The notes: generated by a model from the letters alone, not told the origin. A DNA stretch of 64,000 bases from Halobacteriovorax marinus SJ (GCF_000210915.2 NC_016620.1:1-64000); one strand, 5' to 3'; counted from the first letter of the stretch, positions 1-64,000 are shown. A program made the numbers and translations.

Positions 1-1587
1 ATGAGCCAAGAGTTCCCATTTGAGCATTTTCTTAAGTCTAGCAATACACAAAACTCCGCCGATGTTTTCAATGAAAACAAAAGCTTAAAAGAGCTTAAAT
101 TCCTAAAAGAAGATATTAAAGAAGAATATACACAAGATCCTATTAATGAAATTTTCTCAGCAGAAGAGTTTCAAACAATCGAATCTACTTTCTTAAGTAC
201 ACTTGAGAGCAAGATAAGTCCTCAAAAATACAACGCGTATTTCACAGGAGTCTTCAAACTCACAAATATTACAATGGACTCAATTGTCTTTAACGTTAGC
301 AATCAACTAATAAAGACAATGATTGAGAAACATTGCTTAAATGAAGTTAAAGCAACTATCAGAGAAGTTCTTGGAAAAGAATATGAGGTTATCATTAATA
401 TTGTTAACCAAAACACTGAAGAAGCTCCAGCTCCAAGCGAGGCAATACTTAACGAAAAGCCTAAATCAGCTGGGGAAGCTACATTTACACTAGATCTTTC
501 TCCAACAACTAATGACAAACTTTCAAAAGTTGAAAGCCAGTACATTCAGCATATGAGTGATCCTGGAATGAATATTGATCCAACAAAGACATTTGATAAC
601 TTCATTGTTGGTCCATCAAATAATCTTGCCCATGCTACAGCAGTGGCCATCTCTAGAACTCCTGGAGACCAAGGTAAGTACCCTTCTCTTTATATACATT
701 CAAACTCAGGGCTAGGTAAAACACACCTCCTCTATGCTGTTGCCAATGGGATCAAAGAGAATTTTCCTCAGTACGTTGTTTACTTAACAACAGCTAGAGA
801 TTTCATGAAAGAGTATATCGAGTCTGTTAAATCTAAGACTGTTGATGCTTTTCAAGAGAAGTTCACAAAGAAAATTGATGTTCTAATGATTGATGATATT
901 CATGAGTTAAAAGGAAAGAAAGGAACACAGGACGAACTCTTTCACGTTTTCAACGGTCTTTATACTAATGGAAAACAGCTTATCTTCACATCTGATAAGT
1001 CACCTGAAGAGATCGATGGTATTGAAGAGAGAATCAAAACTAGACTTCAGTGGGGTCTTGTTATCGATATTCAAAAGCCAGACTTTGAAACAAGAATTGC
1101 AATCTTAAAAAGAAAGGCCTACGAATTAGACCTATACCTACAAGATGATATCCTAACACTCATTGCAAACTCTATTAAAACCAATATTAGAGAGCTTGAA
1201 GGATCACTTGTTAAGCTCTGTGCCTACGCTGACGTAATGAACGTTGAAGTGGACACAGAAATGGTTAAAGACATTCTTGGACTTAGCAGTAGTGATGTAG
1301 AAAGAAAAATTACATTAGATATTGTGGCCAAAGCAACTTCACAACATTTTAAAATTCCTGTTCCAGATCTTAAGTCTAAAGCAAGAACAAAAGATATTGT
1401 GAATGCTAGATTTGTAGCAATGTACTTATCAAGAAAGATAGTAAACGCTACACAAGAAGAAATTGGCCGGTTCTATGGGGGCAGAGACCACAGCTCTGTA
1501 GTACATGCTGAGAGAACCATCAAAGAAAAAATGAATAACGATATCGCACTCTCAAGAGATATTGTTACAATCGAAAACACTCTTTAA
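1..1587 (+). CDS. dnaA: Chromosomal replication initiator DnaA
   Basis: Binds DnaA boxes at the origin and opens it in its ATP form. The protein has 528 residues, somewhat long for the family because of an acidic N-terminal extension of about 55 residues before the domain I-like part. The AAA+ core shows Walker A SGLGKTHL (236-243) and Walker B VLMIDDIHE (294-302). The C-terminal DNA-binding domain carries the DnaA signature GGRDHSSV (493-500). The window begins exactly at its ATG, so its own promoter is not visible. A candidate oriC follows directly and dnaN lies after that, the usual bacterial order. The identification is secure. Confidence 0.98.
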   Translation: MSQEFPFEHFLKSSNTQNSADVFNENKSLKELKFLKEDIKEEYTQDPINEIFSAEEFQTIESTFLSTLESKISPQKYNAYFTGVFKLTNITMDSIVFNVSNQLIKTMIEKHCLNEVKATIREVLGKEYEVIINIVNQNTEEAPAPSEAILNEKPKSAGEATFTLDLSPTTNDKLSKVESQYIQHMSDPGMNIDPTKTFDNFIVGPSNNLAHATAVAISRTPGDQGKYPSLYIHSNSGLGKTHLLYAVANGIKENFPQYVVYLTTARDFMKEYIESVKSKTVDAFQEKFTKKIDVLMIDDIHELKGKKGTQDELFHVFNGLYTNGKQLIFTSDKSPEEIDGIEERIKTRLQWGLVIDIQKPDFETRIAILKRKAYELDLYLQDDILTLIANSIKTNIRELEGSLVKLCAYADVMNVEVDTEMVKDILGLSSSDVERKITLDIVAKATSQHFKIPVPDLKSKARTKDIVNARFVAMYLSRKIVNATQEEIGRFYGGRDHSSVVHAERTIKEKMNNDIALSRDIVTIENTL

Positions 1588-1614
1588 TTAATACAAAGAA
1601 ATTTTAAAAAAGTT

Positions 1615-1641
1615 AGGCTCAATTTATTGGGCCTTTTTTTT
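1615..1641 (+). terminator. Intrinsic terminator after dnaA
   Basis: AGGCTC (1615-1620) pairs with GGGCCT (1629-1634), including one G-U pair, around an 8-nt loop. A run of seven T follows. It lies 28 bases after the dnaA stop and should end the dnaA transcript before the origin region. Confidence 0.75.
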
Positions 1642-1853
1642 ACTTATTAACTTATTCACATGTGAGTAGTCATTTATTCACGTTGAAATATGAGTAAATG
1701 ACTATTCAAAAAAAAGTTATCAACGGCCCAGTTATGGATAACTCATCAATCTATTCATAACTCACGGCCCAATTAAAGAATTCACAATTTACTCACAGAG
1801 GGTGTGAACAAATAAATATAATAAAAACAGTATCTTAATTAAGTTTTTAAGAC

Positions 1854-1882
1854 TTACTCACAAGTGAATAAATTGTGAGTAA
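1854..1882. repeat. Inverted pair of DnaA-box-like sites in oriC
   Basis: TTACTCACAA (1854-1863) and its exact reverse complement TTGTGAGTAA (1873-1882) flank nine bases. The spacer, with the last base of the left arm, contains a third box-like site in the opposite orientation (1863-1871, AGTGAATAA). Three box-like sites thus sit within 29 bases as a perfect 10-bp dyad. Confidence 0.7.
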
Positions 1883-2097
1883 AAAGAGGGAAAAATAGAG
1901 AATTAACAAAGAGCAAAATTCATAATGCAAAATGTTGTGAATAAGGCCGTGGATTAAATGGTAGGAAACTTTAAAATTATGAATAAAAAAATAATATACG
2001 AAACAGCTAAGATCTATACACAAAGTTTTCCATAGTTGCTCATAAGTTAGAATTCGTTGAAATACCGATGAATATTGATTAAATTGAAGTTATAAAC

Positions 2098-2160
2098 TTA
2101 TCCACAGCGTATATATAATATATATTAATTAAATATAAATATATAAATAGAAGAGATAAA
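2098..2160 (+). promoter_or_regulatory. Consensus DnaA box next to AT-rich unwinding element
   Basis: TTATCCACA at 2098-2106 is the only copy of the strongest consensus box. GCG follows, then an A/T tract of about 50 bases with repeated TATA/ATTAA steps. This box / short GC / AT-rich layout is what is expected at the DnaA-opened edge of an origin. Confidence 0.65.
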
Positions 2161-2237
2161 AAAAGAAATTAAAAAGTACGTTGATTTAGTAATCTGATAA
2201 GGATAAATATTTCTAGTCAAAAATATAGGGAAAGAAA

Positions 2238-3353
2238 ATGAAAATAAGACTTCACACAGAAGATTTAAAATCAGCTCTTAATAAAGTTCTATCAGTTGTA
2301 GATAAAAGAAATTCAAGACCGATACTAACTTACACGTTAATTGAAACAGCAAATGATCAATTAAATATTTCAGCAACAGACTTAGAAGTTTCTTCGAAAG
2401 TAGTTATCAAAGCACAAGTGGATAACCCAGGTAAGTTTTGTGTAAATGCAAAGAATATATTTGATATTTTAAAAGAACTACCAGGTACTGAAATTGAACT
2501 TTCTCTAGACGATCAATCAAATACTTTAAAATTAAATTGTGGAGATATTCACTACTCACTTTTAATTTACAAAGCAGATGACTTTCCTCACCTAGTTTTC
2601 AACCAAGATGTTAATAAGTTCAAATTATCTAGTGAGCAATTAGCAAATATAATTAATAAAACTTCTTATGCAGTTTTAAATGATGAAACAAGATTATACT
2701 TAAATGGAATTTATCTCCAAGAGATTGATTCAAAGCTTAGAGCTGTTGCTACTGATGGACATAGACTTTCACTATTAGAAACAGATCTCTCAGAGAATAA
2801 TAACGAAACATTAATTAATGGGATTATTATTCCAAGAAAAGGTATCTTCGAAATAAAGAAAATTTCAGAAACTTATCCAGATAGTGAAATTGAATTATCT
2901 GTTGACGATACTTTCCTCTACGTTAATGCGAAGAACGAATACTTTCTTTCTGTTAGATTAATTGCTAGAGAATATCCAAAGTATCAAGCTGTAATTCCTA
3001 ATAAAACAACTTACACGATGACGACTGATAGAAATTCTTTCTTTGATGCAATTAGAAGAATTAAAATTATGTCGAATGAAAAATCGAATGGTGTTCGTTT
3101 AAAGCTCTCTGATCAGACAATGACTTTAACAGCTAACCATCCATCTCTAGGTGATGCGATGGAAACAATGCCTGTAGATTATAACGGGAAAGAAATGGAA
3201 ATTGGATTTAATGCAAAGTACTTAATTGATACTTTACATTCATTCGACGAGGGAGAAATTTCTCTTGAGTTAAATAATGAACTTAGTCCAATAATCATCA
3301 AATCAAATTCACTTCCTAATTATTTAGGAATTATTATGCCTCTTAAGCTTTAA
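2238..3353 (+). CDS. dnaN: DNA polymerase III beta sliding clamp
   Basis: Ring-forming processivity clamp that holds DNA polymerase on DNA. The 371 residues are the normal family length and cover three clamp repeats. Family features include the N-terminal MKIRLHTEDLKSALNKV, the central VATDGHRLS (about 172-180), and the C-terminal YLGIIMPLKL with the usual hydrophobic MPL ending. The ATG is preceded by a GGGAAAG ribosome site. Its stop overlaps the recF start (TAATG), so the two are translationally coupled. Confidence 0.97.
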   Translation: MKIRLHTEDLKSALNKVLSVVDKRNSRPILTYTLIETANDQLNISATDLEVSSKVVIKAQVDNPGKFCVNAKNIFDILKELPGTEIELSLDDQSNTLKLNCGDIHYSLLIYKADDFPHLVFNQDVNKFKLSSEQLANIINKTSYAVLNDETRLYLNGIYLQEIDSKLRAVATDGHRLSLLETDLSENNNETLINGIIIPRKGIFEIKKISETYPDSEIELSVDDTFLYVNAKNEYFLSVRLIAREYPKYQAVIPNKTTYTMTTDRNSFFDAIRRIKIMSNEKSNGVRLKLSDQTMTLTANHPSLGDAMETMPVDYNGKEMEIGFNAKYLIDTLHSFDEGEISLELNNELSPIIIKSNSLPNYLGIIMPLKL

Positions 3354-4465
3354 TGCAAAGTTTTAAAATTTCTAAGCTGCAAGTTACAAACTTTAGAAAC
3401 TTGCAGCCAGACATTATAGAATTCAATAGTGGTATCAATTGTATTCTTGGTGAAAACGGAAATGGTAAAACAAATATCTTAGAAGCTCTCCATGTACTGA
3501 GCACAAGAAAATCTTTTCGTAAAAATACAGCTTTTCCACAATTTCTAGGGATAGACTGTGAACAACCAGAAATTATATTTTCATCAGTCTTCTTGGATGA
3601 ACATTCAAATAAAATGAGTCTCTCAGCAAAAATGGATGCGAAGACTACTCATTGGTTTGTAGATGGACAACCAATGAAAAGAAAATTGGATATAAAATTA
3701 GTTTTTATAAATCCTTTTGATTCCTATGCATTCCATAATACTTCTAGTTTTAGAAGACAGTGGATGGATCAGCATATTTCTCAGATTGATTCAAACTATA
3801 AGAAATGCCTCTCAAGGTATAACTCTTCGCTTCGCTTTAGAAATTCTCTATTGAGCAAGAAACCAGCGAAGTATTTAGAACAAATCCGTGCAATTGATTT
3901 AGAGTTGGCCAGATATAGCTGTATCTTAACAAATACGAGACTTAAATTTTTGAGTGAGATAGAGAGCTTCTGTACACAAACTTTTAAAGAAATTTTCAGC
4001 GAAGAACATTTATTGAAAATCACACTTGATTCAAGAGTTATTGGAGCGAGTGAAGATGACATCTATCAAATGCTTCAAGAGCGTCTTCCAAAAGACGAAA
4101 TTGTAGGTCATACAACATACTGCGTTCACAAAGATGACTATGTGCTTCTTTTTGACGGTTTAAATTCTTTTGAATATTGCTCTTTAGGTCAGCAAAAAAT
4201 GAGCTATTTGAGCCTCTTATTTGCCTATATCGAGCTGTTTAGGTATAACTTTAACTCCTTCCCTATGGTCTTAATTGACGACGTCTCTGGTGAGCTAGAT
4301 AAGAACCGGTGGCAGAAATTAATTAATTACTTAGAAAGGAGCTCGTTCCAAGTTTTAATAACAACAGCGAACGAAAAATTTAAAGAAGAATTAGAGACTA
4401 TTCACGGTGCTAATAAAATTTATGTCCAAGCAGGTTCTATCACGAACATGCCTAATTCAAGATGA
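3353..4465 (+). CDS. recF: DNA replication and repair protein RecF
   Basis: SMC-like ATPase that helps load RecA at single-strand gaps with RecO and RecR (recR is at 55.7 kb). The 370 residues show Walker A GENGNGKT (33-40), the ABC-type signature SLGQQKMS (about 278-285) and the Walker B region MVLIDDVSGELD (about 304-315). The start is fixed by the one-base overlap with the dnaN stop. The dnaN-recF-gyrB order is classical. Confidence 0.96.
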   Translation: MQSFKISKLQVTNFRNLQPDIIEFNSGINCILGENGNGKTNILEALHVLSTRKSFRKNTAFPQFLGIDCEQPEIIFSSVFLDEHSNKMSLSAKMDAKTTHWFVDGQPMKRKLDIKLVFINPFDSYAFHNTSSFRRQWMDQHISQIDSNYKKCLSRYNSSLRFRNSLLSKKPAKYLEQIRAIDLELARYSCILTNTRLKFLSEIESFCTQTFKEIFSEEHLLKITLDSRVIGASEDDIYQMLQERLPKDEIVGHTTYCVHKDDYVLLFDGLNSFEYCSLGQQKMSYLSLLFAYIELFRYNFNSFPMVLIDDVSGELDKNRWQKLINYLERSSFQVLITTANEKFKEELETIHGANKIYVQAGSITNMPNSR

Positions 4466-4470
4466 ATTAG

Positions 4471-6951
<2,481 letters not shown>

Positions 6952-6960
6952 GGAATTAGT

Positions 6961-9459
6961 ATGTCAGATGAAAATAATACTCCAGAAAATGGTGAAATAA
7001 ATCACGGAAATATTGCACCAATAGCAATTCAAGAAGAGATGAAGAATTGTTATCTCGATTACGCTATGTCAGTAATTATTGGCCGTGCACTTCCTGATGT
7101 TAGAGATGGATTGAAGCCTGTTCATAGAAGAGCACTTTATGCCATGTACTCTTTAAATAATTATCACAATAAACCATTTCTAAAATCTGCCCGTGTTGTT
7201 GGTGATGTTATCGGTAAGTATCACCCACATGGTGACTCTGCTGTTTACAACACTCTTGTTCGTATGGCACAGGACTTCTCAATGAGATATGTCCTGGTTG
7301 ATGGTCAAGGGAACTTCGGTTCAATTGATGGTGATGCAGCTGCAGCCATGAGGTATACAGAGATTAGAATGAAGAAGCTCTCTGAAGAGATGCTAAGAGA
7401 TTTAGATAAAGACACAGTTGATTGGCAACCGAACTATGATGACTCTTTAAAAGAGCCAAAAGTTCTTCCTACTAAAGTACCTAACCTACTTGTGAATGGG
7501 TCTTCAGGTATTGCTGTTGGTATGGCCACAAATATTCCTCCACATAACTTAACAGAAATTATGTCGGCGCTTACTGAGTTAATCGACAATAGAGACATGA
7601 CTGTTAATGAACTAATGAAGCATATTCCTGGTCCAGACTTCCCTACTGCAGGTTCTATTCATGGAACAGAAGGAATTAAGTCTGCTTACCATACAGGTAG
7701 AGGAATTATTCAAATTAGAGCTAAGGTTGATATCGAAGTTTACGGTAAGCAAGAAAGAGAAAGAATTGTTATTACTGAACTTCCATACCAAGTTAATAAA
7801 GCAAAATTAATAGAGAAAATTGCTGACTTAGTTAATAACAAAGACATCGAAGGTATTTCAGATATTAGAGATGAATCTTCAAGAGAAGGTATTAGAGTTG
7901 TTATTGATTTAAAGAAAGGTGAAATAGCATCTGTAATTGTAAATAGATTGTATAAGGCAACTCAATTACAAGTTTCATTTGGTATTATATTCTTATCAAT
8001 TTCTAATGGAAGTCCAAAGGTAATGAACCTCAAGGAAATGCTTGAGTGCTTTATTGACCACAGAAGAGAAGTTGTTATTAGAAGAACTGTTTTCGAATTA
8101 AAGAAAGCAAAAGAAAGAGCACATATTTTAGAAGGTCTAAAAGTTGCTGTTGAGAATATTGATGAAGTTGTAGAGATCGTTAAGAAGTCAGAAGGTCCTG
8201 CAGATGCTAAGGCAAAACTTATTTCAAGATTCTCTTTAAGTGAAATCCAATCTCAAGCAATTCTTGATATGAGACTTCAGAGACTTACTGGTCTTGAAAG
8301 AGATAAAATTATTGCTGACTACGAAGCGATAATGAAAGAGATTGCTCGCTTAGAAGAAATTCTAGGATCAGAAGATCTTATTAGAGGAATTATCAAAACG
8401 GAATTCCAAGAGATTAATGAAAACTATGGTGACGAAAGAAGAACAGCTATTGTAGCTAAGGCCGATGAAATTCAAATCGAAGACTTAGTTAAGAATGAAG
8501 ATGTACTCGTTACGATAACTCATAAGGGTTATATTAAGAGAATGACTATGGATACTTATCGCACTCAGAAAAGAGGTGGTAAAGGTGTTAAAGGTGCTTC
8601 AAATGCTGATGAGGATTTCTTTACAGATATTTTCACGGCGAATACGCACTCAACAATTCTCTTCTTTACGAATAGAGGATCTGTATTCTCTAAGAAAGTT
8701 TACAATATTCCTGAAGGGACAAGAACTGCCAAAGGTAGAAATATTGCTAACCTTATTCCAGTTCCTCCAGGGGATAAAATTAAAGAGATCATGTGTATTC
8801 CACCAGAAGATGAAAGAGAAGGTAAATACCTCATGTTCGCTACTGAGAAGGGTCTCGTAAAGAAATCGGCACTAACTGATTATAATAATATTAAGCAGTC
8901 TGGTCTAAGAGCTATTAAAGTTCAAGATGGAGACTCTGTATGTAGTGTTAGAGTTAGTGATGGAACTAAAGACGTACTTCTTTGTTCTACATCAGGTAAG
9001 ATTATTAGATTTGATGAAAGCGATGCACGTCCAATGGGAAGAGTTTCTCAAGGTGTAAAAGGTATCAATATTGATGATGATGAAAGAATCATTGGTATGG
9101 AATTAATTGATGATAGTGTTGAGATCTTATCAATTACAGAAAATGGATATGGTAAGAGAACGGCAGCTAGTCAATATCGTAAGCAAACTCGTGGTGGTAA
9201 AGGTATTCTTGCCATGAGACTTACAGATAAGAACGGTGAAATTAAGCAGATTAAGCCAGTATCTGATAAAGATGACTTGATGGTTATTACCGATAAAGGT
9301 CAAGTTGTAAGAACTAAGATATCTGGTATCTCACTAATGGGTCGTGCGACTCAAGGTGTACGTATCATTAAGCTAAAAGAGGGAGAATCAGTTGTCTCAG
9401 TTGAGAAAATTGTTGATCCTGATGATGATGGTATCGATGATTCAACTTCAGAAGAATAA
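6961..9459 (+). CDS. gyrA: DNA gyrase subunit A
   Basis: DNA-cleaving subunit of gyrase, 832 residues. The N-terminal winged-helix part includes the catalytic tyrosine in [11 protein letters not shown]. The C-terminal beta-pinwheel has the GyrA box QKRGGKG, needed for wrapping DNA. The quinolone pocket reads [11 protein letters not shown]: the serine equivalent to E. coli S83 is kept, but the acidic residue equivalent to D87 is Asn (see findings). The C-terminus is acidic. The next gene starts inside the last codons. Confidence 0.97.
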
Positions 9460-10237
9460 AATTTTGGCGCTGGTTTTTATCAGCGCCTTTTTTATTTCAT
9501 GTGATTTTACACCTAGGCTTCATAAGAAAATTCTTGGTGCTCAAGAGTATATTCGTCTGCAGCAATATAGAAAGGCCATCTCACAATATGAATTAATCTT
9601 AAAAGATAATCCTCCTAACGATATTAAAGTGAAAATCTTTTATCAATTGGGAGAGCTTTACTCAATCAATTTGGGTGAAAATAAAAAAGCGATTAAGTAC
9701 TATAGAGAAATTAAAAAAGTTACTGACTCCCCTCTTTGGCTAGTTAAATCAGAGGAGAGAATTGGTGATATTTCATTTAATTTTACGAAAGATTATATTC
9801 AAAGTGAAAAAAGCTATAAGCTTCTAGTAGACTTTACTCCCAGATTAGAAAGATTTGATTTCTATCAATTTAGATTGGCGCAAAATTATTTAAAGGCAAA
9901 CGAGTATCATAAAGCCTATATTGAATTCTTGAAAATACAGTCGTCAACAAATCATAAATTCTATGTTCAATCGTTTTATCAAATTGGGCTTCTCAATTTT
10001 CAAAAAAAGAATTGGAAAGAAGCTGTAGATTCATGGAAGGAATATCTAAAAAGGGAAACAAATAAAGAAAATCTTGTTCAGACAAAATTTCTAATGGCCA
10101 ACGCTTATGAAACAATGGAAGAGCTTAAGAAGGCCTATAACCTCTATTATTCAATTCTTGGTGAGTACCCTAATACTGAAGTTTTACAAAATAGATTAAA
10201 TTCTATTTTTCACAGAAGAGTTTCTAGGAAGAGATAG
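9437..10237 (+). CDS. TPR lipoprotein, BamD/YfiO-like arrangement
   Basis: Predicted lipoprotein of 266 residues. The likely start is the ATG at 9437, giving a short N-region, the hydrophobic stretch [11 protein letters not shown] and a lipobox-like FISC with Cys 22. Further in-frame ATGs at 9422-9428 and 9392 would only lengthen the N-region. The mature part holds several TPR-like helical repeats, such as [12 protein letters not shown] and [11 protein letters not shown], suggesting a protein-interaction role at the membrane. It overlaps the end of gyrA. Its signal peptide is encoded across a perfect terminator-like hairpin (9466-9493). The cellular role is unknown. Confidence 0.75.
9466..9493 (+). 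terminator. Perfect intrinsic terminator inside a signal-peptide coding region
   Basis: GGCGCTG (9466-9472) and CAGCGCC (9481-9487) form a perfect 7-bp GC-rich stem with an 8-nt loop, followed by six T. It begins 7 bases after the gyrA stop and so is placed as the gyrA terminator. It also encodes residues [10 protein letters not shown] of the downstream lipoprotein, so it may act as an attenuator. Confidence 0.75.
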
Positions 10238-10440
10238 TGTTAGATAAGAAGTGGTTACAGGTCACAGGATTAGCATTAAGTTTTCCATCAACAATATTAG
10301 TTGCTGCCTATGTGATGAAGCTATTAGTAGAGAAAGAAATCCTTAGCAAAACTACAGGCGTGTTGATTTTTCTGGCCATCATCTTCAATACAATATACTT
10401 GATGGTCTACTATGCTTTTAAAAACAAGAATAAATCATAA
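10237..10440 (+). CDS. Small two-helix membrane protein, AtpZ/AtpI-like
   Basis: A 67-residue protein with two predicted membrane helices (about 10-30 and 41-60) and a basic C-terminus. The start is GTG at 10237, overlapping the previous stop (TAGTG). Size, two-helix hairpin and position two genes before atpB fit the AtpZ/AtpI assembly-factor family that often heads F0 operons. Sequence similarity by eye is only modest, so the assignment rests mainly on context. Confidence 0.55.
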   Translation: MLDKKWLQVTGLALSFPSTILVAAYVMKLLVEKEILSKTTGVLIFLAIIFNTIYLMVYYAFKNKNKS

Positions 10441-10786
10441 GAAATTCTTTTTGATTTCGTTGCCAACTACGGCTGCTTTCCTCCTCTTTGCAAGAGGCTG
10501 GAATGATATTATCGGAATTTTAGTAGTTTATGTTGCGACTGTGTTGCATCTCGCCATGTTAGCAGAAGCAGTTTTTGAACTCGTTAAGAGCCAAGTTACA
10601 GACGGTCATATTCAAAATGTGAAAGATAAAATAATGTATTTATTTGCAGGAAAATTAACGATTCTCATTTTAAGCCTACTAATTAGTCGACAGATTATGG
10701 GAAATAGGATAATTATACCTGTGATAAATTACGTAATTCAGATATTTATATTAACTTTTAGTATCAGAACTAAAGGTCGAGAGTAA
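10412..10786 (+). CDS. ATP synthase subunit I-like membrane protein
   Basis: A 124-residue protein with about four hydrophobic segments (near 12-24, 29-50, 76-92 and 98-118). It overlaps the previous gene by 29 bases and ends two bases before atpB. The four-helix form directly before atpB is typical of ATP synthase subunit I (AtpI), which helps c-ring or Mg handling in other bacteria. No diagnostic motif is visible, so function is inferred from topology and position. Confidence 0.55.
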   Translation: MLLKTRINHKKFFLISLPTTAAFLLFARGWNDIIGILVVYVATVLHLAMLAEAVFELVKSQVTDGHIQNVKDKIMYLFAGKLTILILSLLISRQIMGNRIIIPVINYVIQIFILTFSIRTKGRE

Positions 10787-10788
10787 AC

Positions 10789-11580
10789 ATGAGAAATATT
10801 TTAGCGCTATTAACACTACTTACTTCTTCAAATGCACTTGCTGCAGGTGGATTTACTTGGATCGGAGCTGCTCAGCAGGCTCTTCATGTAGATTTTCCAG
10901 GTCACGTTGTGACTTTTATTTTAATTGGGCTTCTACTTGCTGTTGCAGGTGTAATCTACAGAATGAAGTTATCTTCAATTTCAAATCCAGTTATCCCTGA
11001 CAAAGGTTTTACTTTTAGAAACCTTGTTGAGGCCTATGGAAAGTTCATCTATGCACAATGTAATGCTGTATTAGGTGAAAAAGATGCTCCAGTTTATTTT
11101 AAGTTTGTTGCAACGACATTTATTTTAATCTTTGCTTCAAACCTTATTGGTCTTATTCCAGGTTTCCTACCACCAACTGAATACTTATCAACTACTCTTG
11201 CATTAGGTTGTTTTTCATTTATTTACTTCAATGCAAAAGGTTGTAAGGAACTAGGAACAATTAATTACTTAAAGCACTTTGCTGGTCCACTTTGGTATAT
11301 GGCAATTTTAATTTTTCCAATTGAAATTCTTTCTACTTGTATCCGTCCAGTATCATTAGCACTACGTCTTAATGGTAACATGATGGGTGACCACAAAGTT
11401 TTAACTACATTCTTAAACCTTGAAGTTATGGGATTTAATATTGCATGGGTATTTGGTGCAATTCCATTCTATCTCTTAGGTTTACTAGTATGCTTTATTC
11501 AAGCTTACGTATTTACAATGTTATCAATGGTTTATATTAGTTTAGCGACTGCTCACCACGATCATGCTGAGCACCACTAA
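10789..11580 (+). CDS. atpB: ATP synthase F0 subunit a
   Basis: Proton- or sodium-conducting stator subunit of F0F1 ATP synthase. The protein has 263 residues, with a signal-like N-terminus ending near SSNALAAGG and five to six membrane helices. The essential arginine lies in the conserved SLALRLNGNMMGDHKV segment (about 191-206). The C-terminus is His-rich (HHDHAEHH). It is followed by atpE only. The F1 genes and subunit b are not in this window, so F0 and F1 are encoded apart. Confidence 0.95.
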   Translation: MRNILALLTLLTSSNALAAGGFTWIGAAQQALHVDFPGHVVTFILIGLLLAVAGVIYRMKLSSISNPVIPDKGFTFRNLVEAYGKFIYAQCNAVLGEKDAPVYFKFVATTFILIFASNLIGLIPGFLPPTEYLSTTLALGCFSFIYFNAKGCKELGTINYLKHFAGPLWYMAILIFPIEILSTCIRPVSLALRLNGNMMGDHKVLTTFLNLEVMGFNIAWVFGAIPFYLLGLLVCFIQAYVFTMLSMVYISLATAHHDHAEHH

Positions 11581-11605
11581 GAGAATATAGGCTTATAATT
11601 TTATC

Positions 11606-11631
11606 CTCGGTAGAGAGATGCCGAGTTTTTT
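11606..11631 (+). terminator. Terminator-like hairpin between atpB and atpE
   Basis: CTCGG (11606-11610) and CCGAG (11621-11625) form a 5-bp stem with a 10-nt loop and six following T. The T run abuts the atpE ribosome site GGAG (11632-11635). It may partly terminate or set the atpB:atpE ratio, or act as an RNA processing stop. Confidence 0.5.
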
Positions 11632-11641
11632 GGAGTTAAAA

Positions 11642-11941
11642 ATGAGAAATATCGTTTTAGGTTTCGCAGTAGTAGTACCTCTTTTATTCACTTGGAAAGC
11701 ATTTGGTGCAGAAGGTGGAATGGACACTCAATCTGTTAAGTACTTAGCTTACTTCTTCGCAATGGCAATTGCTGCTTTTGGTGGTACAGCTGCTCAGTCT
11801 AACGCTGCTTCTGTAGCTCTTGAAGGGATCGCAAGAAACCCATCTGCTGCTGACAAGATTCAAACACCAATGATTCTTGCTCTAGCTCTTATGGAATCAC
11901 TTGTTATCTTTACACTAATCTCAGTTTTCCTAGTAGGATAA
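11642..11941 (+). CDS. atpE: ATP synthase F0 subunit c
   Basis: Forms the rotating c-ring. I use the ATG at 11642 (99 residues), which has GGAG seven bases upstream. An earlier in-frame ATG at 11618 lies inside the hairpin before it. The N-terminus looks like a signal peptide (to about FGAEGG), then two helices joined by the conserved loop ALEGIARNPSA. The ion-binding Glu is in ALMESLVIF. Helix 1 lacks the usual run of alternating glycines and keeps a Gln at the sodium-type position (see findings). A strong terminator follows. Confidence 0.93.
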   Translation: MRNIVLGFAVVVPLLFTWKAFGAEGGMDTQSVKYLAYFFAMAIAAFGGTAAQSNAASVALEGIARNPSAADKIQTPMILALALMESLVIFTLISVFLVG

Positions 11942-11970
11942 TTAAGATTATTAAGAACAAGATCTTAATG

Positions 11971-11997
11971 GGCCGCTCTTTGAGTGGCCTTTTTTTA
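11971..11997 (+). terminator. Intrinsic terminator after atpE
   Basis: GGCCGCTC (11971-11978) pairs with GAGTGGCC (11982-11989), with one G-U pair and a 3-nt loop. Eight T follow. A strong rho-independent terminator that ends the gyrA/atp side before a convergent minus-strand gene. Confidence 0.88.
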
Positions 11998-11999
11998 TT

Positions 12000-13226
12000 T
12001 TAGAATATTAATTCTGGAAAAACTTCTCTCCAATTACTTCCCCTAAGTTGATCAATCTTGTCACAGTGTTCACGGAAGGCCCTTAAGTTGTCTTGACCTT
12101 CATGTGATGTTTCCAAAAACTGTAGGAGCTCTTTGAATTGCTTAGATAATTGTATAGCTGAAGCCATGTCGTAGTTTTGAAATAACTCTTTAGTAAATTG
12201 AATTATATTTTCTCTAATCTCTCGCTTAGATTCATTTGGTAGAGTTTGAATATTGAAATACTCTGGTCCCTCTAAAATATTAAATATGATTTCATGACCT
12301 TGAATGTATTCCTTATCAAGCCAGTACTTTATAGATTCTATCAATGTGAAGACATTGAAAATAGAGATGGTTGGATAGAACCTTAACTTAACGTTTGAAT
12401 GATCTTTTAAACGGACAATATTCCTCTCTAGCTTATCCCAGCTAGAACCGTAACGAATATAATCATTTCTCTCTTGGTGTGAATCTATGCTGGCATCAAG
12501 GATTACCTTATCGAAGAACTTCCATTTCTCTACAAGGTCAGTGCCTTTGACAGAAAGTTCAGTAAGGTTTGAATTATAAGTAATTGCGATATCACTTCTA
12601 CCCTGCTCAATAAAGTAATCAAGAATAATATTGTGATAGGGGTCAATCAGCGGCTCACCACCTATTAAGTAAATGGCCTTAAGAGTATCGATATGATTTG
12701 AGAAGAAATCTAAACACTCTTCCTTAGATGAAAATGAATCTGTTCGAAGTAAATCTTCACCTTGGTATCCAAGTTTTCTTTGATCAGTAATCCAAGCTGT
12801 AGAACTATTGTGGTCACAGTATTGGCACTTTAGATTGCAAAGATTTGATAAACGAATGCTTACAAAGTTGAGATCAAATTTCTCAAGAGATCCGTCTGTC
12901 TTAGTTTGATGAATTAGTGGAATTTTATCTTTATTAGTAAAGTTAAACTTTTTTCTTAAGCTTGTTCCATTATATTTTTCAATTCTATAGCAATCGATAC
13001 AATGTTTGGATTTTACATTGTTAAGCATATTTAATCTTAATTTCTTAAATTCTTCGCTATTCCAAATCTTGCTATAGGAAAGCTTCTTGAAATCGCCAAG
13101 TGGATAAGCAGATAAACTTCTAGAGCATGGATAGATATTTCCATTTTCACGAATTTCTAAATGAATCCAGGGAAGAATACAGAATGTATCGTTATTAGAA
13201 ATTTGCTGATCATCAAGCTTACTCAT
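12000..13226 (-). CDS. Radical SAM protein with SPASM-like N-terminal cysteines
   Basis: Predicted radical S-adenosylmethionine enzyme of 408 residues. The cluster motif CNLKCQYC lies in the segment SIRLSNLCNLKCQYCDHN. A further Cys-rich segment before it (FCILPWIHLEIRENGNIYPC and HCIDC) resembles a permuted SPASM/twitch auxiliary cluster. LIGGEP is the GGE motif that contacts SAM. A TTG 12 codons upstream (13262) keeps the frame open, but a good promoter (-10 at 13233-13238) lies inside that extension, so I choose the ATG at 13226. The substrate is unknown. The adjacent secreted gene is not clearly related. Confidence 0.8.
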   Translation of the reverse strand: MSKLDDQQISNNDTFCILPWIHLEIRENGNIYPCSRSLSAYPLGDFKKLSYSKIWNSEEFKKLRLNMLNNVKSKHCIDCYRIEKYNGTSLRKKFNFTNKDKIPLIHQTKTDGSLEKFDLNFVSIRLSNLCNLKCQYCDHNSSTAWITDQRKLGYQGEDLLRTDSFSSKEECLDFFSNHIDTLKAIYLIGGEPLIDPYHNIILDYFIEQGRSDIAITYNSNLTELSVKGTDLVEKWKFFDKVILDASIDSHQERNDYIRYGSSWDKLERNIVRLKDHSNVKLRFYPTISIFNVFTLIESIKYWLDKEYIQGHEIIFNILEGPEYFNIQTLPNESKREIRENIIQFTKELFQNYDMASAIQLSKQFKELLQFLETSHEGQDNLRAFREHCDKIDQLRGSNWREVFPELIF

Positions 13227-13232
13227 AACGAT

Positions 13233-13262
13233 ATTATACGAGAGATAACTAAGTTGATGCAA
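13233..13262 (-). promoter_or_regulatory. Promoter of the radical SAM gene, possibly giving a leaderless mRNA
   Basis: On the minus strand, TTGCAT (13262-13257), an 18-bp spacer and a perfect TATAAT (13238-13233). Transcription would begin about 7 bases later, at or next to the ATG at 13226. No ribosome site is visible before that ATG. Confidence 0.6.
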
Positions 13263-13274
13263 ATTAAATGATTA

Positions 13275-13298
13275 GGAGTAGAGTCGATGCTCTACTCC
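13275..13298 (-). terminator. Hairpin after the small secreted-protein gene
   Basis: GGAGTAGAG (13275-13283) and CTCTACTCC (13290-13298) form a perfect 9-bp stem with a 6-nt loop, ten bases past the stop of the minus-strand gene at 13308. Only a weak U-rich tail follows on the minus strand. It may be a terminator or an mRNA 3' stabiliser. Confidence 0.5.
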
Positions 13299-13307
13299 CC
13301 TATAGGA

Positions 13308-13676
13308 TTATATCATTTCAATATCTTTTTCGATTTGCTCAAGCTTTGTGTAAATCATGTCTGAAGATCTTTTATATGTTAGAGCGTCAATATCTCTCTT
13401 AACCTCTTCAAGATCCCTTTCAACTTGATTTGCAATTACTGCAATTATTTTACCTTCAGTGTGAGAAATATCCATAGGAAGTGAACCAAGTGTTGATTCT
13501 AGCTTTCTAGTTAGCCTGTCAACTTCACCAGTTAAGTAATTAGTTTCAGCAGCGATAATTTTACCTGCCATATTCTCGTTATTAATCAGTGACTCTGATT
13601 CGTGTGGGCTTCTTGCAAAGTTATTTGAGCTAGCAAAAAGACTAAGTAAAAGAATGGCGCATTTTAAAGTTCTCAT
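13308..13676 (-). CDS. Small secreted coiled-coil protein, unknown function
   Basis: A 122-residue protein with a signal peptide (MRTLKCAILLLSLFASSNNFA, cleavage near residue 21). The mature part is polar and helical with heptad-like spacing (TGEVDRLTRKLEST, NQVERDLEEVKRDIDAL), probably a short periplasmic coiled coil. TCTCCTC-type purine spacing upstream on the minus strand (GAGGAGA) supports the ATG. I recognise no family. Confidence 0.65.
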   Translation of the reverse strand: MRTLKCAILLLSLFASSNNFARSPHESESLINNENMAGKIIAAETNYLTGEVDRLTRKLESTLGSLPMDISHTEGKIIAVIANQVERDLEEVKRDIDALTYKRSSDMIYTKLEQIEKDIEMI

Positions 13677-13864
13677 AATTTCTCCTCATAAATGAATATG
13701 GATTAATTATAGAATTAAACCATTTTGCTTTGTTCTCGCTTGAAAACATTACATAAGGTGTATAGAAGCTAGACAGTATGAAGATAAACTATGTTATTAC
13801 GGGGGGTTAGGAAGGTTTGTATATGTGAAAAAAAGACATAACTATCTGAAAGATATAGAAAATA

Positions 13865-13873
13865 TGCTATAAG
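13865..13873 (+). promoter_or_regulatory. Extended -10 promoter of the riboflavin operon
   Basis: TGCTATAAG matches the extended -10 form TGnTATAAT in eight of nine positions counting the free base. Transcription would start about seven bases on, at the ribD ATG (13880). No purine-rich ribosome site precedes that ATG, so a leaderless message is possible. Confidence 0.5.
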
Positions 13874-13879
13874 GCACCC

Positions 13880-15016
13880 ATGGATATTAAGATAGATGAG
13901 CAATATATAAGACGTTGTTTTGCGCTGGCGAAGAAGGCCACGGGAATGACATCGCCCAACCCATTGGTAGGTTCTGTAATTGTTCAGGATAATATTATCA
14001 TTGGAGAGGGATATCATCAGAGATACGGTGAGCCTCATGCCGAACCAAATGCTATCAATAATGCTGTTGAGCCTGTTGAGGGAGCAACTCTTTATTGTAA
14101 TCTAGAGCCATGTTGTCATACAAATAAACAGACACCTCCTTGTGTTAATAAAATAATAGAGAGCAAGATTAAAAGGGTTGTTATATCTAACCTAGACCCT
14201 AATCCTTATGTTGCAGGTAATGGTGTTAAAAAACTTAGAGAAGCAGGAATTGCTGTTAGTGTAGGAGTTCTTGAAGAAGAAGGTAGAGAGTTAAACGAAG
14301 TTTTTTTTAAATATATAACGACACAAAAGCCTTTTGTTCATATTAAGTTGGCCCAGACATTGGATGGGAAGATTGCAACGGACTCTGGGGATTCAAAATG
14401 GATTAGTAGTGAACTGGCCCGCGAGAGAGTTCATCAGTGGCGAAAGAAGTATGATGCCGTATTGATTGGACGAAATACTTTAGAGAATGATGACCCTACT
14501 CTTAATATAAGAATGGGAGTAGATGCTGAGGGTAAACATCCATTTCGAATAATCTTATGTTCAGTAGATAAGCTCTCTACTGAGTTTAAAGTCTTTAACG
14601 ATTCAGCTAGTGCTAAAACTATAATCTTAACTTCTGCTAATTCATTAGATAAATGTTCTGAGGAAAAAATAGAATTCTTCGAAAACAAAGGTGTTCGTAT
14701 TATCACTGTAGAGAAGAAAGAGGATTCTTTTGATTTAAATGATCTACTTCTAAAGCTCGGCGCTTTAAAAATATCTTCAATTCTTGTTGAAGGTGGTCAG
14801 AGTGTGATTACGGCATTTATTGACCAGGTGGAGTACGACAAATTGAGCTTATTTATTTGTCCTAAAATTATTGGGAATGGAATTTCCTACTATAAGAATG
14901 ATAAGAAGCAAAAAATGAGTGAAGCAATCCAGTTAAATATTAGCGAGATTGAAAATTTCGATGGTCAAATTATTTATCATACATACTCTGGAGGACAAAA
15001 ATGTTTACAGGGTTAG
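13880..15016 (+). CDS. ribD: Riboflavin biosynthesis deaminase/reductase RibD
   Basis: Bifunctional enzyme for two early riboflavin steps: deamination of the pyrimidine intermediate, then reduction of its ribosyl side chain. The 378 residues show the zinc deaminase motifs HAE (in GEPHAEPNA, about 53-55) and CNLEPCCHTNKQTPPC. The reductase domain starts near PFVHIKLAQTLDGKIA and has ILVEGGQSV. It is first in the rib operon and overlaps ribE by 16 bases. No FMN riboswitch is visible upstream. Confidence 0.96.
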   Translation: MDIKIDEQYIRRCFALAKKATGMTSPNPLVGSVIVQDNIIIGEGYHQRYGEPHAEPNAINNAVEPVEGATLYCNLEPCCHTNKQTPPCVNKIIESKIKRVVISNLDPNPYVAGNGVKKLREAGIAVSVGVLEEEGRELNEVFFKYITTQKPFVHIKLAQTLDGKIATDSGDSKWISSELARERVHQWRKKYDAVLIGRNTLENDDPTLNIRMGVDAEGKHPFRIILCSVDKLSTEFKVFNDSASAKTIILTSANSLDKCSEEKIEFFENKGVRIITVEKKEDSFDLNDLLLKLGALKISSILVEGGQSVITAFIDQVEYDKLSLFICPKIIGNGISYYKNDKKQKMSEAIQLNISEIENFDGQIIYHTYSGGQKCLQG

Positions 15017-15657
15017 TAAAAGAAATTGGAATCGTAAAATCAATTAATAATAATACAGAGGGAATAGAATTATCTGTCTATTCAAAAAGCTTAATCGGTG
15101 AAATAGAGATAGATGATTCGGTATCAATTAATGGTGCCTGTCAAACTGCAATTAGAGTAAGTGAAGACCACTTTGTTGTTCAAACAGTTCATACAAGTCT
15201 TGAGAAAACAACTCTTGGAAAACTTAGAGTCGGAGAAGAAGTTAATCTAGAGTTAGCACTAAGAGCGAGCGACAGACTTGGAGGCCATATAGTTCAGGGT
15301 CATGTAAATGCGATGGCCGAAATTGTAGATATTCAAAATAAAGGAAAGAATTATCAATTGAGATCTAGAGTTTCTAGAGATCAGATGAAATATATTGTAA
15401 AAGAAGGTTCCGTGACGATTGACGGTATTTCTTTAACAGTCGCAGATGTAGATAGAGAGAGTAATACATTTACTGTTTCTATTATTCCTCATACATGGAT
15501 GAACACTATTTTAAGAAATAGAAGAATAGGTTCAATTTTAAATATAGAAGTTGATATTTTGGGTAAGTATGTTGAAAACTTGCTTTTTTATCAGGGAAAT
15601 CATACAACCACAAAGTCTCAAATGAGTGAAGAGTGGCTAAGGTCAAAAGGTTTTTAA
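15001..15657 (+). CDS. ribE: Riboflavin synthase alpha chain
   Basis: Dismutates two lumazine molecules into riboflavin. The 218 residues form two lumazine-binding repeats. The first starts with the diagnostic MFTGLVKEIG and contains GACQT. The second has GGHIVQGHVN and GISLTV, ending with the TWMNT segment. ATG at 15001 follows TCTGGAGGACAAA, a good ribosome site inside the end of ribD. Confidence 0.96.
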   Translation: MFTGLVKEIGIVKSINNNTEGIELSVYSKSLIGEIEIDDSVSINGACQTAIRVSEDHFVVQTVHTSLEKTTLGKLRVGEEVNLELALRASDRLGGHIVQGHVNAMAEIVDIQNKGKNYQLRSRVSRDQMKYIVKEGSVTIDGISLTVADVDRESNTFTVSIIPHTWMNTILRNRRIGSILNIEVDILGKYVENLLFYQGNHTTTKSQMSEEWLRSKGF

Positions 15658-16857
15658 ATGTTTGATAGTATTGAAAGTGCCATTGAAGATATTAGATTAG
15701 GTAAAATAATTATCGTAATCGATGATGAAGATAGAGAGAATGAAGGCGACTTTATAATGGCCGCTGATAAGGTGACTCCAGAAGCAATTAATTTCATGGC
15801 CACATATGGTAGAGGTCTAATTTGTACTCCTATCACTCAAGATAGGGCCACTGAACTAGAATTAGATTTAATGGTTAGATCAAATGATTGTAACAACACG
15901 GCTTTCACTGTCTCAATTGATTTGAATAATGGTGGTACTGGAATATCATGCCTAGATCGATCTCTTACTACACTTGCTTTAACAAAGACTGAAACCAAGG
16001 CCAGTGACTTTGTTAGACCAGGACATATCTTTCCACTAATAGCTAAAGATGGTGGTGTTTTAGAGAGAAATGGTCACACAGAAGCAGCAGTTGACTTTGC
16101 TAAGCTTGCTGGTTGTCATCCATCTGGCGTTATTTGTGAGATTATGAATGAAGATGGGACGATGGCCCGTACTGAAGATCTCAAGGAAGTGGCAAGAAAG
16201 CATAATTTAAAATTTGTTACCATTAAAGATCTAGTTAACTATAGAAAGAAGAAAGATGCGAAAGTCGCTCGCATGACGAGTGAGATTCCTTTTCCAAATA
16301 AGTTTGGTAACTTCAAACTAAGAATGTATGAAGTTGAAGACACAGCGGAGCACCATATAGCAATCGTAAAAGGTGATATCTCAAAAGACTTACCTACTCT
16401 AGTGAGAATTCATTCAGAGTGTTTTACTGGTGATATTTTTGGATCTTTAAGATGTGATTGTGGAGAGCAGCTTGAAAACTCAATGCGTGAAATTGAGAAA
16501 GCGGGATCAGGTGTCGTTCTATATATGAGACAAGAAGGAAGAGGAATCGGACTTCCAAATAAAATTAAGGCCTATACTCTGCAAGATCAAGGTTTAGATA
16601 CAGTAGATGCTAATAGGGCCCTTGGTTTTGGAGATGACTTAAGAACATATGATATTGCGATATCTATGCTCAAAGATATAGGAGTAAGTAAAGTTGCTCT
16701 TATGACTAATAATCCTCTTAAGGTTACTGCTCTTGAAGAAGCAGACTTTGAGATTGTTAATAGACACCCAGTAGAGATACTGGCCAATGATGTTAATATT
16801 AATTACTTAAGAACTAAGAAAAATAGAATGAATCATTTATTTGATTCAATAAATTAG
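15658..16857 (+). CDS. ribBA: Bifunctional DHBP synthase / GTP cyclohydrolase II
   Basis: Makes both riboflavin precursors. The 399 residues have an N-terminal 3,4-dihydroxy-2-butanone-4-phosphate synthase domain ([20 protein letters not shown]). The C-terminal GTP cyclohydrolase II has zinc ligands in [15 protein letters not shown] and the catalytic RQEGRGIGL. Both halves look complete. It begins directly after the ribE stop and lies eight bases before ribH. Confidence 0.96.
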
Positions 16858-16865
16858 GAGCAACA

Positions 16866-17333
16866 ATGGCAAATATTATCGAAGGTAATTTATCGGCCGA
16901 AGGAAAGAAGTTCGCAATTATTTCTGCGAGATTTAATGAGTTCATTACTGGAAAGCTAGTAAACGGTGCAGTTGATTGCTTAAAAAGGCATCAAGCTCAA
17001 GAATCAGATATTGATGTTGCTTGGGTACCTGGAGCTTTTGAAATAAGCCTTATGGCCCAGAAATTAGCAAAGACTAATAAGTACGATGCAGTAATTTGTT
17101 TAGGCGCAGTGATTAGAGGAACAACTCCTCACTTTGATTATGTTTGTTCAGAAGTGGCAAAGGGTGTATCTAGAATTTCACTTGAAACTGAAGTTCCTGT
17201 TATTTTTGGTGTAATAACTACAGATACAATTGAGCAAGCTATTGAGCGTGCTGGAACTAAGGCCGGAAATAAGGGCTGGGATGCTGCGATGTCAGGAATT
17301 GAGATGGCAAGCTTAATGGGCCAGTTTAATTAA
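16866..17333 (+). CDS. ribH: 6,7-dimethyl-8-ribityllumazine synthase
   Basis: Condenses the two precursors into lumazine, the substrate of RibE. The 155 residues carry the family motifs [33 protein letters not shown] and the C-terminal [22 protein letters not shown] is a clear ribosome site. Its last base overlaps the start of the next gene (TTAATGG). Confidence 0.97.
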
Positions 17334-18004
17334 TGGCCATTGAATCTAATATAGAAGGTGTAAGCTCTTCTTTTGACGAAGAGCTCTTTCTTAAATGTCG
17401 AACAAAAACGATTGAGGCCGTTAAACTTATTGCTACTCGAATTGAAGTTGGAATGAGTGAAGATGATGCTCATATCGTTGTCGATCAAGTATTAAATGAG
17501 CTTGGATGTGAGAAAAAATGGCATCCAAGTAAATTTAGAATCGGTAGAAATACTTTAAAATCTTTTAAAGAAAAGTCAGATCTATCAATTAGACTACAAG
17601 AAGATGATATTTTCTTTATTGATATTGGACCAGTTTTCTATGGGCACGAGGGTGACTATGGTGAAACTTTTGTTGTTGGAAATAATGAAGAGTTTCAAAA
17701 AATAAAATCGGCCAGTGAAGAAGTTTTTAAAGTTACAGCGAAAGAAGCTGAAGAAAAGAAACTTACCGGTCCAGCACTCTATGACTTTGCAGAAGCCTAC
17801 ACAGAAAAATTAGGTTACAAGTTTAACGATATGATGAAAGGACATCGTCTAGGTGATTTTCCACATGCTATCTTTACACGCTCTAGTCTAGCGGACTCAG
17901 AAATTGTCCCTAATGCTAACCTATGGGTCTTAGAAATTCTAATCACAGATAAAGAACAGAACTTTGGTGCATTTTTCGAAGACTTAATAAAGTTTAATCA
18001 CTGA
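17333..18004 (+). CDS. M24 metallopeptidase-family protein
   Basis: Creatinase/aminopeptidase-fold protein of 223 residues, with all five expected metal ligands visible. They are the two Asp in FFIDIGPVFYGHEGDYGETF, the His in GHRLGDFPH, and the two Glu in LEILI and AFFEDLI. It lacks the N-terminal domain of full-length Xaa-Pro peptidases. It is translationally coupled to ribH, though no link with riboflavin is known. Its stop overlaps the convergent methyltransferase gene by seven bases. Confidence 0.78.
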   Translation: MAIESNIEGVSSSFDEELFLKCRTKTIEAVKLIATRIEVGMSEDDAHIVVDQVLNELGCEKKWHPSKFRIGRNTLKSFKEKSDLSIRLQEDDIFFIDIGPVFYGHEGDYGETFVVGNNEEFQKIKSASEEVFKVTAKEAEEKKLTGPALYDFAEAYTEKLGYKFNDMMKGHRLGDFPHAIFTRSSLADSEIVPNANLWVLEILITDKEQNFGAFFEDLIKFNH

Positions 18005-18768
18005 GAGAGTTGATATAGAAAAATTGAACTTGAGCATGCCGCGTTTAGGTGGGCTACAGTATCATCGATTGGAATTCTTATTATATCGTCACTGACTTCT
18101 AGTATATCTTTCTCTATTCCGTGACCTTCACTACCTATAATAACACAAGACTTTTTTGGAAATGAGTACTTAGGGAGATCAATAGCTCCCTCTTGATTAG
18201 CAGTGCTGATAACTCTATGGCCAAGAGATTGAAGCTTTTTAAGATCAGATTTTAAATCATTACTTTTATAAACTTTAACTCTAAATATATTACCCATTGA
18301 AACTCTAATACATCTTCTTACATAAGGAGAGCATGTTCTCTTATCTATAATAATAGAGTTAATATTAAAGGCGGCACAATTTCTCACAATCGTTCCGATA
18401 TTCTCTGGTGATGTGAGACCATTCAATATAAGAACTTTGTCTTGAAGTTCATCTAAAGAAATATACTCAGGCCTTCTTGCTAGCGCCATAACTCCATGGT
18501 GAAGATTGTGGCCAATAATCTCCTGCATGACTTCTTTATCGGCAGTGTAGATATCAATACTTAACTTAGAAAGTAATTCACTATGTCGATCAATGAAGTC
18601 TGGATTTACAAATAACTTAATAACTTCTGTATTAGAGTTTAGCAGCTTAAGAACTACTTTCTCTGTTTCTACAATAATAGTATTGCTAAGTGCTAGACTC
18701 TTATCCTTTAGAGAGAGAAATTCAGATATATTCTTATCACTAATATTATCAACTTTGATGATATTCAT
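17998..18768 (-). CDS. SpoU/TrmH-family RNA methyltransferase
   Basis: SPOUT-class 2'-O-ribose methyltransferase, probably acting on rRNA or tRNA. Of 256 residues, the C-terminal half has the three SpoU motifs: NGLTSPENIGTIVRN, VIIGSEGHGI and HLNAACSSSIFLYQL. In motif 3 the common Ser before LN is His. The N-terminal half resembles the substrate-binding domain of RlmB/TsnR relatives. It starts directly after the uvrA stop, suggesting an operon. The target nucleotide cannot be told. Confidence 0.85.
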   Translation of the reverse strand: MNIIKVDNISDKNISEFLSLKDKSLALSNTIIVETEKVVLKLLNSNTEVIKLFVNPDFIDRHSELLSKLSIDIYTADKEVMQEIIGHNLHHGVMALARRPEYISLDELQDKVLILNGLTSPENIGTIVRNCAAFNINSIIIDKRTCSPYVRRCIRVSMGNIFRVKVYKSNDLKSDLKKLQSLGHRVISTANQEGAIDLPKYSFPKKSCVIIGSEGHGIEKDILEVSDDIIRIPIDDTVAHLNAACSSSIFLYQLSQ

Positions 18769-21573
18769 TTATAGAAGCCTTTTAAGATACTTTCCAGTGT
18801 AACTGCCTTTTGTCTTGGCCACTTGTTCAGGAGTTCCTTCAGCGATGATTTGCCCACCTTTAGTTCCACCCTCTGGCCCAAGATCTATAATATAGTCAGC
18901 AGTTTTAATAACATCTAAATTATGTTCAATAATTAAAACACTATGTCCTTGGTCAACTAGCGAGTGGACAGCCTCAAGCAGTATCTTAATATCTTGAAAG
19001 TGTAGACCTGTTGTTGGCTCATCTAAAACATAGAGACAATGACCTTTCGTAGTCTTTGACAGCTCTTTTGAAAGTTTAAGTCTTTGGGCCTCTCCACCAG
19101 ATAAAGTAGTTGCTGATTGTCCAAGCTTAATATAGCCCAGACCTACAGAAACCATCGTTGAAAGTATTCGATTCATTTTCTTATGGTTCTGGAAAAACTC
19201 ACTTGCTTCTTCGATACTCATATTAAGAATATCTGCGATATTCTTTCCTTTATATAGAACGGATAGAGTTTCATTATTATATCTTGAGCCCTGACACTCA
19301 CTACAAGTGATGTATACGTCTGGAAGAAAGTGCATTTCAATTTTCTTAACACCATTGCCTTCACATTCTTCGCAGCGTCCACCCTTAACGTTAAAGCTAA
19401 AGCGACCTTGCTTGTACCCTCTTACTTGGGACTCTGATGTTTGCGCATATAATTTTCTGACTTCATCAAAAAGTCCTGAGTATGTTGCAGGATTTGAGTT
19501 AGGTGTTCTTCCAATTGGACTTTGATCTAATTCAATAATTGACTTTAAATGATCAGCTCCAATGATTGAGTGATAATTTGATCTTCTATATAGGCTTCTA
19601 TTTGTTTTTACAATATTGGTTTTAATTGCAGGAACTAGAACTTCATGAACAAGTGATGATTTTCCAGAACCACTAACTCCTGTAATACAAACGAGTCCAC
19701 CTAGAGGGAGCTTTATGCTCACTTCTTTTAAGTTATTGTGCTTAGCCTTCTTTAATTCAATAAAGTTTTTAAAGCTCTTTCTCTCACTTGGTATCTCTAT
19801 TCCTAGTTCACCACTTAAGAACTTTGCAGTAATTGATTTCTTATTCTTAAGAATTTGATCTAAGTTACCTTCGGCTACAATTTCTCCACCGTGAACACCT
19901 GCTCCGGGTCCGATGTCGATAATATAATCCGCTTCACGCATCGTATCTTCATCATGTTCTACAACAAGTACTGTATTTCCCAAATCTCTAAGAGACTTTA
20001 AAGTTTCAATTAGTCTATCATTATCTCTTTGATGGAGACCTATACTAGGCTCATCTAATACGTAGAGTACACCTGAGAGAGCAGAACCAATTTGGGTTGC
20101 AAGTCTAATTCTCTGGCTCTCCCCTCCTGAGAGAGTAGAAGCGCTTCTATTAATTGTTAAATAATCAAGACCAACATTGATTAGAAAGAGAAGTCTATTT
20201 TCAATTTCTTTAAGTAACTTCTCCGCGATAACTTTCTTCTCACCTTTTAAAGTTACAGATTTAAAAAAGTCATAGGCACTCTGAATATCCATTTCAGATA
20301 GATCCATAATATTCTTTTTAAGAATTCGAGTACTCAGTGCAATTTCATTTAACCTTAGACCATTACACGAAGAACATTTTTTAATATTCATAAACTCTTC
20401 AAGATCTTTTCTTACTTTCTCTGAAGTTGACTCTAGATACTTCCTTTCAAACCAACTCGTTATACCAGGGAAGGATTTTGAGAATTCGTAATAAGAACTA
20501 TCTGAAGAAAATTTATACTTATATTCTTTCTTGCTTCCTTCAAATAATATTTTAGTGAAGCTCTTAGGAAGACTCTTGAGTGGCTTTGATAAATCCACTT
20601 TTTCCGTATTTGCGATACTTTGAACCATTTTAAATAAGAATGAATTCTTCTTACTAAGTGGTTTAATAGCACCATCTAAAATAGAAATATTTTCATCAGT
20701 AATCATGAGGTTAAGCTCAAAATCTTTCTTTTGACCAATGCCATTACATGTATCACAGGCTCCTAAAGGAGAATTGAATGAAAATAATCTCGGCTCTAAG
20801 TCTGGATAGATCTCACCTGAAGTTGGAGATATATTTTTCTCGCTAAATGAGAGTACCTCATCATCTCCTACTAAAATATTTACGATTCCATTGCTTAGCT
20901 TTAAAGCATGCTCGACAGAGTCTGTTAGTCTCTTTTCAATACCATCTTTTAAGAGAACTCTATCTATAACAATATCAAATGAGTCTGCCTTTGCTGGAGC
21001 ATCATCTAAAGGGATAACTTCCCCATCAATATAGGCTCGGACAAAACCCATAGTTTGATATTTTGTTACCTCTGTTTTTAAGCTAACTTTTTTTCCACTG
21101 ATGATAGGGGCCATTATATGTAGCTTAGTCTTCTCAGGGTTCTTTAAGAGTTCACGAACAATCTGAGTTGGAGTATATCTTCTAATCTCTTTACCAGAAG
21201 TTGGATCGTAAAGTGTTCCCGCTCTAGCGAAAAGTACTCTCATATAATCATATATCTCAGTAATCGTACCGACTGTTGATCTTGGATTTCGACTACTTGA
21301 TTTTTGATCTATTGCAATCGCTGGAGAGAGCCCAGTGATTGACTCGACTTCAGGCGGCTGATATTGCCCTAGAAATTGTCTAGCATAACTAGAAAGACTT
21401 TCTATATATCTTCTTTGTCCTTCAACATAGATAGTGTCAAAAGCAAGAGAACTCTTTCCTGATCCAGAGGGACCAGTAACTACTGTAATAGTGTTTTTAG
21501 GAATCTTTATAGATACACTTTTTAAGTTGTGAACTCTTGCTTTATGAATGTCGATAAACTTATTGTTGCTCAT
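18769..21573 (-). CDS. uvrA: Excinuclease ABC subunit A
   Basis: Damage-recognition ATPase of nucleotide excision repair. The product is 934 residues from the ATG at 21573, which has AGGA about ten bases upstream; an in-frame ATG at 21591 is possible. Both ABC halves are complete: GPSGSGKSSLAFDT and GVSGSGKSSLVHEV, with signatures LSGGESQRIRLA and LSGGEAQRLKLS. The zinc-binding CxxC pairs are present, including CEECEGNG and CSECQGSR. It overlaps pdxA by 14 bases. mfd lies upstream in the same direction. Confidence 0.97.
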   Translation of the reverse strand: MSNNKFIDIHKARVHNLKSVSIKIPKNTITVVTGPSGSGKSSLAFDTIYVEGQRRYIESLSSYARQFLGQYQPPEVESITGLSPAIAIDQKSSSRNPRSTVGTITEIYDYMRVLFARAGTLYDPTSGKEIRRYTPTQIVRELLKNPEKTKLHIMAPIISGKKVSLKTEVTKYQTMGFVRAYIDGEVIPLDDAPAKADSFDIVIDRVLLKDGIEKRLTDSVEHALKLSNGIVNILVGDDEVLSFSEKNISPTSGEIYPDLEPRLFSFNSPLGACDTCNGIGQKKDFELNLMITDENISILDGAIKPLSKKNSFLFKMVQSIANTEKVDLSKPLKSLPKSFTKILFEGSKKEYKYKFSSDSSYYEFSKSFPGITSWFERKYLESTSEKVRKDLEEFMNIKKCSSCNGLRLNEIALSTRILKKNIMDLSEMDIQSAYDFFKSVTLKGEKKVIAEKLLKEIENRLLFLINVGLDYLTINRSASTLSGGESQRIRLATQIGSALSGVLYVLDEPSIGLHQRDNDRLIETLKSLRDLGNTVLVVEHDEDTMREADYIIDIGPGAGVHGGEIVAEGNLDQILKNKKSITAKFLSGELGIEIPSERKSFKNFIELKKAKHNNLKEVSIKLPLGGLVCITGVSGSGKSSLVHEVLVPAIKTNIVKTNRSLYRRSNYHSIIGADHLKSIIELDQSPIGRTPNSNPATYSGLFDEVRKLYAQTSESQVRGYKQGRFSFNVKGGRCEECEGNGVKKIEMHFLPDVYITCSECQGSRYNNETLSVLYKGKNIADILNMSIEEASEFFQNHKKMNRILSTMVSVGLGYIKLGQSATTLSGGEAQRLKLSKELSKTTKGHCLYVLDEPTTGLHFQDIKILLEAVHSLVDQGHSVLIIEHNLDVIKTADYIIDLGPEGGTKGGQIIAEGTPEQVAKTKGSYTGKYLKRLL

Positions 21574-22492
21574 TTTGTAATTTCCTATCAACTTTAATGG
21601 CTTCTTTTAACATATAGTAACAACCACTGAAATCTGCTTTATTCTTCGAATAGAGCTCGAAGGCCGTGCCGTGATCTACACTCATTCTTAAGAATGGTAG
21701 GCCCAATGTAATATTAAGACCTATTGTTCTAAACTTATCTTTAAATTGAGGAAGTCCTTGATCGTGAAACATATATACTTTTATTTGTTTCTTACTAGGA
21801 TTGCGATGAAAGTGAAGTGTGTCACCACTATATGGACCACTAATTTTGACTTCTTTGTTTTCAATTTTGCTATATTCGAAAATAGATTTATCTTCATCTC
21901 CAAGCAGTCCCCCTTCTCCGCAGTGTGGATTCACACCCGCGAGTAGCACTTCTTCAAGAGGGAAGAAATACTTTTTAAAGCCATGGATAGTTGTATTTAT
22001 TTTTGACTTTAAAAGGTCTGTAGAGATCTTACCTGGAACATCCTTTAAAGGAATATGATCTGTAATAAGTAGAGTTGAATCTTCATAGGCTTTAAAAACC
22101 ATACATAAGTTACTATTAGAAAATCTCGATCGAAGGAATTCAGTATAACCTTTTTGAAGTATACTCTCATCTATGAGCTGATCTTTAGAAGTAGGAAGAG
22201 TAAGTAATATATCATTCTTAGAGATATTACTAAGGGCCACATTTAAAGAGTCAGTACTTTGAGTAATTTCAAGCTTATCGATTTTTATAATACTCAATGT
22301 ATTAGAATTATAAGTGACTTTAGAATCGTGAATAGAGTATTCGGCACTTAGGTTCTCTAAATTCTCTTTCAATGTATTAGAATTTACTACGAGAGTGAAC
22401 TTTCTTTGCTGAATTGAATTGAGTAAGCTGAAGGACTTGAGGAATACTTCTAAGCCTATTCCTCTTTCATGCCCTTGCGTAATATAAATCAT
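21560..22492 (-). CDS. pdxA: 4-hydroxythreonine-4-phosphate dehydrogenase-like (PdxA)
   Basis: Pyridoxal-phosphate biosynthesis family, 310 residues, slightly short. All three metal-binding His regions are seen: TDHIPLKDVP, YMFHDQGL and SVDHGTAFELY. GLNITLGLPFLRMS is the family core. The N-terminus is divergent (GHERGIGLEV where GDPAGIGPEV is usual), so substrate range may differ. It overlaps surA by one base; the surA-pdxA pair is also found in enterobacteria, which supports both calls. Confidence 0.88.
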   Translation of the reverse strand: MIYITQGHERGIGLEVFLKSFSLLNSIQQRKFTLVVNSNTLKENLENLSAEYSIHDSKVTYNSNTLSIIKIDKLEITQSTDSLNVALSNISKNDILLTLPTSKDQLIDESILQKGYTEFLRSRFSNSNLCMVFKAYEDSTLLITDHIPLKDVPGKISTDLLKSKINTTIHGFKKYFFPLEEVLLAGVNPHCGEGGLLGDEDKSIFEYSKIENKEVKISGPYSGDTLHFHRNPSKKQIKVYMFHDQGLPQFKDKFRTIGLNITLGLPFLRMSVDHGTAFELYSKNKADFSGCYYMLKEAIKVDRKLQNEQQ

Positions 22493-23403
22493 TATTTAAT
22501 AAAAGTTTTTATGTAGTGCTTGCTCTTGGCCCTTTTGTACCAAAGTGAAGTAACTTCACCGGCCTGCTCACCCATCAACTTCCCTTTAATCTGATCTTTT
22601 GCTCTTAGATAAATTTCTGACTCAACAAGATCTTTCTTTTTAACGAAGAAAACGTGATAAGTGTCTCCGAGCTTTATAGGCTTCGTAAACTTTCCTTCAT
22701 CAGTATTCTTTAAAAGAGCTTTTAAGTTATTAGTTAATCCGTCCTCTGTGATGTCACCAAGCACATTGGTTTGAACATCTTCAAAGTTCTTAGGTAAAAC
22801 TCCATTTACTTGAAACTTCTCTAGTGTTGCAGGAAAGATATTAAGCATACCTTTCTTCATTTTCGTTTCTTCAAGAGAAAAGTCTACGATCGTATACTTA
22901 AAGGCCAGAGTTTTATCTTTAGAAGTCTTATAGAAATAGTTTTTAACTTCTTGATCTGTAATTGAAATTAAAGGTCTGATAACTCTTCCGTTGAAAATAT
23001 TGAATTCAATAGTTTCTCTAATAATTTCAAAGTACTCATCAAAACTCATATTATTTGATTTCAAAAAGCTAAGAAGTTGTGATCTTGAGAGACCTAGTCT
23101 CTTTTCGATATTATTGATCTCGGCTTCAACTTGCTCATCATTTCTAATGTAGCCAATCTCGCTTAACTTCTCTCTTATTAAGAGTCTCTCGATCATTAAC
23201 TCTAAAATCTCAGAATTTGTGTATTTTTGTTTTTTATAAATAAGTGGAGAGATATTTCTTCTACTTGCAATATTATTTTGAATTCTTTCGATTTGGCTCA
23301 AAGTAATAACCGTATCATTAAATACAGCAGCAGTTTTATCTAATAACTTTGCGTGAGTTTGTGAAAAAGTAAGGAATATAATTAAGAAAATTAGTTGCTT
23401 CAT
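22492..23403 (-). CDS. SurA-like periplasmic chaperone without a clear PPIase domain
   Basis: Signal peptide (MKQLIFLIIFLTFSQTHA) followed by a SurA N-terminal-like domain. AAVFNDTVITLSQIERI matches the start of that domain, and LELMIERLLIREKL its helix. The product is 303 residues. The C-terminal part has no recognisable parvulin motif (the GGDLGW/GFHI signatures are absent). It is probably a chaperone for outer-membrane proteins. The neighbouring gene at 23467 carries a genuine parvulin domain, so the pair may share the SurA task. Confidence 0.75.
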   Translation of the reverse strand: MKQLIFLIIFLTFSQTHAKLLDKTAAVFNDTVITLSQIERIQNNIASRRNISPLIYKKQKYTNSEILELMIERLLIREKLSEIGYIRNDEQVEAEINNIEKRLGLSRSQLLSFLKSNNMSFDEYFEIIRETIEFNIFNGRVIRPLISITDQEVKNYFYKTSKDKTLAFKYTIVDFSLEETKMKKGMLNIFPATLEKFQVNGVLPKNFEDVQTNVLGDITEDGLTNNLKALLKNTDEGKFTKPIKLGDTYHVFFVKKKDLVESEIYLRAKDQIKGKLMGEQAGEVTSLWYKRAKSKHYIKTFIK

Positions 23404-23466
23404 TGTTAATCCATTTTTGATTAGATCTATTTAATAAAAATAGATTAACAAGAAGCATTATTCAAG

Positions 23467-24282
23467 TTATTTAAGCGTTTCTTCGTTTATTTTAATATTT
23501 GCCTTCGCTCTTAACTCAGAGAAGTAATTGTCGAGAATCGCATCTCTTTTTTGATCATATACGATTTTCTTGTAAAGTGCGTTATTAATGCTCTTAACAC
23601 TCTTAACTGCCATTACTTTAATGATGTGATATCCAAATTGAGTTTTGACTGGTGGAGTTATGAAATTATCGGCTTTACCCTTAATTGCATTGAAGTACTC
23701 AGGCGCAAGTCTGATGGCCGGTTGGAATCCCATGTCTCCCCCGTTAGGAGCAGTACTACTTTGAGAAAACTTATTTGCTAATTCAGAGAATAGCTCCGGC
23801 TTCTTCTTAAGTGTGTTGTAAACTTTAAGTGCCTGGTTAAGTGCTGCTTCATTTTCTTCTTTTTCAGGGTTTGTTCTAACTCTAAAAAGAATGTGAGCCG
23901 TTCTATATTCAGGATGATCTTTATAATACTTATCAACATCAGCATCTGTGACGACTATTTTTTTAAGTCTCGGCTCAAGATCTTTTGAGATTTGAGCGTG
24001 ATACATAATGTCTTCCATCTTTTGTTTAACAATTGGGTCATTGTCTAAGTTAGCTTTCTTAGCTCTTTTAATTCCCAACTTTCTATTAATGATATCATTC
24101 AGAACTTTTTGTCTCGTGACTCTCTTGTCAGAAACAAACATTAAATTCTCTTGATAAGTTTTCTCTAGCTCTGATTTCTTAATACTAATACCGTCTACAG
24201 TAGCAACAACAGGGTCTTTAGCGGCCATTGAGGTTGTTGAAAGTAATAGTACTGAAGTTATAGCGAGTGTTTTTCTAAGCAT
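23467..24282 (-). CDS. Periplasmic parvulin-type peptidyl-prolyl isomerase (PpiC/SurA family)
   Basis: A 271-residue product from the ATG at 24282, chosen because AGGGAAT precedes it and a signal peptide follows (MLRKTLAITSVLLLSTTSMA). A longer frame runs up to 24360. A SurA-N-like helical region is followed by a parvulin domain: AHILFRVRT, the central GGDMGF, and the C-terminal TQFGYHIIKV. It probably isomerises prolines in outer-membrane or periplasmic proteins. It lies between mfd and the surA-like gene. Confidence 0.85.
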   Translation of the reverse strand: MLRKTLAITSVLLLSTTSMAAKDPVVATVDGISIKKSELEKTYQENLMFVSDKRVTRQKVLNDIINRKLGIKRAKKANLDNDPIVKQKMEDIMYHAQISKDLEPRLKKIVVTDADVDKYYKDHPEYRTAHILFRVRTNPEKEENEAALNQALKVYNTLKKKPELFSELANKFSQSSTAPNGGDMGFQPAIRLAPEYFNAIKGKADNFITPPVKTQFGYHIIKVMAVKSVKSINNALYKKIVYDQKRDAILDNYFSELRAKANIKINEETLK

Positions 24283-24353
24283 ATCGCAATTCCCTAAATG
24301 GTTATTATTCCTTAATAGTTTAACAAAAAAAAAGTTAAACTGTGGAAAAAACA

Positions 24354-27300
24354 TCAACAAGGAAGAATTTTCTCTGCAAGGTCTTTAGAAAACTTGAGAA
24401 ATTCACTCTGAGTTAACTCATTCTTATGCGTGTATATAACTTTAAAATCTGGTGTTAGTTGAAAACTTCTCGGTCTAGAGAGAAAATAGTCGAGCATTCT
24501 ATTTCGAAGCTCTAAATTTTGCTCAATATAGTTCTTATCAAAAGTTAAGGTTGCTAACCTTCCTCCAACTTGAATCATTTTTAATGAGGCATCCATTAAG
24601 CTCATTCTTACTTCTAATGTTGTAAAGAGGTTTTCAAGTTCAATTGGGATAGCACCATAGACATCGACAAATTCATCTTTAATGTTGAAGAGATTTTCCA
24701 AATTGTCACAATTAGAAAGTCTCTTGTACTGCTTGAGTCTTTCACTAGAATCCTTAATATAATTTGCAGGAATATAGCTTGGGAAAGGTGTTTTAACTTC
24801 AACATCTTGCTTAATAAGTTTCTTTTCGCCTCTTAATTCTTGAATCGCTTCTTTTAAAAGTTGCATGTAGAGCTCTAGTCCAACATTATCAATTTGACCA
24901 GATTGCTCAGCACCAAGGATGTCACCTGCACCTCTAATCTCAAGATCACAAGTAGCAATATTAAAACCAGAACCCATATCAGCATATGTTTGTAGTGCCT
25001 TCAATCGTCTTTGAGCAATTTCAGAAATTGGTTTATGTTTAGGTATAACAAAGTATGCATAGGCCTTTTTATCTGATCTACCAATTCTTCCTCTAAGTTG
25101 GTGAAGTTGTGCAAGTCCATAATTATCAGCTCTATCGATAATCATTGTATTCGCATTAGGTATATCAATTCCAGACTCAATGATAGTGGTTGAAATTAAA
25201 ATCTGATAAGTACCATTATAGAAAGCGCTCATTTTTTCTTCGAGTTCTTTTTCTGACATTTGTCCGTGAGCATAGACAATCTTTGCTTCAGGAACTAGTT
25301 CTTGAATATAATTTGAAAAGTGATCTATATCGCTAACCTTATTGTGTACGATAAAGACCTGCCCTCCCCTATTTAATTCCTTTTTGATGGCAGTTTGTAG
25401 AGTAAGATCATCCTCTTTAATCAGATATGATTTAATACTCTGTCTTCTTGGAGGAGCTGTCTGAATCAAAGACATCTCTCTAATACCTAAGAATGATAAT
25501 TGCAGTGTTCTAGGAATAGGTGTAGCAGTTAGAGTTAGGAAATCCACATTAGCTTTTAATAGTTTAAGCTTTTCTTTATGTGCAACACCAAACCTCTGTT
25601 CTTCATCTACTATGACAAGACCTAAGTCTTGATATTTAATTTTATCACTTAGCAGTTTATGCGTTCCTATTAAAATATCAATTTTTCCATCTTTTAATTT
25701 TTCGATAACTTCTTTGGTTTGCTTGGCTGTCTTAAAGCGAGAGAGAAACTCAATTTCAACAGGAAACTTACTAAATCTCTTAACAAAGGAATTATAATGT
25801 TGAAGGGCCAAGACAGTTGTAGGTACTAAAACGCAAACTTGTTTCTTATCTAGAACAGCTTTGAATGCTGCTCTCATGGCAACCTCTGTTTTACCAAAAC
25901 CAACGTCTCCACAGACAAGGTGATCCATTGCTATTGGCTTTTGCATAGACTCAATAACTTCATTCACAGCGTTTATCTGATCAGGAGTTTCTTGAAATGG
26001 AAAGGCCATTTCGAAATCTCTATATTCTTGGTCTGGAGCTGAAAAAGAATAACCCGAGGATGATTGTCTTTCGGCCTGTAGTTTTAGGAGGTCAAAGGCG
26101 AGTTTCTTTGCCGAGTTTCGTGCTTTAGATTTTAAATTTGAAAACTTATTTGTTCTTAAACTATCTGTAGAAATCGTAGCGTTTCCATCTGCATGTTTTT
26201 GAATAAGATTCATTTTATAAACAGGCACATAAACCTTATCGTTACCCTTATAAATAAGGACGATATAATCAGATTTTGAATCTCCGATATCTAAGGACTC
26301 AAGGCCATCGTAAACACCTACGCCATGTTCACTATGAATAACAAAGTCACCTTTTTTTAAGGTCGCTAATTGTTCTGCAAAAACGTCGACACTAACTTTC
26401 TTTGTAGCTTTAGTTTTTCTTAGTTTAGAGCTAAAAATATCGGCTTCAGAGAGGACTAATATTTTTTCACTCTCGTAAAAAAATCCATTTGGTAACTTAG
26501 ACTTTGTAAAGAAAACTCTCTTTTGAATTGATTGATCGAATTCAAATACTTCCATTAAGTGAAAGAATTCATTCTTAGAATTATCATGCTCATAGGAAAA
26601 ATATATTTCTCCAGAAGATTTATATTTAGACTTTATAAATTCAAATATTGCCTTTGTGTATTCAGCTCTGGATAGAGATGGATTTATATCTTGGCTTAGG
26701 TACCCTATTGCGGGAACAACTTTTAACTCTATTGAAGTTCGTAGTTCTTCATCTAAAACATTTGCATATGATAAATCGTCTATTGAAATATGAGAGATGT
26801 TTTTGAGAGTGTTCTCTAAATTTGTATCATAAAGTCGTATTGGCTCAGGCAATAAATTGTCATTATCTAAGTCTTGCCATTCGAGTTCAAACTCAACTCT
26901 AAGCTGCTCAAAGAAGTCACTGTAAGATCTAGAGAATTCCACTTCATTGAAGAGAACTTTAATAGTTTCGTCATTTAAGTAATCTAATAACACCTCACTC
27001 TTTTCAAAGAAAAGAGGAGTAAAAGCAGCGTAGTTATCAAAGAGATAGTTGTCAGATAGTGAAGAGAAAATTTCTTTTCTCTTTGCGAATCTAGACTTCT
27101 GAGCAGTGGCCGGCATAGGAATATTTTCTCTAAGCTTATGAGAAAAAACTTCATCAGTACCAAAAATTTGTGGTGTTGGAGCGATGGAAACTTTATCCAG
27201 TTTCTTATCGCGAATAGACTTTTGCGTTTCAAGATCTATAAAGATGATCTCTTCAATCATATCATCGAAATATAGAAGTCTAATTGGCCGTGAGTCTATC

Positions 27301-27851
27301 GTATAAATATCGAAGATTTCACCTTTAGATGAGAAAGTTCCAGGCTCCTCAATACTTGGAGAAGAGCTATAGCCAAGAGAGACTAATTTTCTCGCCAGCT
27401 CATCAGGTGAAATAATATCGGATGTTTCAATCTTAAAATTATATTCCTTAAAGAAACTTCTTGGAGGAACACGCATTGAAAATGATTCAAAGGTTGAAAT
27501 AAGAATAAATGTTTCTTCATTATTATTGGCCAAAAAGTTTAAAACTTTAAACCTCTCAAAAAGAGCTCGCTCTGAAGTCATTGCTCCAGAATATGGACTA
27601 AGATCGTGGCCAGGATAAAACAAAAGCTTCTTTGAAATTTTTGAAACCTTAAAGCACTCATATAAGTTTTCGGCATGATCTACTGAGTCACAGATGAAAA
27701 CAAAATTATTTTTCTTTATAAACTCAGTATCTTTTTCACATTCATTGATGATGAAAGAAAATTGCGCACTGTCTAATCCAGTAATATGTAAATTCTCTTT
27801 CTTACTATTGTGCCAAGAGTTAATTTTCTGTACCACAGATTCAAAAATCAT
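24354..27851 (-). CDS. mfd: Transcription-repair coupling factor Mfd
   Basis: Removes RNA polymerase stalled at DNA damage and recruits UvrA. It is full length at 1165 residues. In order: UvrB-like N-terminal domains, the RNA polymerase-interacting domain (KKGDFVIHSEHGVGVYDGLE), the RecG-like motor with GDVGFGKTEVAMRA and VDEEQRFGV, then ATTIIESGIDIPNANT and QLRGRIGRS, and the C-terminal regulatory domain. The presence of mfd and uvrA in one gene run is notable. The ATG has AAGGCG upstream. Confidence 0.97.
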   Translation of the reverse strand: MIFESVVQKINSWHNSKKENLHITGLDSAQFSFIINECEKDTEFIKKNNFVFICDSVDHAENLYECFKVSKISKKLLFYPGHDLSPYSGAMTSERALFERFKVLNFLANNNEETFILISTFESFSMRVPPRSFFKEYNFKIETSDIISPDELARKLVSLGYSSSPSIEEPGTFSSKGEIFDIYTIDSRPIRLLYFDDMIEEIIFIDLETQKSIRDKKLDKVSIAPTPQIFGTDEVFSHKLRENIPMPATAQKSRFAKRKEIFSSLSDNYLFDNYAAFTPLFFEKSEVLLDYLNDETIKVLFNEVEFSRSYSDFFEQLRVEFELEWQDLDNDNLLPEPIRLYDTNLENTLKNISHISIDDLSYANVLDEELRTSIELKVVPAIGYLSQDINPSLSRAEYTKAIFEFIKSKYKSSGEIYFSYEHDNSKNEFFHLMEVFEFDQSIQKRVFFTKSKLPNGFFYESEKILVLSEADIFSSKLRKTKATKKVSVDVFAEQLATLKKGDFVIHSEHGVGVYDGLESLDIGDSKSDYIVLIYKGNDKVYVPVYKMNLIQKHADGNATISTDSLRTNKFSNLKSKARNSAKKLAFDLLKLQAERQSSSGYSFSAPDQEYRDFEMAFPFQETPDQINAVNEVIESMQKPIAMDHLVCGDVGFGKTEVAMRAAFKAVLDKKQVCVLVPTTVLALQHYNSFVKRFSKFPVEIEFLSRFKTAKQTKEVIEKLKDGKIDILIGTHKLLSDKIKYQDLGLVIVDEEQRFGVAHKEKLKLLKANVDFLTLTATPIPRTLQLSFLGIREMSLIQTAPPRRQSIKSYLIKEDDLTLQTAIKKELNRGGQVFIVHNKVSDIDHFSNYIQELVPEAKIVYAHGQMSEKELEEKMSAFYNGTYQILISTTIIESGIDIPNANTMIIDRADNYGLAQLHQLRGRIGRSDKKAYAYFVIPKHKPISEIAQRRLKALQTYADMGSGFNIATCDLEIRGAGDILGAEQSGQIDNVGLELYMQLLKEAIQELRGEKKLIKQDVEVKTPFPSYIPANYIKDSSERLKQYKRLSNCDNLENLFNIKDEFVDVYGAIPIELENLFTTLEVRMSLMDASLKMIQVGGRLATLTFDKNYIEQNLELRNRMLDYFLSRPRSFQLTPDFKVIYTHKNELTQSEFLKFSKDLAEKILPC

Positions 27852-28074
27852 ATTATTCGCCTTGTTAAGCCCTCTTTAATAACACAGGGCCGAAAATCTT
27901 CCAAGTTTTGTCATGTCGATCTCGATGATTTTAGTTTTTACGCGGAGCTAGGCCATCCCTAGACAGTGGATAATCAAAGAAAACCTAACAAAAAAAAGAT
28001 TTCAAAATGTTTCCAACATGTTAAGTATCATGTATTCTTTTAAGACCGAAAAAGTATTTAAAATGGAGCAATGA

Positions 28075-28500
28075 ATGTCGTCATTCAATTTAGACGTCTA
28101 CATGCCTGTACTAATCCTCGTCGCATTTGCCGTCGTAATGGTGGTCGGAGCTTTAGTAGTAGGTATTCTAGTAAGACCTAACAACCCTAATGATCTTAAA
28201 TTATCCGCCTATGAATGTGGTGAAGAGCCTGTAGGTACTGCGTGGTCAAACTTTAATATTCGCTTTTATGTTATCGCACTTATCTTCATTATATTCGATG
28301 TAGAAGGCGCTTTAATGTTTCCTGTAGCTGTTGTCTTTAAGAAATTTAATGAGATCGGTGAAGGTACGGTGGTCTTTGCAAGTTTACTTCTCTTTATTTC
28401 AATTCTAATTGAGGGAGTTGTTTACTGCTGGAAGAAGGGTGACCTTGATTGGGTTAGAAGTTATCAGGTTCCTGAAACAAAAAAGGAAGAGGTTAACTAA
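28075..28500 (+). CDS. nuoA: NADH-quinone oxidoreductase subunit A
   Basis: Complex I membrane subunit near the quinone site, 141 residues. Three helices and the conserved loop YECGEEPVGTAW (46-57). The acidic pair sits in FDVEGAL (74-80). Ribosome site GGAG at 28065-28068. It is the first gene of a membrane-arm-only nuo cluster. The 223 bases upstream separate it from divergent mfd and hold no gene or clear promoter that I can see. Confidence 0.96.
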   Translation: MSSFNLDVYMPVLILVAFAVVMVVGALVVGILVRPNNPNDLKLSAYECGEEPVGTAWSNFNIRFYVIALIFIIFDVEGALMFPVAVVFKKFNEIGEGTVVFASLLLFISILIEGVVYCWKKGDLDWVRSYQVPETKKEEVN

Positions 28501-29664
28501 ATGAATAATAGTATTGTTAGTTTTTTCGCGAATAACTTAGGCTTTGAAGCAACTTCACTTCAGGCCTTTTTAATTTTTGCATTTGCTTGTTTCATCGTTG
28601 TAAATGTTTGTGCTGTAATCGGTGGTCTTGGGACGTATGCTGAGAGAAAGATTTCTGCCGATCTTCAAATGAGACAAGGTCCAAATAGAGTTGGTCCATT
28701 TGGTATTCTTCAGTTCTTAGCTGATGGTGTAAAGATGCTACTTAAAGAAGTAGTTATCCCAACTCAATCAGATAAGTTCTTATTTATGATTGCTCCTATC
28801 CTTTGTATGGTTGGGGTTTTTGCAACTCTAGCAGTTGTACCATTTTCAAGTGGATTCATTTTATCTGATTTAAATATTGGTATCTTCTATCTAGTAGGTG
28901 TTTCATCTCTAGTTGGTGTTGGAGTTTTCCTTGGTGGTTATGCTTCAAACTCTAAGTGGTCAATGCTTGGTGGAATGAGAGGTGCTGCACAGATTATTTC
29001 TTATGAAGTGCCAGTTACTCTTTGTATCCTGTCTATTGTTCTTATGGCCGGTGGTCTTTCAATGACTACACTTGTTGAGGGACAAGGTGGACTTCCTCAT
29101 CAGTGGTATATTTTCCACAACCCTTTTACTTTTATTGGTTTCTTCGTTTTCTTTATCGGTATTCTTGCTGAGACAAACAGAGCACCATTTGATTTACCAG
29201 AAGCAGAATCAGAACTAGTTTCTGGTTACCACACTGAATATTCAGGAATGTCATTCGCATTTTTTGCCCTAGCAGAATATGTTGAAGTATTTGTTGTTTG
29301 TGGTGTTGCCGCAGCACTTTACTTAGGTGGATATAAAGTTCCTTTCGATCTTGGTAATGGAGTTTTAATTTCAGAAATTACAGGTGCTCCAGCTATCGTT
29401 AGTAATGGTATTGGACAATTACTACAAATTGGATCTTTCTTTACTAAGACATTCGCACTTTATTATGTAGTTATTTGGGTTAGATGGACTCTTCCAAGAC
29501 TAAGAGTTGATCACCTTGTAGCACTTTGTTGGAAATACTTAACTCCAATTTGTATCTTTAACTTAATTGCAATTGCAACTTGGATGTGGGCTTTTGAAGG
29601 TCACTCTGTATATGAATTATTAATGACTTGGCTCCACTCTCTAGGTGGTGGCGGTGGTCACTAA
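28501..29664 (+). CDS. nuoH: NADH-quinone oxidoreductase subunit H
   Basis: Forms the quinone chamber and start of the proton path in complex I. The 387 residues have about eight helices. Family signatures include YAERKISADLQMRQGPNRVG, the acidic loop ETNRAPFDLPEAESELVSGY and the late RWTLPRLRVDHL. It starts directly after the nuoA stop with AGGAAGAGG as ribosome site. It is full length and canonical. Confidence 0.97.
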   Translation: MNNSIVSFFANNLGFEATSLQAFLIFAFACFIVVNVCAVIGGLGTYAERKISADLQMRQGPNRVGPFGILQFLADGVKMLLKEVVIPTQSDKFLFMIAPILCMVGVFATLAVVPFSSGFILSDLNIGIFYLVGVSSLVGVGVFLGGYASNSKWSMLGGMRGAAQIISYEVPVTLCILSIVLMAGGLSMTTLVEGQGGLPHQWYIFHNPFTFIGFFVFFIGILAETNRAPFDLPEAESELVSGYHTEYSGMSFAFFALAEYVEVFVVCGVAAALYLGGYKVPFDLGNGVLISEITGAPAIVSNGIGQLLQIGSFFTKTFALYYVVIWVRWTLPRLRVDHLVALCWKYLTPICIFNLIAIATWMWAFEGHSVYELLMTWLHSLGGGGGH

Positions 29665-29684
29665 AATTATAAAGAGGATTTAGC

Positions 29685-30209
29685 ATGTTTATTAATATCA
29701 TGTTCATACTATCTGCCTTACTAACCCTCGCTGGTGCGTATGGTGTTGTCGCAAGTAGAAATATTATGCACGCCTGTGTATATCTTCTCGCAAGTCTTTT
29801 TGGAATTGCAGGATTATATGCAACTCTAGGAGCAGACTTTTTAGCAGCAACTCAGATGGTTGTTTACGCTGGTGGTGTTGTTATCTTAATGCTTTTTGCG
29901 ATCATGCTTACAGGTGGTCATAAAGAAGCAATGAATAGATTTGGAATTAATAAAATTCCATCTATGGGTACAGTTAGAACATTTGTCATTGGAACATTGT
30001 CGGCACTAGTATTAGGTTCTGTAGCTTTTAAAATTATTGCAGGAATGACAAAGCACGTTCCTGGTGAACTTCCTGAGTTTACAACAACAGTTGAAAAACT
30101 AGGAGTTCTTCTTTTAACAGATCATATTTTAGCATTTGAAATTTCATCTGTACTTCTACTAGGAGCTCTAGTTGGTGCGGCGGTAATTTCTAGACCAAGG
30201 AAACAATAA
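29685..30209 (+). CDS. nuoJ: NADH-quinone oxidoreductase subunit J
   Basis: Membrane subunit with five helices, 174 residues. The conserved third helix TQMVVYAGGVVILMLFAIM contains the pi-bulge region involved in coupling. GAAVISRPR ends the last helix. AGAGGA upstream. Its stop overlaps the nuoK ATG (TAATGG). Confidence 0.95.
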   Translation: MFINIMFILSALLTLAGAYGVVASRNIMHACVYLLASLFGIAGLYATLGADFLAATQMVVYAGGVVILMLFAIMLTGGHKEAMNRFGINKIPSMGTVRTFVIGTLSALVLGSVAFKIIAGMTKHVPGELPEFTTTVEKLGVLLLTDHILAFEISSVLLLGALVGAAVISRPRKQ

Positions 30210-30514
30210 TGGTATCACTTCCATCATTCTTAGTTGTTTCATTAATTCTTTTTCTTGCAGGTATAACTGTAATGATCGCAAGAAAGAATGTGATAGCAAT
30301 TTTATTAGGTATTGAATTGATTCTAAATGCAGCGGCATTGAACTTCGCAGCATATACAAGATTTATTAATAACAATCTTGATGGTCATATAATGTCATTA
30401 TTTATCATTATTATTGCAGCCGCTGAAGCAGCTGTTGGCTTGGCCATTGTTATAAGATTTTACCAAATTAGAGAAAGTATCCACATTGATGATGCTACTC
30501 AATTACAAAGCTAG
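30209..30514 (+). CDS. nuoK: NADH-quinone oxidoreductase subunit K
   Basis: Antiporter-like MrpC-type subunit, 101 residues with three helices. Both conserved membrane glutamates are present: E36 in LLGIELILNA and E73 in AAAEAAVGLA. The start is fixed by the one-base overlap with nuoJ. This canonical copy is the reference for the degenerate copy at 37459. Confidence 0.96.
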   Translation: MVSLPSFLVVSLILFLAGITVMIARKNVIAILLGIELILNAAALNFAAYTRFINNNLDGHIMSLFIIIIAAAEAAVGLAIVIRFYQIRESIHIDDATQLQS

Positions 30515-30531
30515 TTAGGAAGGTTGATTAA

Positions 30532-32712
30532 ATGGATTACACTATCTCAACTATTGCACCAATTGTTTTATTTCCGTTCTTCGCGTTCGCTATTAATTCG
30601 TTCTTAGCTCGCAAGGCAACTAAAGTAGCAGTTTTTATTAGTTGTGCTGCTATTGCACTATCATCTATTTGGGCAATTAGAATTTTTAAAGACTTCATTT
30701 TTGGAAACTATAATACTGACTATTATGTACATAAAGTATTTACTTGGTTTGATCTAAATGGTGCGGGACTAGAGTTTAATGTTGATATGGGGATCTATAT
30801 CGACAATATGACAGCAATAATGCTTTTAATGGTAACTGTTGTAGCAACTCTAATTCACATCTTCTCAACTTACTATATGAAAGATGACATGAACTACGGT
30901 CGTAACGGTAGATTCTTTGTTTACATGTCACTCTTTACATCAGCAATGCTTGGTCTTGTTCTTTCAGATAACCTTTTCTCAGTATTTATCTTCTGGGAAT
31001 TAATGGGATTCTGTTCATATAGTTTAATTGGACATTACTATGAAAAAGAAAAGGCTGGAGACGCAAACGTTAAAGCCTTTATGACAACTAGAGTTGGAGA
31101 TGTTTTCTTCCTTCTAGGTATTTTAGCTGTATGGACAAATATTGGTTCTGTAAGCTTTGTAGATATTTATGCAGCAATTGCTGATGGATCATTTGCAACT
31201 CATGCGGCCCTGGGGATTCCACTAGCAACATTTGCTGGTCTAGCGATTTTCATGGGAACGATTGGAAAATCAGCTCAATTTCCACTTCAGGTGTGGCTAC
31301 CAGATGCGATGAATGGACCAACTCCTTGTTCGGCGCTAATTCACGCAGCGACAATGGTTGCAGGTGGAGTTTACTTATCGCTTAGAATCTATCCAATCTT
31401 AGAGTTAGGTGGATTAACAACAATGGTTGCATATATTGGTGGTATTACAGCTTTCGGAGCTGCGACAATCGCACTTGTGCAAACAGACTTTAAAGCGGTA
31501 CTTGCCTACTCTACAATTTCTCAACTAGGTTACATGGTTTTAGGTGTTGGTGTAGGTTCATATAATGCAGCATTTATGCACTTAATAACTCACGCAATTT
31601 TTAAAGCGTGTCTATTCCTAAGTGCTGGATCTGTAATTCATTCTTTACATGATCACCATACACATGAGCACGTTCAAGAAATGCCAAGAATGGGTGGATT
31701 AAGACATAAAATGAAATTCACTTGGTTTGCTATGTGGTGTTGTACACTAGCAATTGCTGGTATTCCGTTCTTCTCTGGTTTTGTATCTAAAGATAGAATC
31801 CTAGGTGATGCTCTGATTATGGCAATTGATAATAAAGCAATGATCATTCCTGCTCTATTAGGTTTTGGTGGTGCACTTCTAACAGCATTTTATATGTGTA
31901 GAATGATGTTCTTAGCTTTCCACGGAGAACCTAGAGATAAAGATCTCTACGATCATACACATGAAGAGAAATTCTCATGGAATAGAAACCTACCACTACT
32001 TATCTTAGCTGTTTTTACACTAGGTGTTTGGTTCTCAGGTTCATTAACAGGTCAAAAATTAATTAAAGTAGCATCTCCTGAGGGAAAACTTGAGTGGTTC
32101 TCAACATTAGTTGCTAAGCCAGAAGTTTCAAAGTTTGCTGACTATAAAAGAGAAGCATTTGGCGGAGTTGATACTAGAGAAAAAGTAGCTCCAGTTCACT
32201 CTCACTACGATCCAGATCACGGATTAACAGAAGAGAGAGCTCATCATGTACATCACGTACATCATATTGGAGCTGTGGTTTCAATCATAATTGCTTTTAG
32301 TGGTGTATTCATTGCTTTCATGATGTATATCAAGAAGTCATGGAACCCAGGTTGGTGGGTATCAACATTTTCAGGTTGGTATAGAGCACTACAAAATAAA
32401 TACTATATGGATGACCTATATATTAAGGGTGTTATTCAAAAAGGTTTATTGCCGTTGAATAATTTCCTTGCCTGGTTAGATATGGGAGTTTATGACCGTT
32501 TCATTGTTGATGGTTGGGCAGCTGTGAATAGAGCGTTATTCACGTTCTCAAAATGGTTCGACAACCTTTGGGTTGATACGGTTATGGTAGATGGAACAGG
32601 AGCGAGTGTTAGATTGTTCAATGTTATCTTGAGAACATTACAATCTGGAAAGATTCAATTCTATTTCATTATGATTATTGTTGTTTTAGCTGGTTACATA
32701 TTAGCGTTATAA
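30532..32712 (+). CDS. nuoL: NADH-quinone oxidoreductase subunit L
   Basis: Distal antiporter-like proton-pumping subunit, 726 residues. Channel residues are conserved: Glu in FIFWELMGFCSY, Lys in GKSAQFPLQVWLPDAM, His in ALIHAATMV, and Lys in IPFFSGFVSKDRIL. The C-terminal part provides the lateral helix and last membrane helix. An unusual His-rich stretch (DNA about 32193-32270) precedes the C-terminal section. AGGAAGG upstream of the ATG. Confidence 0.97.
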   Translation: MDYTISTIAPIVLFPFFAFAINSFLARKATKVAVFISCAAIALSSIWAIRIFKDFIFGNYNTDYYVHKVFTWFDLNGAGLEFNVDMGIYIDNMTAIMLLMVTVVATLIHIFSTYYMKDDMNYGRNGRFFVYMSLFTSAMLGLVLSDNLFSVFIFWELMGFCSYSLIGHYYEKEKAGDANVKAFMTTRVGDVFFLLGILAVWTNIGSVSFVDIYAAIADGSFATHAALGIPLATFAGLAIFMGTIGKSAQFPLQVWLPDAMNGPTPCSALIHAATMVAGGVYLSLRIYPILELGGLTTMVAYIGGITAFGAATIALVQTDFKAVLAYSTISQLGYMVLGVGVGSYNAAFMHLITHAIFKACLFLSAGSVIHSLHDHHTHEHVQEMPRMGGLRHKMKFTWFAMWCCTLAIAGIPFFSGFVSKDRILGDALIMAIDNKAMIIPALLGFGGALLTAFYMCRMMFLAFHGEPRDKDLYDHTHEEKFSWNRNLPLLILAVFTLGVWFSGSLTGQKLIKVASPEGKLEWFSTLVAKPEVSKFADYKREAFGGVDTREKVAPVHSHYDPDHGLTEERAHHVHHVHHIGAVVSIIIAFSGVFIAFMMYIKKSWNPGWWVSTFSGWYRALQNKYYMDDLYIKGVIQKGLLPLNNFLAWLDMGVYDRFIVDGWAAVNRALFTFSKWFDNLWVDTVMVDGTGASVRLFNVILRTLQSGKIQFYFIMIIVVLAGYILAL

Positions 32713-32743
32713 AAATTATTTTCTATATAAAGAGGAGTTGGCG

Positions 32744-34285
32744 GTGAGTGGAACGTCGAATTTATTAAACTGGATTCTTTGGATGCCGATGATTGGGGCA
32801 CTAGGGGTACTTCTTATTCCTAAGGCGAAAGAAAGTGCAATTAGATACTGGGCACTTTTAAACACAGCGATCACTGTTCTTCTAACAGTGAAGCTTTGGA
32901 TGGGATTTGATAATGCCGTTGCAGGTATGCAAGAGGCGTTTACTGTAAAAATTCCTTGGATTAAGCAATTCAATATCTTCTACCATTTAGGTGTTGATGG
33001 AATTTCTATGCCAATGATTTTACTGACATCAGTAATTCTATTCATTTGTATTCTAAGTTCTTGGACTGTTAAGAAGCAGATTAAAGGTTACTTTGCTTTA
33101 ATTCTTTTCTTACAGAGTACGGTTTTTGGTGTGTTCTTCGCGCTAGACTTCTTCCTATTCTATGTTTACTGGGAAGTAATGCTTATTCCAATGTTCTTCC
33201 TAATCGGTATTTGGGGTGGAGAGAACAGAGAATACGCAGCTGTTAAGTTCTTCCTTTATACATTCTTTGGTTCAATCCTAATGCTTGTTGGTATGGTTGC
33301 TCTTTATCACGCAACTGGAAAAGGAGTAGATTCATTTGATCTATTGGCCTTAAAAGCAAGTGCAGATGAATTCATTAAGATGAAAGTAAGTCTTTTTGGA
33401 ACAGAAGTAGCATTTGATAAATTATTCTTTATGTTTATGTTCATTGGTTTCGCAATTAAGGTACCAGTATTTCCATTCCACACTTGGTTACCACATGCGC
33501 ACGTTCAGGCACCAACAGCAATTTCAGTAATTCTTGCTGGTGTACTACTAAAGATGGGGACTTATGGTTTCTTAAGAATTGCATTCCCTATTTTCCCAGG
33601 TGCTGCAGTCTACTTTGCAGACTTCATTGCAATACTAGGTTTAATTAATATTATTTACGGTGCGTTCTGTGCCATGGCCCAGACAGACGTTAAGAAACTA
33701 ATTGCTTATTCTTCTGTTTCACACATGGGATTTGTTATGATCGGTATGGCCGCGATGACTTCACAAGGTCTGAACGGAGCCGTTCTTCAAATGTTTAACC
33801 ACGGTACTTCAGCAGCAATGATGTTCCTTCTGATTGGTATTCTTTATGAAAGATCTCACCACAGATGGATTATTAGACCTGATGGAACAAAAGGTTTTGG
33901 TGGTCTTTATACACAACTACCAGTTTTCTCAATTGTATTTATCATCGGTATGTTTGCAGCAATGGGATTACCTGGACTATCAGGATTTATCTCAGAAGCA
34001 TTAATCTTCTTTGGTATTTATAAGAAATTTACAACTATGACAGTTCTAGCTCTTTTAGGTCTTCTAATTGGTGCAGCCTACTTACTATGGATGTTCAAGA
34101 GAATGTTCTTTGGTGATGTTGTTGAAGAATGTAAGTCATATACAGATATGAATGCTAGAGAAATATTCTATATGTTACCTCTATGTGTTGCAGTTATTCT
34201 ATTCGGGATTTGGCCTTCACCAATCCTAAATATTATGAAAGCTTCAGTTAACTCACTGGTAACTTTATTGGCGAATTATCAGTAA
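32744..34285 (+). CDS. nuoM: NADH-quinone oxidoreductase subunit M
   Basis: Second antiporter-like pumping subunit, 513 residues from GTG at 32744. I prefer this start over TTG at 32738 because the ribosome site AGGAG (32733-32737) would touch the TTG. Conserved channel residues: Glu in YVYWEVMLIPMF, Lys in AIKVPVFPFHTWLP, the His-containing SHMGF, and GLSGFISEAL. Canonical and complete. Confidence 0.96.
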   Translation: MSGTSNLLNWILWMPMIGALGVLLIPKAKESAIRYWALLNTAITVLLTVKLWMGFDNAVAGMQEAFTVKIPWIKQFNIFYHLGVDGISMPMILLTSVILFICILSSWTVKKQIKGYFALILFLQSTVFGVFFALDFFLFYVYWEVMLIPMFFLIGIWGGENREYAAVKFFLYTFFGSILMLVGMVALYHATGKGVDSFDLLALKASADEFIKMKVSLFGTEVAFDKLFFMFMFIGFAIKVPVFPFHTWLPHAHVQAPTAISVILAGVLLKMGTYGFLRIAFPIFPGAAVYFADFIAILGLINIIYGAFCAMAQTDVKKLIAYSSVSHMGFVMIGMAAMTSQGLNGAVLQMFNHGTSAAMMFLLIGILYERSHHRWIIRPDGTKGFGGLYTQLPVFSIVFIIGMFAAMGLPGLSGFISEALIFFGIYKKFTTMTVLALLGLLIGAAYLLWMFKRMFFGDVVEECKSYTDMNAREIFYMLPLCVAVILFGIWPSPILNIMKASVNSLVTLLANYQ

Positions 34286-34298
34286 AAAGGTGTAAGAA

Positions 34299-35774
34299 AT
34301 GCTTTTAAATTATTTAGCAAGTATAGGTCGATTTACTCCAGAGATTATCTTAGTTGTTACTATGATTGGTCTTCTGTTTGTTGAATCGACTTATGGAGAT
34401 AACGACAAGGGAAGTAAGAAAGGTTTTCTTTATGCAACTGCATATGCCGGATTACTTCTTGCGCTTGTGAAGCTAGTGGCTTCTCTCGGTGATGCTCCAG
34501 GTGGTATTTTTACAAATGCACTGACAATTGACCCATTCAGTACATTGGCAAAAATTATTATGGTCTTAGGTACAGCTGGATCAATATATTTAAGTAGAAG
34601 ATCTGAAGATATTTATGGAAACCTCAAAGGTGAATTCGCAATTATTTCAGTAGGTGTATTAATTGGAGGTATGTTATTGGCCTCAGCTAATAATATGCTT
34701 ATGCTATACATTGGAATTGAGACACTTTCGATTCTTTCATACGTCTTAGCTTCACTTAAGAAGAATGATGATAGATCATCAGAAGCTGGACTAAAGTACT
34801 CTCTATATGGGGGTATCTCAGCAGGTATAATGCTTTTTGGTTTAAGTCACATCTTTGGAGTTCTAGGAACAATTCAATTCACAGGTGTAATAGCAAAACT
34901 ACAAACATTAGACACAATGCAAGTCGCAATCTTGATGCCATCATTTCTAATGTTCTTTGCTGGTATTGGTTATAAGATTGCTTGTGTTCCATTCCATATG
35001 TGGGCACCAGATGTATACGAAGGTTCACCTCTTCCTGTAACAACATTCTTCTCAATTGTTCCAAAGATTGCAGGTATTGCCGTACTAGTTAGAGTGACAA
35101 TGACATTCTTTGGTGGAGAAACGTCAGCGCTACAAATGACTTGGGTTGGAACTTTAAGCGTTATTGCTGCATTAACAATGACAGTTGGTAACGTCTCTGC
35201 AATAGGGCAAAGATCAGTTAAAAGAATGCTCGCGTACTCTTCAATCAGTCACGCTGGTATGATGATGATGGGTGTTGTTTGTCTTTCTGAATTAGGTGTA
35301 ACAGGTGTTCTATTCTACGGTATCACATACCTATTTATGACACTCGTAGCATTCTTCATTACGTCATTTGTTCAAGATGAGTATGGTAATGATCACTTTG
35401 AAAGATTTAATGGGCTTATATTTAAGCATCCATTAATGGCCATATTCATGATTATCACAATGTTCTCATTAGCTGGTATTCCACCATTTAGTGGATTTGT
35501 TGCTAAGTTTAATATCTTCAATGCTTTAATTGATAAGAACTTCTATGTTTTAGCAATTATTGCAGGTATGAACTCAGTTGTAGCGCTTTACTACTACATG
35601 AAGATCGTAAGATTAATGGTATTTAAGCCAAATGAAAGTGAAGAGAAGATAGCAGGGTTTGGTTTTTCAAATCAACTAATCATTGCAGTATTCACAGTTC
35701 CAGTTGTACTACTTGGTGTATTCTGGGAAAACATCGTAATGGTTGCTAATGGAGCTAAGATCTTCATCCAATAA
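34299..35774 (+). CDS. nuoN: NADH-quinone oxidoreductase subunit N
   Basis: Third antiporter-like subunit, 491 residues. Motifs: YIGIETLSILSYVL, YKIACVPFHMWAPDVYEG, YSSISHAGMMMMG and AGIPPFSGFVAKFNIF with its channel Lys. Its stop overlaps the next ATG (TAATGG at 35772-35777), and no terminator follows. The degenerate cassette downstream is therefore probably on the same message. Confidence 0.96.
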   Translation: MLLNYLASIGRFTPEIILVVTMIGLLFVESTYGDNDKGSKKGFLYATAYAGLLLALVKLVASLGDAPGGIFTNALTIDPFSTLAKIIMVLGTAGSIYLSRRSEDIYGNLKGEFAIISVGVLIGGMLLASANNMLMLYIGIETLSILSYVLASLKKNDDRSSEAGLKYSLYGGISAGIMLFGLSHIFGVLGTIQFTGVIAKLQTLDTMQVAILMPSFLMFFAGIGYKIACVPFHMWAPDVYEGSPLPVTTFFSIVPKIAGIAVLVRVTMTFFGGETSALQMTWVGTLSVIAALTMTVGNVSAIGQRSVKRMLAYSSISHAGMMMMGVVCLSELGVTGVLFYGITYLFMTLVAFFITSFVQDEYGNDHFERFNGLIFKHPLMAIFMIITMFSLAGIPPFSGFVAKFNIFNALIDKNFYVLAIIAGMNSVVALYYYMKIVRLMVFKPNESEEKIAGFGFSNQLIIAVFTVPVVLLGVFWENIVMVANGAKIFIQ

Positions 35775-36097
35775 TGGAAGGTCTTAACTTCTCTATATTT
35801 ATAATTATCTCTAGTGGCCTAAGCATATTATTACTTGCTTGGGCCTTTTTCGTTAAATCAAGAACAAAGAACTTTAATACAGATATCTCAAAGCAATTTG
35901 TGACTAGTTCTGTCTTAAACTTTAGAACTACTTTGAAGCTATGCCTCAGCATTACAACGGTTTTTCTATTGTCTCTTATTCTTAAAAATTCATCTCTAGA
36001 AAAGCTAATAAGTCGTGAAAACCTTTTATTATTAGTACCTTTTATTCTATCATTGATACTAGTATTAAAAACAGATAAGCAGTCACGGAAGAATTAA
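35774..36097 (+). CDS. Degenerate NuoA-like membrane protein (shadow cassette gene 1)
   Basis: 107 residues with three predicted helices (about 6-27, 53-70 and 83-99), the same topology as NuoA. Without gaps, VTSSVLNF (43-50) aligns with VGTAWSNF (53-60) of NuoA at 28075, and FLLSLIL (64-70) aligns with FDVEGAL (74-80). The YECGEEP loop is not conserved, and the acidic pair Asp75/Glu77 becomes Leu65/Ser67. The start overlaps the nuoN stop by one base. It is NuoA-derived by inference from fold, position and these matches. It is unlikely to work as a normal NuoA. Confidence 0.65.
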   Translation: MEGLNFSIFIIISSGLSILLLAWAFFVKSRTKNFNTDISKQFVTSSVLNFRTTLKLCLSITTVFLLSLILKNSSLEKLISRENLLLLVPFILSLILVLKTDKQSRKN

Positions 36098-36098
36098 T

Positions 36099-36995
36099 TT
36101 GATCGAAATCAGTAATGGGTTAATACCTGTTATATCTACAATTACTATTATCGCTTTTTTTATGTTGCTCATAGGAGCGATAGATAAGTACATGCGTCAG
36201 GAATCAATATCTTCCTATAAAGAATCCCTGAGAAACTTTAGAGTTGTGAGAATATTTAAAATAAACTTCTTAAATACATCTCTATTTTCTCTGATTTTAT
36301 CTCTCATTAGATTCAATATAATTTTTTATTTAGTGATTAAAACTGTTGGCAATATGTTATTTGGAAGTGATGTATTTTTATTCAATTTAAATTACGTCAT
36401 TTCATACATTATTGTTTGTGAGTTTCTCTTCTTCTTGAAAACAAAAAAGAAGAATGAAATTAACGAACTTTCTTCGCTTACAGGTGTAATTGTATTTGTA
36501 TTGGCAACAATTTGCTTACAAAAATTAAGTACAAACTTAATTATTGAAAGAAAGGTTTTTTGGCTAGGAAGTAATAACTATTTTGCAGACTGGACGGCTC
36601 TGGAGTTTCCAGTAATTGTTATTCCAATGTTTTACATATTAGCAAGTCTCTATACGAGGGTCGTAAAATCTTCAGTGGCCCTAAGATATAACTCAGTAGA
36701 TAGGCTATTTGATTTTTTAAGTAATAACTTACTATATATTTACATGACATGCTTTTTCTTAAGAGCGTTATTTGGTGGTGTTACAGATATTAAGGTGACT
36801 AGTCTAAGTGAATATATTTATTTAAATAGCATTGTATCTGTTTTTTTGAAGTTCTCACTTATAACTTTGATGACTCGCTTATTAATTAGATTTCTCCCGT
36901 CAATAGTAGATTTAAGAAGAAAAAGTCTTACAGCACTGATAATACTTTTGATAATTAATATTACAATAGTACAGTTTATAAGAGGGGGGTTATGA
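36099..36995 (+). CDS. Degenerate NuoH-like membrane protein (shadow cassette gene 2)
   Basis: 298 residues with about eight hydrophobic segments, against 387 in NuoH at 28501. The best match is near the end: VFLKFSLITLMTRLLIRFLP resembles the NuoH segment FFTKTFALYYVVIWVRWTLP, with shared Phe, Lys, Arg, Leu and Pro. LLYIYMTCFFLRALFGG also resembles YVEVFVVCGVAAALYLGG. The quinone-chamber signatures (AERK, RQGPNRVG, ETNRAPFDLPE) are absent. The start is TTG at 36099, one base after the previous stop. The end overlaps the next gene by four bases (ATGA). Confidence 0.6.
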   Translation: MIEISNGLIPVISTITIIAFFMLLIGAIDKYMRQESISSYKESLRNFRVVRIFKINFLNTSLFSLILSLIRFNIIFYLVIKTVGNMLFGSDVFLFNLNYVISYIIVCEFLFFLKTKKKNEINELSSLTGVIVFVLATICLQKLSTNLIIERKVFWLGSNNYFADWTALEFPVIVIPMFYILASLYTRVVKSSVALRYNSVDRLFDFLSNNLLYIYMTCFFLRALFGGVTDIKVTSLSEYIYLNSIVSVFLKFSLITLMTRLLIRFLPSIVDLRRKSLTALIILLIINITIVQFIRGGL

Positions 36996-37459
36996 CAACA
37001 CTTCTTATCGTTGTAGTTTATTTTATTGTTAATATAGCAATGGTGATTTCTAATAAATCAAATTTTAAAGTACTCTTTAGTTTTTCAACAAGTTTAATCA
37101 TCTTTATATTTCTAAATAACCTTAACTATGAATATGCTGATATTTATTTAACATTTGTTACTTTGATGAATTTCATTGCCCTTAGCTATGTGAAGTTTTC
37201 TCAGACAGGCCTTGTCAGAGTACTACCTTCAAATAGGAATAAGAGTATAAATAATATGATTCCTATTGTGAGTGTATTAGTAGCATCAGTTATGGTTATC
37301 ATTCTCTTAAATAATGTAAGTGATGAAATACTAGAGAAGAATATCTTGTTAATTGGTGAGATGACACAGAATTACTTTAGTGATTTTAATCTAGTATTTA
37401 TGAGTGCATCGGCAACGCTTGTCTCAATAATCTATTTAATAAGAAGAGTGAGGGAATAG
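36992..37459 (+). CDS. Degenerate NuoJ-like membrane protein (shadow cassette gene 3)
   Basis: 155 residues with about five hydrophobic segments, like NuoJ (174). The C-terminal part matches best: LEKNILLI...NLVFMSASATLVSIIYLIRR lines up with VEKLGVLL...EISSVLLLGALVGAAVISRP of NuoJ. The conserved third-helix YAGGVVILMLF is not visible. The start overlaps the previous stop (ATGA), and the stop overlaps the next GTG (TAGTG). Confidence 0.58.
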   Translation: MTTLLIVVVYFIVNIAMVISNKSNFKVLFSFSTSLIIFIFLNNLNYEYADIYLTFVTLMNFIALSYVKFSQTGLVRVLPSNRNKSINNMIPIVSVLVASVMVIILLNNVSDEILEKNILLIGEMTQNYFSDFNLVFMSASATLVSIIYLIRRVRE

Positions 37460-37740
37460 TGACTTATATACTACTTATCTCACTTATATTTATCACAGGA
37501 GTCGTTGCCATCTTTATGATGTTTGCGAGGCAAAGTGCAATTGATTACTTTGTAAGCTTAACACATTTCTTCACATTATTTGTGCTGGTATCTCATTACT
37601 TAGAGCTTACGCAAAGAGTTTCTTTTAATGGCTCTTTAGTGATTGTTTTTGGCTTAATATTTGTTGTTTCAATATTCACATCCGTGGTTATACGTTTTAA
37701 ACATTATAAGAAAACGGGTAATAGTAATATAGAAGGTTAA
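37459..37740 (+). CDS. Degenerate NuoK-like membrane protein (shadow cassette gene 4)
   Basis: 93 residues with three helices, the clearest member of the cassette. FARQSAID (22-29) matches IARKNVIA of NuoK, and FTSVVIRF (73-80) matches GLAIVIRF. Both membrane glutamates that NuoK needs are gone: E36 aligns with Thr35 and E73 with Val69. The start is GTG at 37459 inside the previous stop. The next gene begins directly after its stop. The origin from NuoK is well supported; the present role is unknown. Confidence 0.7.
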   Translation: MTYILLISLIFITGVVAIFMMFARQSAIDYFVSLTHFFTLFVLVSHYLELTQRVSFNGSLVIVFGLIFVVSIFTSVVIRFKHYKKTGNSNIEG

Positions 37741-39258
37741 ATGTTAGAGACGTTAATAATTTCATCTACATTATTAGTTGTATTAAGTGAAAGAGTGAAG
37801 TTTAACTTCTTTGTTCCGGCCGTGAGATTGATACAAATTCTTGTGACTTCTTATTGTCTTTATAGTGGTAAGCTAGGTTTCTTGGGTGAAATTCTAAAGC
37901 TTTCTGTACCAACACTCATGTTTTACATTTTGCCGATGATGCTTATAAGCATCAGCTTGGAAATGAGTAAATTTAGATCAATTGTTAAAGAAGTTCTCTT
38001 CTTACTATTTACACTTGTTGTGGCCTCGACCTCTATTTCTACAATTCTAGCTTCTTACTTTGTAATCTCGCTCGTTTTAATTAGTGAGAGAAAGTCATTT
38101 TTGATTGATTATATTGCGCTTCTCTTTCTTTCAATCATCTCAATGATATACTTTTCGGAAATAGCAACAACGGTTCCAACAACAAAAGATGTCTATTATA
38201 TATTTTCTAATCCTATATTGGACAAAGTATTTTATCCTCTGCTTATGCTCTTTGTGTGTTTCGAAGTTTCTAGACTTTGGGGGTACAAGAGAGAGTTATT
38301 AGTCTTTACAGGATTGATGCCATTTATACTTTTATTTAGACTTCAGAATGCTAACTACTTAGACGAATCTATAACTTATTTTTCTATTGTATTACTTGTC
38401 TTTATCTTCTGGAAATTAAGAAAAATAATTAAAGATACAAGTATTGATTATACAGTTAACTTTCTCTTAGAAATTTCACTCTTCTTTAGTATATTTTATT
38501 TTCAAATACAAATGTATGACTGGGGAGTTAGTACTGCATTAGTAACTTTTTGCATTTATATAATTTATAAAATGGTGAAACATTACCTTAATCATGATGA
38601 AGAAATTAAAAAGATCGTTATAGTATTTGCACTTTTTAACCTATCCTGTATTCCGATCAGTTCGGTGGGATTGAAGGCTATTGATGTATTAAGCAGGTCT
38701 GAGGATGTTTTAAGTTACTTCATTCTCATAGTTGGTATATGCCTTTCAATTTTTGCTTTGGGTAACGTGGCAAAAAGGTTCTTTGATGAATTGCATTTTA
38801 ATATCTTAGAAGCATCAGCAAGAGTAAAGACCATCACCTTTTCTTTAGTCGTAATTTCATTATTACTTGTGCCGATTGATTTAACTTATTACTTTGCAGG
38901 TACAAGCTCTAGTCATTCTGCTTTATTTAATAAGATGATAGGACAAGTGGATTCAACCTTTTTAAGCTTTAATCTAAATTTCCTCTTGATCCTATTTGCA
39001 ACTTGCTGCTTTGGTTATTTGATGAAGATTATGCCATTGAGTACTCTTTGGAGACTTAGCTTTAAGGTTGATGAACTCATCAATGCACTATCTGTAAATA
39101 TTGCATTGAAAACGAATAAGAGACCAAGCCTTCAAAGAGTAGATAACAAAGTAGAAGAAGTTCAAAGTGAAGGGATTCTTAAGACTTCTAGTTATACAAT
39201 AGCATTTTATATTTTAGTGTTTTTCTTAATAATTAGTTTAATAATTATAGAGTTGTAA
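37741..39258 (+). CDS. Degenerate NuoL-like membrane protein (shadow cassette gene 5)
   Basis: 505 residues with a dozen or more hydrophobic segments, against 726 in NuoL. LSCIPISSVGLKAIDVLS sits where NuoL has IAGIPFFSGFVSKDRILG, and KRFFDELHFN where NuoL has CRMMFLAFHG. IDYTVNFLLEISLFFSIF corresponds to the segment with FKAVLAYSTISQLGYMVL. The channel Glu, Lys and His of NuoL are not recognisable. An amphipathic polar stretch and a final helix at the C-terminus recall the NuoL lateral helix and anchor. It starts directly after the previous stop. Confidence 0.6.
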   Translation: MLETLIISSTLLVVLSERVKFNFFVPAVRLIQILVTSYCLYSGKLGFLGEILKLSVPTLMFYILPMMLISISLEMSKFRSIVKEVLFLLFTLVVASTSISTILASYFVISLVLISERKSFLIDYIALLFLSIISMIYFSEIATTVPTTKDVYYIFSNPILDKVFYPLLMLFVCFEVSRLWGYKRELLVFTGLMPFILLFRLQNANYLDESITYFSIVLLVFIFWKLRKIIKDTSIDYTVNFLLEISLFFSIFYFQIQMYDWGVSTALVTFCIYIIYKMVKHYLNHDEEIKKIVIVFALFNLSCIPISSVGLKAIDVLSRSEDVLSYFILIVGICLSIFALGNVAKRFFDELHFNILEASARVKTITFSLVVISLLLVPIDLTYYFAGTSSSHSALFNKMIGQVDSTFLSFNLNFLLILFATCCFGYLMKIMPLSTLWRLSFKVDELINALSVNIALKTNKRPSLQRVDNKVEEVQSEGILKTSSYTIAFYILVFFLIISLIIIEL

Positions 39259-40065
39259 ATGATAATAATTTTCTTAATCTTTACATTGATTTCGATTTTC
39301 TTGAAGGTAAAAGGCTCTAAGTCATTTGTTGATTCAGTACCATTTCTTATAGTAACTCTACTCTCTTGGATTTCTTTCTTTACAAATTTATACCTAGATA
39401 GCTCTATGCAACTCATTTATGCATATGAAGTAATTTCTATTTTAATAGTAATGTTATTTGGATCAAATATTGCTAATTTTTTGAAGCTCAAAATGCTTGG
39501 GATATTCATTCTAACTTTAGGAGCATCTTTTCAGTTTACCTTTCAATATGAATTTCTATATTTATATGTCATTCTCTCAATATTTATAGCATTCAATACA
39601 AAACTTAATAATGACAAGGCACTTAGCTTTCCCTATTTAATGTTTAACTTAATGGCCTTAATGAAAGCAAGAGAGCTTATTGAAACACCATTTTCAATAG
39701 GTGTTTTCTCAGTCGTTGCAACTTTAGTAATTTTATATTTGGTGTTGAAGAAGTTTCAAAGTTTGACGGTATTACATAAGTCAATTAGTTATCCCGTTTG
39801 GCTAGGACTCTTTACTTTTTCATTTCCGGTTAGTTATCTTCTGATTATCTTGTCTCTTATCCTCTTATTAGAAATACTACAGTGTTTCGAGATTAAGTTT
39901 CTTAATAGATATAGAGAAAAAATATTGGCCGCAACATTTTTTATCATATTAATTCCTTTCAGTTTGAGTAATCTCTTCTTGGCGATAATGATAATGTCTA
40001 TGCTTGTTATAAGTTTATATTTAAATAGATCGACGTCTGCAAATGAGGAGGGACTTTCATGTTAA
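39259..40065 (+). CDS. Degenerate NuoM-position membrane protein (shadow cassette gene 6)
   Basis: 268 residues, almost entirely hydrophobic helices, about half the length of NuoM. Sequence likeness is weak: HKSISYPVWLGLF may correspond to YSSVSHMGFVMIG. The identification rests mainly on its place between the NuoL-like and NuoN-like genes. It starts directly after the previous stop and overlaps the next gene by seven bases. No lysine or glutamate channel motifs are seen. Confidence 0.5.
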   Translation: MIIIFLIFTLISIFLKVKGSKSFVDSVPFLIVTLLSWISFFTNLYLDSSMQLIYAYEVISILIVMLFGSNIANFLKLKMLGIFILTLGASFQFTFQYEFLYLYVILSIFIAFNTKLNNDKALSFPYLMFNLMALMKARELIETPFSIGVFSVVATLVILYLVLKKFQSLTVLHKSISYPVWLGLFTFSFPVSYLLIILSLILLLEILQCFEIKFLNRYREKILAATFFIILIPFSLSNLFLAIMIMSMLVISLYLNRSTSANEEGLSC

Positions 40066-41063
40066 AGATCCTCAGCAGTTATGATTGGGTATTAACAGTA
40101 CAATTGTTATTTATAATTACAACTTCTATAACAGTCCTATTTTTCAAAAGATTGAAGAAGTATGATGACTACTTAGTCTCACTTCCCTTTTCTTTGGTCT
40201 TAGCAGTTTCTCTATTTAATTCAGAAAACTTAATATCGTTTATTTTCTATTCAGAAGTATTATTTAACCTATCAAAGATAATTTATAAAAATCGTTACTT
40301 ACTTTATAGTAATCGATTCTTTGAGAATATTAGGTATCTACTTTGGGCGATGCTCACATTTACTTACTTTGTCTCTTTTAATACTTTCAACTTCAGTACT
40401 GTCCCAAAGAATGTTGGTGTTGAGTTTACGTTTGTGACAGTGTTATTTGTCTTGTTAATCTTCTTAATGGGATTGAGCGCACTCATAAGAAATTCTGATT
40501 ATAAAGACTCACTAGTTGAGTCGATTGGTTACGGAACACTAGGTGTCGCTGTTTTTAGTCTTAAAATACTACATGTTATATCAGATATAGCTGATGCAAC
40601 TCCACCAAGACATCACGAAGTGATTGATTATCTAGTGCTATCATTAATCTTCTTAGCGTCAATGCTTTCATGGAAGTTTGTTAGAAGTGAGTGCTTGATT
40701 AAGCTTAGTTCAGTAATAAAGACACAGGTTATAATTTCTCTTTTTGCTGTAGTGATTATTGCTGGAAATAATACTTCATTGAATTTTCAGATTTATTCAT
40801 TATTTATTGTGGGTCTTATGATTAGCTTAGACCTCGTTTTAAGATTGTTACCGACTGGACGTATGAAAGTTATTCTATCATTTACGTCAATCGTATTACT
40901 CCTAGGCTTAGGGCCTAAGGGACATATTTTCAATGTGTTTAGATCAATTATTGATAGCAATAGTCAGATACTATTTATCATTTCAATTGCGATATCAACT
41001 GTTGTCGTCAGCTTTATAGCGGGTAGAGTTTTTGATTTGAGTCTTCAGAGAAAGGAAGCATAA
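40059..41063 (+). CDS. Degenerate NuoN-like membrane protein (shadow cassette gene 7)
   Basis: 334 residues with about ten hydrophobic segments. LGLGPKGHIFNVFRSIIDSN lines up with AGIPP...KFNIFNALIDKN of NuoN, sharing Phe-Asn, Phe and Ile-Asp. The channel Lys before FNIF becomes Ile. KLSSVIKTQVIISLFAV resembles AYSSISHAGMMMMGVV. The ATG at 40059 overlaps the previous stop by seven bases. It closes the seven-gene cassette. A 100-base gap to the next gene contains a possible -10 (TATAAT, 41127-41132). Confidence 0.62.
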   Translation: MLKILSSYDWVLTVQLLFIITTSITVLFFKRLKKYDDYLVSLPFSLVLAVSLFNSENLISFIFYSEVLFNLSKIIYKNRYLLYSNRFFENIRYLLWAMLTFTYFVSFNTFNFSTVPKNVGVEFTFVTVLFVLLIFLMGLSALIRNSDYKDSLVESIGYGTLGVAVFSLKILHVISDIADATPPRHHEVIDYLVLSLIFLASMLSWKFVRSECLIKLSSVIKTQVIISLFAVVIIAGNNTSLNFQIYSLFIVGLMISLDLVLRLLPTGRMKVILSFTSIVLLLGLGPKGHIFNVFRSIIDSNSQILFIISIAISTVVVSFIAGRVFDLSLQRKEA

Positions 41064-41163
41064 ATTACCGAAATGATAGGAAATTCTTTCCTTGAGTCCG
41101 TTTAAACATCACCTGTTATTCTGCGCTATAATTAGAGAGGTATATCTTTAATTACAGGCGAGA

Positions 41164-44100
41164 ATGAGCAAGAAGTATAGAGTGAAATTAATCAATGACC
41201 GAATTGTTGGCCCGTTCGTGGCTGAACAAATTGGTGAGCTATACGTAAAGGGTCATTTACTTGGAGATGAAAAGTGCCAAGTATTTCCTGTTGGAGATTG
41301 GTTAACCTTAAAAGACTTTGATGAGCTAAAAGAAATAATCGTTAAGGCAACAAAAGAAGGTAAGATCAAGGCCAAAGACAGCGGTGAGCGAACGCAAACT
41401 TTTGCTAGGATTAATAAACCAAAAACAAAGAAGCAAGCTGTAAAGAAAGACAAGGGCTTCCAAGAGTTTCAATATAAGAAAGAAGATATAAGCAGGGTTG
41501 ATTATGAGGCCTTGGAAGAGAAATTTAAAGAAGAAGCTAAAGAGCTTGAATCAATCGAAGAAGAACTTGGTCATGTAAATGAGGTTCCCGTTGAAGAACC
41601 TGAAGAAAATGATGGAGTTGAAAAAACGGTAATTATAAACAGAAGTTCTCTTAGCAATGATAATGTCGACAAGACAGTAATTGTAAATCCAAATCCATTT
41701 AGAGAAAAAGTTGAAGAGAAGATCGAAGATGAGCCTGAGGAAGATACAAACTCAGAGGAAGAGGAAGAAGTAGAAGAAGAACCAAAAGAAGAGGTTCTTA
41801 ATACTCAGGAAGCAACTGAGTTTATAAATGTTAAAGAACTTTTACCTGATATCAAACAAGTTGCAAACGTTGCAGAAAAAGAGTTTGAAGAAAAAGTTAT
41901 AGAGGAAGAAGCTGAAGAAGCTAAGCTAACTCCAGAAAAGAAAGTTAAAGAGGAAGAGGCCGAAGAGAAAGAGAAAAAGAAGTCTAAAAGAAAGAAAACT
42001 ACACCAATAGTTGCTGTTGCATTTATTGTTATTCTATGGACTTTACTCTTCCCTGAAAAAGAAGAAAAGAAACTCGACCCAGTAAGAGTAAGTATTCAAT
42101 TCCCGATTCAAGCGGAGTTCTTAGATAGTGTAAAGAGTACTGAGGCCCTTAATAGGGGTTTAGATCACTACTCCCAGGGAACTTACCTATCTAAAATTAA
42201 GGCATCTCTTGAATTTAGTAAGTCTCTACACCATCAATTTAAAAATAATAAGGCGCTTGGATACTTAATACTTACCTATTCTGAAATATTTGAAAATTCA
42301 AATGATGAAAAGAAATCGATTCGAACAATATTTAAGCTCATAGAAATTGCAAGAAGTAAGATGCTTTCAGATGCAAATGTTGCAGCAGGGAGTGCCCTCT
42401 TTTATCAAAAGATAGGAAAAGCTCAGAGTGCAAATAGAATACTTGAAAACTTTATTAGAATTAATAAGCCAACAGTAAATCTTCTTTCTATTTATTTAAA
42501 TGTATTAATTGAAGTCGGAAATTATATTGAGGCTAGAAAAGTATTTGATATGCTCTCTGGTCTTAAGAATAAAAATGAAGCAACTTATCTAAGTATATTA
42601 AATTTTTACGAAGAAAATGATCTACAAGATAAAGTTAAAGAGACAATTGCTGAAGCTAGAAACTCATTTCCTAAATCAATTCCTCTCTTACTTAGGTATG
42701 CAAAGTACCAATTTGATATAGGTGATTACAAGAAGTACGAAGCGGTATTAAAAGTAATACAGTCTTTGAATTCTGGAAGATCTCCAATGTATTACGCAAA
42801 ATTTCTTGAATATATGGGGATTTTGGCAGCAATTAAAAAAGATAATAATAAAGCCGTTCTCCTTTTTAGATTGGCCTTAAAAATTCATGAATCTGATGAA
42901 CTTAGATCAAAGCTTTCTCTGCTTGAGCTTGGGGGCTCTTCGAATGTTGAGAAGATTATTCTTGAGAGTAAGATTGTAGAGCTCATGAAGAAGGCCAAGA
43001 ATGCAGTAAAAGAAAGAAAGTGGGAAATAGCCTTTATTAATGCAATTAAAGCTTCTGATTTAGATAGCTCTTATATTCCCGCTCAGCTTCTGCTTGGAAA
43101 TATTCAAGTTAAGAGAGGATACTATGAAGATGCTATAAAGACATTCAATAGAATGAAGAAGGAATACCCTCTTAATAAGAAGATTAATATCTACTTAGTA
43201 GAAGCCTATATTAAAGCCTTTAAACTCTCTAAAGCAGAGGTGGAACTTAGAACTCTTGCTCAATCTAAGTTAAGTGATAGTTACATCTTTTACTCACTCC
43301 AGGCAAAGTACTACTTAAGAAGAGAGTTCTATGAGAATGCTATTTCTAAGTTCAAAGAAAGTATTAAGAGAAACCCTGTTAATGATGATGATTACTTTGA
43401 ATTGGCAAAAATATATTTAAAGTTTAGAAAGTTTAAATCTGCAAAGAATATGTTAACGAGGTCGATTTCACTTGATCCTGTTAATATTGAATACCATTCT
43501 GCTTATGCCAACATATTATATGAGCTAGAGGGTGCTGAGACAGCAATTGGTTACCTTAGAAATTTATTGAAGCAAAATAGAGATAACCCAAAAATTCTTG
43601 GTGATATAGCTATCTACTATTATAAGAATGGACAAAATATTGAATTCCAAGAATATAAGAAGAGAGTTGAGAAGTTAGCTAGTACTGATGCAAGCTTCTA
43701 TGAGTTCTTAATTTACTCCGCTGAGCTTGATGACAGAGATGATGATGTAATTAAATATGGAAAAGAGCTAATTAAGATAAATCCTGGTGATTTAGATGTT
43801 CAAATTAAGCTTGGGAAGAATCTCTACGATAAAGGTCTTTATAAAGAAGCTCTCAATATGTTTGAGTCGATTTTGGCCCGATTAGAATCTTTTCCTAGAG
43901 CGAATTACTATCTTGCTAAGACCTATATTAAACTTAGAGATCTTAAGAAGGCCCATATTATGGCCGAGCGAGAAGTGAAGAATAATCCTTCGCTAGAGTT
44001 TGGTTACTTTATTCTTGGGGAAGTTTTTAGACTAGAGAAGAAGTACAGAGAAGCAGAGTTAAACTTTAAGAGATCTATTTCTAAGAACGGTCGCTACGTA

Positions 44101-44346
44101 GAAGCTCTCATGGGAATGGGTTGGATAAAGTGGAAGCAAGGTTATCTAGATAGAGCGAGAGAGTATTACTTAAAGGCCCTGAAGGAAAATCAAAATAATG
44201 GAGAAATCCATAGAGCACTTGGTTACATCTATAAAGAGATTGGTCAGAGTTCTTTGGCAATTGACTCATTTAGAGTTTATTTAGATTTGACCCCTGCTGC
44301 AAAAGATAGGGCCCAAATTCAAGGTCTAATGAAGAGCCTGAGATAG
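41164..44346 (+). CDS. Large bitopic GYF2-like / TPR protein
   Basis: 1060 residues. The N-terminal 60 residues resemble a GYF_2 (DUF4339-type) domain, with IVGPFVAEQIGELYVKGHL and VGDWLTL. A Lys/Glu-rich low-complexity region of about 200 residues follows. It holds two similar motifs, EKTVIINR (about 153-160) and DKTVIVNP (about 172-179). One membrane helix is at about 282-297, after a basic patch, so the N-terminus is probably cytoplasmic. The remaining 750 residues are TPR-like repeats outside. AGGCGAG precedes the ATG. It is perhaps a scaffold linking cytoplasm and periplasm; the function is unknown. Confidence 0.7.
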   Translation: MSKKYRVKLINDRIVGPFVAEQIGELYVKGHLLGDEKCQVFPVGDWLTLKDFDELKEIIVKATKEGKIKAKDSGERTQTFARINKPKTKKQAVKKDKGFQEFQYKKEDISRVDYEALEEKFKEEAKELESIEEELGHVNEVPVEEPEENDGVEKTVIINRSSLSNDNVDKTVIVNPNPFREKVEEKIEDEPEEDTNSEEEEEVEEEPKEEVLNTQEATEFINVKELLPDIKQVANVAEKEFEEKVIEEEAEEAKLTPEKKVKEEEAEEKEKKKSKRKKTTPIVAVAFIVILWTLLFPEKEEKKLDPVRVSIQFPIQAEFLDSVKSTEALNRGLDHYSQGTYLSKIKASLEFSKSLHHQFKNNKALGYLILTYSEIFENSNDEKKSIRTIFKLIEIARSKMLSDANVAAGSALFYQKIGKAQSANRILENFIRINKPTVNLLSIYLNVLIEVGNYIEARKVFDMLSGLKNKNEATYLSILNFYEENDLQDKVKETIAEARNSFPKSIPLLLRYAKYQFDIGDYKKYEAVLKVIQSLNSGRSPMYYAKFLEYMGILAAIKKDNNKAVLLFRLALKIHESDELRSKLSLLELGGSSNVEKIILESKIVELMKKAKNAVKERKWEIAFINAIKASDLDSSYIPAQLLLGNIQVKRGYYEDAIKTFNRMKKEYPLNKKINIYLVEAYIKAFKLSKAEVELRTLAQSKLSDSYIFYSLQAKYYLRREFYENAISKFKESIKRNPVNDDDYFELAKIYLKFRKFKSAKNMLTRSISLDPVNIEYHSAYANILYELEGAETAIGYLRNLLKQNRDNPKILGDIAIYYYKNGQNIEFQEYKKRVEKLASTDASFYEFLIYSAELDDRDDDVIKYGKELIKINPGDLDVQIKLGKNLYDKGLYKEALNMFESILARLESFPRANYYLAKTYIKLRDLKKAHIMAEREVKNNPSLEFGYFILGEVFRLEKKYREAELNFKRSISKNGRYVEALMGMGWIKWKQGYLDRAREYYLKALKENQNNGEIHRALGYIYKEIGQSSLAIDSFRVYLDLTPAAKDRAQIQGLMKSLR

Positions 44347-44405
44347 TTTTTGTTTTGACGCGCAACTCTCTTTCATCTTTTTTAACATTTCTTTTTTTTA
44401 CCGTA

Positions 44406-44434
44406 TTGCATTTTTAGCAACTATCTCGTAATAT
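44406..44434 (+). promoter_or_regulatory. Promoter of the tRNA-Ser pair
   Basis: TTGCAT (44406-44411), a 17-bp spacer and TAATAT (44429-44434). The predicted start, near 44441, lies about ten bases before the first tRNA. Confidence 0.6.
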
Positions 44435-44451
44435 GGTGTTTCCTAAACAGC

Positions 44452-44539
44452 GGTGGATTGGCTGAGTGGTCGAAAGCGGTGGTTTTGAAAACCATTGACC
44501 TTCACGGGTCCGCAGGTTCGAATCCTGTGTCCACCGCCA
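44452..44539 (+). tRNA. tRNA-Ser (anticodon TGA)
   Basis: Class II tRNA with a long variable arm. The acceptor GGTGGAT pairs with GTCCACC (44529-44535), then the discriminator G and an encoded CCA. The anticodon loop TTTGAAA has TGA at 44486-44488. The T-arm has the normal GTTCGAATC. It reads UCA and wobbling UCN codons. Confidence 0.96.
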
Positions 44540-44567
44540 TTTTTTGGGCTCTTTGAAATACAATTGC

Positions 44568-44658
44568 GGAGACATGCCCGAGTGGCCGAAGGGAGCACCT
44601 TGCTAAGGTGTCGAACCGTCTGACGGTTCCGAGAGTTCGAATCTCTCTGTCTCCGCCA
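44568..44658 (+). tRNA. tRNA-Ser (anticodon GCT)
   Basis: The acceptor GGAGACA pairs with TGTCTCC (44648-44654), followed by G and an encoded CCA. The anticodon loop TTGCTAA gives GCT, reading AGC/AGU. It has a long variable arm typical of serine tRNAs. It lies 28 bases after tRNA-Ser(TGA), probably cotranscribed. A decayed partial copy lies near 51.6 kb. Confidence 0.96.
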
Positions 44659-44736
44659 TTCTTTATCTTTTTTAAATCAAAACAATTATTAACAACTTCA
44701 TTCGCTTTAGAATTTCTGAGTCTATCTATAATAATA

Positions 44737-45051
44737 TTAGTTATTATTCTCAACCCATGCATAAGAACTCTCACCGTTACTTAGGTAAGCATCCTCTAGC
44801 ATATACTCAATAAGATCAACTTGCTCTTGCTCCGTAAGTTTTGGAGTACTCATTGAGTCTAGTCCTGTTTTACTGATAGTAATGACAATTAAAAGAGAGA
44901 GGACTAGGGCAACTTGTTTTATTCCTAAACGCTCTATTAAACTTACAGGCTTCTCATTAATTCTACGATGAATATTGTTAAGCTCGTTCAATGGTGCTTG
45001 TGGTGTACTGTTGTCTCTGTTAAGGAGTTCTTTAATTTTCTCATTGGTCAT
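44737..45051 (-). CDS. Single-pass membrane protein, probable anti-sigma factor
   Basis: 104 residues: a cytoplasmic N-terminal part of about 45 residues, one helix (QVALVLSLLIVITIS, about 46-60) and a short outer tail. It overlaps the end of the ECF sigma gene by 11 bases and is the last gene of that operon. This size, topology and coupling fit a CnrY/anti-sigma type partner. No zinc-binding ZAS motif is seen, so the role is inferred from context. Confidence 0.6.
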   Translation of the reverse strand: MTNEKIKELLNRDNSTPQAPLNELNNIHRRINEKPVSLIERLGIKQVALVLSLLIVITISKTGLDSMSTPKLTEQEQVDLIEYMLEDAYLSNGESSYAWVENNN

Positions 45052-45571
45052 GGTCGACTCCGTTCTCTTTTAAAAATTTAGTGAAGTCCTCTTTGGCATA
45101 GTGCACTCTAGATTTAACAGTTCCTTCGCTAATGCCTAGAAGTTTTGCAATTTCAGTATTTGTATATTCAAGTTTGTAATAAAGAATAAAAACTTCTCTA
45201 TGTTTTGCTTTGAGCTTTAATAATCCTTTAGTTATTAAATCTTTTAATGTGTTATCAGGATTTATAGAAGCTTCGATTTCATCACTACTTTGTTCTTTGT
45301 GTTTCTTGAGAGAGTCGTAAGTGGTATTCATAGCAATTCGGTAGAGCCATGTTTTATAAGAAGACTTATTGTTAAAGGTATCCAGCTTATTCCAGGCCTT
45401 GAGAAAGGTTTCCTGTACGATGTCATCTATGTTTTGATTTCTAACCATCCAGTAAATAGTTGTACGTATAAACTCTTGGTTCTCTAAATAGATCTGATTA
45501 AAGACCTCTCTCTTCTCTTCTTCGCAAGAAAATGAGAGAGGTGTGAATATGCTCTTTAGAGTTTTAATCAA
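45041..45571 (-). CDS. ECF-type RNA polymerase sigma factor
   Basis: 176 residues with both ECF regions. Region 2 has DDIVQETFLKAWNKLDTF and SYKTWLYRIAMN. Region 4 has REVFILYYKLEYTNTEIAKL and LGISEGTVKSRVHYAKE. It lies 18 bases after the Spy-like gene and is coupled to the anti-sigma-like gene. The operon has an upstream promoter of sigmaE type, so autoregulation is likely. Confidence 0.92.
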   Translation of the reverse strand: MIKTLKSIFTPLSFSCEEEKREVFNQIYLENQEFIRTTIYWMVRNQNIDDIVQETFLKAWNKLDTFNNKSSYKTWLYRIAMNTTYDSLKKHKEQSSDEIEASINPDNTLKDLITKGLLKLKAKHREVFILYYKLEYTNTEIAKLLGISEGTVKSRVHYAKEDFTKFLKENGVDHDQ

Positions 45572-45588
45572 AACAAGCTCCAGCCTAA

Positions 45589-46164
45589 TTAGTCTTTCTT
45601 ATGATGCTTTTTCTTTTTCTTAAACTTCTCACGTCTCTTGTCTTCAAGCTCAATGAACTTCTTTCTTTGCTCTTCATTCAAAATATTTTTCATCGCAATC
45701 ATCTTTGAAAATCTCATCTCTTCTAGTTTTGCTCTCGTTGAGCTCACTTCCTTATGCATCGACATCATTTTGTCGTCTGAGATATTTCCAATGAATCCCT
45801 TCTTAATATCTTCTCTTAAATTCTTTATCTTCTCTCTTAGGGCCTTGCGCTCTTCTCTTTTCACTTTTTCACTTTGCTTATGCTCTTTAAGCTTTGAAAA
45901 CTGCTCTTTAGATAAGTTAAGCTCTTTTAAAAATCCAAACCCCTTACCCTTTCTCTCGCCAAGGCAAATAAGTTTAGACTTGTCTCTACGACCTTCTTTA
46001 CAAGTTCCAGACTTCTCACCCTTTTTACCTTGAAAAGTACAACTATCCCCTGCTGACTTATCTTTGCAGGCCGTTTGCCTCTCTTCAATATTCATTGGTT
46101 TCTTGGCCAGAGCCGGCGTCGAGATTAGAAGTGCAGTAAGTGTTAGTCCTAAAATTGATTTCAT
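45589..46164 (-). CDS. Spy/CpxP/CnrX-like periplasmic protein
   Basis: 191 residues from the ATG at 46164, which is preceded by GGAG and opens with a signal peptide (MKSILGLTLTALLISTPALA). A longer frame reaches 46245, but the operon promoter lies inside it. The N-terminal mature part has four Cys. The C-terminal half is a charged all-helical Spy-like domain (ELNLSKEQFSKLKEH, ILNEEQRKKFIELE) with a Lys/His-rich tail. It is the first gene of a sigma/anti-sigma operon. It may sense metal or envelope stress like CnrX, or buffer misfolded protein like Spy. Confidence 0.78.
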   Translation of the reverse strand: MKSILGLTLTALLISTPALAKKPMNIEERQTACKDKSAGDSCTFQGKKGEKSGTCKEGRRDKSKLICLGERKGKGFGFLKELNLSKEQFSKLKEHKQSEKVKREERKALREKIKNLREDIKKGFIGNISDDKMMSMHKEVSSTRAKLEEMRFSKMIAMKNILNEEQRKKFIELEDKRREKFKKKKKHHKKD

Positions 46165-46205
46165 ATCTTGCTCCATAAGTTGATAGCTTTTCGATGCTAT
46201 AAACC

Positions 46206-46233
46206 TTAGACGATTGAAGAGGTCAAAAGGTTC
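46206..46233 (-). promoter_or_regulatory. SigmaE-type promoter of the stress operon
   Basis: On the minus strand, GAACCTT (46233-46227), 15 bases, then GTCTAA (46211-46206). This closely follows the ECF/sigmaE pattern GGAACTT-N15/16-GTCTAA. It lies about 40 bases before the ATG at 46164 of the operon that encodes the ECF sigma factor. Confidence 0.65.
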
Positions 46234-46364
46234 ATTTTTTTTCACGACTTAAGCTTTTGATATTATAAGTCTCATTAAAAATATTATAATATAAAAAGGT
46301 GTTATTTAGAGCTGAATTCTCTGAAAAGGACTCATAATAGTATGAATTTATTACTTTTGATTGC

Positions 46365-46394
46365 TTGACAACATGGCTGTAATACCGCTAATTT
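46365..46394 (+). promoter_or_regulatory. Promoter of tRNA-Arg
   Basis: A perfect -35 TTGACA (46365-46370), an 18-bp spacer and TAATTT (46389-46394). The predicted start is just before the tRNA at 46407. Confidence 0.6.
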
Positions 46395-46406
46395 AAGCAT
46401 TCATGC

Positions 46407-46483
<77 letters not shown>

Positions 46484-46492
46484 TTTCTTAAA

Positions 46493-48082
46493 TTATAATC
46501 CACTTTTTCCATAATTCGGTAAGGCCCTCGCACTTGGGTCAGTGACTTTACAGTTATCCCATTCTTGATTTGGAAGCCAAATTGCCTTAATAAGGTACGA
46601 CTTACCTGGGTAATGCTTCTCAAAAATTCTCCTATAAAGAAATGCTTCTTTAGAGCTTGGAGTACAATGTGGGTAGAGCTCACTTGCTGTAGAGAATTCT
46701 TCATCACTAATAGTTAATTCGGACAATGTCTTTAGATAATCGACGCTGGAGTGTCCAACGGCATCACTGAAAGCAGCTTTCTGTCTATAAAGTATGTCGT
46801 GAGGAAGATAGTCCCCGGCCTCAAAGGCTGCACGTAAAAGGTACTTTCCATGCCCAGTGGTATTCATTTTTAATTTAGCAGGAATACTCATTACAAATTT
46901 AACAAATGCTTTGTCACTAAAGGGAACTCTCGCTTCAAGGGAGTTCGAACTAATGCAACGATCAGCTCTCAATACATCATAGATATAGAGCTCCTCCATT
47001 CTCTTAGATGCTTCTTTTTGAAACTCCTCTGGCGAAGGTGCAAAGTCAGTATATTTATATCCAAACATCTCGTCGCTACATTCACCTGTCATTAAAACCT
47101 TTATGTCAGTAGTTTCCTTAATATATCGACAAATGAGATCCATTCCAAGTGAGGCCCTGATAGTTGTGATATCAAAACTCTCTAGTCTATAGATAAGGTG
47201 ATCAAGAGTTTCTAGGAGGTCACTTTTAGAAAAGAGGTATTCAGTGTGCTCAGATCCTATGTAGTCTGCAACTTGCTTTGCATACTTTGCATCGATAGGA
47301 TCTTCTTTAATACCAACAGCAAAAGTCTTAATTCTCTTTGATGAGTTCTTTGCAGCGATTGAACAAACCAAGCTACTATCTAAACCACCACTAAGTAGAA
47401 ATCCAACAGGAGCATCAGAGTCTAATCTCTTTATAACTGCTTGCTCTAATAACTGTTTAATTCCTTGCAAGGCAGTCTTTTGGTCAATTGAAAAATCTTG
47501 TTCAACTTTATGAGTGGAATCAAAAGAGATAAATTGCTCTCCATCGAAATAGTGGCCAGGTGGAAATGGCTTAATATCAAAACAGTAATCTTGAAGGGCC
47601 TTAACTTCTGAAGCGAAGGCCATCGAATGATCATCTAATCTCTTACCATAGAATAGTGGTCGTATTCCAATTTGATCTCTAGCCGCCAAAAAACTTTTCT
47701 CTTTCTGATCCCAGATAACAAAGGCAAATTCACCATCTAAGTTCTTACATAGCTTCTCAATTCCAAACTTCTTATAAAGAGGGAGTATCACCTCGCAATC
47801 TGATTTTGAATGAAGTGGTTCCGACGACAAAAGAGTATCTCTAATTTGTTGATGGTTATAAATCTCACCATTACATACGAGAGCATCACCTTGACTATTT
47901 TTAAAGGGCTGCATTCCATCAGTAGAGAGGTCCATAATTGCAAGTCTGTGAAAGGCCAAGAAAACTCCTTGGGCCACTTCTTCTATTCTCGAGTCATCAG
48001 GACCGCGATAAGTTATCTTATGAAAGCTTTGCTCTTCTAATTTACTCAACTTCTTACTCTTAAATGCCATAAAACCACACAT
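46493..48082 (-). CDS. asnB: Asparagine synthase, glutamine-hydrolysing
   Basis: Converts aspartate and glutamine to asparagine. 529 residues: an N-terminal glutaminase starting MCGF with catalytic Cys2, CNGEIYNHQ, and the synthetase domain with the PP-loop LLSGGLDSSL (about 231-240). AAGGAG precedes the ATG. It is divergent from an AsnC/Lrp-type regulator 139 bases away, and its promoter overlaps a dyad in that gap. It is convergent with tRNA-Arg. Confidence 0.95.
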   Translation of the reverse strand: MCGFMAFKSKKLSKLEEQSFHKITYRGPDDSRIEEVAQGVFLAFHRLAIMDLSTDGMQPFKNSQGDALVCNGEIYNHQQIRDTLLSSEPLHSKSDCEVILPLYKKFGIEKLCKNLDGEFAFVIWDQKEKSFLAARDQIGIRPLFYGKRLDDHSMAFASEVKALQDYCFDIKPFPPGHYFDGEQFISFDSTHKVEQDFSIDQKTALQGIKQLLEQAVIKRLDSDAPVGFLLSGGLDSSLVCSIAAKNSSKRIKTFAVGIKEDPIDAKYAKQVADYIGSEHTEYLFSKSDLLETLDHLIYRLESFDITTIRASLGMDLICRYIKETTDIKVLMTGECSDEMFGYKYTDFAPSPEEFQKEASKRMEELYIYDVLRADRCISSNSLEARVPFSDKAFVKFVMSIPAKLKMNTTGHGKYLLRAAFEAGDYLPHDILYRQKAAFSDAVGHSSVDYLKTLSELTISDEEFSTASELYPHCTPSSKEAFLYRRIFEKHYPGKSYLIKAIWLPNQEWDNCKVTDPSARALPNYGKSGL

Positions 48083-48113
48083 AATGACTCCTTCTGTGAT
48101 GATTTATCGGTTT

Positions 48114-48166
48114 ATGATATAATTATGTGAGAAATTATCAATACAGAATACTATTTGCTGATAATT
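48114..48166. promoter_or_regulatory. asnB promoter overlapping a dyad, candidate AsnC operator
   Basis: For asnB on the minus strand, -35 TTGATA (48141-48136), 16 bases, then -10 TATCAT (48119-48114). An exact 8-bp dyad, AATTATCA (48133-48140) and TGATAATT (48159-48166), spans the -35. A regulator bound there could block asnB, and the divergent Lrp/AsnC gene is the obvious candidate. Confidence 0.55.
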
Positions 48167-48221
48167 ATTTAAAAACTAGCCTTCTCATTTGAGAATATGA
48201 CAAAAACCAGGTGTAAATATT

Positions 48222-48680
48222 ATGGAAAAATATCAAATTGATAGCCTTGATCGAAGAATTATTGAAGAACTCCAAAGGGATGCAAGGAAGCCATTTCTCG
48301 ATATCGCAAGAAAGTGCCAAGTTGCAGGCGGAACAATTCATCAAAGAATTGAAAAATTAAAAGAAAAGGGAGTGATTACTGGAAGTAAGATTACAATTGA
48401 TCATAAAAAGTTAGGCTACGGCGTAGAGGTTTTGCTTGGGATTCACCTTGTGAACGCTAAGGTTGTTTCTAAGGTGGTGAAAAAGTTAGAAAAGTTTCCA
48501 GAAGTTGTACAATCTCTATATACGACAGGAAATTACGCACTCTTTGTTAAGGTCGTCACAAAAGATATTGATCATTTTCATAATTTCCTAGTAAAGAAGT
48601 TGCAGGCCATTGAAGAGATAAGATCAACAGAGTCATTTATATGTTTAGAGACTCCAATTGATCGAGAGCTTCAGGTGTAG
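48222..48680 (+). CDS. Lrp/AsnC-family transcriptional regulator
   Basis: 152 residues, the family's usual size. The N-terminal helix-turn-helix begins IDSLDRRIIEELQRDARKPF and continues IARKCQVAGGTIHQRIEKLK. The C-terminal RAM ligand-binding domain has VQSLYTTGNYALFVKVVTKD. It probably controls the divergent asnB gene in response to asparagine, by analogy with enterobacterial AsnC. AGGTG lies about ten bases upstream of the ATG. Confidence 0.88.
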   Translation: MEKYQIDSLDRRIIEELQRDARKPFLDIARKCQVAGGTIHQRIEKLKEKGVITGSKITIDHKKLGYGVEVLLGIHLVNAKVVSKVVKKLEKFPEVVQSLYTTGNYALFVKVVTKDIDHFHNFLVKKLQAIEEIRSTESFICLETPIDRELQV

Positions 48681-48684
48681 CCCA

Positions 48685-49119
48685 TTAGGCGCTGTGCTTT
48701 CTCATCATCATTTCCTCAAAGACTTGACTCCAATTGATAAGGTTCTTATGGGAGTTTTCAATTACTTTTATGAAGCTATCTTTTTTTAGAGGCTTGAAAA
48801 TAAAACCGTTTGCTCTTAGACGATAGCAAGCGGTAAAGTTGATGAGATTGTCAGAAGCTGTGGTTATGATAACCTGAGTGCCACTTTCAAGTTTAATAAT
48901 AGCATCGAGTAATCTATCACCGTACATCTCCTTCATATTTATATCAATGACAGCAATATGAACTTCATTCTCGGTCATAAAAGAAAGAGCTTTCTTGGGA
49001 GAGCTAAAGCTTAATACATCAAAGTGCTCATTATCTTTTAAAAAGGAACTCATAAGATTGAGAGCATCTTGATCGTCATCTACTAAGACTATTTTGATTG
49101 GGTATTGAAGAATGAACAT
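48685..49119 (-). CDS. Stand-alone response-regulator receiver protein
   Basis: 144 residues, almost only a receiver domain. Acidic pocket DDD near 15-17, phosphoacceptor Asp in AVIDINMKEMYGD (about 58), Thr/Ser in IITTAS and Lys in FIFKPLKK. A short C-terminal helix has no output domain. It therefore signals by protein contact, as CheY does. No histidine kinase is adjacent. AGGAG precedes the ATG. It converges with the Lrp-type gene. Confidence 0.88.
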   Translation of the reverse strand: MFILQYPIKIVLVDDDQDALNLMSSFLKDNEHFDVLSFSSPKKALSFMTENEVHIAVIDINMKEMYGDRLLDAIIKLESGTQVIITTASDNLINFTACYRLRANGFIFKPLKKDSFIKVIENSHKNLINWSQVFEEMMMRKHSA

Positions 49120-49222
49120 AGTGAATCTCCTGACCTTAATTATATCGGAAAATAAGTCTTATACTTGGTAAAGAGCTCAAAAATTAAGATAATATTACTT
49201 TAAGCGCTGTAAGGAATTGGTA

Positions 49223-49960
49223 ATGATCGATATTTCAAATTTAAAGATTAGACAAGATATTGACCGAGTGAACCTATTGCAATGGGGACACTTTTCAATA
49301 CTCACTCTTGCCTTCATTGTGGAAGGATTTTTAAATGTTAAGATTTTTTGGACATTGTTTAGTTTAATTGGTTTAGGTATCTTTTATAAACTTTACTTCA
49401 AGACACTAACAGATCTCTATTATTCTTTTTGGACGTTTTCATTCGCTACGGCATCTCTAATTGTTTATAAGCTCTACCATATTATTATGAGCCAAAGTGA
49501 TCTACAGCTTTTCTATCTCTATCTTGTGGCCGGAATAATTCTATCTATTGAGGCCTATATATTACTATCACCTATTTATTATCCAAGAGTTTCATGGTGG
49601 GAGTATGACTTTAGATACCGCGATGATTTAAAAGTGAAGTTTTCATATGAAGAAAAAGAATTTGAAGCTCGTCTTACAGACCTAAGAAGAAGCGCTGGTT
49701 GCTTAGCTTCATTTGAAGAAGTTTCAGTGGGAGATAAGATTAAGATTTTTGCTTCTAATGGAGTTAAGGAGTTTAGCTTCTTAGTAGAAATAATGAGTAG
49801 AAGAAGGTACTCTCTTGGTCGACCGTGTACACATGGAGTTAAGTTCATTTTCAATGATGAATATTTAGAGTCAGACTATGATGAATTTCATAACTACTGG
49901 GTAAATGAAAAAGTTTTCAAAAGAAGTACACGCTATAGAAAACAAGGGTCTAATGCATAA
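49223..49960 (+). CDS. Membrane protein with PilZ-like C-terminal domain
   Basis: 245 residues from the ATG at 49223, seven bases after AAGGA. Four hydrophobic segments occupy about residues 20-125. The C-terminal 115 residues are soluble and beta-rich, with DFRYRDDLKVKF, ARLTDLRRSAGCLAS and VSVGDKIKI, resembling a diverged PilZ domain (which in intact form binds cyclic di-GMP). The usual RxxxR and DxSxxG motifs are not clean, so ligand binding is doubtful. It overlaps tadA by eight bases. Confidence 0.55.
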   Translation: MIDISNLKIRQDIDRVNLLQWGHFSILTLAFIVEGFLNVKIFWTLFSLIGLGIFYKLYFKTLTDLYYSFWTFSFATASLIVYKLYHIIMSQSDLQLFYLYLVAGIILSIEAYILLSPIYYPRVSWWEYDFRYRDDLKVKFSYEEKEFEARLTDLRRSAGCLASFEEVSVGDKIKIFASNGVKEFSFLVEIMSRRRYSLGRPCTHGVKFIFNDEYLESDYDEFHNYWVNEKVFKRSTRYRKQGSNA

Positions 49961-50429
49961 CTTTAGTGAATATAAATGGCTTATGAGTGTTGCGATGGAT
50001 GAAGCATATAAGGCTTATTCCATTGATGAAGTTCCAATCGGTGCTGCAATCGTTGATGAGTCAGGAAATATATTGAGTCAATGTCATAATGAAAAAGAGC
50101 ATTGCAATGATCCTTGTGGACACGCTGAGATTATAGCCATAAGAGAAGCCTGTAAAAAAAGAGGTGATTGGCGCTTGTCGGGGTGTACGATTTACGTAAC
50201 TCTTGAACCATGTCCAATGTGCTTAAGCGCTATGATTCAAGCAAGAGTAGATAAACTCGTCTTTGCTGCCTATGATCCAAAAGGTGGAGCGATTAGCCTA
50301 AACTACAATCTTTATAAAGATAAACGTCTTAATCATAACTTCAGTGTCGTTGGTGGGATAGGCCACTTCGAATCTTCAAAGGTCCTTTCAAGGTTTTTTC
50401 GTGAGAAGAGATCTTCATATAAAAAGTAA
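49953..50429 (+). CDS. tadA: tRNA-specific adenosine deaminase TadA
   Basis: Converts A34 to inosine in tRNA-Arg(ACG), which is encoded at 46.4 kb. 158 residues from the ATG at 49953; the longer frame from 49905 would run far into the previous gene. Zinc and catalytic motifs: HAEIIAIREA and TLEPCPMCLSAM. The helix after GAISLNYNLY and the C-terminal FFREKR match bacterial TadA. Cytosine or guanine deaminases are close relatives but fit less well. Confidence 0.88.
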   Translation: MHNFSEYKWLMSVAMDEAYKAYSIDEVPIGAAIVDESGNILSQCHNEKEHCNDPCGHAEIIAIREACKKRGDWRLSGCTIYVTLEPCPMCLSAMIQARVDKLVFAAYDPKGGAISLNYNLYKDKRLNHNFSVVGGIGHFESSKVLSRFFREKRSSYKK

Positions 50430-50479
50430 TCTATTACTTTTACTTACACTGCCTAGTGATTCTAAAAATTAAAGGATAG

Positions 50480-50498
50480 CCTTATCTTATATAAGGAG
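50480..50498 (+). promoter_or_regulatory. Hairpin overlapping a ribosome binding site
   Basis: CCTTAT (50480-50485) pairs with ATAAGG (50491-50496) around five bases. The ribosome site AAGGAG (50493-50498) lies partly in the stem. It could mask translation of the HExxH gene at 50505. Confidence 0.4.
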
Positions 50499-50504
50499 AC
50501 CTAT

Positions 50505-51392
50505 ATGAAAGTTATGATTGTGTTATGCAGTCTCTTAATCTTTAATTCTGTTCTTGCACTAGAGAGTTTTTCAAAGTCTCTAGAAGATCGCTTGGGAATA
50601 AGTTCGGCAAGAGTTCTTGAAGTTGGAGATAAAATAAGAATTAAATTTGGAAAGTTTTCCAGAGGCTCCACAGCAGCATCATATAATCCTATTTTCAATA
50701 CTATCAAGTTTAATAAAGATCTACAGTCTATAAGAACTAAGAAGTTGAAAACAATTAGTGAACTGAGAAAAGAGAATCCTTATTCATACCAAGTCTCTCT
50801 CGCTACTATTTTCCATGAACTAGGACATGCTGAATTAGATACAATAATTGAGGAGTCAAAGACTGGAATTGATAGAGATCTTTATAACACTCTTAATGAT
50901 GAAGTAGGGCCTTGGTTTAAACGTAACTTTCCTAGAATAAAGAGCTGGGATGGCGTTCATGAGTTATATGGTTACTATAGAACAAGTGTGATAGAAGTAC
51001 TCTTTCAAGAGATTGATAGCATTCTTTTACAAAACGGAATTAATCAATATCAAAGTAGGTGCTTCTTACCTCAACGCTTAAAAGAGCTTATAAAAACACA
51101 GAGCAGAGAAGAGTTTTCAAACCTTCAAGTACTATCAAATGATAATAGCTCTTTGGACGAGAAGATCTCAGTGCAATATATTTTCATAAGAGGAAGAGAC
51201 TATAACTTAGCAGACGCAAGAGAAGTCTTTAAGAAGAAGTGGTTTCAAGCAATGTGGAATCATTTACAAAAAGTATATGACTTGCCTACTAATAAGACTG
51301 ACCTACTAGAAAATTTAAACAACTGGTCTGAGTTGAAGTTTATTTCATCTTGTCGTCAAAAATTATGGGATGATTACCATAGTATGAAATAG
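50505..51392 (+). CDS. Secreted putative zinc metalloprotease (HExxH)
   Basis: 295 residues with a signal peptide (MKVMIVLCSLLIFNSVLA). The zinc-peptidase motif is HELGH in TIFHELGHAELD (about 105-116). Further acidic and His residues downstream could give the third ligand, but no clear second motif is seen. I do not recognise the family. A periplasmic or exported protease is plausible. It stands alone between tadA and a tRNA gene. Confidence 0.65.
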   Translation: MKVMIVLCSLLIFNSVLALESFSKSLEDRLGISSARVLEVGDKIRIKFGKFSRGSTAASYNPIFNTIKFNKDLQSIRTKKLKTISELRKENPYSYQVSLATIFHELGHAELDTIIEESKTGIDRDLYNTLNDEVGPWFKRNFPRIKSWDGVHELYGYYRTSVIEVLFQEIDSILLQNGINQYQSRCFLPQRLKELIKTQSREEFSNLQVLSNDNSSLDEKISVQYIFIRGRDYNLADAREVFKKKWFQAMWNHLQKVYDLPTNKTDLLENLNNWSELKFISSCRQKLWDDYHSMK

Positions 51393-51433
51393 ACACTTTG
51401 CCGATATATTGCTAAAACATATTGATTAATTGC

Positions 51434-51521
51434 GGAGAATTGGCCGAGTGGTCGAAGGCGCACGCTTGGAAAGCGTGTAAGGGGCAACCCTTCGAGAGTT
51501 CGAATCTCTTGTTCTCCGCCA
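51434..51521 (+). tRNA. tRNA-Ser (anticodon GGA)
   Basis: The acceptor GGAGAAT pairs with GTTCTCC (51511-51517), then the discriminator G and an encoded CCA. The anticodon loop TTGGAAA has GGA at 51468-51470. It has a long variable arm, as in other serine tRNAs. It reads UCC/UCU. Confidence 0.96.
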
Positions 51522-51569
51522 TTTTACATCTTTATGGAAACACCACTTCAATTCAATAAGGTACGCAGC

Positions 51570-51619
51570 GCTAATGCTTGCTAACAGTCAGAAAGCTTAC
51601 GCTCTCAGTCTCCGCCATT
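51570..51619 (+). pseudogene. Decayed tRNA-Ser(GCT) fragment
   Basis: Two blocks match the 3' half of tRNA-Ser(GCT): CTTGCTAA (51577-51584) equals its anticodon region, and 51602-51619 matches 17 of 18 bases of its 3' end including CCA. The variable and T arms between are mostly deleted and no 5' acceptor strand is present, so it cannot fold as a tRNA. Confidence 0.6.
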
Positions 51620-51645
51620 TTTTATTAAAAAATTTTACCACTTAT

Positions 51646-52047
51646 TTATTCACCAGATTGTCTATCATAATTTCTGATGAAAGCACCCTGTGCCTTCATC
51701 ATTCCGATTTTTTCATAGTAAGGAATAAGTTCTTCGTCACAAAGTAAATCCACCATGTATAGGTGTTTTAATTCATCTTGAAGATTTTTTACTAATTCTT
51801 TTCCAATCCCTTTGCCCTGGTACTCAGGTAGAACCTCTAAAAGTGGAATGTATGCAGATAGAATCCCATCTGAAATAGAATTAATGAAGCCAATTAGCTT
51901 CTTGTCTTCAAAGGCCAGCACAACTTTATAACTGCCAGCTAGTATTTTCTTAAAAACGTTTTCTGAAGGAGGATTGGGCCAGCCAACAAAAAAACCACTT
52001 AGATCTAATGACTCTAGTAACTTTCTGTCATTGCTATAATTTATCAT
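51646..52047 (-). CDS. GNAT-family N-acetyltransferase
   Basis: 133 residues, a compact GNAT domain. The acetyl-CoA loop is EVLPEYQGKGIGKELVKNL (about 77-95), followed by YYEKIGM near the C-terminus. The substrate is unknown; the size suits small-molecule or protein N-terminal acetylation. GAGAGA precedes the ATG. Confidence 0.85.
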   Translation of the reverse strand: MINYSNDRKLLESLDLSGFFVGWPNPPSENVFKKILAGSYKVVLAFEDKKLIGFINSISDGILSAYIPLLEVLPEYQGKGIGKELVKNLQDELKHLYMVDLLCDEELIPYYEKIGMMKAQGAFIRNYDRQSGE

Positions 52048-52100
52048 TTCTCTCTCAATAACTTCTTAAATGGAGGGGAGAAAACTCCCCTCTTAATGAA

Positions 52101-53063
52101 TTAGAAGTTAGCTAGAAGACCAAGTGAGAACTTCCCATAAGATCTCTCTGTGTCAGTCACTATAGTATTTGTCTCATCCTTAACTTCCCTATCTCCTACA
52201 CCAGCGGCGATTAAATCAAGGTTTAGATATAGAGACTCTGTTAACTTAATATTACTTCCAAATTGAAGTGAGACGGAACTTGCATTCTCATACTCAATAA
52301 ATGTTCCGTCATCATATGTTACTTTAAAGTCTCCTGTATTACCAAGTTCTCCACCGAGATATAGGTCAAATCTCTCAGTAATATCCCACTTTAGCTTACC
52401 AGTAAGAGTAAAAGTTCTATAGGATGATGCTGTTGTTAAGTCACCATCATCTACATCCTTTGATTCTGCCTTTCCATAACTTTGAAGGCTAAAGCCAGCG
52501 GCCCAAGAAAATGCATCAACTCTTTTTCCCCACAATAATCCAGCAGAAAAGTTAGTAGCACCTTCAGCAACATTTCCATCTTGAGTTGTTGTCGGCGATT
52601 CAGAGTCTTCAATCTTTGGTGCAACAGAGAGTGAAATATTTAGATCATACCCGTCAGTTTGAGTATCAAGTGCTCTATAAACGAGGGCAATAGTAGGATT
52701 CATTAGACCATCACTTTTGTACTCGTAAGTTTGACCGTTTGAAGTAGTTGCTGGGCCAAAAGTAGTTTTCTGTTTATTTTCGCTTACGTAATTGAGCTCT
52801 AGTCCAATTGCAAACATTTCAGTTAATGAATACATAAAAGCTATATTTGAACCAGAAGATGTAATTTCAGAACTTGAATAGTTTCTACTAAGATATTCCC
52901 AGTCGTATTCGGTTTTATCCGAATAGAGCGAAAAGCTCATAAAAAATTCACCTTGATTAGGGAATAGGACGAGATCAGTTACCTTTCTATCTGATAGGTC
53001 TTGGGCCATTGTGCTGGTAAGACATAGACATGCAATTATTAAAAACTGAAACTTTTTAAACAA
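52101..53063 (-). CDS. Outer-membrane beta-barrel protein
   Basis: About 320 residues. I choose TTG at 53063 because a strong GGAGG lies six bases before it and the frame then opens with a signal peptide (FKKFQFLIIACLCLTSTMAQ). Upstream in-frame ATGs exist at 53075 and 53126. The mature part alternates polar and aromatic strands (SFSLYSDKTEYDWEYLSRN, KFSLGLLANF) and ends in Phe, the usual barrel C-terminus. It resembles generic porin-like or DUF-type barrels; the transported substrate is unknown. Confidence 0.72.
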   Translation of the reverse strand: MFKKFQFLIIACLCLTSTMAQDLSDRKVTDLVLFPNQGEFFMSFSLYSDKTEYDWEYLSRNYSSSEITSSGSNIAFMYSLTEMFAIGLELNYVSENKQKTTFGPATTSNGQTYEYKSDGLMNPTIALVYRALDTQTDGYDLNISLSVAPKIEDSESPTTTQDGNVAEGATNFSAGLLWGKRVDAFSWAAGFSLQSYGKAESKDVDDGDLTTASSYRTFTLTGKLKWDITERFDLYLGGELGNTGDFKVTYDDGTFIEYENASSVSLQFGSNIKLTESLYLNLDLIAAGVGDREVKDETNTIVTDTERSYGKFSLGLLANF

Positions 53064-53243
53064 AATATCCTCCATGATATTAGAATTAGAATAAATTAAG
53101 GATAAGTGAGGTTGAAACTTAATCAAACTTAATGTTTCTTGATGATGTTTAAATAAAATTTCTCCTATACTTACTTAGAATGCAAAATCATTTTGTAATA
53201 CTTTAAAGCCGTTAAGGACACAGCGAATATTGGTATTGCTGAA

Positions 53244-53272
53244 TTGACAATAGAGTTATTAGTAAATATGAT
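53244..53272 (+). promoter_or_regulatory. Promoter of 4.5S RNA
   Basis: A perfect TTGACA (53244-53249), exactly 17 bp, then TATGAT (53267-53272). This is the best sigma70-type promoter in the window and puts the RNA start near 53279. Confidence 0.8.
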
Positions 53273-53278
53273 GGCGGC

Positions 53279-53380
53279 GGTAGTCTAACCCACGGCAATT
53301 GTATTCATGGTGAACTCCGCCAGGTCGGGAACGAAGCAACGGTAACTTTTGGTATGATGTGTCGTTGGGGTAGGCTGCCA
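53279..53380 (+). ncRNA. ffs: Small signal recognition particle RNA (4.5S)
   Basis: The SRP domain IV core is visible: CAGGTCGGGAACGAAGCAAC, close to the universal bacterial loop. The ends pair: GGTAGTCTAACCC (53279-53291) with GGGGTAGGCTGCC (53367-53379), with G-U pairs and one mismatch. This defines a hairpin RNA of about 100 nt. It guides Ffh and FtsY in membrane-protein targeting. It lies upstream of dnaX-ybaB-recR, a common arrangement. A C-run and T-run (53395-53405) may contribute to termination. The rest of the gap 53064-53473 holds nothing I can name. Confidence 0.92.
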
Positions 53381-53473
53381 CTTAAAGCTCTAATCCCCCC
53401 TTTTTAATTGCCTAAATCCATTAATTTCATTACCTTTAAAGAACGAATTTTTTAATCAAATGGATTAGTTTTA

Positions 53474-55342
53474 ATGTCTTATCAAGTTCTTGCAAGAAAA
53501 TGGAGACCAAAGAGATTTCAGGATGTTATAGGTCAAAGCCACATAACGAAATCACTTCAAAATGCCTTATCGCGAAATAAGTTGGGGCATGCCTATATTC
53601 TTACGGGAACTCGTGGAATTGGTAAGACTTCTGTGGCCAGAATTTTTGCGAAGGCGATTCGCTGCGAAAGTAGATTAGAAGATTCCAACGCTTGCGGTAC
53701 TTGTGAGAGTTGTCAGGACTTTGATTCTGCAAGCTCTATGAATGTTGTAGAGATTGATGGGGCATCAAATAATAGTGTTGATGATATCCGTGATTTAATT
53801 GGCAATATTCAATACCTACCAACAAGTGGTCATTACAAAATTTATATAATTGATGAAGTTCACATGCTTTCAACGAGTGCATTCAATGCCTTGTTAAAAA
53901 CGTTAGAGGAACCACCAGCTCACGCCATTTTTATTTTAGCAACAACAGAGCCTGAAAAACTACTCGGTACAGTTCTTTCAAGATGTCAGCGATTCGATTT
54001 TAGAAATGCTGCTGTTGCGGATCTTTCGGCCCATGTTAAAAAAATTGCTGAGTCTGAGAATATTCAATTTGAAAACGATGAAATCATCAAGCAAATCTGC
54101 GTTCAAGGAAAGGGTTCTGTTAGAGATACTCTGTCTCTCTTAGATCAGGTTTTAAGTTTTTCAGAAGACGGAAAGGTTACTGAGCAAAGTGTATCGTTTG
54201 CTCTTGGTTTGGCCAAAACGTCTGTGATAATAGAAATCGTTTCAAAAATTATAAATGGCAATAGAGATGAAGTCGTAAGTCTTTATAAGAATTTATTAAA
54301 TGAAAATATTTCAGTTAAGAATATTTGTCATTCTCTATTGGATGAATTTTATCTCTTCATTTCTCAAATTGATAATCCTGAGAATTTAAAAAAGAGATGG
54401 CCTTTAGTCGATGCGACTCAACTAGAGTCTGGTGAAATATTTTGGATCTATGAAAGTATTTCTAAAGATGTATCGTGGACACTCTCTTCTTTATCCCCTG
54501 AAAACTGTACTGAGATAGCACTACAAAAAGTAACTCTTAGAAATTCTTTTTTTAATAAAGCGGCTAACTCTAAAAAAAAAATAAATAATCCTGAGAAGAC
54601 TGAAGAGAAAACTTCTACTCCAGTATCAATTGAAGATAAGCCTCAAGTTCAAGAAGAAAAAGAAATTGAAGTTGTTGCAGAAGTTTCTGTAGCTGTTGAA
54701 GAAAGTGTAAGCGCTACGACAACACCAACAGATGGTGAAGAAGTAAAAGAAGAAACTGAGGAAATAGATATCAAAGAAGAGTTCTCTAAAATGAGCTCTG
54801 CCTTAGAAAATAGTCCTACGGTTGAAATAAAAACCAATGAATTAGAAAATAAAATTTCTAAAAAAGAAGAGATACTTAAAGAAAAATCTGTTGAAGAGCT
54901 ACCAAGAGATTGGGATGGTTTTCTCGCCTATCTATTTAAAGTATCTCCAGCATCTTCAGCAAATTTAGAGCAAGGAAATATTCTCTCACCTTTATCGTTA
55001 ACAGATAATTCTGTTTCCATTGAAGTTGGTTTTCCTGAGTCGAGTAGAGTTTTCTTAGACTATCTAAAAGAGCAGGAGTCTTTTGATAAATTAAAAGATC
55101 TAGTTGCAAAATTCTTCAATGTTGATGTCACGAAAGTTAATTTACAACTGGCAATGGTTGAAGAAGAAAAAGCAATAGATTCTGAATTTAAATCTAAGGC
55201 CCAACTGAAACAACAAGAAGAAGATAGAATTGAAGAAGAAAAAAGAGAAAAGATTAGAAGTAACCCTTTTATAAGAAAGGCTGAAACAATCTTTAACTCT
55301 AAAGTCGATAAAATAATAATTTCAAAAAATGAAAATAACTAG
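53474..55342 (+). CDS. dnaX: DNA polymerase III subunits tau and gamma
   Basis: Clamp-loader ATPase, 622 residues as full-length tau. AAA+ Walker A GTRGIGKTSVARIF (about 45-58), zinc Cys in CGTCESCQ, IDEVHMLSTSAFNALLKTLEE, then SRC and domain III to about residue 365. There a run of ten A (54572-54581) could shift the frame to an immediate stop, giving a gamma-like form. After it come an acidic linker and a tau-specific C-terminal domain. Coupled in order with ybaB and recR. Confidence 0.95.
   Translation: MSYQVLARKWRPKRFQDVIGQSHITKSLQNALSRNKLGHAYILTGTRGIGKTSVARIFAKAIRCESRLEDSNACGTCESCQDFDSASSMNVVEIDGASNNSVDDIRDLIGNIQYLPTSGHYKIYIIDEVHMLSTSAFNALLKTLEEPPAHAIFILATTEPEKLLGTVLSRCQRFDFRNAAVADLSAHVKKIAESENIQFENDEIIKQICVQGKGSVRDTLSLLDQVLSFSEDGKVTEQSVSFALGLAKTSVIIEIVSKIINGNRDEVVSLYKNLLNENISVKNICHSLLDEFYLFISQIDNPENLKKRWPLVDATQLESGEIFWIYESISKDVSWTLSSLSPENCTEIALQKVTLRNSFFNKAANSKKKINNPEKTEEKTSTPVSIEDKPQVQEEKEIEVVAEVSVAVEESVSATTTPTDGEEVKEETEEIDIKEEFSKMSSALENSPTVEIKTNELENKISKKEEILKEKSVEELPRDWDGFLAYLFKVSPASSANLEQGNILSPLSLTDNSVSIEVGFPESSRVFLDYLKEQESFDKLKDLVAKFFNVDVTKVNLQLAMVEEEKAIDSEFKSKAQLKQQEEDRIEEEKREKIRSNPFIRKAETIFNSKVDKIIISKNENN
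54572..54581 (+). other. Ten-A slippery run in dnaX
   Basis: The in-frame reading is AAA AAA AAA ATA. A -1 shift meets TAA at 54586-54588 two codons later. A +1 shift meets TAA at 54582-54584 at once. Both give a product of about 370 residues ending after domain III, the size expected of a gamma-like clamp-loader subunit. Confidence 0.6.
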
Positions 55343-55351
55343 GAGCTAAGC

Positions 55352-55666
55352 ATGGCGAAAAACTTAAACCATTTAATGAAGCAAGCACAAGTAATGCAGC
55401 AAAAAATGTCTACACTACAGAAAGAACTCGAATCTAGAGAGTTAGATATTTCTGCTGGTGGTGGAATGGTTAAGATTAAGATTAATGGTAAACAAGAAAT
55501 TCTTGAAATGAAAATTAATCCTGAGTGCGTAGACCCTTCAGATGTAGAAACATTAGAAGAACTTGTTCAAACAGCAGTTAATCAAGCTGTAAAAGAATCA
55601 CAGGAAATGGTTAGCAGTGCGATGAGTAAGGTTACTGGTGGTCTAAATATCCCAGGTCTTTTCTAG
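55352..55666 (+). CDS. ybaB: YbaB/EbfC nucleoid-associated protein
   Basis: 104-residue DNA-binding dimer. Helical N-terminus (NHLMKQAQVMQQKMSTLQKE), then the conserved SAGGGMVKIKINGKQEIL and INPECVDPSDVETLEELV. AGGAGC upstream. It lies between dnaX and recR as in many bacteria. Confidence 0.95.
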   Translation: MAKNLNHLMKQAQVMQQKMSTLQKELESRELDISAGGGMVKIKINGKQEILEMKINPECVDPSDVETLEELVQTAVNQAVKESQEMVSSAMSKVTGGLNIPGLF

Positions 55667-55673
55667 GGTTCTT

Positions 55674-56267
55674 GTGGAATTACCAGAGTCACTACTAAAC
55701 GTAATAGATCAATTAAGTAAAATTCCAGGTGTTGGAGATAAGACGGCCACTAGGCAAACTCTTATTTTGGCCAAATGGTCTGCTGATGATCTGAATGCCT
55801 TTGGAGATGCAATGAAAAATCTTGCAAACTTAAAGGCATGCGTAGACTGTGGAATGTACTCTGATTTAGATTATTGCGAAATATGCTCGAATTCAGAAAG
55901 AAAAGAAAGTAAGTCTGTTTGTGTTGTTGAGAATGTGACAGATTGCTTGGCCATTGAGCGTAGTGGAAATTATGAAGGCCTTTATCATATTTTGGGTGGA
56001 GTTCTAAATCCATTGATGGGTGTTGGGCCAGATGAATTAAAAATTGATTCATTTGTAAAAAGAGTAAGAGGGTTAGAAGTTAAGAATGTTATTCTTGCAG
56101 TTAATCCTTCAGTCGAAGGTGATGCAACTTGTTCGTATATAAAGCAAGTCCTACCTTCAGATGTAGAAGTAGATCGAATTGGATTCGGAATACCTATGGG
56201 TGGAAGTCTTGAGTACTTAGATACAATGACAATTGCAAAGGCCCTAGAAAATAAAAAGAAAATGTAA
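55674..56267 (+). CDS. recR: Recombination mediator RecR
   Basis: Ring-forming partner of RecF and RecO at DNA gaps. 197 residues from GTG at 55674. Helix-hairpin-helix LSKIPGVGDKTATRQ, zinc finger CVDCGMYSDLDYCEIC, and TOPRIM with VCVVENVTDCLAIE and GGSLEYLDTMT. It starts eight bases after ybaB. Secure. Confidence 0.95.
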   Translation: MELPESLLNVIDQLSKIPGVGDKTATRQTLILAKWSADDLNAFGDAMKNLANLKACVDCGMYSDLDYCEICSNSERKESKSVCVVENVTDCLAIERSGNYEGLYHILGGVLNPLMGVGPDELKIDSFVKRVRGLEVKNVILAVNPSVEGDATCSYIKQVLPSDVEVDRIGFGIPMGGSLEYLDTMTIAKALENKKKM

Positions 56268-56281
56268 ACCAGGGAGTGGTT

Positions 56282-56782
56282 TTGTTTACTCTAGAAAATT
56301 TACCTAAGCTTGCACACGAGTTCTTTTGTGAAGTTGCAGATTTATCTCAATTAACAAATAGTAGTTTGTTTCTTTGTCGATCAGACGGAGTGCCTCTCTA
56401 TGTAAAAAATGAACTCAACTCAGACTTTGATGATGCCTCAGTTGGCGCGTTACTGGGAGGGGTTTGGCAAGCTGCAAGGGCAATGGCTTCGTTTATTCCA
56501 GAATCAAGTCTTGGTGAAGAATATAGACTTAGCTTCGATACTTCAGATAAAGGGATTTATATCGTCCCTATCGATCTAAGTGGAGAAGAAGTTTATTTAG
56601 GGTTAATTTATTTCAATGAAGTAAATCCAGGAATGGTTAAGGCAAAGCTAAGAGATCTTAGTTGGAGACTACAAGAGTTTTGGTCTCTAGTTAATATTAA
56701 AGAAGATAAGAGTAATGCTAACCTATTTAATAATATTACAGATGAAGAAATGGATAATCTCTTCGCTGCAACTATACAATAA
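56282..56782 (+). CDS. Roadblock/LC7-like partner of MglA (MglB-type)
   Basis: 166 residues. I choose TTG at 56282, five bases after AGGGAG; GTG at 56276 overlaps that site. Its fold pattern looks like a roadblock domain with C-terminal extension: SSLFLCRSDGVPLYV, GALLGGVWQAARAM, IYIVPIDL and a helical tail. In this family MglB-type proteins activate the GTPase MglA, and mglA follows 13 bases downstream. Sequence likeness to classical MglB is weak by eye, so the call leans on context. Confidence 0.6.
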   Translation: MFTLENLPKLAHEFFCEVADLSQLTNSSLFLCRSDGVPLYVKNELNSDFDDASVGALLGGVWQAARAMASFIPESSLGEEYRLSFDTSDKGIYIVPIDLSGEEVYLGLIYFNEVNPGMVKAKLRDLSWRLQEFWSLVNIKEDKSNANLFNNITDEEMDNLFAATIQ

Positions 56783-56795
56783 TTGAGGAAATGAT

Positions 56796-57386
56796 ATGTC
56801 TTTTGTGAATTATCATTCGAAAGAAATTAACTGTAAAATTGTGTATTACGGACCAGGACTGGGCGGTAAAACAACAAATATACAACACGTATATCAGAAG
56901 ACTTCTGGAGATTCGAAGGGAAAAATTATTTCTTTAAATAACGAAAATGAGAGAACGCTTTTCTTTGATTTTCTTCCACTCGATCTTGGCGAGATTAGAG
57001 GCTTTAAAACAAGATTTCATCTTTATACGGTACCAGGGCAGGTTTTCTATGAGGCCAGTCGTAAACTTATCTTAAGAGGTGTCGACGGAGTCGTCTTTGT
57101 TGCAGATTCTCAAGTAGAGAGACTAGATGCAAATATTGAGAGTTTGAAAAGTTTAGAGAGTAATCTCCTTGAGCAAGGTTATGACATGTCTCAAATTCCT
57201 ATTATCATGCAATGGAATAAGAGGGATCTTCCAAATGTTATGAGTGCCGAAGATTTATCAGAGAAGCTTAATAAATGGAATTTTGAAGAGTTTGAAGCGG
57301 TAGCAACTCAAGGTAATGGCGTTTTCGAATCTTTAAAACATATTAGTAAATTAGTTCTTATGAACTTAAAGAGTGGAGTGGAGTAA
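56796..57386 (+). CDS. mglA: Ras-like GTPase MglA (polarity/motility switch)
   Basis: 196 residues. G1 loop GPGLGGKTTN (about 19-28), switch region with FDFLPLDLG, G3-like TVPGQVFY (Pro where Ras has Ala), and NKRDLP as G4. These are the marks of bacterial MglA, which sets cell polarity and gliding in myxobacteria and is found in predatory Bdellovibrio. AGGAAATGAT precedes the ATG. It sits at the end of the dnaX-recR run, with a roadblock-like gene before it. Confidence 0.95.
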   Translation: MSFVNYHSKEINCKIVYYGPGLGGKTTNIQHVYQKTSGDSKGKIISLNNENERTLFFDFLPLDLGEIRGFKTRFHLYTVPGQVFYEASRKLILRGVDGVVFVADSQVERLDANIESLKSLESNLLEQGYDMSQIPIIMQWNKRDLPNVMSAEDLSEKLNKWNFEEFEAVATQGNGVFESLKHISKLVLMNLKSGVE

Positions 57387-57387
57387 G

Positions 57388-58605
57388 TTATATCTGCTTA
57401 CTCTTCTCGAGGAAATCAAGCATTACAAGATGAGTTTCAAGAAGTGCTTCTTGATTGTAGAAACTAGACCTTGTTCCAATCAAGTGATGACCTTTTAGAA
57501 TACCTAGGTTCAGACCTTTAAAGTAATCTGGGAATTGAGAGTTCTTCGTATCAACAACACCGTCATTACTTTCTGCACTTTGAAAAATTAGCTTTGTTAA
57601 AACCATCCATATATGACTTTCATACCATTCTGATTCAAGTCCTATAGCAGAGTAAAATTTAAGTGAAGGTAGTTTATCGTGATTTCTTTGAAACCAGTTT
57701 GATTGGTAGTCACTAGAGAGAGACTTTTGAAACTCCTTCATCATGATATCAATTTTCTGATCAAAGAATTGGTAGAGCTTAGTATTTTCGAAGAAATGTA
57801 TACTATTAATCATTTTAAAGATTTTCTTCTTTAAATGATCTGATCCAAGTATTGGAGAGGCAATAGTGCTTACGCCAATAACATTCTCCTCGGCCCACTC
57901 TCTTTCATTTTTTAGAAAGTGTAGAGTATCTAGTCCACCTTTTGAGAAGCAAAGAAGCCATAATTTTTCATTTGGATTCTCGGCCTTATATCTCTTTAGT
58001 TGCTCGGCCAAGAGTTTAGAATTGTGCTTAGATGACTTTGATCCATTAACATTGGCGGCAATATACTTTATTCCTTTTGTCTTAAAGAGGTGTCTTGCTC
58101 CTCTTTCAAAAGCAGGAGTAGAAAAAATCTCGTTAAATACACCTGAGATTAAAACAAGAGTTGAGTCGATTTTTGGAATCTTTAAGTTCGTTTGATATTC
58201 TGAGTTTTTATGTGCGTAGTCTAGCTCTAGGTAAAGAGCTTCAAAAATTGAGGCTTCGTCATATTTAGAGAGGATACTAGCATCATTATCAACAACTGAA
58301 TTTATAATCTCTTGGAATCCCTCATCATTTAAAAAATTATTTCTTCTATTAAAGAAATCAATATGCGCATGTAGGTGTCGCAGAGTTGAGTGAGAAATCC
58401 AAGTTCCAGAGTTTGTAAGTGTCTTTACGAGATGACCCATTGTCGTTAAATTGGGCTCTCTAATGAAAATTTCGACGGCTTCAATTGAGTCACGAATAGA
58501 CGTACGAGTAGCGCTTTCTAAGAAATTCTTAGTGTGTTGCTTGTATGATTTGTATTGTTTCAAATACTTCATACATGTTTCTTTCGCTGCTGCTGCTGGT
58601 GCCAT
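57388..58605 (-). CDS. Putative alpha/beta-hydrolase
   Basis: 405 residues, no signal peptide; the first residues are MAPAAAAKETC. The central part has the look of an alpha/beta-hydrolase: a core strand LVLISGVFNEIF, the nucleophile elbow LLCFSKGGLDTL (about 233-244, Cys-Phe-Ser-Lys-Gly instead of Gly-His-Ser-Met-Gly), an acidic NDGVVD near 355 and a late His in KGHHLIG. A helical N-terminal region of about 150 residues is unassigned. It converges with mglA, ending two bases after its stop. GGAAGTGG lies upstream. The substrate is unknown. Confidence 0.6.
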   Translation of the reverse strand: MAPAAAAKETCMKYLKQYKSYKQHTKNFLESATRTSIRDSIEAVEIFIREPNLTTMGHLVKTLTNSGTWISHSTLRHLHAHIDFFNRRNNFLNDEGFQEIINSVVDNDASILSKYDEASIFEALYLELDYAHKNSEYQTNLKIPKIDSTLVLISGVFNEIFSTPAFERGARHLFKTKGIKYIAANVNGSKSSKHNSKLLAEQLKRYKAENPNEKLWLLCFSKGGLDTLHFLKNEREWAEENVIGVSTIASPILGSDHLKKKIFKMINSIHFFENTKLYQFFDQKIDIMMKEFQKSLSSDYQSNWFQRNHDKLPSLKFYSAIGLESEWYESHIWMVLTKLIFQSAESNDGVVDTKNSQFPDYFKGLNLGILKGHHLIGTRSSFYNQEALLETHLVMLDFLEKSKQI

Positions 58606-58697
58606 TGTTTAAATCCACTTCCAAATTGAATGTGCGTCTAGTAGAATTGTGTCATTAACCAATTTGAGTAGTCAAATACTCATGACGCGGAGGGGTG

Positions 58698-59546
58698 ATG
58701 ACCGAAAAAGCAATAGGAATTATTGGTGGTAGTGGTGTTTACAATATTGAAGGTATTGAAATTATAAAAGAGCATACGGTTGAAACACCTTTCGGAACAC
58801 CTTCTGACAAGGTTATTCAAGCAAAATTAAATGGCGTAGAATTTTATTTTTTACCTCGTCATGGCAGAACTCATGGTGTTTTACCTCATGAAGTAAATTA
58901 TTGTGCAAATATCTATGCTTTAAAATCTATGGGAGTCGAGTACTTACTCTCTGTTTCAGCAGTTGGTTCCTTGAAAGAAGAGTGCCCTCCTGGCTCAATG
59001 GTTTTACCAGATCAGTTCATTGATTGGACAAAGGGTGGTCGTAGAAGAACATTCTTTGGTGAAGGAATTGTTGGCCATGTATCAACGGCATACCCAATTG
59101 ATATGAAGTTGCAAAAAGTTATTGAGAAGGCCTGTGCGGGAGCAGATGTTCCACATCATGTAGGCGGTTCATATATTTGTATTGAAGGCCCTCAGTTTTC
59201 ATCTAAAGCAGAATCACATATTTATCGAGGGTTTGGTGCAACAGTGATAGGAATGACAAATGTTCCAGAAGCCTATCTTGCTAAAGAGGCTGGGATGGCC
59301 TACGCGACACTTGCAATGGTTACAGACTATGATTGTTGGAGAGAAGAGGAGCATTGCTCTGTAGAAGAGATTTTAAAAGTAATGAAAAAGAATAATGAGT
59401 CTGCACAAAGTATCATTAAGCTTGCACTTAATGATCTTAATGCAAATAAGTTCGATATAAATAAAGAGAACACTTTTGCTATTATGACACCTGAGGAAGC
59501 GATGACTCCTGAGCAAATAGAAATTTGTAGAGTATTGAAAAAGTAA
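58698..59546 (+). CDS. mtnP: 5'-methylthioadenosine phosphorylase
   Basis: Cleaves methylthioadenosine in methionine salvage. 282 residues from the ATG at 58698 (GTG at 58695 also possible), after GGAGGGG. Motifs: IGIIGGSGVYNI, FLPRHGRTH, SAVGSLKEECPPGS, the active-site IEGPQFSSKAES and GMTNVPEAYLAKEAG, then TDYDCW. The stop overlaps the rsmH start (TAATG), so it is coupled to the cell-wall cluster. Confidence 0.92.
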   Translation: MTEKAIGIIGGSGVYNIEGIEIIKEHTVETPFGTPSDKVIQAKLNGVEFYFLPRHGRTHGVLPHEVNYCANIYALKSMGVEYLLSVSAVGSLKEECPPGSMVLPDQFIDWTKGGRRRTFFGEGIVGHVSTAYPIDMKLQKVIEKACAGADVPHHVGGSYICIEGPQFSSKAESHIYRGFGATVIGMTNVPEAYLAKEAGMAYATLAMVTDYDCWREEEHCSVEEILKVMKKNNESAQSIIKLALNDLNANKFDINKENTFAIMTPEEAMTPEQIEICRVLKK

Positions 59547-60523
59547 TGGCCTATAAAAAACACTATTCAGTTTTAAATAAAGAAGTTGTGGATATCCTCA
59601 TGGAAGACAGTGAACAACTTCAAAATATAAAGTTTGCAGATATGACATTTGGAGCAGGCGGGCATACTTTTGCGTTAGCTGAGTCTGCAAAGAATGTAAG
59701 TGTATATAGTGTTGATCAAGATCCAGATGCACTCAAGAATGGTAAAGAGAATATTAATGAATTAGGTCTTAGTGAGCGTGTATTTCTTCACGATATGAAC
59801 TTTGAGCAATTCCCAGAATTTATTAGAAGTTCTGATTCTGAAATGAAGTTTAATGGAATCGTTGCTGACCTTGGTGTTTCAAGTCATCATTTTGATGAAG
59901 GCGATAGAGGTTTCTCATTTCGCTTTGATGCTCCTCTCGATATGAGAATGGATGTCGATAATGATGAATTAGAAACAGCAGCAGATATTGTTAATAATTA
60001 CTCAAAAGAAGACTTAGAGAAAATATTTTTTACATATGGTGAGGAGAAGTTCACACATAGGATCGTGAAAAGTATTTTGGAGCATAGAGAAAGTGCCCCT
60101 ATAGAAACCACTAAGCAACTAGAGAAGATAATAATTGACTGTTACCCAAAGAAATTACAGTTTGGAAAAATTAATCCGGCGACAAAATGTTTTCAGGCCT
60201 TAAGAATTAAAGTGAATAAGGAGCTTGATGTTCTTGAGAATGTGATTCCTGGCCTATTGGAATTACTTGAGATAAATGGTCGGCTCGCAATTATAACTTT
60301 TCACTCTCTTGAGGATAGAATTGTTAAAAATCTCTTTAAAGACGCTGTGCAAAGTGATGTTCCATATGAACTTTATAATAAGAAGCCTATCCTCCCATCA
60401 CATGGGGAGTTAGAAGAAAATCCACGTTCTAGAAGTGCTAAACTTAGAGTGATTACAAAAATAAATGAGAAAAAATCAAAGAATAAGTATGCACAATTTT
60501 CAAAAATAGGTGAAAATAGATAG
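59546..60523 (+). CDS. rsmH: 16S rRNA m4C1402 methyltransferase RsmH
   Basis: First gene of the division and cell-wall cluster, 325 residues. It begins HYSVLNKEVVDIL, has the SAM loop DMTFGAGGHTFALAE, VADLGVSSHHFD, DAPLDMRMD, and the C-terminal FHSLEDRIVKNLFK. Overlaps mtnP by one base. The family has a helical insert, present here. Confidence 0.96.
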   Translation: MAYKKHYSVLNKEVVDILMEDSEQLQNIKFADMTFGAGGHTFALAESAKNVSVYSVDQDPDALKNGKENINELGLSERVFLHDMNFEQFPEFIRSSDSEMKFNGIVADLGVSSHHFDEGDRGFSFRFDAPLDMRMDVDNDELETAADIVNNYSKEDLEKIFFTYGEEKFTHRIVKSILEHRESAPIETTKQLEKIIIDCYPKKLQFGKINPATKCFQALRIKVNKELDVLENVIPGLLELLEINGRLAIITFHSLEDRIVKNLFKDAVQSDVPYELYNKKPILPSHGELEENPRSRSAKLRVITKINEKKSKNKYAQFSKIGENR

Positions 60524-60585
60524 AGGGGCATGATGTTCCACTTATATATAGTTGTTTAAATAAGCAAGAAGCTTAGGAGACAGCA

Positions 60586-60924
60586 ATGGCTGCAAAGAAA
60601 AGAAAATCTAAATCTAGATCAAAGAATAGTATTAAGAGTTCCGTTTCTGATTCATTCAAGAAAATATTTCTAAGCTCTCAAGGACTTCCGATTATGCTGA
60701 CACTCTCAGTTCTAGGAGTATTATTTGTTCTCTTTAGAATGAAAGGAATTGAGCTCAATTATAAAATAACAAATATGAATAAAGATATTGAAAAGGTTGC
60801 TCTTGAAAGCAAAGAGCTTAAGGCGAAGAAAGCAAGACTTCTCTCAGTAAAGAATTTGAGAACAATTGCGAAGAAATATGAACTTAAGCAACCGAAGCAA
60901 AACCAGGTGATTGTAATTCCTTAA
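60586..60924 (+). CDS. ftsL: Cell division protein FtsL
   Basis: 112 residues: a basic cytoplasmic tail (KKRKSKSRSKN), one helix (PIMLTLSVLGVLFVLF, about 35-50) and an outer coiled coil (KDIEKVALESKELKAKKARLL). Sequence is poorly conserved in this family, so the call rests on topology and position between rsmH and ftsI. TTAGGAGACAGC precedes the ATG. Confidence 0.82.
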   Translation: MAAKKRKSKSRSKNSIKSSVSDSFKKIFLSSQGLPIMLTLSVLGVLFVLFRMKGIELNYKITNMNKDIEKVALESKELKAKKARLLSVKNLRTIAKKYELKQPKQNQVIVIP

Positions 60925-60926
60925 TT

Positions 60927-62846
60927 ATGGAAAGTAGTAAAACAAAAATTAAAATTTCATTCTTTGTATTTCTAGCTCTTTTTAGTGCAATCCTTGTAAA
61001 AGCGTTTATCGTACAAGTTGTAGATAAAGAAATATTACTCACTAAAGCGAAGAAACAATTCTTCAGAGAAAGAACAACGTATCCAAAGCGTGGAAATATT
61101 CTCGATAGAAATGGAAACCCTCTCGCCATTAATGTTCAAACATACAGTATTTTTACGATTCCTAAGAATCTTAAGGGTGACTACTCAACTTATAAGAAAG
61201 TTTCAAAAATTGTCCCTAGTCTAACCTATGAGAAAATTCTCTCAATTATTAAAAAGAGAAAGAAATTCACATTCTTAGCAAGGAAGATAGAGTTAACTTC
61301 TGAGCAGGTTCAACAACTCAAAGATCTTAAGGGTGTACATATTGAAGCTGTTGCAAAGAGATTCTATCCAAACCACGAACTATCAAGTCAAACGATTGGC
61401 TTTGTTGGCATAGATAATGTGGGGCTTTCTGGAATTGAGTATGCCTTTGACGAGCAGCTTAGAGGGAAGCCAAAAATTACAAAGTACGTAATTGATAGAA
61501 AGGGACGTCCAATCAAATTTGAAAGTACTCAAGTAGGGAGTGGCGCTCAGGATGTGGTTCTCTCAATTGATAAAGATCTCCAATCTATTGCAGAGAAAGC
61601 TCTCAAAGACACAGTGGAAGAATTCGGCGCGATCAGAGGCGGATTTGGTGTGATGAATTCTGAGACAGGAGAAATCTTGGCCATGGGTAATTACCCAAAC
61701 TTTGACCCTAATTACCCACATCGCTCACCTTCAAAGTATAAGAAACTAGCTTTTATTACAGATCCATTTGAGCCAGGTTCAACTTTTAAGGCGCTTACAA
61801 TTGCATCAGCACTAGAGCATAAGATCGCTCGACCAGATACTAATTACTACTGTGAACACGGGAAGCTAAGAGTTGAAGGTCATACTATTAGTGAAGCAGA
61901 AGCAAAGAAGAAGTTTGAATGGCTATCTGTTACAGAAATTCTTCAACATTCATCTAATGTTGGTACGACTAAGATTGCATTCGACCTCACTTACCCAAAG
62001 CTTAAAGAGACATTAAAGAAGTTTAGTATTGGTGAGAAAACAGGAATTGAACTTGCTGGAGAATCTAGAGGAATCTTCAACGACGAGGAGAATGTCTCCC
62101 CGCTTAGTCTGAGTAATATCAGTTTTGGTCAGGGTGTAGCAACTACAGGTGTGCAAATGTTGGCGGCTTACTCGGCAATTAGTAACGGTGGATATTATAT
62201 AAAGCCAACGATCTTAAAGAGAGAAAAGTCTCAAATTAAAGAAGAAGATAAGTGGCAGATTATAGATTTTCAAACATCAAGAGAATTAAAGGAAATGCTT
62301 GTTCAAGCGGTGGAAGATGGAACTGGTGGACGAGCAAGAATACCTTATTTTACAATTGCTGGAAAAACTTCTACGGCTCAAAGGTCTGACAATACTGGTG
62401 GATATAGTGGTTATATACCAGGTTTTCTAGGCTTCCCTATTGGAACAAAAGATAAATTTACTGTTTATGTCTATGTAGATAAGCCGGCCAAAGGTAAGTC
62501 GTATTACGGCGGAACTGTTGCTGGGCCAGTATTTAAGAAAATAGCTCAATATATTCTTTACAAGGATAGAAATCTTGGAAATGTAGCTGTTAAGAAAAAG
62601 TTTAATGCAAAGAACTCTTTTGACACGGTAAAGGTAAAACATAGTTCTACCAGAATCATAAAGGGTGGAGTGCCAAATTTCTCTGGCCTAGATAAGAAAT
62701 CGGCCAATAAATTAGCGAGAAAATTGGGTCTTAAAATTATTCATAACGGTATAGGTGTAGTCTCTTCTCAAAGTCCAGAGATCGGTGTTAAAGTTGATAA
62801 CGATACAATTGTTAGACTTTATTACCAGCCACCAAAATATGAATAA
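60927..62846 (+). CDS. ftsI: Septal transpeptidase FtsI (penicillin-binding protein) with PASTA domain
   Basis: 639 residues, an inner-membrane peptidoglycan transpeptidase for division. Signal-anchor near residues 10-28, dimerisation domain with RGNILDRNGNPLA, then the catalytic triad boxes: STFK in EPGSTFKALT, SSN in QHSSNVGTTK, and KTS in IAGKTSTAQ (most relatives have KTG or KSG). The C-terminal 60 residues are one PASTA domain (VPNFSGLDKKSANKLARKLG). It starts two bases after ftsL and overlaps murE by eight. Confidence 0.94.
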   Translation: MESSKTKIKISFFVFLALFSAILVKAFIVQVVDKEILLTKAKKQFFRERTTYPKRGNILDRNGNPLAINVQTYSIFTIPKNLKGDYSTYKKVSKIVPSLTYEKILSIIKKRKKFTFLARKIELTSEQVQQLKDLKGVHIEAVAKRFYPNHELSSQTIGFVGIDNVGLSGIEYAFDEQLRGKPKITKYVIDRKGRPIKFESTQVGSGAQDVVLSIDKDLQSIAEKALKDTVEEFGAIRGGFGVMNSETGEILAMGNYPNFDPNYPHRSPSKYKKLAFITDPFEPGSTFKALTIASALEHKIARPDTNYYCEHGKLRVEGHTISEAEAKKKFEWLSVTEILQHSSNVGTTKIAFDLTYPKLKETLKKFSIGEKTGIELAGESRGIFNDEENVSPLSLSNISFGQGVATTGVQMLAAYSAISNGGYYIKPTILKREKSQIKEEDKWQIIDFQTSRELKEMLVQAVEDGTGGRARIPYFTIAGKTSTAQRSDNTGGYSGYIPGFLGFPIGTKDKFTVYVYVDKPAKGKSYYGGTVAGPVFKKIAQYILYKDRNLGNVAVKKKFNAKNSFDTVKVKHSSTRIIKGGVPNFSGLDKKSANKLARKLGLKIIHNGIGVVSSQSPEIGVKVDNDTIVRLYYQPPKYE

Positions 62847-64000
62847 AAAAGATATAACTAAAATTCTTTCGGAAAATCTTCTCTTTGAAAAAACTGTTAC
62901 GGATTGCTCTATTAAACAAGCAACAACAAACCTACAGTTGGCGGGAGAAGACTCACTTTGCTTCTATAATATTTCAGATCAACTTGATGCTAAGGAAGTC
63001 TTTATTAAAAGACTTAAAAGTAGTTCATGTAAGAATCTAGTACTTACTAAAAAAGTTGATGTTGAAGGCGTGAATATCTGGGTTGTTGACCCATCTGATT
63101 TTCTTTGGGCCCAAGATCTTATTGCCAATGAGATTTACCCCGATAAGTTAAAGATTAAGTTGGCGGGAATAACAGGAACTAATGGAAAAACAACTGTGAG
63201 TTACTTGGCCATGCAATTGGCAACTCTTCTGGGTTACCCTTCAATTTCTATTGGCACGATAGGAGTGAGGGACTCAAAGAATATTCTAGAAGAAGATATT
63301 TTAAGTACAACACCAAGTTATTTAGAACTTCGAAAAATCATACATCGATACCAAGATGACTATAAATTTATATTTATGGAAGTAAGCTCTCATGCACTAG
63401 CACAAAATAGACTTAATAAAGTAAGACTTAAGTCGTGCGCATGGACGAGTTTTTCTCAGGATCATTTAGATTATCACAAAACTAACGAGGAATACTTTAA
63501 GGCCAAGTTAAAGATTTTAGAGTCTAGTGATGATAAGAATTTAATCGTACCAAGTAGTGAGAAGTCCCTGCTAGCATTACTTGCTGACAACAATGTTTCT
63601 AGAAAAATTGTAGAGCCATATTTTGACGAATGTTTAGAGGCTGGCTTTAAAGCATCATATAATCAAGCAAACCTCTCTGTTGCGATTGCCCTTTGTGAAG
63701 TTTTAATTGGTGAGAGCATTGATCGTAAACTACTAAGTAAACTCTCTCTTCCTGCTGGTCGGTTTGAGGCGATAAAGTATAACGAGCATATTGTTATTGT
63801 AGATTATGCACACACACCTGATGCGCTAGAAAATATTTGTGGAACAATTAAGAAGGATTTCTCTTCGTTTGAGTTGAGAGTGATCTTTGGTTGTGGTGGA
63901 GATAGGGATCGATCTAAACGACCATTGATGGGAAAGGCCGTTTCTAAGTATGCTGATAATATCATTGTGACTTCAGATAATCCAAGAACAGAAGAACCTT
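62839..64000 (+). CDS. murE: UDP-MurNAc-tripeptide ligase MurE (5' part, cut by window end)
   Basis: 387 codons are visible; the rest lies beyond the window. ATG at 62839, inside the ftsI end. ATP loop AGITGTNGKTTVSYLA, SQDHLDYHKTNEEYFKAK with the carbamylated Lys region, DYAHTPDALENI and FGCGGDRDRSKRPLMG. The motif DNPRTEEP near the edge is typical of enzymes adding meso-diaminopimelate. Its N-terminal domain is short. Same operon as ftsI. Confidence 0.93.
   Translation, partial: MNKKDITKILSENLLFEKTVTDCSIKQATTNLQLAGEDSLCFYNISDQLDAKEVFIKRLKSSSCKNLVLTKKVDVEGVNIWVVDPSDFLWAQDLIANEIYPDKLKIKLAGITGTNGKTTVSYLAMQLATLLGYPSISIGTIGVRDSKNILEEDILSTTPSYLELRKIIHRYQDDYKFIFMEVSSHALAQNRLNKVRLKSCAWTSFSQDHLDYHKTNEEYFKAKLKILESSDDKNLIVPSSEKSLLALLADNNVSRKIVEPYFDECLEAGFKASYNQANLSVAIALCEVLIGESIDRKLLSKLSLPAGRFEAIKYNEHIVIVDYAHTPDALENICGTIKKDFSSFELRVIFGCGGDRDRSKRPLMGKAVSKYADNIIVTSDNPRTEEP

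Follow-up and report, generated by a model that had tools for sequence, protein, structure and literature searches.

The window analyzed here is the whole stretch of 64,000 nucleotides taken from Halobacteriovorax marinus SJ (GCF_000210915.2 NC_016620.1:1-64000). It carries a complex I membrane operon, nuoA-H-J-K-L-M-N (28075..35774, plus strand), which we call type 1 and which, with its canonical residues, served as the reference set. Directly 3' of its nuoN lie seven open reading frames (ORFs) for membrane proteins on the same strand, spanning 35774-41063. The frames are intact and encode 107, 298, 155, 93, 505, 268, and 334 amino acids along the cassette, and they are tightly coupled, with junctions, from nuoN onward, of -1, +1, -4, -1, 0, 0, and -7 bases. 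No convincing terminator was found in the interval between nuoN and the cassette; the operon holds 9 terminator-like sites compared with 7.7 expected by chance from shuffled sequence. The G+C content drops to about 29% in the cassette. Downstream is a gene for a TPR protein of about 1060 amino acids (41164..44346, plus strand) that has a weakly GYF_2-like N terminus and a single transmembrane (TM) segment; this gene is the constant downstream neighbor whether the cassette is present or absent. The coordinates, sizes, and couplings given for the seven genes in a preliminary description of this DNA were all reproduced in our ORF calls, and its reading that no terminator follows nuoN agrees with the terminator counts. 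The stretch 35774-41063 is only half of a system, the other half of which, a Q-module, is encoded elsewhere in the genome.

Identity of the seven cassette proteins

The preliminary description had assigned the cassette the order A-H-J-K-L-M-N, and we name the genes A2 to N2 accordingly. Pfam gave no match to any Nuo family for the seven window proteins, and a PF00361 search of the whole genome matched NuoL1, M1, and N1 only, leaving L2 undetected. L2 was also too divergent to return any relatives when used to seed a search for related loci. When profiles of the cassettes of the genus were compared with canonical Nuo profiles, only K2 (37459..37740) lay, weakly, on the diagonal (23.9% in hhalign, the best of its row); the other window proteins gave no clear match. 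The K2 of a sister species (L038) matched K1 at 1.6e-6, a value obtained without composition correction. Plain sequence search thus cannot prove the order from the window proteins themselves, and their identity has to be argued from relatives, synteny, and folds.

Relatives with names put the window inside or beside Halobacteriovorax (Halobacteriovoraceae/Bacteriovoracaceae). We read the same slot, from nuoN1 to the TPR gene or from mfd to the TPR gene where type 1 is gone, in 49 genomes. Exactly seven ORFs occupy it in 40 genomes, none in 8, and five in a single genome with a truncated set (G007), and the relative-size pattern of the slot genes is alike across genomes. In four genomes or loci (G017, G034, G031, and L072), the slot encodes full-length proteins whose matches run, in order, NuoA, H, J, K, L, M, and N, although the G034, G031, and L072 contigs stop inside L2. 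The E-values for G017, from A to N, were 6e-15, 2e-70, 7e-17, 3e-14, 1e-93, 7e-108, and 4e-36. Compared with canonical Nuo profiles, the full-length set (G017, G023, G031, and G034) fell on the diagonal save for the expected cross-matches among L, M, and N. Intermediates, in which only some subunits are recognizable, were found at G036, L071, L085, and G024. The full-length proteins of relatives in the same slot therefore establish the order that had been proposed. The eight genomes in which nuoN1 is followed directly by the TPR gene disfavor the idea that the cassette is kept only through polarity on that gene.

Evidence for the individual window proteins varies in strength. Iterative hidden Markov models (HMMs) built from full-length copies recruited window A2 (35774..36097; about 3 TM, the first of the seven in the slot), no decoy scoring better than E 0.09. 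Window J2 (36992..37459), placed by slot position and by about 5 TM in relatives, was recruited only at the borderline, with decoys near the threshold (E 0.0012). Window H2, K2, L2, M2, and N2 were not recruited by these models. The cassette count in this search takes in an outgroup locus (L062) that served as a decoy and went unrecruited throughout. An AlphaFold2 model of window H2 (36099..36995), made from an input alignment of degenerate sequences only, reached a pTM of 0.67 and a pLDDT of 64. In a VIA comparison with the PDB, the best 50 matches were all NuoH/ND1 or homologues from formate hydrogenlyase, MBH, or MBS, the best having a Z score of 16.9 over 262 residues at 4.0 A. In Foldseek, the NuoH family topped the list, yet no E-value fell below 0.1. 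The model thus predicts a NuoH fold for window H2. The model of L2 (37741..39258) is of low confidence (pTM, 0.45; pLDDT, 54), and its best 50 VIA matches, with Z scores up to 11.8, were all NuoL/M/N or Mrp subunits, making it antiporter-like at that level of confidence. M2 (39259..40065), for which slot position and hydrophobic topology are the evidence, and N2 (40059..41063), which has a weak profile diagonal in addition to its position, remain putative NuoM- and NuoN-like subunits assigned by position and topology. Full-length M2 orthologues in G017 and G023 match NuoM, and for N2 the orthologues of G036 (2e-8) and G024 (3e-9) match NuoN. Collectively, these findings strongly support a second complex I, which we call type 2 and whose membrane arm the cassette encodes.

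Q-module and catalytic residues of type 2

A NuoD search of the window genome returned a second copy at contig position 2272295-2273902. This copy belongs to a locus (L128), 2.24 Mb from the cassette, that contains a lipoprotein gene, nuoB2, a fused nuoCD2, and nuoI2. The last three were recognized by Pfam: B2 matched PF01058 at 2e-20, CD2 matched PF00346 at 1e-64 and PF00329 at 7e-28, and I2 matched Fer4. The corresponding locus in G017 and G034 reads lipoprotein-B2-CD2-E2-F2-G2-I2, and type 2 is complete in these two genomes, NuoEFG included, with the G034 contig ending inside L2. Degenerate E2, F2, and G2 are retained in G008, and degenerate F2 and G2 in G030. The lipoprotein gene adjoins CD2 in nearly all genomes carrying both, which makes the lipoprotein a candidate partner of type 2, with adjacency alone being no proof of function. 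One genome (G027), which carries a classic complex I operon, has kept CD2 and I2, while its lipoprotein and B2 region is degenerate and no cassette follows nuoN1. Together with the clean cassette losses and the one truncation, this genome indicates that some lineages can do without the membrane arm.

Full-length type 2 retains the FDVE motif of NuoA, the quinone loop of NuoH, both glutamates of NuoK, and the Lys/Glu residues of NuoL/M/N, several of these catalytic residues being lost in G023. Nearly all alignable catalytic residues have been lost from the reduced copies. The FDVE motif of the full copies was not found in window A2, and direct reading of window K2 showed that both channel glutamates are missing. 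CD2 of the window genome has Lys and Phe in place of the quinone-site His/Tyr pair, which we take to correspond to His38 and Tyr87 of Thermus Nqo4. None of 28 degenerate CD2 proteins kept both residues, and 63 columns of the CD2 alignment across these 28 genomes were conserved at 85% or more. The four cluster-N2 cysteines of B2 were all kept in 16 of the 28 genomes and partly or wholly lost in 11, and B2 was absent from the remaining genome (G015). All 12 cysteines, the four of B2 and the eight that serve the two clusters of I2, are present in the window genome, and the full complement was kept in 5 genomes of the window genus and 11 further degenerate genomes. Given that CD2 is conserved while the B2 cysteines vary, the CD2 fold is the shared constraint and the redox centre is dispensable in some lineages.

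As read from its genes, type 2 of the window genus lacks NuoE/F/G, the quinone His/Tyr pair, and any recognizable proton-path residues. With these modules and residues missing, it follows that type 2 would be catalytically dead as a complex I. The earlier proposal that the arm had been freed from proton pumping fits the loss of the NuoL/M/N Lys/Glu residues from reduced relatives and of both glutamates from window K2.

The type-1 complex of the window genome keeps the canonical residues, and its B-C-D-I genes lie at 2.56 Mb on the contig. Searches of the whole window genome with PF01512 and PF01257 gave no match for NuoF or NuoE, which places type 1 likewise in the class without an NADH module.

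Origin of type 2 and selection on its genes

The preliminary description had taken the cassette to be a duplicate of the adjacent operon, a claim that the NuoH tree does not support. Full-length H2 clusters with the NuoH of separate 14-gene complex I operons in other genera, whereas NuoH1 clusters with outgroup sequences from other phyla, in a tree that contains long branches. Outside the slot, the best matches of full-length H2 were to the 14-gene operons at about 50% identity, compared with about 38% to NuoH1. A tandem duplication of the nuo1 operon is rejected on this tree, and the two membrane arms are, on this phylogeny, apparently old and separate isozymes. A concatenated type-1 protein tree (FastTree), in which support is low at some nodes and the placement of L072 is poor, put the full-length taxa G031, G034, and G017 on separate branches amid reduced ones. 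Given this scatter, full-length type 2 looks ancestral, and its degeneration looks to have been repeated on several branches.

For a congeneric pair of loci (L073 and L074), pN was well below pS in all seven cassette genes. Synonymous sites are saturated in the congeneric pairs, and the following pS/pN values are not quoted as rates: H2, 0.86/0.10; A2, 0.57/0.12; K2, 0.83/0.18; J2, 0.81/0.24; N2, 0.76/0.28; L2, 0.73/0.46; and M2, 0.72/0.47. The Q-module gave 0.76/0.18 for CD2 and 0.70/0.14 for B2, and pN was likewise below pS for I2 and the lipoprotein gene. Constraint peaked in the part of the arm beside the Q-module (A2, H2, J2, and K2) and was least in L2 and M2, for which a requirement for hydrophobic helices alone may be enough. 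Between the window and L063, L2 and M2 are the least conserved proteins of the degenerate arm (identities of 0.34 and 0.39), whereas type 1 has L1 and M1 among its best-conserved proteins (0.95 and 0.96). Such a reversal between the distal subunits of type 2 and type 1 would be expected if the distal pump had been lost specifically. The intact frames and the retention under selection described earlier were thus upheld, with seven intact ORFs in 40 of the 49 genomes.

Possible function of type 2

An Na+-NQR has been reported in Bacteriovorax marinus (PMC4014512), the only paper that a literature search on the NADH dehydrogenase of this organism returned. Of 19 genomes whose cassette is degenerate or truncated, 18 have Na+-NQR (PF05896), compared with none of 3 whose cassette is intact; the hypergeometric value of 0.0026 ignores kinship, and the comparison includes only three intact genomes. 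In the one exception (G026), a single contig carries a separate NuoH and NuoD that resemble type 2. Na+-NQR, whose protein family is unrelated to complex I, accompanies degenerate type 2 in almost every genome and has likely replaced it in NADH oxidation.

Given the retention of type 2 and the selection on its genes, we infer with moderate confidence that it does another job. We think it more likely than not that type 2 is a non-catalytic complex retained for structure, made up of the arm A2-N2 and the Q-module NuoB2-NuoCD2-NuoI2. Under such a scheme, Na+-NQR would have taken over NADH oxidation, which would have relaxed catalytic selection on type 2, and the complex would have been kept as a non-catalytic, L-shaped membrane assembly. 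This assembly would be anchored at the interface between the Q-module and the heel (CD2, B2, H2, A2, J2, and K2), with a distal arm that is hydrophobic and loosely constrained. Its probable role would be that of a scaffold or docking partner, and the lipoprotein that co-occurs with it may be what docks there. The membrane complex with another job that was first proposed is still the best reading, no longer as a duplicate of its neighbor.

We consider it unlikely that type 2 has been stripped yet remains redox-active, with the [4Fe-4S] clusters of NuoI2 and NuoB2 passing electrons from a soluble donor to a non-quinone acceptor without pumping. The complete cysteine sets of the 16 genomes point in this direction, and complex I-like enzymes without an NADH module are known (PMC11238625). 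However, the B2 ligands are lost in part or whole from 11 degenerate genomes, and B2 itself from G015, with CD2 still conserved; no alternative acceptor site is evident, and the quinone pair is gone. The 11-subunit enzyme of strict anaerobes is functional (PMC11238625) and resembles type 2 in combining a Q-module and membrane arm without NuoE/F/G. It is the type-1 complex of the window genome that resembles this class, whereas in type 2 the antiporter subunits are shortened and no quinone or proton residues are recognizable. Rhodobacter sphaeroides has a second 14-subunit isozyme, complex IE (PMC4859585), which is like type 2 in its subunits, in its membrane gene order A-H-J-K-L-M-N, and in giving the organism two phylogenetically distinct complexes; type 2 is complete in sister genera. 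Both R. sphaeroides isozymes are active (PMC4859585), whereas in most genera here type 2 has no NADH module, quinone pair, or pump residues.

Slow decay, in which type 2 became redundant once Na+-NQR arrived and its frames are intact only since loss is slow, is disfavored and seems to us quite improbable. The strong Na+-NQR association, the whole loss of the cassette from eight genomes with its truncation in G007, and the graded degeneration of E2/F2/G2 in G008 and F2/G2 in G030 would all suit it. Against it, 40 genomes hold exactly seven genes, all intact, with synonymous divergence at saturation; each gene tested shows pN below pS, and CD2 retains its 63 conserved columns. Many partial sets would be expected under decay and one was seen.

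Least probable of all is that the cassette serves the neighboring type-1 complex structurally, as an extension or a supercomplex partner from the same operon. Its close coupling to nuoN1, the lack of a clear terminator, and the co-location in most genera favor this, but type 1 occurs without the cassette in eight genomes. Moreover, two genomes (G025 and G102) gave no type-1 match for NuoH or NuoD, with NuoN searched for in G025 alone, and still keep A2-N2, directly between mfd and the TPR gene, and lipoprotein-B2-CD2-I2 elsewhere. Having lost type 1 and kept degenerate type 2, these two genomes refute the suggested structural extension of complex I for themselves and lead us to reject it as a general explanation; type 2 is more than an addition to type 1.

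In summary, type 2 appears to be a multisubunit respiratory machine that was stripped of NADH oxidation, quinone chemistry, and pumping, while the set was kept in many genera. Pseudoenzymes are usually single proteins. Here, once a different NADH dehydrogenase had assumed its role, a whole complex I, at least 10 proteins from two loci, may have become a conserved pseudoenzyme complex with a nonrespiratory job on several branches of a family with predatory members; we hold this reading tentatively, at a little short of an even chance. A literature search, with most subscription papers beyond its reach, returned no report of such a retained dead complex I. The cassette also illustrates how relatives of complex I that are invisible to Pfam can be recognized from gene order together with membrane topology. 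The graded intermediates form a natural series in which the parts of complex I that serve structure can be told from those that serve chemistry, and this series allows the possible uses of a dead complex I to be tested.

Genes beyond the membrane-arm operons

The position directly after nuoN or the second membrane-arm cassette is always occupied by a gene for a TPR protein, which in the window (41164-44346) has one TM segment and a weak GYF_2-like N terminus and has a promoter-like site just 5' of its gene (41103-41132). A tandem tRNA-Ser pair (tga, gct; 44452-44658) lies 3' of this gene, followed by a minus-strand row of three genes (44737-46245) encoding a 176-aa product that is likely a sigma factor, a small TM protein of 104 aa and a basic secreted protein of 218 aa.

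Neighbors of the type-2 Q-module

Throughout the family, the genes for NuoB2 and the fused NuoCD2 are adjoined by a gene for a lipoprotein of ~506 aa, and genomes without CD2 mostly lack this gene too. In the Q-module locus of the window's own genome (L128:11975-13495; contig positions 2274474-2275994), the lipoprotein carries the lipobox ISAC and had no match in Pfam. In several genomes, I2 is followed by a ~360-aa protein with 1 to 3 predicted TM segments (L156:3123-4199, L157:4966-6072, L162:11329-12414 and L166:9913-10995).

Coexisting complex I gene sets

In one relative, G122, a classic complex I operon directly adjoins lipoprotein-B2-CD2-I2 (L174:7000-19900), and thus type 1, the classic operon and the degenerate Q-module occur together in a single genome. 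No NuoE or NuoF was found in the whole genome of the window, though type-1 nuoB-C-D-I is present (L129:9030-11889). The type-1 complex of this genome is of the 11-subunit type and coexists with Na+-NQR.
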